This document shows positions 1 through 33,110 of a stretch of DNA of 33,110 nucleotides, in pieces. Made by a program: the position numbers and the translations under genes. The stretch's first letter is position 1. Each line of letters starts with the position of its first letter. The DNA is from Actinobacteria bacterium 21-64-8 (GTDB lineage Bacteria; Pseudomonadota; Alphaproteobacteria; Sphingomonadales; Sphingomonadaceae): the NCBI GenBank assembly GCA_903970225.1, contig CAJCHR010000475.1:1-33110 (forward strand). Direction: 5' to 3'. Below the pieces are notes generated by a model. The model saw only the letters and a list, made by a program, of their open reading frames with translations, had not been told where the DNA came from and did no database searches.

Positions 1-70
1 CGATGCCGAGATGATCGATCGTCCCGCCGATCAGGTGGGCGACCGCGTTGCTATCGCGCGGTGCGCTCAT
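1..70 (-). CDS. Partial unidentified protein (N-terminus only)
   Basis: An ATG at 70-68 overlaps the TGA of the triple-RidA gene (ATGA overlap) and opens a frame with no stop to the window edge, reading MSAPRDSNAVAHLIGGTID and a few more residues. The 4-bp overlap is the arrangement seen several times in this window for true operon partners, so this is probably the next gene of the ridA-like transcript. Only 23 residues are visible and I do not recognise the family. Confidence 0.5.
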   Translation of the reverse strand, partial: MSAPRDSNAVAHLIGGTIDHLGI

Positions 71-1431
71 TCGGTCGCCGCGATCGCGTCGAGCTGGATC
101 AGCGAATTGGCGATCGGCCCGGCGCCCGTGATGACGACCGCCTCGAATGCCGGCAACGGGCCACCATCGGGAAGGAACACGCGGCGCTCCTCCTCGAAGA
201 TCGCCAGATCACTAGGCGTGGTCAGGTAGACCGTGAGCTTCGCGAGGTTCCGCATGTCGAGCCCGGCCGATCGTAGCACGTTCAGCATCAGACCGAGCGC
301 GGCACGCGCCTGTGCGCGGACCAGCCCGTCACGAGTGCCGGCAGGTTCGACCAGCCGGCCGTCCTCATCTAGCCCCGGAATGCCCGAGAGAAACAGGAAC
401 GGCCCGGCCCAGCGCCCCGCGGGCGCGGCGAACGGCCTGGGCACCGGCCATGCGACCGCGTCGAACTTCAGGCCCGCTGCCGGGTCGAGCGCGGTCAACT
501 CGATCTCGATCAGGCAGCCGCGATGGCCGACCTCGTTGAAGGTGGATACGCACAATGCGGGCTCGTGGTGGGGAAAGAACTGTTTGTGGACGCGGTGGAA
601 CACCGCGAAGTCGCTGTCGCGCGCGAGGTAGACGGTCGAGAGCACGATGTCGTCGAAGGTGAGCCCGCTCCGCCCCAGAAGCTGGCGCAGCTCGTTGTAG
701 CAATACCAGGCCTGTGCGGCGATCGGCCCGTCGCGACTGTCGGGGTGGCTGCGGCCGGTGGCGAGCGCGCGGCCTTCTTCGGGCAGGTCGTCGAAGCCCA
801 TGACCAGCGGCTTGCCGGGCTCCTGGGTCTTGATCGCGATGTGGCCCGCGGTGAACGTCAGCGGGCCCGATCGGACCGCTTGCGAGTAGTGCGAGGCCGA
901 GGGCAAGGGGGTCTGCGAGACGCCCGCGACCACGTCGCGCCGCGGGAACAACGGATTGACGCCGGGCGCGACCGCGATCGCGTCGATCCCGATCCACGCG
1001 CTCGGCTGCGTCGGGAACGCGCCGATGCCCAGCCCGCTCGAGGGCGAGGGCTTCGGCTGCCACGTGATCCGCACATTCTCGTAGACCGGGAAGAAACGCT
1101 TGTCCTTCTGCCAGATGTGCTGACGCAGGATCTGAGAGTTCTCGCTGCCGGCCTTCTGCAAAACCTGCTCGATGCCGTCGTGCGCGGCCCAGGCGCTTTG
1201 CGCGACCAGCCCCTCGTCCCGGTCGGCAAGGACTTCGCCCTGCTCCTTGCGCCGACCTTCGGCGGGGAGATCGGCAAAACCGCTACCAGTGACCGCCGGG
1301 GACACGCCCGAGGTGAAAATCAGGCCGTGCGAGACCACCGCAGCGGGATAGGCTGGAAACAGGGCGGACTCGGCAGATAGCCGGATTTCCGTGCGCTTGA
1401 CGGCGAGATCGACGCTCAAATTCTGCTCCAT
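67..1431 (-). CDS. Triple RidA-domain (YjgF/YER057c/UK114) protein
   Basis: The 454-residue protein is three RidA-like units in tandem, each about 140-150 residues. Each has the family's first strand pattern (SHGLIFTSG, SGPLTFTAG, AGPFLFLSG) and closing strand (IGIDAIAV, IEIELTAL, IQLDAIAA). Single RidA proteins are about 130 residues and form trimers, so this chain may fold as a whole trimer in one polypeptide. The Arg that carries out imine hydrolysis in true RidA (in the ARSCVEV-type strand) is not evident in any unit, so deaminase activity is doubtful; it may act like RutC-type proteins on a reactive catabolic intermediate. I chose the ATG at 1431, where homology begins; the frame is open further upstream, but that stretch contains the palindromes of the divergent promoter. 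It is divergent from the alpha/beta hydrolase at 1694 and is followed by a gene that overlaps its stop. Confidence 0.85.
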   Translation of the reverse strand: MEQNLSVDLAVKRTEIRLSAESALFPAYPAAVVSHGLIFTSGVSPAVTGSGFADLPAEGRRKEQGEVLADRDEGLVAQSAWAAHDGIEQVLQKAGSENSQILRQHIWQKDKRFFPVYENVRITWQPKPSPSSGLGIGAFPTQPSAWIGIDAIAVAPGVNPLFPRRDVVAGVSQTPLPSASHYSQAVRSGPLTFTAGHIAIKTQEPGKPLVMGFDDLPEEGRALATGRSHPDSRDGPIAAQAWYCYNELRQLLGRSGLTFDDIVLSTVYLARDSDFAVFHRVHKQFFPHHEPALCVSTFNEVGHRGCLIEIELTALDPAAGLKFDAVAWPVPRPFAAPAGRWAGPFLFLSGIPGLDEDGRLVEPAGTRDGLVRAQARAALGLMLNVLRSAGLDMRNLAKLTVYLTTPSDLAIFEEERRVFLPDGGPLPAFEAVVITGAGPIANSLIQLDAIAATE

Positions 1432-1528
1432 CGGTAACACTTGGCGGCACCGGCCAGCGACGGCGGCACTCGGCTTTGCCAGCCCTACCGCGCTCCGCTG
1501 GGCGCCGCGCACTGGTTGCTCCCGGCGC

Positions 1529-1542
1529 TCGACATATGTGGA
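1529..1542. promoter_or_regulatory. ACATATGT palindrome, site A (putative operator)
   Basis: TCgACATATGTgGA is a 14-bp inverted repeat with one mismatched pair around an ACATATGT core (1532-1539). It lies in the divergent gap between the triple-RidA gene and the alpha/beta hydrolase. Its centre is 42 bp from the centre of site B, about four helical turns, which would place two bound dimers on the same DNA face. The same core recurs upstream of other operons here. Confidence 0.55.
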
Positions 1543-1571
1543 CCTCCGACAGCCAGCACCCTGCGTTCGGC

Positions 1572-1583
1572 ACACATATGTGT
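1572..1583. promoter_or_regulatory. ACACATATGTGT palindrome, site B (putative operator)
   Basis: This is a perfect 12-bp palindrome, the most symmetric member of the ACATATGT family in the window. It lies about 110 bp before the alpha/beta hydrolase start and 140 bp before the RidA start, so one regulator could serve both directions. Confidence 0.6.
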
Positions 1584-1693
1584 CGCGGCGAGGTGCCGGA
1601 GTTGCCTTGCCGCCGCGCTGCATGGTGTCGGGACGGGATCCTGCGATCCGCAGCCGATCCCTTGCCGCCTCCAGTACCGAGAAAGCCCGCGCC

Positions 1694-2554
1694 ATGTACC
1701 CCGCCGACGCCACTCCCTCCTCAGATCACGTCTTGCGTCGCTCGGTTATCGAATCGCCGGACGGTGTGAAGCTGGCCGTCGTCGAGGCCGGAAATCCGGC
1801 GATGCCCGGCATCCTGTGCGTCCACGGGTTCGCGCAGAGCAGCCAGTCGTTCGGTCGGCAGTTCGCTTCCGAGCTTGCACAGGGCTACCATCTGGTCGCG
1901 TTCGACCACCGCGGCCATGGCGCGTCGGACAAGCCCTCCGCTCCCGAAGCCTATGTCGGTTCGCAAGTCTGGGCCGACGACATCGCGGCGGTCATCGCGG
2001 CGACGCATCTGCAGCGGCCGGTGCTGCTCGCGTGGTCGTTCGGCGGGTACGTCGCGATGGATTATGTGCGTCACCACGGCACCGGCGCCATCGCCGGCAT
2101 CAACATGGTCGCGTCGACCGGTGGCCTCGTCAGTTCGTTCATCATGGAAGCGGCCAGCGCCGCGGCCGAGGGACCAAGCACGAGTGCGGACCTGGGCGCC
2201 TTCATCCGCGCCGCTGCAGACACCGCCGAAAGCTATGCCACGTCGCAGACCCCCGAGGAACGCCAGGCACTGTTCGCGACCGAGTTGATGATGCCTGCTT
2301 ACGTCCGGCGGGCCATGGCGACACGCGATAACAGCCACTACGACTTGCTGGACGCGATCGATGTGCCGATCCTGTTCAGCACCGGCACCGAAGATCCGCT
2401 CGTCCCGCCGCAGGACGTGGAGAAGATCCGTGCCGCCATCCCGCAGGCGACTTTATCGACGTACGACGGCGCTGCGCACTTCCCGTTCGTGGACGACACC
2501 GCGCGCTTCAATCGCGAGCTTGCCGCATTCGTTCAGCAGGCGCAGGCGCGCTAG
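1694..2554 (+). CDS. Alpha/beta hydrolase
   Basis: A 286-residue single-domain alpha/beta hydrolase of the haloperoxidase/RutD/esterase type. The oxyanion-hole segment CVHGFAQSS is at about 42-50. The nucleophile elbow is AWSFGG with Ser115 (first Gly replaced by Ala). The acid is probably Asp234 in GTEDPLVP and the base His262 in GAAHFPF, so the triad looks complete. There is no signal peptide, so it is cytosolic. Homology starts soon after the ATG at 1694, although the frame is open upstream. It is divergent from the triple-RidA gene and shares its operator region. Pairing RidA with an alpha/beta hydrolase near flavin monooxygenases recalls rutC/rutD. The substrate is unknown; a cyclic ester, carbamate or enol ester intermediate is possible. 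Confidence 0.85.
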   Translation: MYPADATPSSDHVLRRSVIESPDGVKLAVVEAGNPAMPGILCVHGFAQSSQSFGRQFASELAQGYHLVAFDHRGHGASDKPSAPEAYVGSQVWADDIAAVIAATHLQRPVLLAWSFGGYVAMDYVRHHGTGAIAGINMVASTGGLVSSFIMEAASAAAEGPSTSADLGAFIRAAADTAESYATSQTPEERQALFATELMMPAYVRRAMATRDNSHYDLLDAIDVPILFSTGTEDPLVPPQDVEKIRAAIPQATLSTYDGAAHFPFVDDTARFNRELAAFVQQAQAR

Positions 2555-2572
2555 CCTGGCCGGGCAGCGCGA

Positions 2573-2586
2573 TCGCACATATGCGA
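2573..2586. promoter_or_regulatory. CACATATG inverted repeat, site C (putative operator)
   Basis: TCGCA-CATA-TGCGA is an inverted repeat with 5-bp arms, containing CACATATG as in the other sites of the set. It lies just after the alpha/beta hydrolase stop and about 145 bp before the MFS transporter, so the transporter may have its own regulated promoter rather than only read-through. Confidence 0.45.
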
Positions 2587-2730
2587 AGCGCTCGAGGCGG
2601 GCCATTGCACCGTCCGGCGGTGAGCCCGTAGCCCCAGGATAATCACTTCGATCGGGATTTCGCGGACGATGGCTCGGATGTGCAGAATCACTCGCAGGCC
2701 AGCTGGTGATCCCAAGGCGGCACGTCGCCA

Positions 2731-4080
2731 ATGAAGCGCCCACGTGTCGCTGGCGTGCCGATAGCGTGGGGCTTGGGTCACTGCTGTGGTTCCGTTGCGC
2801 TGGGCCTGATCGGCAGCCAGTACATGCTGTTCATGACGCAGTTCGTGGGCATGTCTCCGGGTCTGGTGGGCGCGATCTTCGCGTTTGCGAAGTTGTCCGA
2901 CGTGCTTTCGGACGTGATCGTCGGGCTATTGTCCGACCGGATCGACACGCGCTGGGGCAGACGCCGGCCATGGCTGTTTGCAGGCGCACTGCTGCTGCCG
3001 ATCAGCGTCGTCGCGATCTTTCACTCCGATCACGTGAGCGCAGGGTGGCTTGGCGCGGCCTCGGTGGGTGCGATCCTCGTCATGTACGTCGGTTACACCT
3101 GTATCCACATCCCGCTGGTCGCGATGTCCGCCGAGATCACGACGAGCTACAAAGAGCGCGGCTCGCTGTGGGCGTACGGTATGTTCTTCCAGGTGCTGGG
3201 CAACACGACCGGGATCGCCGGCACGCCGATCCTGCTGCTGCTCTTCGGCGGAGGGATCGGCGCCTATCATGCGACCTCGCTGATGCTTGCCGGGTTCATG
3301 CTCCTGACCGGGCTGATCTGCGTGATCGGAACCGCAAAAGCCCCCCGCCCCGCAGCATTAACGAGCCTGATCGAACGCGTGTCGCCAAGGGAATGGCTCA
3401 GCACGCTCCTGAGCAACGGCCCGCTGATGGCCTATGCGTTCTTCTCCACCGTCTCGATCCTGTCGTTGTCGATGATGAGCGTCAGCATGACGTTCTTCCT
3501 GTTCGATATCCTGAAGCTCGGCCAGCCGGGCATGATCGTCTACGGTTCGGCCGGTCTGCCGGGTTCGATCCTGGGGCTGGTCCTGTTTATGTGGCTGATG
3601 AAGCGCGTACCCAAGCATATCCTGGCGGGCTGCGCGGCCTTCGTCGATGCGTTCGTGGTGCTGGGATTGCGGCTGCTCGACCACACGACCCCATTGTGGT
3701 TCTTCGGCGCCGTGGTGTTCGTCTGGGGCCTGCTGGTGATGGGCATGAACTACATGACCAACTCCCTGATACCCGACATCATCCGCGCCGACACGCTCAA
3801 GACCGGCTTGCGCCGCGAGGGTGCGATCGCCTCGCTATCTTCGGCAATCCAGAAAACGATGCCCGCGTTCAGCACGCTCGCCTTCGGAATGCTGCTGGAT
3901 GCGGGCGGCTATATCCCCGGCAGGGTCGGAGCGCAGCCAGCAAGCGCGATCGAGATGATCTATGTCGCCAATTGCATCATTCCCGGGGTGCTGATGCTGA
4001 TCTCCTCGGTCGCGATGCTGTTCTTCTACAATCTTACCGAGGAAAAGCTGGCATCGCTCGAGTCCGAAGCAGCGGCGTAG
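2731..4080 (+). CDS. MFS transporter, GPH (glycoside-pentoside-hexuronide)-like family
   Basis: A 449-residue integral membrane protein with about 12 hydrophobic segments. The loop after the second helix reads SDRIDTRWGRRRPW (68-81), the signature of GPH:cation symporters in the major facilitator superfamily. It probably imports the cluster's substrate or a breakdown product across the inner membrane. It lies after the alpha/beta hydrolase, separated by 176 bp that carry operator site C, and converges with the lyase gene ending at 4138. A second, distinct GPH-type carrier is at 21263, one in each arm. Sphingomonad GPH carriers are often linked to non-sugar compounds, so a sugar substrate should not be assumed. 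Confidence 0.88.
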   Translation: MKRPRVAGVPIAWGLGHCCGSVALGLIGSQYMLFMTQFVGMSPGLVGAIFAFAKLSDVLSDVIVGLLSDRIDTRWGRRRPWLFAGALLLPISVVAIFHSDHVSAGWLGAASVGAILVMYVGYTCIHIPLVAMSAEITTSYKERGSLWAYGMFFQVLGNTTGIAGTPILLLLFGGGIGAYHATSLMLAGFMLLTGLICVIGTAKAPRPAALTSLIERVSPREWLSTLLSNGPLMAYAFFSTVSILSLSMMSVSMTFFLFDILKLGQPGMIVYGSAGLPGSILGLVLFMWLMKRVPKHILAGCAAFVDAFVVLGLRLLDHTTPLWFFGAVVFVWGLLVMGMNYMTNSLIPDIIRADTLKTGLRREGAIASLSSAIQKTMPAFSTLAFGMLLDAGGYIPGRVGAQPASAIEMIYVANCIIPGVLMLISSVAMLFFYNLTEEKLASLESEAAA

Positions 4081-4088
4081 CACGACAC

Positions 4089-4103
4089 CGGGGCGCCGCC
4101 CCG
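4089..4103. terminator. Possible bidirectional hairpin between convergent genes
   Basis: A 6-bp GC stem (CGGGGC with GCCCCG, 3-nt loop) lies in the 57-bp gap between the convergent MFS and lyase genes. There is no T-run on either side, so intrinsic termination is uncertain. Confidence 0.3.
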
Positions 4104-4137
4104 TCCCGTGCGCTCGAGCGGCGCGAACGCCGAAGGT

Positions 4138-5037
4138 TCAGCTGCCGCCGGACCAGCGGCGCTCGAATTCCCAGACATCCTCGAAGCCAACCATCGAGCA
4201 GAACGTCTTGAAATCGAAGATGCTTCCGTCGCTCGCGTCGCCGATGCCCTCGTCGCGCAGCCGGATCAGCGCAGTCTCGACCGCACTCGCCGCCGTCAGC
4301 GCAGTCAGCGACGGGAAGATCGCGAAGCGGAAGCCGATCTCGCCGAGCTCCCGGGCCGAGCGGATCGGGGTGAGCCCGCCGTTCGCCATGTTCGCCATCA
4401 CCGGAAGGTCGAACCGCGCGCAGACGGTGCGCATCTCTTCCTCGCTTTCGAGCGCCTCGGGAAACAGCACGTCGGCGCCCGCTTTGGCATAAGCCTCGAG
4501 GCGGCGCAGCGTGCCATCGATCCCTTCGCTCTGGCGGGCATCGGTCCGCGCGATGACGACGATGCCGTCCTCGCTCCGGGCCCCGCCTTTGCGTGCCTCG
4601 ACAGCAACCTTGATCTTCGCCGCCATGTCTTCGACCGGGATAAGCCGCTTGAACGGCGTGTGACCGCACTTCTTGGGGAATTCCTGGTCCTCGAGCTGGA
4701 TCGCGGCGGCGCCCGCATCCTCATAGCCGCGGACCGTGTGGCGTACGTTCAGCAAGCCGCCGAAGCCGGTGTCCGCGTCGGCGATGACGGCGCCGTCCGA
4801 CACGCGGACGAGCACGGCGATCCGTTCGCGCATTTCAGTGTAGGTCACCAGGCCCGCGTCCGGCATCCCAAACGCCGAGGCCGTCATCCAGTATCCCGTT
4901 CCATAGACGAATTCGAAGCCCAGGCGATTTGCGACCAGCGCCGCGATCATGTCGTGGATGCCGGGTGCAACCACGATATCGCCCGTCTCCGCCGTGCTCG
5001 CCAGCGCCTCGCGAAGCGTCCGCTTACCTTGCCGCAT
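4138..5037 (-). CDS. Isocitrate lyase/PEP mutase family lyase (2,3-dimethylmalate or 2-methylisocitrate lyase-like)
   Basis: A 299-residue TIM-barrel enzyme of the isocitrate lyase/PEP mutase superfamily. Visible marks are the metal-binding ADADTGFGG (86-94), the catalytic loop KKCGH (122-126) after QLEDQEFP, and ARTDARQSEG. The KKCGH Cys is typical of lyases that cleave 2-hydroxy diacids to pyruvate or glyoxylate plus a carboxylate, unlike the phosphonate mutases. It lies 16 bp after the LeuD-type gene, so it should act on the product of that hydratase. Dimethylmalate lyase next to dimethylmaleate hydratase in Eubacterium barkeri nicotinate fermentation is the closest known parallel; methylisocitrate lyase or oxaloacetate decarboxylase are alternatives. 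Family call is firm, substrate open. Confidence 0.88.
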   Translation of the reverse strand: MRQGKRTLREALASTAETGDIVVAPGIHDMIAALVANRLGFEFVYGTGYWMTASAFGMPDAGLVTYTEMRERIAVLVRVSDGAVIADADTGFGGLLNVRHTVRGYEDAGAAAIQLEDQEFPKKCGHTPFKRLIPVEDMAAKIKVAVEARKGGARSEDGIVVIARTDARQSEGIDGTLRRLEAYAKAGADVLFPEALESEEEMRTVCARFDLPVMANMANGGLTPIRSARELGEIGFRFAIFPSLTALTAASAVETALIRLRDEGIGDASDGSIFDFKTFCSMVGFEDVWEFERRWSGGS

Positions 5038-5053
5038 CAGTTATTCCTTGTTG

Positions 5054-5671
5054 TCATGAGCGCCCGTGGGGGTGCCGCCAGGGCAACCGCCGGTCGAGCG
5101 TCGCCTCGATCGCCTCAATCGACGCGAGATGTTCCAGCGTCCGGCCGATCGGGTCGGTGCCGCGCAGCAGATCTCCTCGCGCCTGCGGGGAGATGTCGAA
5201 CGCGAACTGAGCATTGCCGACCGTCACCCGCTGATCAACCAGCGAGACGCGCATCGGCACGCCCGCTTCTGCCGCGATCGCGCAGCGCTCGACCGCGTCG
5301 CGCGGCAGCCGCACCGGCAGCAGCGCGTTGTTGAGCGCGTTGTTGTAGAAAATGTCACCAAAGCTCGGCGCGACCACGCAGACGATGCCGGCGTCGAGCA
5401 GCGCCCAGGCGGCATGCTCGCGGCTCGATCCGCAGCCGAAATTGTCGCCAGCGACCAGGATCGCCGCGTTCCGATAGCGCTGCTCGTCGAGCACGAAGCC
5501 CGCAACCGAATGGCCATCGGCATCGTGGCGTCGATCGTAGAACAGGCCGCGACCCAGTCCGGTCCGGGTGACCGTGCGCAGGAACTGGCCGGGTACGATC
5601 TGGTCGGTGTCGAGATTGTCCTCGATCAGCGGCACTGCCAGTCCCTCGACCACCGTGACCGCGCGACTCAC
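5054..5671 (-). CDS. leuD: Aconitase-superfamily hydratase small subunit (LeuD-like)
   Basis: A 205-residue protein with the LeuD swivelling domain: [15 protein letters not shown] near the N-terminus and the substrate-binding loop [17 protein letters not shown], then [17 protein letters not shown]. It pairs with the LeuC-type subunit to hydrate or dehydrate a diacid. The GTG start overlaps the LeuC stop by four bases (GTGA), implying translational coupling. There is no leuA or leuB nearby and the next gene is a C-C lyase, so a catabolic role (hydration of an alkylmaleate such as citraconate or dimethylmaleate) fits better than leucine synthesis. The symbol denotes the family only. Confidence 0.88.
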
Positions 5672-7074
5672 AGCACGGCCCTCACGTCCGAGATATGGCC
5701 GGTGATCGCGGCTTGGGCGACCATCGCCGGGCTCATCAAGTGAGTGCGCCCACCGCGCCCCTGGCGTCCCTCGAAGTTGCGATTGGAGGTCGAGGCGCAG
5801 CGCTGGCCGGGCGCGAGCCGGTCGGGGTTCATGCCCAGGCACATGGAGCACCCAGGCTCGCGCCATTCGAAGCCGGCAGAGCGGAAGACCTCGTCGAGCC
5901 CCTCCGCCTCCGCCGCGCGGCGCACCGCGCTCGAACCCGGCACGACGAGCGCGCGCACTCCGGTCGCGACGGTTCGCCCGGCAATGATCGCGGCCGCGGC
6001 GCGCAAGTCCTCGAGGCGGCCGTTCGTGCACGAACCGATGAAGGCGACGTCGATCGGCGTACCCGCGATCGGCGCCCCGGGCGCGAGATCCATGTAGGCA
6101 AGCGCGCGGCGCGCAGCCTCGCGCTTGTCCGGGTCCGCGATCTGCTCGGGATCGGGAACCGCTCGGTCGATTGCAATGGATTGCGCGGGGCTCGTGCCCC
6201 AGCTCACCATCGGCGCCAGACCCTCGACGTGGATCGTCTCGATCCGGTCGAAGCGGGCGGAGGGATCGCTCGGGAGCGTGCGCCAGAAGCGCACCGCCTC
6301 GGTCCATTCGCTCACGGAGAGGTCGGCGCGTTCGCGCAAGTACGCGAACGTCGTCTCGTCGGGCGCGACGAGGCCCGCTTTAGCGCCGCCCTCGATCGAC
6401 ATGTTGCACAAGGTCATGCGGCCCGCCATCGACAGCGCACGGACCGCGGCCCCGGTGTATTCGATGACGTGGTTGGTGGCACCGCCCGCGCCGATCTGCG
6501 CGATCATCGCGAGCGCCAGGTCCTTGGCGGACGTGCCCGGTCCCGGCGTTCCTGCGAACCGGACCAGCAGATTGTGCGATTTCACCTGGCGCAGCGTCTG
6601 CGTGGCCAGCACATGCTCGACCTCCGAAGTGCCGATGCCATGGGCCAGCGCGCCGAACGCGCCATGCGTCGAGGTATGGCTGTCGCCGCAGACGATCACA
6701 ATGCCCGGCAGCGTCCGCCCGAGTTCCGGCGCAACGACGTGGACGATGCCGTTGTCGGGATCGCCCATGCCGAAGCATGTGATGCCGTGCCGCGCGGAGT
6801 TGCGTACCATCGTCTCGATCTGCACGCGCGCGGCCGAGTCCCGGATCGCGGCAGTGCCTGCGGCCTGGCCCTCGGTCGGCGTCGAGTGGTCGGTCATCGC
6901 CAGCGTTTGCGCCGGCGCTCGAACCGGGCGGTTTGTCTCATCGAGACCCGCGAACGCCTGCGGCGAGGCCACCTCGTGCAGCAGGTGAAGGTCGACGGCT
7001 AACAGCGACGGCTCGCCAGGAGCAACCTCGACGGCGTGCAGATCCCACACCTTGTCGTACAATGTCTGAGCCAC
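5668..7074 (-). CDS. leuC: Aconitase-superfamily hydratase large subunit (LeuC-like)
   Basis: A 468-residue 4Fe-4S dehydratase large subunit of normal LeuC length. Cluster ligands are the Cys in [13 protein letters not shown] (about 349) and the pair in [11 protein letters not shown] (about 409 and 412). Other family marks are [24 protein letters not shown] and [11 protein letters not shown] chose the GTG at 7074, which has a GGGA ribosome site 6-9 bases upstream and gives the usual [11 protein letters not shown]-terminus; an ATG at 7095 has no such site. It heads a three-gene operon with the LeuD-like subunit and the lyase, divergent from hyuA, with an ACATATGT site between. Catabolic hydration of a substituted maleate is inferred from that context. 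Confidence 0.9.
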
Positions 7075-7157
7075 GTGATTCCCGCAACTGCGCATAACGA
7101 TATGCCCGTCAGCCGCGCAATCGCGCTAAAAATTCCGGGCTGTCAATCGAGCGCAAC

Positions 7158-7165
7158 ACATATGT
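7158..7165. promoter_or_regulatory. ACATATGT palindrome, site D (putative operator)
   Basis: A perfect 8-bp ACATATGT lies in the 180-bp gap between leuC-like and hyuA, about 85-90 bp from both starts, so it could control both directions. The context CACATATGTAAA closely matches site E upstream of the LLM gene at 11312. Confidence 0.6.
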
Positions 7166-7254
7166 AAACACTCGATAAATTCCGATTACGTATCGCGCAT
7201 TCTCGTGATCATGGCGGGAATTCGAAGCCGTGATGTAAGGATCGGAAACAGGTA

Positions 7255-9312
7255 ATGAGCTATCGGCTGGGTGTGGACGTGGGCGGAACCTTTACCGACC
7301 TGTTGCTGCTGCGCGAGGAAGACGGCGCCTTCTGGCGGCACAAGACGCCCTCGACCCCGCACGACAGCTCCGAAGGCATTCTCGCCGGGTTCGGCGTGAT
7401 CTGCGCCAAGGCCGGAATCGCCCCGGGCGATATCGACGTCCTGCTGCACGGAACCACGGTCGCCACCAATGCCATCCTCGAGGGTAAGGGCGCACGCGTC
7501 GGGCTGATCGTCACCGAGGGATACCGCCAGATCATGCAGATCGCGCGCAGCTTCGTGCCGGGCGGGCTGGCCGGATGGATCGTCTGGCCCAAGCCCGAGC
7601 CCCTCGCCGCGCTAGAGGATACGTTCGAGATCCAGGGCCGGATGAGCGCGCACGGCGAAGAGCTGCGTCCGATCGACGATGCGAACATCCGCGCCGCGCT
7701 CGAGGCGGTGAAGGCGCAAGGGGTCGAGGCGCTGACCGTCAGCCTGATGAACGCCTACCTCAACGGCAGCCACGAAACGCGCGTCGGCGAGCTTGCGGCC
7801 GAGATCCTGCCCGGCGTGCCGGTCTCGCTCAGCCACGAAGTCCTGCCCGAGATGCAGGAGTACGAGCGCACGCTGACCACCGTCGCCAACGCCGCGGTGC
7901 GCCCGGTCGTCGGCCGCTATGTGCGCAGCCTGCGCGCAAAGCTGCGCGAGACCGGGATGAATGGGCGGCTGGCGCTGCTGCGTTCGGACGGCGGCCTGAT
8001 GTCGTCCGAGGCTTCCGAAGAACATCCGGTGGCGCTGCTGATGTCGGGCCCGGCGGGCGGCGTAACCGGCGCGCTATGGGTCGGCCGGAACGCGGGCATC
8101 CGCAACATCCTGACGCTCGATGTCGGCGGCACATCGACCGACGTCGCGCTGATCGAGAACCTGGAGGCGCGCCGCGTGCGCACCACGGAGGTCGGCAGTC
8201 TCTCGGTTCGCGCCTCGGCGCTCGACGTGAAGACCGTGGGCGCCGGCGGCGGCTCGATCGCCTATGTGCCCGAACTCACCGGCGCGCTGCGTGTCGGACC
8301 GCGCTCGGCCGGCGCGGTGCCGGGCCCGGTGGCTTACGGCAAGGGCGGAACCGAGCCGACCGTCACCGATGCCAACGTGGTGCTCGGCTACCTGCCCGAG
8401 GCGCTTCTTGGCGGCACCTTCAATCTTGACCGCAGGAGCGCAGAAGCCGCGGTACAGACGATCGCCGACAAGCTCGGCATCGGTCTCTACCAAGCCGCGC
8501 GCGGCATCATCGACATCGTCAACGAGAACATGTTCGGCGCGCTGCGCATGATCTCGGTTCAGCAGGGCTACGATCCGCGCGACTTCGCGGTGATGGGCTT
8601 TGGCGGCGCCGGGCCGCTGCATGTCAACGCGGTTGCACGCCTGATGGGAAGCTGGCCGGCGATCAGCCCGGTCAGCCCCGGCGTGCTTTGCGCGCTCGGC
8701 GATGCGACGACGCAGATGCGCACCGAGATCGCCCGATCGTTCTCGCGCCACGCGGCGCAGACGTCCGCCGCGGAGCTGCGCCGCCAGCTCGAGGAGATGG
8801 CCGCGACGACGCGGGCCGAGCTCGAGAACGAGGGGATCGCGCCCGAAGAGATCACGGTCACGTTCGAAGTGGACGTGCGGTATTCGGGTCAGGCCTTCGA
8901 GGTGCCGATCGCAGTGACGCTCGAGCAGATCGACGGTGCGGGCGTCGACGGCCTCACCGCCCGCTTCGACGACGAGCACCGCCGCCTGTTCACCTTCAAC
9001 ATGGCGAGCCCGCACGAAATCGTGAACCTGCGCGCGGTCGCAGTCGGCCAGCCGCTCGACTTGCCGGCTGCCGCGTTGCCGCAGGGCGACGGCGACCCGT
9101 CGGCCGCCAAGCTGCGCGACCACGAACTGTGGATTGACGGCGAGCTTCGCCGCGCGGTCATCTACGACCGTGCCAAGCTGCGCGCGGGCGACCTGATCCC
9201 AGGTCCGGCCGTCATCATCGAGATGGATTCGACCACGCTGGTCGAAGCCGATTGCTCGGGTGTGGTCGATGCCGTCGGCAACATCCTGATCAACCCCACC
9301 AATCCGGCCTGA
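7255..9312 (+). CDS. hyuA: Hydantoinase/oxoprolinase family protein, subunit A (HyuA-like)
   Basis: A 685-residue ATP-binding subunit of the HyuA/5-oxoprolinase family. It has the N-terminal actin-like ATPase motif GVDVGGTFTD (6-15), GTTVATNAILEGKGA, the second phosphate motif LDVGGTSTDVAL, and SGPAGGVTGA. With HyuB it uses ATP to activate the carbonyl of a lactam, hydantoin or imide for hydrolysis, or to carboxylate a ketone in the acetone carboxylase branch. No third acetone-carboxylase-type subunit is present, which favours hydrolysis. It heads the long plus-strand series, 10 bp before hyuB, and is divergent from the leuC-like gene with operator site D between. The ATG has a weak ribosome site (acagg) just upstream. 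Confidence 0.92.
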   Translation: MSYRLGVDVGGTFTDLLLLREEDGAFWRHKTPSTPHDSSEGILAGFGVICAKAGIAPGDIDVLLHGTTVATNAILEGKGARVGLIVTEGYRQIMQIARSFVPGGLAGWIVWPKPEPLAALEDTFEIQGRMSAHGEELRPIDDANIRAALEAVKAQGVEALTVSLMNAYLNGSHETRVGELAAEILPGVPVSLSHEVLPEMQEYERTLTTVANAAVRPVVGRYVRSLRAKLRETGMNGRLALLRSDGGLMSSEASEEHPVALLMSGPAGGVTGALWVGRNAGIRNILTLDVGGTSTDVALIENLEARRVRTTEVGSLSVRASALDVKTVGAGGGSIAYVPELTGALRVGPRSAGAVPGPVAYGKGGTEPTVTDANVVLGYLPEALLGGTFNLDRRSAEAAVQTIADKLGIGLYQAARGIIDIVNENMFGALRMISVQQGYDPRDFAVMGFGGAGPLHVNAVARLMGSWPAISPVSPGVLCALGDATTQMRTEIARSFSRHAAQTSAAELRRQLEEMAATTRAELENEGIAPEEITVTFEVDVRYSGQAFEVPIAVTLEQIDGAGVDGLTARFDDEHRRLFTFNMASPHEIVNLRAVAVGQPLDLPAAALPQGDGDPSAAKLRDHELWIDGELRRAVIYDRAKLRAGDLIPGPAVIIEMDSTTLVEADCSGVVDAVGNILINPTNPA

Positions 9313-9322
9313 GGACAGCGCC

Positions 9323-11194
9323 ATGCCCGCAACGATCGTCCAGACCAACTCCGCGCCATTCCCGCACGCCGCCATCGATCCGGTCACGCTCGAGGTGATC
9401 GAGAACGCGCTCCGCAACGCGCGCATTGAAATGGACACGACGCTCGTGCGCACCGCGATGTCTCCCGGCATCCGCGAGCAGGGCGACGCCTTCCCGCTGA
9501 TCGCCGATCACAAAGGCCGGATGATCGTCGGCCAGTTCGGCTCCTACATCGGGCCATTCCTCGAAGGCTATGACGGTTCGGTCGAGGACGGCGACATGAT
9601 CATGCTGTCCGATCCCTATTCGGTCGGCGGTGCGATCAGCCACTGCAACGACTGGCTCGTGCTGCTGCCCGTGTTCAAGGACGGCCGGCTGATCGCCTAC
9701 ACCTCGATGTTCGGACATATGTCGGACATCGGCGGCAAGGTGCCCGGCTCGATGCCGATCGATGCGACGACGATCTTCCAGGAAGGCGTGCGCATCCCTC
9801 CGGTGAAGATCTTCCGCAACGGCATCGAGAACACCGACCTGCTGGACCTGATCATGCATCAGGTCCGCACGCCCGAGTGGTGCCGCGCCGACCTCAATGC
9901 GCTGATCGCCGCTTGCCGGGTCGCCGCGCGGCGCGTGATCGAGATCGCCGGGCGCTTCGGCGACGACGTGTTCGTCACCGCCACCGGAGAGCTGCTCGCG
10001 CGCAACCATCGCGCCATGAAGCACCTGATCGAGACTTCGGTCTCCGAGGAGAAGGTCAGCTTCCACGACTACATCTGCGACGACGGCGTCGGCTTCGGGC
10101 CCTACAAGCTCCAGTGCACCATGTGGCGCGAGGACGGGCGCGTGATCCTCGATTTCGAGGGTACCGATCCGCAGAGTCCCGCGTCGATCAACTTCTTCCT
10201 CAACGAGAACATGATGAAGATGTTCTTCGGCATCTACATGATCATGGTGTTCGATCCGCAGATCCTGTTCAACGACGGGTTCTATGACCTGATCGACGTG
10301 CGCATCCCCGAAGGCTCGCTGCTGAAGCCCAGGTTCCCGGCCGCGCTCTCGGGCCGCACGCATGCGCTGGGGCGGATCTTCGATCTGCTCGGCGCACTGC
10401 TCGGCCAGAAAACGCCTCAGTTCCTCAACGGGGCCGGGTTCTCCTCGAGCCCCCACCTGTTCTACGCGGGCACCGACCGCAAGGGCGAGTGGTTTCAGCT
10501 GTTCCAGATCGGCTTCGGCGGCATACCCGGCCGCCCGCTGGGCGACGGGCCCGACGGGCACTCGCTGTGGCCCGGGTTCACCAACGTCCCCAACGAGTTC
10601 CTCGAGCGGTACTTCCCGCTCGTGATCGAGCGCTACGAAACGGTCGCAGATTCGGGCGGCGCCGGGCTCCACCGCGGCGGCAACGGCATCAACACGACGT
10701 ACCGGTTCCTCGAGAAAGGGATGATCGCGATCCACGACGATCGCTGGTTCGTGCCGCCTTGGGGGGTGAACGGTGGCAAGCCGGGTGCCCGCGCGCGCAA
10801 GATCCTGGAAAAGCCGGATGGCACGCGGATCGATATCGCCAACAAGCTCGAGGAGTTCGAGGTCGAAGCGGACGACCAGCTTCACTTCATCACCTGGGGC
10901 GGCGGGGGCTGGGGTGACCCGTTGGAGCGGGCACCCGAACTCGTGCTCAAGGAAGTGCGACAGGGTCTCGTCACCGTCGCCGGCGCGCGTGCTTACGGTG
11001 TGGTCATCGATGCCAGGTCAGCGCTCGACGAAACCGCGACCGCGGCGCTTCGGGACGAGATGCGAGCCGAACCCTCGCGCGAGACGAACAAAGTATTCGA
11101 TTTCGGGCCCGACATGGACACCTTGCGCGCGCAGTGCGAGGCGCAGACCGGCCTCCCTGCCCCAACCGCACCACGATGGGCGCACATCGCCTGA
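9323..11194 (+). CDS. hyuB: Hydantoinase/oxoprolinase family protein, subunit B (HyuB-like)
   Basis: A 623-residue HyuB-family subunit, beginning with the typical IDPVTLEVIENALRNARIEMD and carrying SYIGPFLEGYDG, LSDPYSVGGAISHCND and GHMSDIGGKVPGS. The C-terminal part has the HyuB glycine-rich GGNGI and WGGGGWGDPLERAPELV, then about 90 residues continuing past that motif. It is the partner of HyuA for ATP-dependent opening of a cyclic amide. The 10-bp spacing and equal orientation indicate one transcript. An exact ACATATGT at 9715-9722 inside this gene encodes G-H-M-S and is probably coincidental. Confidence 0.92.
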   Translation: MPATIVQTNSAPFPHAAIDPVTLEVIENALRNARIEMDTTLVRTAMSPGIREQGDAFPLIADHKGRMIVGQFGSYIGPFLEGYDGSVEDGDMIMLSDPYSVGGAISHCNDWLVLLPVFKDGRLIAYTSMFGHMSDIGGKVPGSMPIDATTIFQEGVRIPPVKIFRNGIENTDLLDLIMHQVRTPEWCRADLNALIAACRVAARRVIEIAGRFGDDVFVTATGELLARNHRAMKHLIETSVSEEKVSFHDYICDDGVGFGPYKLQCTMWREDGRVILDFEGTDPQSPASINFFLNENMMKMFFGIYMIMVFDPQILFNDGFYDLIDVRIPEGSLLKPRFPAALSGRTHALGRIFDLLGALLGQKTPQFLNGAGFSSSPHLFYAGTDRKGEWFQLFQIGFGGIPGRPLGDGPDGHSLWPGFTNVPNEFLERYFPLVIERYETVADSGGAGLHRGGNGINTTYRFLEKGMIAIHDDRWFVPPWGVNGGKPGARARKILEKPDGTRIDIANKLEEFEVEADDQLHFITWGGGGWGDPLERAPELVLKEVRQGLVTVAGARAYGVVIDARSALDETATAALRDEMRAEPSRETNKVFDFGPDMDTLRAQCEAQTGLPAPTAPRWAHIA

Positions 11195-11226
11195 CGTCTC
11201 GACAGGCGGCCGACCGGGCTGCGTTT

Positions 11227-11238
11227 CACATACGTAAA
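11227..11238. promoter_or_regulatory. CACATACGTAAA, site E (putative operator)
   Basis: This differs from site D at one base over 12 (CACATAYGTAAA). It lies in the 117-bp gap between hyuB and the LLM monooxygenase, about 75 bp before the latter's start, so that gene may have an internal regulated promoter. Confidence 0.45.
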
Positions 11239-11311
11239 GGTGTGCGTTGATATCGCGGACACTCCTGCGAGGCGCAGCCATAAGTCTAATTGACGTACAC
11301 CGGAGACGACC

Positions 11312-12460
11312 ATGAAGTTCGGCATTTGCCTGACCCCGCACTGGAGCGGAAAGACCTCGCAGGCCGAAGTCTACGACCAGATGATCTCCCGCATGGTGCT
11401 GGCCGATGAGCTGGGCTTCTACTCGGCGTGGACCACTGAGCATCACTTCGCCAACGATCCCGAATACCTGCCGTTCGGCTGGGAGGGCGGGCGGTTTCGC
11501 GCCTATGATCTGGCGCCCGATCCGCTGACGCTGCTGACCTACGGCGCGGCGCGCACCAAGAACCTGCGCCTGGGCACGGGCGTGTTGCTCGTCAATTACG
11601 AGAACCCGATGCGGCTGGCGGAGAAGGCCGCGATGCTCGACGTGATGAGCGGTGGCCGCCTCGAGTTGGGCCTCGGCCGCGGTGCGCAGGCTCCGCATTC
11701 GGATGTCTACGGGGTTCCCGCCGGCGAGCAAGCCGGGCAGGAGCGTTACCGCGAAGCGCTCGAGATCATCATGCTCGCCTGGTCGGGCAAGCGCTTCGCG
11801 TATCGCGGCAAGCACTTCAACTTCGGCGAGCTCGAAGTGGTGCCGACGCCGCTCCAGCGCCCGATCGTGCCGCTCTATACGTCCACCGGCAACATCGACA
11901 ACTTCCTGGAAGCCGCGCGCATCGGGCTGTCGCACGTTTCGACCACCGGTGCCTGGGGCCCGGCGGGCATTGCCCAGTACAACGAGAAGCAGGAAAAGTT
12001 CGCCGCCGCCGCGCGCGAGGCCGGGCGCGATCCCGATGCCCTGCTCTATCCGGTCCACCTGTTCATGTACGTGGCGCAGAGCGACCAGGAGGCGGAGGAA
12101 CGCGCCGAAGAGCACATGCTCAACTTCACCGCGCACGTGGAAGCGCACTACCAGCGCCAGCGACACGGCGGCTTCCTGCTGGGTTCGGGTGCGCTGACCG
12201 GACTCGACGCGACACTCGACGAGGTCAAGGCCATGAACCGCAAGGCCTCGGTCACCAACCTCATCGGCAGTCCGAAGACCGTCACCGAGAAGCTCGAGGC
12301 GTTCCTCGCGCAAGTCCCTTCGGTCAACTACATCCATGGTATCACTGATGCCGGAACGCCGCCACCGGCGTTCGTCGCGAAGTCGATGGAACTGTTCGCC
12401 ACGCAGGTTGCGCCCAGGTTCGCCGGCTTCCGCGACACCGCGGTGTCCGAGGCGGCGTGA
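11312..12460 (+). CDS. LLM-class flavin-dependent monooxygenase (first paralogue)
   Basis: A 382-residue bacterial-luciferase-like TIM-barrel protein. It starts MKFGICLTPHW and contains TEHHFANDPEYLPF, LRLGTGVLLVNYENPMRLAEKAAMLDVMSGGRLELGLGRG and PLYTSTG, all typical of group C two-component monooxygenases that use reduced FMN and O2. The role would be oxygenation (ring opening, N-dealkylation or Baeyer-Villiger type) of the cluster's substrate. It closely resembles the protein at 20100 and heads a sub-block preceded by operator site E. No flavin reductase gene is visible nearby, so reduced flavin must come from elsewhere. The ATG has a good ribosome site (cggaga). Confidence 0.88.
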   Translation: MKFGICLTPHWSGKTSQAEVYDQMISRMVLADELGFYSAWTTEHHFANDPEYLPFGWEGGRFRAYDLAPDPLTLLTYGAARTKNLRLGTGVLLVNYENPMRLAEKAAMLDVMSGGRLELGLGRGAQAPHSDVYGVPAGEQAGQERYREALEIIMLAWSGKRFAYRGKHFNFGELEVVPTPLQRPIVPLYTSTGNIDNFLEAARIGLSHVSTTGAWGPAGIAQYNEKQEKFAAAAREAGRDPDALLYPVHLFMYVAQSDQEAEERAEEHMLNFTAHVEAHYQRQRHGGFLLGSGALTGLDATLDEVKAMNRKASVTNLIGSPKTVTEKLEAFLAQVPSVNYIHGITDAGTPPPAFVAKSMELFATQVAPRFAGFRDTAVSEAA

Positions 12461-12676
12461 AGCGGCGCGTCCGATCTTTACCCGCTAGGCGGACGCAAAG
12501 GCACGGCGAAGCGCATGAATGTGGCAAGCTACCCGGCAGGCGGGCAGCATTGCGATCGCAGATGACGGGCCGCGCATTGGCTGCGACCATCGCGATAGCC
12601 ACCCGCAGCATGGCCCAAGGACCCGGATGCCCGTGAGACGTCGCCACGCCGAACGCTACATGATGGTTCGCGGACG
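12461..12676. other. 216-bp gap in the plus-strand series, with a weak hairpin
   Basis: No gene is seen here. GCGTCCG (12467-12473) and CGGACGC (12490-12496) could form a 7-bp stem with a 16-nt loop just after the LLM stop, without a T-run. The gap is large enough for an internal promoter before the COG0523 gene, but no copy of the ACATATGT motif is present. Confidence 0.35.
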
Positions 12677-13675
12677 GTGATCGCGCCGCGCAAGATGCCC
12701 GTGCGGCTCGTGACCGGCTTTCTCGGCGCGGGGAAGACGACGCTGGTTAACCGGGTGCTGCGCGATGCCTCGGTCCGCTACGCGGTGATCGTCAACGAGT
12801 TCGGCGAGATCGGCATCGACGGCGGATTGATCGCCGAGGAGGGCGCGGACACGCTGGAACTCTCCAACGGCTGCGTGTGCTGCTCGCTGAAGGGCGACCT
12901 GGTCGAGGCGCTCGAGCGTTTCGCCGATACCGACCGCTTCGACGAGATCCTGATCGAGACCACCGGGATCGCGGCGCCGCTCCCGCTCGCGCGCGACTTC
13001 GCGTCGGATCATGCGCTGATCAACGCGTTCCGGCTCGACGGCATCGTCACCGTGATCGACGCGCGCACGCTGTTCGCGCGGATCGAGGATACGCCCGAAA
13101 CGCTCGAGCAGATCCTCGTCGCCGATCACTTCGTGCTCAACCGCATCGAGCAGGCGCCGGTGCCCCTAGCCGAGATCAAGGCCCGGCTTGCCCGGCTCAA
13201 TCCGTTCGCGGACTTCTACAACGGGCTCGGGGAAGCGGCCGCGGCCCTGTTCGGCGCGGATCACGCGGCGCTGGCGCCCGAGCGGCTCGAACGCTTCGCT
13301 GGCGAACCGGCTGTGCACGACCACGAGCACGGCCACCACGATGGCCACCAACATGACCACGGGCACGCCGGCGCCGAGCCCTGGACCAGCGCATCGCTGA
13401 CTCTCGACCGTCCACTCGATGCGATGGCGCTGACACACTGGCTCGACGCCGCCTTGGCCGATCACGCCAACCCGATCCTGCGCGCAAAGGGCGTGTTCGC
13501 GATCGCCGGCGAGGACCGCCGGATCGTCATGCAGAGCGTCGGCGGCGCGCTGCACGGGGAACCGGGACGACCGTGGCAGCCCGGTGAAGCACGGATCAGC
13601 AAGGTGGTTCTGATCGGGCGGCGGCTCAACGCAGCCGCGCTCAAGGCCGGGTTCGAGGCAGCCACGGCGGCATAG
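12677..13675 (+). CDS. COG0523 (CobW/YjiA/Nha3-type) G3E GTPase metallochaperone
   Basis: A 332-residue G3E-family GTPase. The P-loop GFLGAGKT is at 14-21, the metal-binding GCVCC at about 65-69, and a His-rich loop (alternating H with D, E and G, about 213-231) precedes the C-terminal CobW domain (IRAKGVF-like LRAKGVFAI). The usual NKxD guanine motif appears as NRIE. Members load zinc, cobalt or iron into client enzymes or help under metal limitation. The next gene, 28 bp on, is a metal-dependent cyclase-type hydrolase, the likely client. A GTG at 12677 gives full length; an ATG at 12695 is possible but neither has a strong ribosome site. Confidence 0.88.
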   Translation: MIAPRKMPVRLVTGFLGAGKTTLVNRVLRDASVRYAVIVNEFGEIGIDGGLIAEEGADTLELSNGCVCCSLKGDLVEALERFADTDRFDEILIETTGIAAPLPLARDFASDHALINAFRLDGIVTVIDARTLFARIEDTPETLEQILVADHFVLNRIEQAPVPLAEIKARLARLNPFADFYNGLGEAAAALFGADHAALAPERLERFAGEPAVHDHEHGHHDGHQHDHGHAGAEPWTSASLTLDRPLDAMALTHWLDAALADHANPILRAKGVFAIAGEDRRIVMQSVGGALHGEPGRPWQPGEARISKVVLIGRRLNAAALKAGFEAATAA

Positions 13676-13703
13676 GCATTTCAATCCAGACGGGACAATA
13701 TCG

Positions 13704-14633
13704 ATGACGATTCGAACAGCCGACAATATCACGATGACGCAGGCCGAGTTCCATGCGCTCACCGAGAAGCTCAGCAACTGGGGCAAGTGGGGCGCCGACG
13801 ACAAGCTCGGCACGCTCAATTATCTGACCGACGAGCGGCGCGCCGCGGCGGGCAAGCTGGTCACCGACGGCACCGTCGTCAGCTGCGCGAACGACATCAC
13901 CAGCGACGCGCGCATCGACACACCGCAGCCGCCGCTCCACATTCCGTTCTGGAACCGGATGAAGGATTTCGGCGTCGCGGGCGAGTCGCTGACGATCCAG
14001 CCGCACGGCTGGTTCACCACCCACCTCGATTCGCTGAGCCACCTCAACTACCAGGGCAAGACCTACAACGGTCACGACGTCGATCCCTATGCGACGGGCG
14101 ACCAGACCATCAACTCGATCATGGCCGGCAAGGACGGCATCGTCGGTCGCGGCGTGCTGATCGATCTTCCCGCGCTGAACGAGAAGGACTGGCTCGATCC
14201 CGGCGAGGCGGCGACGATGGACGACATCGAAAAGGCGCTCGCCGCGCAGAACACCGAGATCCTGCCGGGCGATATCCTGTACTTCTACACCGGCCGCTGG
14301 GCGCGTGAGGCCGCTTTGGGCGTGATCCCGGCTTCGGCAGGCTTGGCCGGCGTCAGCATCCACTGCGCCGAATGGGTCCACGAGAACCAGATCTCGTCGA
14401 TGGTGTGCGATGCCGGCATGGACCCGCAGCCGCCCGAAGTGGAGGCGATCCGTATCCCCTGGCACATCATCACGCTCGTCTCGATGGGGATGATGATCAC
14501 CGACAACGCCAACATGGAGCAGCTGGCCGCGACCTGCCGCGCCAAGGGCCGCTACGAGTTCATGACCGCTCTCGCACCGCTGCGGCTGCCCAAGGCGAAC
14601 TCGTCGCCGATCAATCCGCTCGCGATATTCTGA
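13704..14633 (+). CDS. Cyclase family (kynurenine formamidase/isatin hydrolase-like) metal-dependent hydrolase
   Basis: A 309-residue protein of the cyclase superfamily. The metal site is HGWFTTHLDSLSH (101-113), giving His101, His107 and Asp109 with a further His113, matching the family's HxGTHxDxxxH. Further on come GRGVLIDLP and LPGDILYFYTGRW, as in relatives that hydrolyse amides or cyclic imides and lactams using Mn or Zn. Relatives include kynurenine formamidase and isatin hydrolase. It follows a COG0523 metallochaperone by 28 bp and precedes an NtaA-type monooxygenase by 9 bp, so all three are likely co-expressed. A role opening or trimming an oxidised N-heterocycle is inferred. Confidence 0.85.
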   Translation: MTIRTADNITMTQAEFHALTEKLSNWGKWGADDKLGTLNYLTDERRAAAGKLVTDGTVVSCANDITSDARIDTPQPPLHIPFWNRMKDFGVAGESLTIQPHGWFTTHLDSLSHLNYQGKTYNGHDVDPYATGDQTINSIMAGKDGIVGRGVLIDLPALNEKDWLDPGEAATMDDIEKALAAQNTEILPGDILYFYTGRWAREAALGVIPASAGLAGVSIHCAEWVHENQISSMVCDAGMDPQPPEVEAIRIPWHIITLVSMGMMITDNANMEQLAATCRAKGRYEFMTALAPLRLPKANSSPINPLAIF

Positions 14634-14642
14634 GCTGAGGCG

Positions 14643-15977
14643 GTGGGTCTTTCACGCACCATGGCCATGGCCGCGGACATCTCCTTTGCGCATTCGTCCT
14701 ATGCGTGGCGGGTGCCGGGTGCGTGGAAGGGCTACGACTACTACGGCGCGGACCTTTATGAAGACCTCGCGAGGATCGCCTCGCGAGGTGTCATGGACAT
14801 GCTGTTCTTCGGTGACGCCGCAGAGACGCCGGAAGCCTACGGCGGCTCGCATCACGCGGCGGTCGCTGCCGGCATGCAGTGGCCCAAGCATGACGTGATG
14901 CCGTTCATCCCGATGATGGCCAAAGCGGCGCCGGGCATCAGCTTCGGGCTCACCATGTCGACGACCTATCACCACCCGTTCTACGTGGCGCGGCTCTACA
15001 ACGCACTCGACCACGTGACCGGCGGCAGGATCGCGTGGAACGCGGTGACCTCGGCCTACAAGAACGAGGCCGCGAACTGGGGCTTCTCGCCGATGATGGC
15101 CCACGCCGATCGCTATGAGCGCGCGCATGAGCATCTGACCGTGGTCAAGAAGCTGTGGGACAGCGTCGAGCGCGACGCGATCATCATGGATCACGAGACC
15201 GGCATCTTCGCCGATGCCGACAAGGTCCACCGCATCGACCACGCGGGCAAGTACTTCACGCTGCCCGGCCCGCTGCCGGTCATGCCCTCGCCCCAGCATC
15301 ACCCGGTGGTCCTGCAGGCCGGACAGTCGCCGCCGGGCATGGATCTGTGCGCGACGCACGCCGACCTGCAGTTTGCCGTTCGCAACACCATCGAGGGGAT
15401 GCGCGAGCATCGCCAGGCGCTCGACCACCTGCTCGTCGGCAAGGGGCGCGATCCGCGCGACGTCGGCATTCTTTGGGCACTGCGCGTGTGCCCGAACGAG
15501 AGCGCCAGCGAGGCGGCGGAAAAGGACGAGGCGTGGCGCGCCAGCCTGCCCCCCGGGACCGGCCTAATGCTGTTCTCTTCGGTCTATGGCGTCGATCTCT
15601 CAAAGGTCGATCCCGGCATGTCGGTCAGCGAGGCGATCGAATCGGTGCGCGATCAGGTTACCCACACCGGCGTGTTCAACGAACTCGTCAAGAACGCCGC
15701 CCCCGGCCAGACGCTCGACGCCTTTGGGCTCGGTGCGCTGACCGACGAAGTCTGCATTGCCGGCACGCCCAGCCAGATCGCCGACCAGCTCGAGGAGATC
15801 CATGAGGCGACCGGACAGTGCGGCGGGATCATCATCTCCGCGCGCGGCCGTCCGGTCCCGGGCTTCCTGCGTGACTTCGTCGAGCATGCCGTGCCCGAGA
15901 TGCAGCGGCGCGGGCTCACCAAGAAGCGATACGCGGGGCCGACGCTGCGCCACAACCTGGGATTGACCAAATCATGA
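14643..15977 (+). CDS. NtaA/SnaA/DszA-type FMN-dependent monooxygenase (LLM class)
   Basis: A 444-residue luciferase-like monooxygenase of the NtaA/DszA/SnaA subfamily, longer than the other two LLM proteins here. Marks include WRVPGAWKGYDYYGADLYEDLARIA-type N-terminus, the segment FFGDAAETPE, GLTMSTTYHHPFYVARLYNALDH, GRIAWNAVTS and VVLQAGQSPPG. These enzymes use FMNH2 from a separate reductase to attack sulfones, aminopolycarboxylates or heterocycles. A GTG at 14643 gives the longest form; ATGs at 14661 and 14667 are alternatives and may be the true start. It lies 9 bp after the cyclase and its stop overlaps the next gene (ATGA). Confidence 0.9.
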   Translation: MGLSRTMAMAADISFAHSSYAWRVPGAWKGYDYYGADLYEDLARIASRGVMDMLFFGDAAETPEAYGGSHHAAVAAGMQWPKHDVMPFIPMMAKAAPGISFGLTMSTTYHHPFYVARLYNALDHVTGGRIAWNAVTSAYKNEAANWGFSPMMAHADRYERAHEHLTVVKKLWDSVERDAIIMDHETGIFADADKVHRIDHAGKYFTLPGPLPVMPSPQHHPVVLQAGQSPPGMDLCATHADLQFAVRNTIEGMREHRQALDHLLVGKGRDPRDVGILWALRVCPNESASEAAEKDEAWRASLPPGTGLMLFSSVYGVDLSKVDPGMSVSEAIESVRDQVTHTGVFNELVKNAAPGQTLDAFGLGALTDEVCIAGTPSQIADQLEEIHEATGQCGGIIISARGRPVPGFLRDFVEHAVPEMQRRGLTKKRYAGPTLRHNLGLTKS

Positions 15978-16267
15978 GCCTCGTCCGCATCTACCAGCTC
16001 ACCGCCGCGGCGGGCCAGCGAGAGACGCTGCAAGCCGCCCTCGCCGACCTCGGCGCGGCGCTGGCCACCGTGCCCGGATCGAGCGGATCCGAGACGCTGG
16101 AAGCGACAGACAGCCCGGGCACTTTCGCGTTCATCGAACGCTGGGCGAGCGACGAGGATCACGCCAACTCGGGGGCCGCGCTGCCCAAGGCGTTGTTCGG
16201 CGCGATCATGCAGTCGATCGAGGGCAAGCCCGGACTTGTTGCCTATCGGCCTCTCGGCGCGAACTGA
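15974..16267 (+). CDS. ABM-domain (antibiotic biosynthesis monooxygenase-like) small protein
   Basis: A 97-residue ferredoxin-like alpha+beta protein of the ABM/YgiN dimeric barrel type: it opens with MSLVRIYQLTAAAGQ, then helices, and the typical FAFIERWASDEDHANS. Members act as cofactor-free monooxygenases on quinols or anthrones, or merely as small binding proteins. It overlaps the NtaA-type gene by four bases (ATGA), so the two are translationally coupled and may act on consecutive or the same intermediates. Catalytic residues cannot be assigned with confidence. Confidence 0.78.
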   Translation: MSLVRIYQLTAAAGQRETLQAALADLGAALATVPGSSGSETLEATDSPGTFAFIERWASDEDHANSGAALPKALFGAIMQSIEGKPGLVAYRPLGAN

Positions 16268-16291
16268 ACCCCGCCGGACAAGGATAGCCCA

Positions 16292-16798
16292 TTGCAAGTC
16301 GCCGCCGACATCCGTGACCTGCCCCGCATCGACGGCGCGCGCGTCGCTATCCTGCAGTCGGGCTGGTTCCCCGAATATGTCACGTCGCTCGCCGATCACG
16401 CCCGCGCCCTGCTCACGCGCCATGGCGCGATCGTCGAGGACCACGTCCTGCCCGGCAGCCTCGAGCTCTCTTTCGCGGCCGAACTGCTCTGCGCCGATTC
16501 CGCACGGGGGCGACCGGATGCGATCGTCTGCTTCGGTGTCATCGTAAAGGGCGACACGCTTCATTTCGAGATGATCGTCCAGGAATCGGCTCGAGCGCTC
16601 GGCGATGTGAGCCTGCGCTGGCGGGTCCCCGTGATCAACGAGATCATTCCCACGTCGACCATCGAGGATGCAGCCCTGCGCTGCGCCGACGATCAGTTCA
16701 ACAAGGGCATCGAAGCCGCCGCCGCCGCGATCCGGTGCATCGACTGGCGCGCCCGAACTTTCCCGGCCGCAGGCCACAACTCGGAGAAAGTCGCATGA
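16292..16798 (+). CDS. ribH: 6,7-dimethyl-8-ribityllumazine synthase paralogue (RibH-like)
   Basis: A 168-residue protein with lumazine synthase hallmarks: Trp25 in QSGWFPEY (position of the ring-stacking aromatic), PGSLEL (54-59), FGVIVKGDTLHFEMI with the catalytic His91, an Arg at 130 after PTSTIEDAAL, and NKGIEAA. Lumazine synthase joins 5-amino-6-ribitylaminouracil and dihydroxybutanone phosphate in riboflavin synthesis. The active-site pattern looks intact. No other riboflavin genes are nearby; instead it sits among flavin monooxygenase genes, so it may raise flavin supply or bind a related pyrimidine. It has a TTG start with AGGA nine bases upstream, is 24 bp after the ABM gene, and its stop overlaps the next start (ATGA). 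Confidence 0.87.
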   Translation: MQVAADIRDLPRIDGARVAILQSGWFPEYVTSLADHARALLTRHGAIVEDHVLPGSLELSFAAELLCADSARGRPDAIVCFGVIVKGDTLHFEMIVQESARALGDVSLRWRVPVINEIIPTSTIEDAALRCADDQFNKGIEAAAAAIRCIDWRARTFPAAGHNSEKVA

Positions 16799-18633
16799 TC
16801 GACCGCCGTGGACTGATGTCCGGTGCGACCACGCTCGCATTGCTTTCCGGGTACGCGCGCGCTGCCGCGCCGGCCGCGCGAGCGCCCGGCGCACCCGGGA
16901 GCGAAGGCGCCGCGCACACGGCTCCGGGCGGTCCCGTCGGCGGTTTGATGGACCGTCGGTATCTCTATACCGACGGGCACCGCGTGCACTATCGTCGGCG
17001 CGGCACCGGTGGTCCGCTGGTGATGCTGGCGGGTTTTCCGAACAGCTCGAGCTATGTCGACGCCCTGGCCGGCACGCTCGCCAGCGGCAGGACCGTGATC
17101 GCTCTCGACCTTCCGGGCACGGGCGAATCCTCACTGCTTGCCGCGAAGGCGCCGGTCATCGGCGATTATGCCGCGTGGCTGGACCAGGTGACCACGGGGC
17201 TCGGCATCGCGAAAATGGATCTCGTCGCCTTCGAGACCAGCGCGCCGATCGCGATCGCGTTCGCCCGCGCCCATCCGCAGCGCGTCCGCAGTCTCGTGCT
17301 GATCGAACCCCCGGTGCTGACCGATGCCGAGAAGGCCGAGCATATCGCGCAAGGCAGCGTACCGCTGATCCCCGACGCAGAGGGCAGCCACGTCACCAAG
17401 CAATGGGGCCGGCTGCGCGACAGCTACATTTTCGATCCTTGGTACAATCGCAGCATGGAGACGCGCATGGTGCGCGACCTGCCACCCGCGGACCGGCTCT
17501 ACACCGAATTCCTCGACGTCATGCGTGCCGGGCCGGGGTACGCGCTCGGGCTGCAAGCCGCGTGGCAGGACGACCGCATGGCACAGGCAGCCAGCATCCC
17601 GGGGCTGACGGTCCTCGCCTCGGCGAAGACCAACGGGCGCCTCGCCGGTAGCAACTTCCATACCTTGCCGATCGCCATGCATGACGATTTTGGCGCCATC
17701 GCCGCTCATCTGAACACGCTGGCGCTCGGCGGCGGGCTCGCTTCGCCACCGCCGCCGCCGCCGGTCTTGCCGGTGGCGGGAGAAGTTCGTCGCGATTACG
17801 TTCGGACCAGCGTTGGACAGATCCTGCTGCGCCGTACTGCAGCACGCAATCCTGGCAGCAAAAGGCTGCCCCTGTTCTCATTCCACGGATCGCTTTGGTC
17901 GGCGGCCGGAATGGAGCCCAAGCTGCTGTCCTTCGCCGAGGATCGCGAGGTGCTGGCGTTCGATATTCCCGGAGTCGGCGATTCACCGGCTATCGGCGGA
18001 TCGCCGGAGATGATCGAATTTGCCCGGGTCATCGTCGAGGCGATCGAGGTGCTCGAATTCGAGACGATCGATCTCGAGGGCGGCCACAGCGGCGCAATGA
18101 TCGCCGTCGACGTTGCGATCCTGCTGCGGGGCAAGGTGCGCCATCTGATCCTCAACGGCGTGACGATGTACACCGATGCGGAATTGGCCGACATGCTGCC
18201 GCATTACCTGAAGCCATTGCAGATCACCGATGACGGAGCGTTCCTCAACTGGTCCTGGTCTTTCCTGCGCGACATGTACCTGTGGTATCCATGGTACGAT
18301 CATCGCGGGAAAATGGCGCGATCCGACGCGCGCGTCCCCGGCCCCGACAGCCAGCACGCCAGCTTTTTTGATTTCCTCAAGGGTGGGCGGAGCTTCGCAC
18401 AGTATTACCACGCGGCGCTGACGTTCGCGACGGAGCGGCAGGTGCCGAAGATCAAGTGCAAGGTGCTGTTCTGCTGCGAGAGAAACGACACGCTGCTGGA
18501 CGAGACGGTCGCCGCCGCCAAGCTCTTGCCCGGCGCCAAATTCGTGTTCCTGCCCGACCGCAGTACGCCCGCCGGCCTTGTCGCGGCAAAGGAAAGCTAT
18601 TTTGCGTTCCTCGAAGACAGGCTGCCCAGCTGA
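16795..18633 (+). CDS. Tat-exported tandem alpha/beta-hydrolase protein with altered nucleophile elbows
   Basis: This 612-residue protein starts MIDRRGLMSGATTLALLSG, a likely twin-arginine signal with cleavage after an Ala-rich stretch near residue 25. Two alpha/beta hydrolase domains follow (about 50-310 and 335-612), joined by a proline-rich linker (SPPPPPPVLP, 317-326). Aligned without gaps to LxGxSxGG, domain 1 reads LVAFETSA, putting Glu147 at the nucleophile, and domain 2 reads LEGGHSGA, putting His431 there. Neither has the usual Ser, Asp or Cys. It could be a binding protein, a cofactor-independent enzyme, or a pseudoenzyme pair, located in the periplasm. It is the last gene of the series and overlaps the lumazine synthase stop by four bases. 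Confidence 0.83.
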   Translation: MIDRRGLMSGATTLALLSGYARAAAPAARAPGAPGSEGAAHTAPGGPVGGLMDRRYLYTDGHRVHYRRRGTGGPLVMLAGFPNSSSYVDALAGTLASGRTVIALDLPGTGESSLLAAKAPVIGDYAAWLDQVTTGLGIAKMDLVAFETSAPIAIAFARAHPQRVRSLVLIEPPVLTDAEKAEHIAQGSVPLIPDAEGSHVTKQWGRLRDSYIFDPWYNRSMETRMVRDLPPADRLYTEFLDVMRAGPGYALGLQAAWQDDRMAQAASIPGLTVLASAKTNGRLAGSNFHTLPIAMHDDFGAIAAHLNTLALGGGLASPPPPPPVLPVAGEVRRDYVRTSVGQILLRRTAARNPGSKRLPLFSFHGSLWSAAGMEPKLLSFAEDREVLAFDIPGVGDSPAIGGSPEMIEFARVIVEAIEVLEFETIDLEGGHSGAMIAVDVAILLRGKVRHLILNGVTMYTDAELADMLPHYLKPLQITDDGAFLNWSWSFLRDMYLWYPWYDHRGKMARSDARVPGPDSQHASFFDFLKGGRSFAQYYHAALTFATERQVPKIKCKVLFCCERNDTLLDETVAAAKLLPGAKFVFLPDRSTPAGLVAAKESYFAFLEDRLPS

Positions 18634-18643
18634 GCATACCGTT

Positions 18644-18703
18644 TAGAGCAGAATGCCGAAAACATGACCCACCTTCGTCATTGCAAGGAGGCGCACCGCT
18701 CTA
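18644..18703. repeat. Degenerate extragenic palindrome (TAGAGC...GCTCTA)
   Basis: TAGAGC (18644-18649) and GCTCTA (18698-18703) bracket a stretch with GCCGAAAAC and CCCACCTT. The arrangement recalls the interspersed TTTAGAGCATGATCCGAAAA-type palindromes of alphaproteobacteria. It lies between the convergent hydrolase and IclR genes. Only one copy is visible here, so the repeat call rests on recall of the family. Confidence 0.3.
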
Positions 18704-18788
18704 GCTGGACCGTTACTTGGGCTGGGTGAACGCGTGGCCGGCTCCATCAGGGCTTCTGGCGGCAGCGTAGCCACTCGGACACGTGGGT

Positions 18789-19598
18789 TCAAATCTCATC
18801 GAGGTCGCTTCGTGGCTGCTCACCATCGGCCAGTGAACGTTCGATGGCGGCGGCTGTCCGCAGAATGGCGGGTGCTAAAATCTCTTCGGCGGTGCTCATG
18901 TGCATCGCGCTTGTGAAGTACGACAGGATCACCACCGCGACCATCCGCTTGTCCTCGAACACCGGCGCGCCAATGGTAGAGGTTTTCCCCGGTGTCTGCG
19001 TGTATTGATTGCCGAACTTTGTCGCGTACCCTTGGGCGCGCACTTGGTCGAAGTACTTGCCAGATTCCATCAAGCTGGCATATTCGTCGCGCTCATACTG
19101 AGACGTTCCGCGCAAGTCGGCGAGAGTTCGCTCGCGCTCGTCTTCCGCGACAAAGGACAAGTAGCAGCGGCCCGGTGCCGTGCCCATGATCGGCACACTG
19201 TATCCCGGATGATAGAGATGAAACGTCATCGACGTCAGAGCGTGCGTCGAATCGCGTACCACCATATTCTGCCCGACGCGTGTCGTGATTGCGACCGGCC
19301 ACAGCTGCTGGCGCGTGAGTTCGACGATGTGCGGGTGCGCGGCCGCGACAAGCGCATCGTAATTCTGGAAGCCCTGCGACAGGCTGTGCACGAGCGCGGT
19401 GGGTCGATAACGCGGGCGCGACAATTCCCGCTCGATCAGCCCTTCGAACAGAAGGCTCTCGACGATGCGGCAAGTGGTGCCGTAAGGCAGGCTCGTCGTG
19501 CGCGAGATCTCGGTCATCGAAATCGGCGCGTGTTCGTTGATCGTACGCAGCACCTGAATGGCTCGACTGATCGAACGCACCGGAGCGTCATTTTTCAC
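18789..19598 (-). CDS. IclR-family transcriptional regulator
   Basis: A 269-residue regulator with an N-terminal winged helix (about 8-75: SISRAIQVLRTINEHAPISMTEISRTT-type, then PYGTTCRIVESLLFEGLIE) and a C-terminal IclR effector domain (IMGTAPGRCYLSF, GAPVFEDKRMVAVVILSYF). IclR proteins bind as dimers of dimers to palindromes and often respond to aromatic or organic acid ligands. I chose the GTG at 19598 because AGGAGG lies nine bases upstream; a longer frame from 19634 lacks this. It is the only regulator in the cluster, divergent from the LLM2 operon, and is the best candidate to control both arms. Whether it reads the ACATATGT sites is not shown by sequence. Confidence 0.9.
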   Translation of the reverse strand: MKNDAPVRSISRAIQVLRTINEHAPISMTEISRTTSLPYGTTCRIVESLLFEGLIERELSRPRYRPTALVHSLSQGFQNYDALVAAAHPHIVELTRQQLWPVAITTRVGQNMVVRDSTHALTSMTFHLYHPGYSVPIMGTAPGRCYLSFVAEDERERTLADLRGTSQYERDEYASLMESGKYFDQVRAQGYATKFGNQYTQTPGKTSTIGAPVFEDKRMVAVVILSYFTSAMHMSTAEEILAPAILRTAAAIERSLADGEQPRSDLDEI

Positions 19599-20099
19599 CG
19601 TAACACTCCTCCTATGTGATCGCGGGATAGTCATCGCGTCTCATGGAGATCAGCCAGACGGGGACTCCGTCTATTCGATCCAGATGGTGTCTCGAGCCCT
19701 GTCGAGCTCATAGCGATCACGCGCATGCCGTCTCAACGATCTAATATGGCACCTAAGCCGAGCGACACCACACGATATTAGCGCCTCTGCCCGCACAACG
19801 GACAAACCGCCAGAAAATCCGCTTCGGATCGTGCGCTGACACCGTCACCGGACCTCTCCATTTGATGTGCGTGACTCCTTCGATCCCAGCGCAGCGCATC
19901 ATCTCGGAACAATCGCCCGTCTAGCGGGCGATCTCGATAGCACGGTCGACGAGCTTCAAACTTCCATATTAACTCGGATGGCGACACGGCGACCGAAAAG
20001 CCCTGAGTTGTGAAACATCATAACCTCAGGTGATCGCCATCCCATAAGCAATCGGACCCCGGCTTCGCCAAGGACCGATTAGGCAATTTTGGAGCGTTT
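19599..20099. promoter_or_regulatory. 501-bp divergent promoter region (IclR / second operon)
   Basis: No gene is supported here. The region is less GC-rich than its neighbours and holds several inverted repeats: CTAATAT (19741-19747) with ATATTAG (19775-19781), a hairpin at 19912-19932, and CCTGAG (20002-20007) with CTCAGG (20025-20030). It should contain the promoters for the IclR gene and for the LLM2 operon, whose start has GGAG about six bases upstream. No exact ACATATGT is found. Confidence 0.6.
19912..19932. repeat. Perfect 8-bp inverted repeat in the divergent promoter
   Basis: ATCGCCCG, a 5-nt spacer TCTAG, then CGGGCGAT. It lies about 170 bp before the LLM2 gene and has no T-run, so it is more likely an operator or a structural element than a terminator. 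Confidence 0.4.
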
Positions 20100-21266
20100 A
20101 TGAAATTCGGCACCGTCTTGATTTCTCACTGGGACGGCGATCTCGTACCCGCCCAAGTCTATCAACGTATGCTCGATCGCATCGTTCTGGCTGAAGCTCT
20201 CGGCTACTATTCAGTCTATACGACTGAGCACCACTTCGCGAACGATCCTGAGTATTTGCCGTTCAACTGGGACAAGGCGCGCTTCAAGGCTTACGATCTT
20301 GCGCCGGACCCGATCACGCTACTGAGCTTCGCGGCAGCGCGTACATCCAAGATCCGGCTTGGCACCGGCGTCATCTTGATCAACTATGACAATCCTCTTC
20401 GCCTTGCCGAGCGCGCCGCAATGCTCGACGTGTTGAGCGGCGGCCGCCTGGAACTGGGCATCGGCCGCGGTGCGGGCCAGCCGCACTCCGGTGCGTTCGG
20501 CTGTCCGGCCGGCGAGGTAGAAGGTCAGGAGCGCTACCGCGAGGCGCTCGAGATCATCGTACGTGCATGGTCGGGCGAGCGTTTCGAATTCCACGGCAAG
20601 CACTTCAATTTCGGCCCGCTCCAGCTGGTGCCGACCCCGCTTCAACGGCCTTACCTGAATTCCGACAAGACCGGCGTTCCGCTCTACACATCGACCGGCA
20701 ACCCCGAAAATCTGGCCGAAGCGGCCGCGCAGTCGATCTCCCACATCACCGTGACCGGCGCCTGGGGCGACTCCGGGATCGAGAAGTACAACCAGCGGCA
20801 GGCAACGTTCGCCGAAGCATGCGGCGCGAACGGCATGGACCCGGCCGGCCATCTCTACCCGGGCCAGTTGTTCCAGTTCGTCGCGCCGAGCGACGCCGAG
20901 GCCGAAGACATGGCCGAGGAATACATCGCGAAATACCTTGCCCATGTCGAGGCGCACTACCAGCGCCAGCGTCGGGGTAGCAGCGTCCTGGGCGCACATC
21001 TCGGGAGCGAGGATGGGATCGAGCACGTGCGCGAACTCGCCCGCCAGTCGGTCGCGACCAATCTGGTCGGCAGTCCCAAGACCGTGGCCGAAAAGCTTGC
21101 CGCGTTCCTCGAGAAGATCCCGAGCATCAATTACCTGAGCGGCATCGCCGATGCGGGATCTCCGCCGCCGGCGTTCGTCGATCGCTCGCTCGAGCTGTTC
21201 GCCCGCGAGGTCGTGCCGCACTTCACAAAGCTGCGCGAACCGCAGCTTGAGACCACGGGCGCGTGA
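20100..21266 (+). CDS. LLM-class flavin-dependent monooxygenase (second paralogue)
   Basis: A 388-residue luciferase-like monooxygenase closely similar to the protein at 11312: both start MKFG and share TEHHFANDPEYLPF, the AYDLAPDP segment, GGRLELG-GRG, PLYTSTG and VEAHYQRQR. It differs by a short insertion (about six residues, LNSDKT region) before PLYTSTG. The same flavin-dependent oxygenation chemistry is expected, perhaps on a different ring position or substrate variant. It heads the right-arm operon, divergent from the IclR gene, with GGAG six bases before the ATG. Its stop overlaps the transporter start (GTGA). Again no flavin reductase is adjacent. Confidence 0.9.
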   Translation: MKFGTVLISHWDGDLVPAQVYQRMLDRIVLAEALGYYSVYTTEHHFANDPEYLPFNWDKARFKAYDLAPDPITLLSFAAARTSKIRLGTGVILINYDNPLRLAERAAMLDVLSGGRLELGIGRGAGQPHSGAFGCPAGEVEGQERYREALEIIVRAWSGERFEFHGKHFNFGPLQLVPTPLQRPYLNSDKTGVPLYTSTGNPENLAEAAAQSISHITVTGAWGDSGIEKYNQRQATFAEACGANGMDPAGHLYPGQLFQFVAPSDAEAEDMAEEYIAKYLAHVEAHYQRQRRGSSVLGAHLGSEDGIEHVRELARQSVATNLVGSPKTVAEKLAAFLEKIPSINYLSGIADAGSPPPAFVDRSLELFAREVVPHFTKLREPQLETTGA

Positions 21267-22687
21267 CCGGCGGGTATCAGCCCACCGCCCCAGTGCGCTC
21301 CAAGCGTCTGTCGGGCATCAGCTGGGCGATCGGCGGCATGGCGCCGTCGCTGCTGATGGGCGCTTACAGCCAGCTGGTGCTCTATTATCTCGTCTACCAG
21401 GTGAAGCTCGATCCGGGCTGGGCCGCATCGCTGCTGTTCATCGCGCGGATGGCCGATCTGCTGTTTGCGCCGATGATCGGCGTCATCAGCGACCGCACGC
21501 GTTCGCGGCTCGGGCGGCGACGTCCATTCCTGCTGGGCGCGACCATCCTCACGCCCATCATGTGGCTGATGCTGTTCAACGTTCCGGTAAGCAGCGCCTT
21601 CGCATCGATCTGGATCCTCATCAGCTTGCTGGTGCTGAGCTTCACCTACTCGCTGTACAACATCCCGCACATGGCGATGGCGAACGACATCACCGACGCC
21701 AACACCGACCGCGTGCAATTGATGTTCATGCGGGTCGCCTTCGGCGTGATCGGCGGATTGCTCGGCGGATTGCTCCCCTTGCTGCTGCAGGGCGCACCGG
21801 GACAGTCGGGCTACACGATCATGTCGCTGTGCCTGGCGCTGGGCTGCGGCGCTCCGATGGCGGTCTCGGTCATCGGCACGCACGGCTCGAACTCGCCCGC
21901 CCCCTCGGCGCCGGTGAACTTTTTCACCATGTTCAAGGGCATGAGCACGAACCGCCCGTTCGTGTTCCTGGCCGCGGGCAGTCTCTCCTCGCTGCTGTTC
22001 GCCGCGGGTCAGTTTCCGGTCATGCTGTTCTTCATCCAGTCGATCATGAAGCTGCCGGTTTCGGCGCTCGCGGTGTTCTCGGTGACGATCAACGTCGTCG
22101 CGCTGGTCTCATCGCCGCTGTTCGTCATGCTGATCCGCCGGTTCGGCATGCCGCTGATGCGCACGGTCGTGATGGTACTGGGCATCGTCTACAGCCTCAG
22201 CTTCGCCTTCGCGCAGCCGTCTGAGCCGATCTGGGGTCTGGCGCTACGCTCGGGCGTGCTCGGGCTGGTGTTCGGCGGTTGGCAGTTGATCGGCTCGACG
22301 ATGCGCGCGGACGTGATCGATTACGATTTCGAACTGACCGGCCGCCGGCGCGAGGGCCTGTTCTCCGCATTCTTCAGCTTCGCGGAGAAGACGTCCGCGG
22401 CGCTCGGCGTGCTGATGGTCGGCCTGATGCTGTCGGCAATGGGCTTCGACAAGACGCTTCCCCCCACCGCCGACCAGGGCCCCAGAGTGACCCAGGGCCT
22501 TTATCTGGCCGTCGGGATCCTGCCGGCGATCGGCTATGTGGTCGCGCTGATCATGTTCCATTTCTACAGGCTCGATCGTCAGAAGGCCGTGCGCGAGGCC
22601 GATGCGCGGCGGATCGATCAGATTCCACCGGACAGCCAGCCGATCGGCCTCGACGGAGCGGGTCTGGCGGCGGACGGAGCGCGCTGA
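21263..22687 (+). CDS. MFS transporter, GPH-like family (second)
   Basis: A 474-residue membrane protein with about 12 hydrophobic segments and the GPH signature SDRTRSRLGRRRPFLLG after the second helix. It differs clearly in sequence from the carrier at 2731, so it may take a different compound or serve as an exporter. The GTG start overlaps the LLM2 stop by four bases (GTGA), coupling transporter and oxygenase translation. The hydrophilic C-terminal tail (about 45 residues) is probably cytosolic. A 130-bp gap follows before the amidohydrolase, in which I see no gene. Confidence 0.88.
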   Translation: MTGGYQPTAPVRSKRLSGISWAIGGMAPSLLMGAYSQLVLYYLVYQVKLDPGWAASLLFIARMADLLFAPMIGVISDRTRSRLGRRRPFLLGATILTPIMWLMLFNVPVSSAFASIWILISLLVLSFTYSLYNIPHMAMANDITDANTDRVQLMFMRVAFGVIGGLLGGLLPLLLQGAPGQSGYTIMSLCLALGCGAPMAVSVIGTHGSNSPAPSAPVNFFTMFKGMSTNRPFVFLAAGSLSSLLFAAGQFPVMLFFIQSIMKLPVSALAVFSVTINVVALVSSPLFVMLIRRFGMPLMRTVVMVLGIVYSLSFAFAQPSEPIWGLALRSGVLGLVFGGWQLIGSTMRADVIDYDFELTGRRREGLFSAFFSFAEKTSAALGVLMVGLMLSAMGFDKTLPPTADQGPRVTQGLYLAVGILPAIGYVVALIMFHFYRLDRQKAVREADARRIDQIPPDSQPIGLDGAGLAADGAR

Positions 22688-22817
22688 GCGATCTCCTTCC
22701 ACACGTAGACGAGGCACCGGGCGCGCTGCGCCTGCCCACTGTCACCAAGCACGCCAGCTGCCCAGACGGTCTTCATCCACGGGCAGCGGCGACCAGTTAG
22801 ACACGGAGTGAGCCCTG

Positions 22818-23681
22818 ATGGGGTATGGCTATCTCGATATCGTCTGCAACATCTTCACGCCGGAAGCCGTGGCGCTGGGGCAAACCGGCGTCGACGAGGA
22901 CTTCAAGGCGCAAGTCAGGATGGATCCAGCGCTACGCGGCGGTATTTCGATCGATGACTATCTGCGCAAGATGGATGCGGCCGGGATCGAGCGATCGCTG
23001 ATGATCGCCGTGCGTGCCGGCGACATGCGCGTCAAAGGCAGCTTCGAAGTGCCCTATGAGACCATCGCCGAGCTCTGCGCGCGCCACCCCGATCGCTTCT
23101 CGGGATTGGCGGGAATCGACCAGACCCGCGGCATGCGCGGCCTCGCCGAGCTCGAGCGCGCGGTGCGCGACTACGGGTTCGTCGGCGCCCACTGGTACCC
23201 GCACTGGTTCGCCTGCGCACCCGATGCAGCCCAGATCTACCCGTATTACGCCAAGTGCTGCGAGCTCGACATCCCGATCATGATGCAGGTCGGCCAGAAC
23301 CTCGTCTACTCGCGCGAGCGGCGCCTGCCCTCGGTCGCGCGGCCGATCCTGCTCGACCAGGTCGCGATCGACTTCCCCGAACTCGTGATCATCGGCATCC
23401 ACCTGGGTGTGCCCTGGGTCGACGAGATGATCGCGATGTGCTGGAAGCACGACAACGTCTACGCCGCCGGCGACGCCTACGCGCCGCGACACTGGCCCGC
23501 TCAGTTCGTGCATTACGCCAATACGTACGGCAGCCATAAGGTGATGTTCGGAACAGACTTCCCGGTGATCGATCCCGAGCGCGCCGCGCGCGAGTGCGCC
23601 GCGCTCGGCCTGCGCGACACCTCCCACGCCGCGCTCATGCGCGACAACGCAATGCGCGTGTTCCGCAAGATCCCGCGGTGA
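22818..23681 (+). CDS. ACMSD/amidohydrolase_2 family protein with altered metal site
   Basis: A 287-residue TIM-barrel protein of the amidohydrolase_2 (ACMSD, gamma-resorcylate decarboxylase, 4-oxalomesaconate hydratase) family. The later motifs are intact: IGIHLGVPWVDEMI with His195 and FGTDFPV with Asp247. The N-terminal HxH metal pair, normally DxHxH, reads LDIVCN, giving Val9 and Asn11, and the usual strand-5 His is Gln157 in MMQVGQ. Metal binding may therefore be weak or absent, so it may be a non-metal hydratase, decarboxylase or a non-catalytic homologue. The ATG follows a GGAGTGA ribosome site. It lies between the transporter and the FAD oxidase of the right-arm operon. Confidence 0.85.
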   Translation: MGYGYLDIVCNIFTPEAVALGQTGVDEDFKAQVRMDPALRGGISIDDYLRKMDAAGIERSLMIAVRAGDMRVKGSFEVPYETIAELCARHPDRFSGLAGIDQTRGMRGLAELERAVRDYGFVGAHWYPHWFACAPDAAQIYPYYAKCCELDIPIMMQVGQNLVYSRERRLPSVARPILLDQVAIDFPELVIIGIHLGVPWVDEMIAMCWKHDNVYAAGDAYAPRHWPAQFVHYANTYGSHKVMFGTDFPVIDPERAARECAALGLRDTSHAALMRDNAMRVFRKIPR

Positions 23682-23718
23682 CCCCGTACCGCCGCGCGCG
23701 TTCCCAGGGTTCGTAGTC

Positions 23719-25311
23719 GTGGCTGATACCGCCTTGATCGATGCGCTCGAAGCCGCGGTGGGCGCGGACGCGTTGTGCCGTAACGAGGCCACGCTGAGCC
23801 TGTTTGCACAGGACCTGTGGGGCGATGGCGGCACGGTCGCCTGCGTGGTCACCCCGACCAGCATCGATGATATCCAGGCGGTGGTGCGCATCGCAGCCGC
23901 CCACCGCGCCGCACTGATCACGCGGGGCGGCGGCGCGAGTTACAGCTTGGCGACCATTGCGACCGACGCCGGCAATGCCGTGATCCTGGACATGCGCCAG
24001 AGCGACCGCATCCTCGAGATCGCGGCGGATGACCTTTACGCGGTGGTCGAGACAGGGGTCACCTGGCAAGCGCTGGCCGAGGCGCTGGCGCCGCACGGCG
24101 TCCGCGCGCGGTTCCGCGGCCCGCTCTCGGGCCGCTACGCAACGATCGGCGGAGGCGCTAGCCAGAACGCCATCTTCTGGGGTTCGGGCTCTTCGGGGAC
24201 GATGGCCGAAGCCGTGCTCGGGCTCGAGGTCGTCACTGGCGACGGGTCGATCATCACGACCGGATCGCTGGGCATCGACGGCGCGCCGGCGTTCGCGCGC
24301 CATTTCGGCCCCGACCTGACCGGCCCGTTCCTGGGGGACGGCGGCGCATTCGGGATCAAGACCCGCATCGCGCTGGCGCTCGAACCGATGCCGCGGATAA
24401 CCGAACACCTGTCATTCGCGCTGCCGGGCGTCGACGCCCTGCTCACGGTCCTGCGCACCGGCGCGCGGGAAGCGCTCTGCGCACAGCAGATGGGCATGGA
24501 CGGGCGGCTGCAGCGCAAGCGGATGGCCTCGTCGGGGTTGATGACCGACCTTGGCGAATTGTGGCGCCTGCTGCGCGGCGGACCCTCGTTGCTGACGGGC
24601 TTGCGCCGCGCGGCCGGCGTCGCGCTCGCAGGCCGGCGCTTTGCCGGCGGCGCGGCGTTCATCAGCCACCACTGGATCGAAGGCGCGAGCGCTGCGGAGG
24701 TCGCCGCCAAGTGCGATCGGATCCGCACGGTGGCGCTCGGCGCTGGCGGCGCAGGCGTCGAGGCGAGCGTGCCGCGCGTGATGGACGCGACGCCGTTCAT
24801 GCCGCTCAACGGCATCACCGGACCGGCCGGCCAGCGCTGGGTCCCGGTCCACGGCCTGTTCGCACACAGCCGCATCAGGGCCGCGTTCGCCGCGCTCGAG
24901 GCCGTGGTGGCGGCGCGCGCCGACGCGATGCGCAAACTGGAGGTCGAGCTCTACTATCTGTTCACCTCGGTCGGCCGCGGCGCGAGCGTGATCGAGCCGA
25001 TGCTGTTCTGGCCCGACGCACTCAGTCCCCTTCACGCCGAGTTCCTCGGTGAGCGGCGCATGGCGAAGCTGCAGAGCTACCCCCCTTCCCCGGCCGCCCG
25101 CGCGCTGGTCAGCGAACTGCGGCGCGAGTGCATCGCTGCGATGGACGCGCATGGTGCGGTCCACATGCAGGTCGGGCGCGCATATCCCTACCGCTCGCGC
25201 ATTGTGCCCGGCGCCGATGCCTTTCTCGCGCAGCTCAAACGCGATTTCGACCCGGACGGCATTCTCAACCCCGGCGTCCTCGGACTGCGCACGGGCGACA
25301 GCACGTCCTGA
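23719..25311 (+). CDS. PCMH-type FAD-linked oxidase/dehydrogenase
   Basis: A 530-residue flavoprotein with the vanillyl-alcohol-oxidase-type FAD domain: VVTPTSIDDIQAVVRIA, the pyrophosphate-binding TRGGGASYSLAT, VVETGVTWQALAEAL and GPLSGRYATIGGGASQN, then a C-terminal cap domain ending with FDPDGILNPGVLG. Such enzymes oxidise alcohols, amines, phenols or hydroxy acids. Its covalent flavin ligand, if any, cannot be identified with confidence. It starts with GTG at 23719, 37 bp after the amidohydrolase, and lies before an alcohol dehydrogenase, which suggests consecutive oxidation steps of a side chain. Confidence 0.88.
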   Translation: MADTALIDALEAAVGADALCRNEATLSLFAQDLWGDGGTVACVVTPTSIDDIQAVVRIAAAHRAALITRGGGASYSLATIATDAGNAVILDMRQSDRILEIAADDLYAVVETGVTWQALAEALAPHGVRARFRGPLSGRYATIGGGASQNAIFWGSGSSGTMAEAVLGLEVVTGDGSIITTGSLGIDGAPAFARHFGPDLTGPFLGDGGAFGIKTRIALALEPMPRITEHLSFALPGVDALLTVLRTGAREALCAQQMGMDGRLQRKRMASSGLMTDLGELWRLLRGGPSLLTGLRRAAGVALAGRRFAGGAAFISHHWIEGASAAEVAAKCDRIRTVALGAGGAGVEASVPRVMDATPFMPLNGITGPAGQRWVPVHGLFAHSRIRAAFAALEAVVAARADAMRKLEVELYYLFTSVGRGASVIEPMLFWPDALSPLHAEFLGERRMAKLQSYPPSPAARALVSELRRECIAAMDAHGAVHMQVGRAYPYRSRIVPGADAFLAQLKRDFDPDGILNPGVLGLRTGDSTS

Positions 25312-25330
25312 ACACAAGAATTACGGGAGA

Positions 25331-25384
25331 ATGCCGATGAAGACGATCTCACACTGCGTCACAGCCACGCGCGGTCGGCCATGA
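25331..25384 (+). CDS. Possible 17-residue leader peptide before the alcohol dehydrogenase
   Basis: ATG at 25331 is preceded by GGGAG and opens a frame MPMKTISHCVTATRGRP that ends in a TGA overlapping the dehydrogenase ATG (ATGA). The dehydrogenase ATG itself has no clear ribosome site, so this short frame may deliver ribosomes to it by coupling. The peptide has no recognised family, and chance cannot be excluded. Confidence 0.3.
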   Translation: MPMKTISHCVTATRGRP

Positions 25385-26502
25385 AAATTACCGCAACCGT
25401 GCTCGAGACCACCGATCGAGATGGAGACTATCGCAAGACCGCGCCGCTTCGCATCGTGGAGATCGACCTGGCCCCGCCCGGTCCGGACGAACTGTTGCTA
25501 AAAATCGAGGCCGCCGGCCTATGTCACAGCGACCTCTCGGTGATCAACGGCGACCGCCCTCGCCCGCTGCCGATGGCGCTCGGCCATGAAGCGGTCGGCA
25601 CCGTGCTCGAGGCCGGCCGCGTCGCGGCGCAGTCGTTCGAGATCGGCGACCGGGTGGTGCTGAGCTTCCTGCCCCAGTGCGGCGAGTGCGAACGCTGCAT
25701 TTCGGGTGAACCCTACTTGTGTTCGCGCGGCGCCGCCAGCAATGGCGCGGGTACGCTGCTGTCGGGCGCGGTGCGCCTGTCCGAGGATGGGCACCCGGTC
25801 CACCATCATCTCGGCGCCTCGGCCTTCGCCAGCCACGCCGTGGTCGACCGGCGCTCGGCCGTTCGCATCCCGGCCGACATCCCGGCCGAGATCGCCGCGC
25901 TGTTCGGCTGCGCGGTGCTGACCGGGGTGGGCGCGGTGCTCAACACCGGCAAGCTCGTCGCGGGCGAGAGCGTCGCGATCTATGGTCTGGGCGGCGTCGG
26001 CCTCGCGGCGCTGATGGGTGCGATCGCCGGAGGTGCGCAGCCGGTGGTCGCGATCGACCCGCTGCTTGAAAAACGCGAGCTCGCGCTAGAGCTCGGAGCA
26101 GTGGCGGCGTTCGACACCACGGCATCGCACGACGAGATCTCAAGGGCATTGGGCGGGCGACCGGACCTCGTTGTCGAAACGGTAGGTCGTGCGGCGGTGC
26201 TTGGCCAGGCGTTCACTCTGGCAAGGATCGGGGGGCGTATCGTCACGGTAGGGCTGCCCCGAGAGGCCGATACGCTCGACTTCTCACCGTTGGCCCTCGT
26301 CGCGGAAGGCAAGTCGCTGATCGGAAGCTATATGGGTTCGTCAGTCCCCGCGCGCGACATCCCTCGCTACATCAAGCTCTGGCGCGCCGGGCGTCTTCCG
26401 GTCGAGCGGCTGCTGAGTTCGGTCACTCCACTGGGAGAGATCAATACACTGTTCGCCCGGCTACATGAAGGCACTGCAATCCGACAGATCGTAAAGGCGT
26501 GA
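25381..26502 (+). CDS. Zinc-dependent alcohol dehydrogenase (MDR family)
   Basis: A 373-residue medium-chain dehydrogenase/reductase. Catalytic zinc ligands are Cys48 in GLCHSD, His69-Glu70 in GHE and Cys177 in FGCAVLTG. Structural zinc ligands are Cys100, 103, 106 and 114 in QCGECERC and YLC. The Rossmann motif GLGGVG is at 202-207, with an Asp after the second strand (VVAIDP) favouring NAD. It resembles class III/aryl-alcohol type enzymes and would oxidise an alcohol made in the pathway, perhaps next to the FAD oxidase. It is the last gene of the right arm. Its start overlaps a short upstream frame. Confidence 0.92.
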   Translation: MKITATVLETTDRDGDYRKTAPLRIVEIDLAPPGPDELLLKIEAAGLCHSDLSVINGDRPRPLPMALGHEAVGTVLEAGRVAAQSFEIGDRVVLSFLPQCGECERCISGEPYLCSRGAASNGAGTLLSGAVRLSEDGHPVHHHLGASAFASHAVVDRRSAVRIPADIPAEIAALFGCAVLTGVGAVLNTGKLVAGESVAIYGLGGVGLAALMGAIAGGAQPVVAIDPLLEKRELALELGAVAAFDTTASHDEISRALGGRPDLVVETVGRAAVLGQAFTLARIGGRIVTVGLPREADTLDFSPLALVAEGKSLIGSYMGSSVPARDIPRYIKLWRAGRLPVERLLSSVTPLGEINTLFARLHEGTAIRQIVKA

Positions 26503-26719
26503 GCCCTGGGCAGGATTGGATCGTAGGAAATCTATCGGTAACATTATGCGCGCTTTCCAAGCCCGTCTGCTGTTCGTCGAGCGCTCGGAGCTGTTCGCGC
26601 GGCGGTGTTGTCGCTGATCTTCCCCGACTGAAAGAGGCGGTCGGCTCTTACATAAGCATTCGCGCTGCTCTCAATTTCATTGATCAACTCTTCTAGACAT
26701 GAAGAATTTTGAGCAGGGT

Positions 26720-26738
26720 CCGACCCGCAAAGGGTCGG
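26720..26738. terminator. Hairpin after the right-arm operon
   Basis: CCGACCC and GGGTCGG pair perfectly over 7 bp with a 5-nt loop (GCAAA). It lies about 220 bp after the alcohol dehydrogenase stop. No T-run follows, so it is a weak terminator candidate. Confidence 0.35.
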
Positions 26739-27010
26739 CGGTCAGCCGCGGACCAGTGACCCGCATGATGATCGATGACGATTTCGTCGGTGGTTCTATT
26801 GCATAGCTCGTGCCAAAATCCTCGCGTCTCACTCGCTGGCGGCCTCAGCTGGCCTGTGCGTTGCTACGATTCCGAGGTGCGTTCGGGCCTATCGAACTAC
26901 GGAGCGATGCCTCATTGCGATCAGCCAGATTGGGTGCGGAAGTCGACTGGATTTTCCAAACGGCATTTCTTCACTGTCGAGGAATGTCGCTTCCGATCCG
27001 ATAACAGACA

Positions 27011-27238
27011 TCAACCCGCCCACCGCCCCTCCGTTGCATCGTCGCTGCGCTCGACGTGACCAGGGATGCGGTTCGGATCCCAATTCTGGTAAGTGGTCGT
27101 TCGAAGGACCTTGCCGCCGAAGTCGAGCACGCCGAACGAGTTGACGGCGATGCCGTCATCCTTGGTGATGACGGTCTCGACCACATCCATGTAAAACCTG
27201 TCACCCGCTTCCGCAATCCGGCGCCCTCTGTCAGGAAG
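27011..27238 (-). pseudogene. C-terminal fragment of an NTF2-like (SnoaL/limonene-epoxide-hydrolase-like) protein
   Basis: Read on the minus strand, this frame gives about 75 residues ending in TGA: GDRFYMDVVETVITKDDG, NSFGVLDFGGKVLRTTTYQN and WDPNRIPG. The pattern (aromatic-rich strand, variable loop with DDG, a strand with G-x-LDF, then a final strand ending in YQNWD) fits the C-terminal half of an NTF2-like cone fold, about 130-150 residues when whole. The frame continues open upstream but with Arg/Ser/Pro-rich non-protein-like sequence and no start matching a family N-terminus, so the 5' half seems lost. Function cannot be stated; family call is moderate. Confidence 0.45.
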
Positions 27239-27460
27239 TCCGCCACCAATGCGAACTGGTGGCGCAGACGGATGACGGCCGCAGCTAAATCTCGCGTCCG
27301 TGAAAGAAGCAGGGCTTTCTGCCGAGCTACCGCGCCTGACCTAGGGTAAAAAGGTGTGACCAAAACTGTGACCTATAAATTGGTGTTTAGCTGTTGAGCG
27401 ATGGTGTGGAATGGTGAGCGCAAGGTGACGGATTCAGCCGACCGCGACCCTGTTGCGTCT

Positions 27461-27505
27461 CTCTTAATCAGCGGGTCCTTGGTTCGAGCCCAAGTGCGTC
27501 CACCA
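27461..27505 (+). other. 3' fragment of tRNA-Lys(CTT): probable attachment (att) site
   Basis: The 45 bases run from the anticodon loop (CTCTTAA, anticodon CTT) through the 3' anticodon strand TCAGC, variable loop, T-arm CTTGG-TTCGAGC-CCAAG and acceptor 3' strand to CCA. The T-stem pairs perfectly. The 5' half of a tRNA (GGGCGCATAGCTCAG type) is absent upstream, so it is not a working tRNA. Duplicated tRNA 3' ends are left when integrases insert islands at tRNA genes. No integrase gene is recognisable in the window. Confidence 0.7.
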
Positions 27506-27949
27506 TTTTCTCGTGTGAAATCAGGCACTTAGCCGCTTGCAAGCCGACGGCGATTCTAGGCCTCGGGCTTCTAGGTAACGCCCTAGGTAACGATTGACCG
27601 CGGAGTTTTTTCGTCTCATGTGATGCCAGAACAGCGCGATTGGCGGTCGGAGGCGCGGATCCAACGCGATCAGCATGCCGCCTTTTGCTTGATTCTGGGC
27701 CGACCGCGGTTGCCCGCTTTAGAAGACCGGATACGGGTCGCGAACCTTCGTTCGGTTAAAGCGCCAGGTCTGGATGACCCAGTTGCCGACGCTCAAGGCG
27801 CTCGAACATCTCCTCAGAAGCAGACGTTCGTTCATTCTCGCTAATGGACCGTTAAAGCCGCCTTCTAACAGAAGCCAACATTCGTAAATTTGCCCGCTAC
27901 GTACTTGAACGGCAAGGTCGACATTGCCGATGACGTCCAACAAACACGT

Positions 27950-30253
27950 TTAAAAGTGTCCTTCAAAGCTAATTCCGAGTATCCGCGGATCCGAAAGCAC
28001 ACCGCGCGCGCGGCCATCGTTGTCGATGAAGCTTTGCGTGGCTTTCTCGACGTTGAAGATGTTGCTGGCGATCAGGAACATGCCGAGATGGTCGTTTTGC
28101 CAGCCGATCTTGGCGTTAACGAGGGTGATCGGCCGGATGTCGCGGACGTCCTCGGTGGCGGCGTCCTGATACAGGCCGCTACGATAGGTCGCATTGACGT
28201 TGGCGAACAGACCGCTGGGGTGTTGCCAGGTACCGCCGCCCGAAAGCGTCCAATGCGGTGCATTGGGGAATTCGTTGCCGGTAAGATCGTCGAACGTGGC
28301 GCCCGCGGGAACCTTGAAGCTCAGAAACCTGCTATGGGAGTAACCGGCGCTGGCGTAAAGTGAGAGCGTGCGCGCCACGCGGCCGGTGAGAGCCAGTTCG
28401 GCGCCGTACAACCGCGACTTGCCCGCGTTCACCGTCTGCGTATCGAACCTCGATCCGGGAGTGAGCTGTACCGAGACCTGCTGATCTTTCCACTCGATGT
28501 CATAGACGTTGGCGTTGACGGTCAGCTTGTGGTCAAGAAATTCCGACCGCAGAGCCGCTTCGAAGTTCCAGGTGTACTCCGGATTATACGTGTAATATTG
28601 CGCGCGCTGCTGGTTGAACCCAGCGCCGCCCGCACGGTAGCCGCGCTGTGCGGTGAGGCTGAGCGACACGTCGCGGGTGATGTCATACGTTGCCCCGAGC
28701 TTTGGCAGCCATGCATGATAAGTGATGCTGCGGATCGGCTCGTCGCTGTTCGCGCCCGCGACGATGCCGTTGAGCACCCCGTTGAGCGCGGTCACGATCG
28801 GTTGCAGGCCAATCGGCGCGGATGCCGGGTCGGGCAGCGCCCGCGTCAGCGCGATCGTCTGCGTAGCGCCGCGGTTTTGCGTCTCATGATCGTATCGCAG
28901 ACCCGCGATGATCCGCAGGCGCTGCGTAATCGGGAAAGTCAGGTCAGCGAAGCCCGCGTAGTTTTTCGTAAGCTGGGGCTGGTGCAAGGTATCGGCGATC
29001 GCCGCGCTTCCACCATAAAGGTTGAGCACCGCGTCTACCGCAGGCTGTGGCACGCCCATCCCGAGCAGCACCTGATCGACACCCAGGTTTCGTAAGACGA
29101 TCTCCTCTCGCGTAACGAACAGGTAATTGCGGTTATCGTCGCGCAGATAGTAGGCGCCGATCAGCCCTTTAACCCAGCTCTTGTCGATGTTGAGGCGCAG
29201 TTCCTGCTGGAACGTCTTGCTCGGGTCGCGAACCAGACCGCTGCCGCTGGAATCCGCGCTGCGATCCTGGTCATAGCTGTCGACGCTGCGGATGTTGCTG
29301 TAATTGGTCACCGAGCTCAGGCTCAGGCCCTTGGCGATATCGTAATCGACCTCGACCGTTGCGATGTCGCTTTTGACCACGACCTTGTCGGGTACGTTTT
29401 CGGTGCTGACGCGGTCCTGCGGCTTATAGGGCGCATCGAACTCCACCCAATACGTCCCGCGTTGATGCCGGTCGTGCATGAAGCTGGCCACGATCTTGAG
29501 ATCGGGCGCGAACGAGGGGCTGAAGAGCAGCTTGCCGCGCAGCGTCTCGGACTGGCGCTGATCGCCCTTGGTGTGCAGCGTTAAATTGTCGATCAGCCCG
29601 TCTTCGCGTGCGATCTCTCCGGCGAGGCGGAAGGCGATCTGCCCGTCGATCAGCGGACCGCCGATCGCGGCGCCCGCCCGGCGTTCTCCGTTCTCGCCGC
29701 TGAGCAGCAGCCGCGCGCGGCCCGTCCACTGGTATGTCGGGTCGGCGGTGCGGATGATCACCGCGCCGGCAAGCGCGTTGCGGCCCTGTACGGTCGATTG
29801 CGGGCCGCGGAACACCTCGACTTGCGAGATGTCGAACAAGTCCAGCGGACCGACCGCAAGCGCCGGCTGCGGCAGCACCGCGCCGTCGAGGTAGACACTC
29901 GCCAGTGCGCCGTCGCCGCCGATCGAACTGAAGGCGTCGATGCCGCGGATGGTGAAATCGGTGCGACTGCCATTGGGTGTCACGTTGGGCGTGCGCTGGA
30001 GCACGTCGTATATGTCGATCAGCGACTGGTCCTGGATCGTCTTGCTCGTGGTAACGGCCACGCTGGCAGGCGTCTGTTGCAGGGTGCGATTGATCTTCTC
30101 GCCCGTGACGACGATCTCCGCCGCCGAGGCTTCGCTCTGCGCCGCACCGCCGGGCGCGGTTGTTGCTTCTTCAGCGCTGACCTTCCCCAAAGCAGGCGCG
30201 GCGATGGCGAGCGCAACCGCACCCAAACCCGTGGCGTAAACCCTCACAATCAT
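27950..30253 (-). CDS. TonB-dependent outer-membrane receptor (siderophore/iron type)
   Basis: A 767-residue receptor with a signal peptide (MIVRVYATGLGAVALAIAAP-like start, cleavage near an Ala-rich stretch), a TonB box EIVVTGEK, a plug domain (TPNVTPNGSRTDFTIRGID, SQVEVFRGPQSTVQGRNALAGAVIIRT) and a long beta-barrel ending in the typical aromatic GISFEGHF. It imports a ligand across the outer membrane using TonB energy. A Fur-like palindrome upstream and the divergent PepSY protein support a ferric-siderophore or other iron ligand. I chose the ATG at 30253 over a GTG at 30283 because it starts at the signal peptide and follows a GGGGG stretch. It is not obviously part of the catabolic cluster. 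Confidence 0.92.
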   Translation of the reverse strand: MIVRVYATGLGAVALAIAAPALGKVSAEEATTAPGGAAQSEASAAEIVVTGEKINRTLQQTPASVAVTTSKTIQDQSLIDIYDVLQRTPNVTPNGSRTDFTIRGIDAFSSIGGDGALASVYLDGAVLPQPALAVGPLDLFDISQVEVFRGPQSTVQGRNALAGAVIIRTADPTYQWTGRARLLLSGENGERRAGAAIGGPLIDGQIAFRLAGEIAREDGLIDNLTLHTKGDQRQSETLRGKLLFSPSFAPDLKIVASFMHDRHQRGTYWVEFDAPYKPQDRVSTENVPDKVVVKSDIATVEVDYDIAKGLSLSSVTNYSNIRSVDSYDQDRSADSSGSGLVRDPSKTFQQELRLNIDKSWVKGLIGAYYLRDDNRNYLFVTREEIVLRNLGVDQVLLGMGVPQPAVDAVLNLYGGSAAIADTLHQPQLTKNYAGFADLTFPITQRLRIIAGLRYDHETQNRGATQTIALTRALPDPASAPIGLQPIVTALNGVLNGIVAGANSDEPIRSITYHAWLPKLGATYDITRDVSLSLTAQRGYRAGGAGFNQQRAQYYTYNPEYTWNFEAALRSEFLDHKLTVNANVYDIEWKDQQVSVQLTPGSRFDTQTVNAGKSRLYGAELALTGRVARTLSLYASAGYSHSRFLSFKVPAGATFDDLTGNEFPNAPHWTLSGGGTWQHPSGLFANVNATYRSGLYQDAATEDVRDIRPITLVNAKIGWQNDHLGMFLIASNIFNVEKATQSFIDNDGRARGVLSDPRILGISFEGHF

Positions 30254-30290
30254 GAACCCCCGTAATCCTCGTCGACGGCTCACTATTTAT

Positions 30291-30321
30291 CTTGCTGATG
30301 CGAGTCAATCTCATTAGCAAG
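30291..30321. promoter_or_regulatory. 31-bp Fur-like palindrome in the divergent promoter
   Basis: CTTGCTGATGCGAGT and its partner ATCTCATTAGCAAG form an inverted repeat with 12 of 15 base pairs matching around C30306. The TTGCTnATGnGA...TCnCATnAGCAA form resembles Fur-type operators. It lies 38 bp upstream of the receptor start and 82 bp before the divergent membrane-protein gene, so it could repress both under iron sufficiency. Confidence 0.65.
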
Positions 30322-30402
30322 AATGCGATTGCGGGGGATTTCAGCGGTGGCAGGCAAGGCAGATCGAACTGGCGGTGAGCACGCCCCGGCTGAGCACACG
30401 CC

Positions 30403-30969
30403 ATGACCTCTGCTTTGCCAGCCGGCATCCTGGTTTGCGCTGGCGCGGGCGGCGGCTGGCTGCTGCGCAAGAGCTGGTCCGATCGGACGCGGTCGCATGC
30501 CGTCCCGCGCTCGGCAGGTTTGCTGCTTATCGCGAGCGGGTTTCTCGTCGCATCCCTGAGCATCGGATCTGCGCTCGGTCTCGCGCTTGCGGCTGTGTGC
30601 GAACCTGTCGGAGCGCTGCTGGTGGTGCTTGGCGGTGCAACCCGGCGCGCTGCACGGGCCGCGCGCCGGGCGCAGCTCGCGCCCGAGCCATTAGAAGGAC
30701 CCTCGCGGGCATGGCGCGGATGGCTCAAAGCCGCGCTTGCCGGACCGATCGGGATGCTGGCCGCGCTGGGCCTGTCGTTCTGCTACGCCACCTGGGCGCC
30801 GGGTGCGGTGCAGACACGGCTCCTGATCGCGGCATTGCTCGTGCCCGCGCTGTGGGGCCTGGCAATGACCTGGACGCTGGCCGACCAGCGCATCGTGCGC
30901 GCCACCGCGGTGTTGTCCGGCACGATCGTCTTCGGGTTCGGCTTCGCGCTGATGCGGGGTATCACGTGA
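30403..30969 (+). CDS. Small membrane protein of iron-uptake loci (DUF3325/DUF3649-like)
   Basis: A 188-residue protein with about six hydrophobic segments and an Arg/Ala-rich middle (RRAARAARRAQ, about 86-96). The N-terminal half (RSAGLLLIASGFLVASLSIG) resembles DUF3325, and the C-terminal half (WLKAALAGP...LLIAALLVPALWGLAMTW) resembles DUF3649. These two small families usually flank PepSY genes at siderophore receptor loci as separate genes; here they may be fused. The following PepSY gene overlaps its stop (GTGA). The likely role is in the inner membrane with the PepSY protein, perhaps in iron reduction or release. The family assignment is from recall of pattern only. Confidence 0.6.
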   Translation: MTSALPAGILVCAGAGGGWLLRKSWSDRTRSHAVPRSAGLLLIASGFLVASLSIGSALGLALAAVCEPVGALLVVLGGATRRAARAARRAQLAPEPLEGPSRAWRGWLKAALAGPIGMLAALGLSFCYATWAPGAVQTRLLIAALLVPALWGLAMTWTLADQRIVRATAVLSGTIVFGFGFALMRGIT

Positions 30970-32459
30970 GTACGCGGGCCGAAGCGCCGCACCGCGGGTT
31001 GTGGCGGACCGAGGTCGTCCGCGCTGTGCTGAGCGGCCATTCGAGCCTGGGCATCGCGTTCGCCGCCGCCATTTATATCGTCTGCCTGACCGGCACGCTG
31101 TGCGTGTTCCAAAGGGATTGGCAGCGCTGGGAACAGCCCGACGCCCCGGCGTTGCAGACGGTTTCCGATGCCGCCCTTGCCCGAGCAGTCACGGCGTTCG
31201 GCGCTCACCCCGGATCCGCGGAAGGATTTTACGTCTCGCTCCCAAATGCGGACCTGCCGCGATTGGTACTGTCCACCGGCAGAGATGCCGATGACGAAAC
31301 CTGGATCGCCGATGCAGACGGCCGCCTCGCGGTTAAGGCGGCGAGTCCGTGGGCGGATTTCCTTGCAAAGCTGCACACCAGCCTGTTCGTGCCCGGAGTC
31401 TACGGTCCTTTCCTCGTGGGGCTCGCGGGCGTCGCGTTGCTGTCTTCGCTGATCTCGGGAGTGCTCGCGCACCCCCGCGTTTTTCGTGATGCCTTCCACC
31501 TCAGGCTCGGCGGCTCGCGCCGGCTCGAGCAAGCGGACCTCCACAACCGGCTTGGGGTATGGGCGCTGCCGTTCCATGTGCTGGTGTCGCTGACCGGCGC
31601 GCTGCTCGGGCTCAGCGCGCTTATCGTGGGGGCGCTCGCGCTGTTGTTGTTTCGCGGCGATACGGCGCAGGTCTATCGCCTCCTCTCCACACCGCCGCCG
31701 GCGGAGGACGCGCGGCCCGCAGCGTTGCCCGACGTTGCGGCGCTGATCGCCGCAGTGCGCGCGCGTTCGCCGGGCGCGGAGCCCAACCAGATCACCGTGA
31801 CACATTGGGGGCGGCGCGATCTCAGGATTGGCATCTCGGCCGCGCGGCCAGGTCTCATCGGCGACCAGGATAACCTTACGTTCGATGCCGCGGGGCGGAT
31901 CGTGGCGGAGAAGCACCTAGCCGATCAGAACGTCGGCACCGAGATTCTCGGCGCGCTCGGACCGTTGCACTTCGGCTGGTTCGGCGGAGGCGCAATTCGC
32001 ATCATCTACGGACTGCTCGGCCTGGCGCTGTGCATCGTAACCGTATCGGGGATCAACGTCTGGCTCGCACGGCGCCGCGACAAGGGCCGAGCCGTTCCGA
32101 CGATCGAGCGGGTTTGGGCGGCTGTCGTCTGGGGCCAGCCGCTGATACTTTCTTCGATCGCGTTAATTGTTGTGCTCGCGAGAGGCTCTGCCGAGGCTGC
32201 AACTCTCGGGAGGATGTGGACCGTAGCGACGTTCACGCTGCCCCTTCTGGCCGCCATCGCAAAGAGTCTTGCCCGTGAACGGATCGCTGTGCTGCTTCAG
32301 GGTGCCACGGCCATCGTTCTCATTGGCGCGGCGCTTATCTCAGCCGCGCTGCGCCCGGTTGCTTTGGATTCGAGCGCAGTATGGATCACCCTAGTTTTAT
32401 CATCAGGGGGACTCGCGCTCGGTCTGTTGATGAGGCGGCAAGGCAGACAGCTGACCTAG
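30966..32459 (+). CDS. PepSY-associated transmembrane protein (PiuB/FoxB-like, ferric-siderophore reductase family)
   Basis: A 497-residue inner-membrane protein with the PepSY_TM layout: a first helix with HSSLGIAFAAAIYIVCLTGTLCVF, a PepSY-like periplasmic region with LHTSLFVPGVYG, a second helix followed by HPRVF, HNRLGVWALPFHVLVSLTGALLG, then LHFGWFGGGAIRIIYGLLGLALCIVTVSGINVWLARRR, and more helices at the end. The paired His residues in helices may bind heme, as proposed for FoxB-type reductases. GTG at 30966 overlaps the previous stop by four bases. Divergent linkage with the TonB receptor across a Fur-like site supports a role in releasing iron from the imported siderophore. Confidence 0.85.
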   Translation: MSTRAEAPHRGLWRTEVVRAVLSGHSSLGIAFAAAIYIVCLTGTLCVFQRDWQRWEQPDAPALQTVSDAALARAVTAFGAHPGSAEGFYVSLPNADLPRLVLSTGRDADDETWIADADGRLAVKAASPWADFLAKLHTSLFVPGVYGPFLVGLAGVALLSSLISGVLAHPRVFRDAFHLRLGGSRRLEQADLHNRLGVWALPFHVLVSLTGALLGLSALIVGALALLLFRGDTAQVYRLLSTPPPAEDARPAALPDVAALIAAVRARSPGAEPNQITVTHWGRRDLRIGISAARPGLIGDQDNLTFDAAGRIVAEKHLADQNVGTEILGALGPLHFGWFGGGAIRIIYGLLGLALCIVTVSGINVWLARRRDKGRAVPTIERVWAAVVWGQPLILSSIALIVVLARGSAEAATLGRMWTVATFTLPLLAAIAKSLARERIAVLLQGATAIVLIGAALISAALRPVALDSSAVWITLVLSSGGLALGLLMRRQGRQLT

Positions 32460-33110
32460 CAATCAAGACCCGAGACTTCCGTCGGCAAAACCGTCACACA
32501 AAAAACGCTTGCGTTGATGGAGTAAGCCAGCTGGTACATTTAAAACCACGGCGGTGGGCCAAAGGCAGTCGTCAGTTCGCAATCCAAAGGTATTCGCCGT
32601 TATCAGCGGACGGCAGCTCGCAGGCCCTTGCTCGGTCGGGCGACCAGATGGTGAGCTAGCTCTGCCGATCTTCCTCATCGAGCAACCCGTTCGGCAGCTT
32701 CCGCCAGGATCGGACATTCACCGGAGCTGATAGCTTCGGTCGACTGCCGGCCGGCAGCTTCGCGGCGAAGACCCACAATGCGACGTTCAGCGCGCCCTAC
32801 CCGCTTCCCGAAACGAGACGTTCGTTCAGGTATCATCAGGCGGCTGGAACTGGGCCGGGAGCCGCCTGACGGCTGCTAGCAGTCTGACCGAGAGAAGCCG
32901 CCACGACAGACCACAGGCCCAGCGACGTCGTTGGGCTGCTGGCCTAGTGCTTGAACGACTGGAGGTGTGCCTCCGTTAGCTCCGGCGCCGCGGTCGCCGA
33001 GGCGCGACCTGAGACCGGCGGCGAACGCGCGGCCTGATGTACGCCGCGGCGGGTCGAAAGCGGTTGTCGATCTCGTCCAGCACCTGACGCGCCTCATAGG
33101 CGTCGATGTC
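32460..33110. other. Right-end region without a recognised intact gene
   Basis: I see no convincing complete gene. The stretch has CGGCAGCTT-type motifs at about 32691 and 32750 and a 13-bp AGACGTTCGTTCA (32816-32828) that also occurs at 27822-27834. A possible partial coding frame enters from the right edge on the minus strand (32976-33110). The block appears non-coding or degenerate. Confidence 0.4.
32976..33110 (-). CDS. Possible partial C-terminus of an unidentified protein
   Basis: From the right edge this minus-strand frame reads DIDAYEARQVLDEIDNRF, then an Arg-rich tail (RPRVRRRSQ, PRRPRRRS) to a TAA at 32978-32976. The first 20 residues look like a helical protein segment, but the basic tail may be read-through of a broken frame. 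No family is recognised. Confidence 0.25.
   Translation of the reverse strand, partial: DIDAYEARQVLDEIDNRFRPAAAYIRPRVRRRSQVAPRRPRRRS

Follow-up and report, generated by a model that had tools for sequence, protein, structure and literature searches.

A lumazine synthase-like gene (hereafter the RibH-like gene) lies in a compact run with the gene of an LLM class FMN-dependent monooxygenase, in a Sphingomonadaceae genome assembly that carries another ribH elsewhere. Judged by its sequence, the encoded protein belongs to a gamma-type group of lumazine synthases rather than to the resident lineage, an assignment that is new in this analysis. The reading that we prefer, and to which we give a probability of about one-half, is that the gene encodes a horizontally acquired, catalytically intact isoenzyme whose expression together with FMN-dependent monooxygenases would serve flavin supply. 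We regard the arrangement as unusual housekeeping and not as a new kind of system. In what follows, the window is the whole 33,110-nucleotide stretch of DNA that was analyzed.

The RibH-like gene and its neighbors

The reading frame in which the earlier note had recognized a RibH homologue (positions 16292..16798, + strand) is intact over its 168 codons, and the homology held up on closer analysis. The only Pfam domain found in the 168-aa protein, PF00885 (DMRL_synthase), scored 104.3 bits (6.6e-30) against a cut-off of 26.7, so the frame is not a chance open reading frame. Its start codon is likely a TTG, given that an AAGGA motif ends 7 nt upstream of it and that the start methionine of several relatives aligns there. 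The GC content of the gene (0.66, and 0.81 at third positions) is close to that of its neighbors and of the ribH gene on contig C176 of the same assembly. The NCBIfam equivalog model for lumazine synthase, TIGR00114, gave 83.8 bits against a cut-off of 84.6, a miss of 0.8 bit; we therefore file the protein in the PF00885 superfamily and infer its synthase activity. A type-II RibH2 identity was ruled out, since PRK12419 (NF009084), which we take to be the model of the type-II (RibH2, decameric) enzyme, scored 36.8 bits against a cut-off of 160.

The AlphaFold model of the protein (mean pLDDT, 94.2; pTM, 0.89) has the lumazine synthase fold, with Brucella RibH1 as the first Foldseek match (2o6h; TM, 0.79/0.90; rmsd, 1.8). 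Of the 50 listed PDB matches, 49 carry titles of lumazine synthases or their engineered derivatives; the remaining one, a designed particle chain, was matched by sequence as well. The active-site pattern that had been reported as intact, W25, H91, and R130, is indeed present, and E58, T89, and K138 are kept as well; these six positions have catalytic or substrate-binding roles, known chiefly from work on the Bacillus subtilis enzyme. Columns were counted as conserved if the same residue occurred in at least 90% of each of two sets, 50 core gamma-type proteins and 31 of the alphaproteobacterial type; the window protein keeps 24 of the 25 such columns, including E58, T89, H91, R130, and K138. 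W25 falls at the aromatic (stacking) position of the alignment, which we read as the position of W22 in Brucella RibH2. Two sites that are conserved elsewhere differ, namely, the basic residue before W25 (K/R24), which is a glycine, and P60, which is a serine. The core gamma group by itself has 65 conserved columns; 15 of these differ in the window protein, and 16, 19, and 23 differ in three other early-branching sequences. These residues and the predicted fold point to a catalytically intact lumazine synthase that is probably active.

The gene is the fifth of six closely spaced genes on the + strand. The run begins with a CobW-type GTPase gene (12677..13675; PF02492 and PF07683) and continues with genes for a cyclase-family hydrolase (13704..14633; PF04199), an LLM class FMN-dependent monooxygenase of the NtaA/DmoA family (LLM2; 14643..15977; TIGR03860, 373 bits against a cut-off of 279.7), an ABM-domain protein (15974..16267; PF03992), the RibH-like protein, and a hydrolase (16795..18633; PF00561 and PF12697). 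The intervals between successive genes are 28, 9, -4, 24, and -4 nt, so that the ABM gene overlaps the monooxygenase gene by 4 nt and the end of the RibH-like gene shares 4 nt (ATGA) with the start of the hydrolase gene. The position after an FMN-dependent monooxygenase and an ABM protein and the close linkage to a catabolic hydrolase, both described earlier, were thus borne out, with the refinements that the hydrolase consists of two fused alpha/beta-hydrolase domains and that its catabolic label is an inference from the neighborhood. Its N terminus, read by eye, is Tat-like, and the protein may be exported. Both of its halves match one single hydrolase gene in an Antarctobacter plasmid and so look like each other's relatives.

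Two further LLM-family genes (PF00296) lie on the + strand of the window at 11312..12460 and 20100..21266, in agreement with the three monooxygenases counted previously, and a gene for an IclR-type regulator (18789..19634, - strand; PF01614 and PF09339) is divergent from the latter. The surrounding cluster also encodes an FAD-binding-4 oxidase, transporters, hydantoinase-type subunits, and a LeuC/LeuD pair with a methylisocitrate/dimethylmalate-lyase-like protein. Within positions 4138-11194, the lyase-like protein, LeuD, and LeuC are encoded on the - strand and hydantoinase A/B on the + strand, the latter being caprolactamase-like at scores far below the cut-off; that this region serves a route through a dialkylmaleate-type acid is speculation. 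The best PDB match of LLM2 is DszA (5tlc). Riboflavin lyase also matches LLM2, and a riboflavin-degradation cluster was considered for this reason and rejected, because the scores of DszA, DMS monooxygenase, and others are higher, with riboflavin lyase 77 bits below DszA. With DszA as its nearest relative among solved structures, LLM2 gives no pointer to a flavin- or pteridine-like substrate. Ten further places in the genome match the NtaA-type monooxygenase at an E value of 1e-3, five of them at 1e-43 or better.

Origin of the window copy

A PF00885 search of the source assembly (4.09 Mb in 525 contigs; 96.7% complete, 5.5% contamination) found two genes, the window copy and the one on C176. 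The latter directly follows a gene for RibBA (DHBP synthase plus GTP cyclohydrolase II), and riboflavin synthase is encoded on contig C247, the only place where PF00677 was found. The check for a second ribH that the earlier note had called for was therefore positive, and for this assembly we ruled out that the window copy is the only ribH, on the presumption that the window contig (C475) is correctly binned. If C475 were misbinned, the claim of an extra copy would fall. In tetranucleotide composition, each half of the window was closest to a stretch of this same assembly (r of 0.78 and 0.72), with rivals close behind: relatives of the same genus or family reached 0.71 and 0.72, and one gammaproteobacterial locus reached 0.72 for the first half. 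Base composition thus fits the assignment of C475 to this genome but does not prove it.

The two RibH proteins share 31% identity over 126 aa and fall into separate groups in trees, the C176 protein grouping with RibH of the same family, which rules out a recent duplication of the resident gene. The gene had been called a lumazine synthase paralogue; the homology stands, but xenologue is the better term, because the nearest relatives of the window copy are not the resident gene.

Those relatives were sought in samples of genomes from the genus, order, class, and phylum, which overlap. None of the 195 genomes of the genus sample other than the window's own passed an E value of 1e-19. Some match was present in 385 of 396 genomes of the order sample, of which the closest, the window's own aside, was 40% identical (E value, 5e-19). 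No close orthologue of the window copy was thus found in the 195 genus and 396 order genomes sampled. Two others passed 1e-19 among 385 genomes of the class: one (in G752) lies within an operon read from its open reading frames as nusB-ribH-ribE, and one (in G544) is 49% identical and is the sole match of its genome at 1e-8. The phylum sample (398 genomes) added nothing at 1e-21. A scan of GTDB genomes with two motifs derived from the window and G544 proteins, one of which was required, so that relatives with neither are missed, yielded 56 loci, nearly all of them titled Gammaproteobacteria, Pseudomonadales, or K189A clade, and 52 of the 56 at 45 to 56% identity to the window protein. A scan based on the window protein alone returned no relatives. 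A plasmid search with P0001 gave 68 records, all below 60% identity and at most 39% among the 40 matches listed, and no close relative of the RibH-like protein was found in viral contigs.

In a tree of 61 sequences, the window protein lies on the gamma side of a long central branch (support, 100/100), outside the core gamma group (98/90), and is joined with the long-branched L056 (96/83), a join that may be false. Its branch length is 1.15, relative to a median of 0.18. An AU test did not reject a tree in which the window protein was held with the alphaproteobacterial sequences (P = 0.098); this value would fit the deepest position on the gamma-type side, and hence we name no donor.

The gamma-type relatives mostly occupy a housekeeping neighborhood. 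When the RibH frame was recovered, as it was in 47 of the 53 loci tried (L046 to L098), smpB lay within two genes of ribH in 36 loci, and one or more of six typical neighbors occurred in 41; one representative of each neighbor was identified, as SmpB, a sodium symporter (SNF), a RatA-like protein (Polyketide_cyc), RnfH, BamE, and a RecN-like protein (SMC_N). Whole-genome PF00885 searches for 50 of the 56 loci found one gene in 38 genomes and two or more in 12. The single-gene set includes assemblies titled as one chromosome (G1133, with locus L061, and G1165, with locus L096), whereas many of its other members are metagenome-assembled genomes that may be incomplete, so that a second PF00885 gene may have been missed in some. 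The window copy differs from these nearest relatives, which are single copies in most of the genomes searched, in lying outside the core group on a long branch.

The earlier note had proposed looking for RibH in the same position in orthologous clusters, and no recurrence has been seen so far. Not one of the 56 loci, some of which are only a few kilobases long, matched LLM2, the ABM protein, the cyclase, or the fused hydrolase (tblastn; E value, 1e-6), and a conserved ribH-LLM operon accordingly has no support there; at L061, partial matches to LLM1 and LLM3 (32 to 36% over ~150 aa) lie ~6 kb away. Leaving the window's genome aside, LLM2 had its best match in the genus sample in G1202 (44% identity), and the 31.8-kb contig that carries this match has none to RibH. 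Plasmid records matched, at the limits set, LLM2 (17 records), the hydrolase (12), and the cyclase (3); in the four of those plasmid regions that were inspected, no lumazine synthase is annotated in the gene table, which is incomplete. A ribH-LLM arrangement seen once cannot show that the linkage is under selection.

This single occurrence also suits a neutral passenger, that is, an active but redundant lumazine synthase, brought in with the cluster or inserted into it, with no link to flavin demand. The ribBA-ribH pair elsewhere in the assembly and the fact that no other rib gene came along with the RibH-like gene would agree with such a history. On the other hand, the intact frame, the conservation of nearly all columns shared by both branches, the close or overlapping gene ends within a compact run, and a third-position GC content like that of the neighbors suggest that the gene is maintained. 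We consider a passenger gene somewhat unlikely, but it is a serious rival to flavin supply.

Possible roles in the degradation cluster

In the flavin supply reading, a lumazine synthase from a lineage other than the resident one would have been acquired horizontally and kept in an accessory degradation cluster. Once the cluster was switched on, the three LLM enzymes and the FAD-binding-4 oxidase would be made, which would bring a greater need for flavin, and the RibH-like enzyme, made from the same predicted message as the LLM enzymes, would at that point provide extra lumazine, and through it riboflavin and FMN. The earlier note had offered flavin supply for the three monooxygenases as one explanation; it fits the data and has a published precedent, and we grade it as plausible.

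The precedent is the lux-rib operons of Photobacterium, in which, according to two reports, ribE-B-H-A lie beside the luciferase genes and the rib genes are linked to FMNH2 supply (PMC8272222, PMC6409340). As in those operons, ribH in the window shares one compact run, predicted to be co-transcribed, with an FMN-dependent luciferase-family enzyme (the Photobacterium enzyme uses FMNH2). The reports name several rib genes and the flavin reductase LuxG in the lux-rib operons, whereas ribH stands alone in the window, in a catabolic-looking setting, and no other rib gene or flavin reductase was found among the window genes scanned.

Several findings count against flavin supply. RibH is the only rib function found in the window, although the limiting enzyme is generally taken to be GTP cyclohydrolase. 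Neither a PF01613 flavin reductase nor an FMN riboswitch was found in the window or anywhere else in the genome; a partner reductase of the LLM enzymes must come from a different family or be absent from the assembled contigs. The narrow miss of TIGR00114, the changes at K/R24 and P60, and the long branch weigh in the same direction, and the branch would also fit a changed function. If flavin supply is nevertheless the selective reason, the run would be the catabolic equivalent of a lux-rib operon, placing cofactor synthesis and cofactor-using enzymes under one switch, built from a foreign isoenzyme and not from a duplicate, and it would be suited to asking whether lumazine synthase alone raises flavin output.

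Alternatively, the foreign scaffold may have been recruited into the degradation pathway, either to act on an intermediate of the pyrimidine or carbonyl type or to serve an LLM monooxygenase as a partner that carries flavin; we judge such recruitment unlikely overall. For the first form, a repurposed enzyme that would, for example, condense or cleave a pyrimidine-like or carbonyl intermediate, the long branch, the two substitutions, and the TIGR00114 score could be cited, as could the position of the gene between oxygenase and hydrolase genes. However, the catalytic residues checked are kept, relatives at ~50% identity are the sole PF00885 gene in most genomes searched, and the companion LLM, nearest to DszA, gives no hint of a substrate resembling a flavin or pteridine. 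The earlier idea of action on a pyrimidine-like intermediate finds nothing in the sequence in its favor, with all but one of the columns conserved in both branches being kept. A changed function is possible, with no positive evidence in its favor, and we consider this form quite improbable; were it true, an ancient scaffold would have taken on new chemistry.

The second form, in which the protein would bind riboflavin or FMN and buffer it or hand it to the LLM enzymes, draws on the position of Trp25 at the aromatic stacking site, on the existence of a solved lumazine synthase with bound riboflavin (Schizosaccharomyces pombe, PDB 1kyv), and on the lack of a PF01613 reductase in the genome. Against this, the tryptophan is also present in the gamma-type relatives shown, including those at L061 and L096, each the sole PF00885 gene of its genome, so Trp25 does not single out the window copy. 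We know of no flavin handover by a lumazine synthase and regard this form as highly improbable.

Additional lumazine synthases in other genomes

Pairs of lumazine synthases have been described before. According to one report, Brucella has two lumazine synthases of different types, RibH1 and RibH2, both active in vivo, and a W22A mutation abolishes the function of RibH2 (PMC2828483). Brucella, like the source of the window, is an alphaproteobacterium, and in both the two lumazine synthases differ in type. In the same report, Brucella RibH2 is a decameric type II enzyme with a predicted FMN riboswitch, in contrast to the window protein, with its low PRK12419 score and no riboswitch found. Mycobacterium smegmatis likewise has a second, partly redundant lumazine synthase gene, and its RibH1/RibH2 pair is active in vivo according to that study (PMC12240317); the comparison with it covers the gene pair. 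Maintained extra copies of rib genes are discussed in an Aeromonas study (PMC10012899). In the open-licence literature searched, no paper joined lumazine synthase with a luciferase-like monooxygenase, with a degradation gene cluster, or, as a paralog in a gene cluster, with a flavin-dependent monooxygenase, and wider searches of that literature gave no title on this theme among those listed.

Among the 12 gamma-type genomes with two or more PF00885 genes, one second gene lies in a canonical rib operon (L134), and six form one separate branch (L123, L125, L126, L127, L130, and L133), all from gammaproteobacterial genomes; those at L120, L121, L128, L131, and L136 had no tblastn match with the queries used. 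The catalytic-histidine region of the second protein at L123 and L126 reads GGIYRHEF, as in RibH2. The genome with the canonical operon also has, at positions 10001-10465 of L097, a stand-alone RibH-like gene of the broader group that is 40% identical to the window copy and precedes a short-chain dehydrogenase gene; it is thus a second extra copy, in another setting. In an nrdR-ribD-nusB-thiL stretch at L076 (positions 984-3944), ribD and nusB lie too close together for ribE, ribBA, or ribH to fit between them, and a gamma-type ribH adjoins smpB ~7 kb away, so that the ribH gene has apparently moved.
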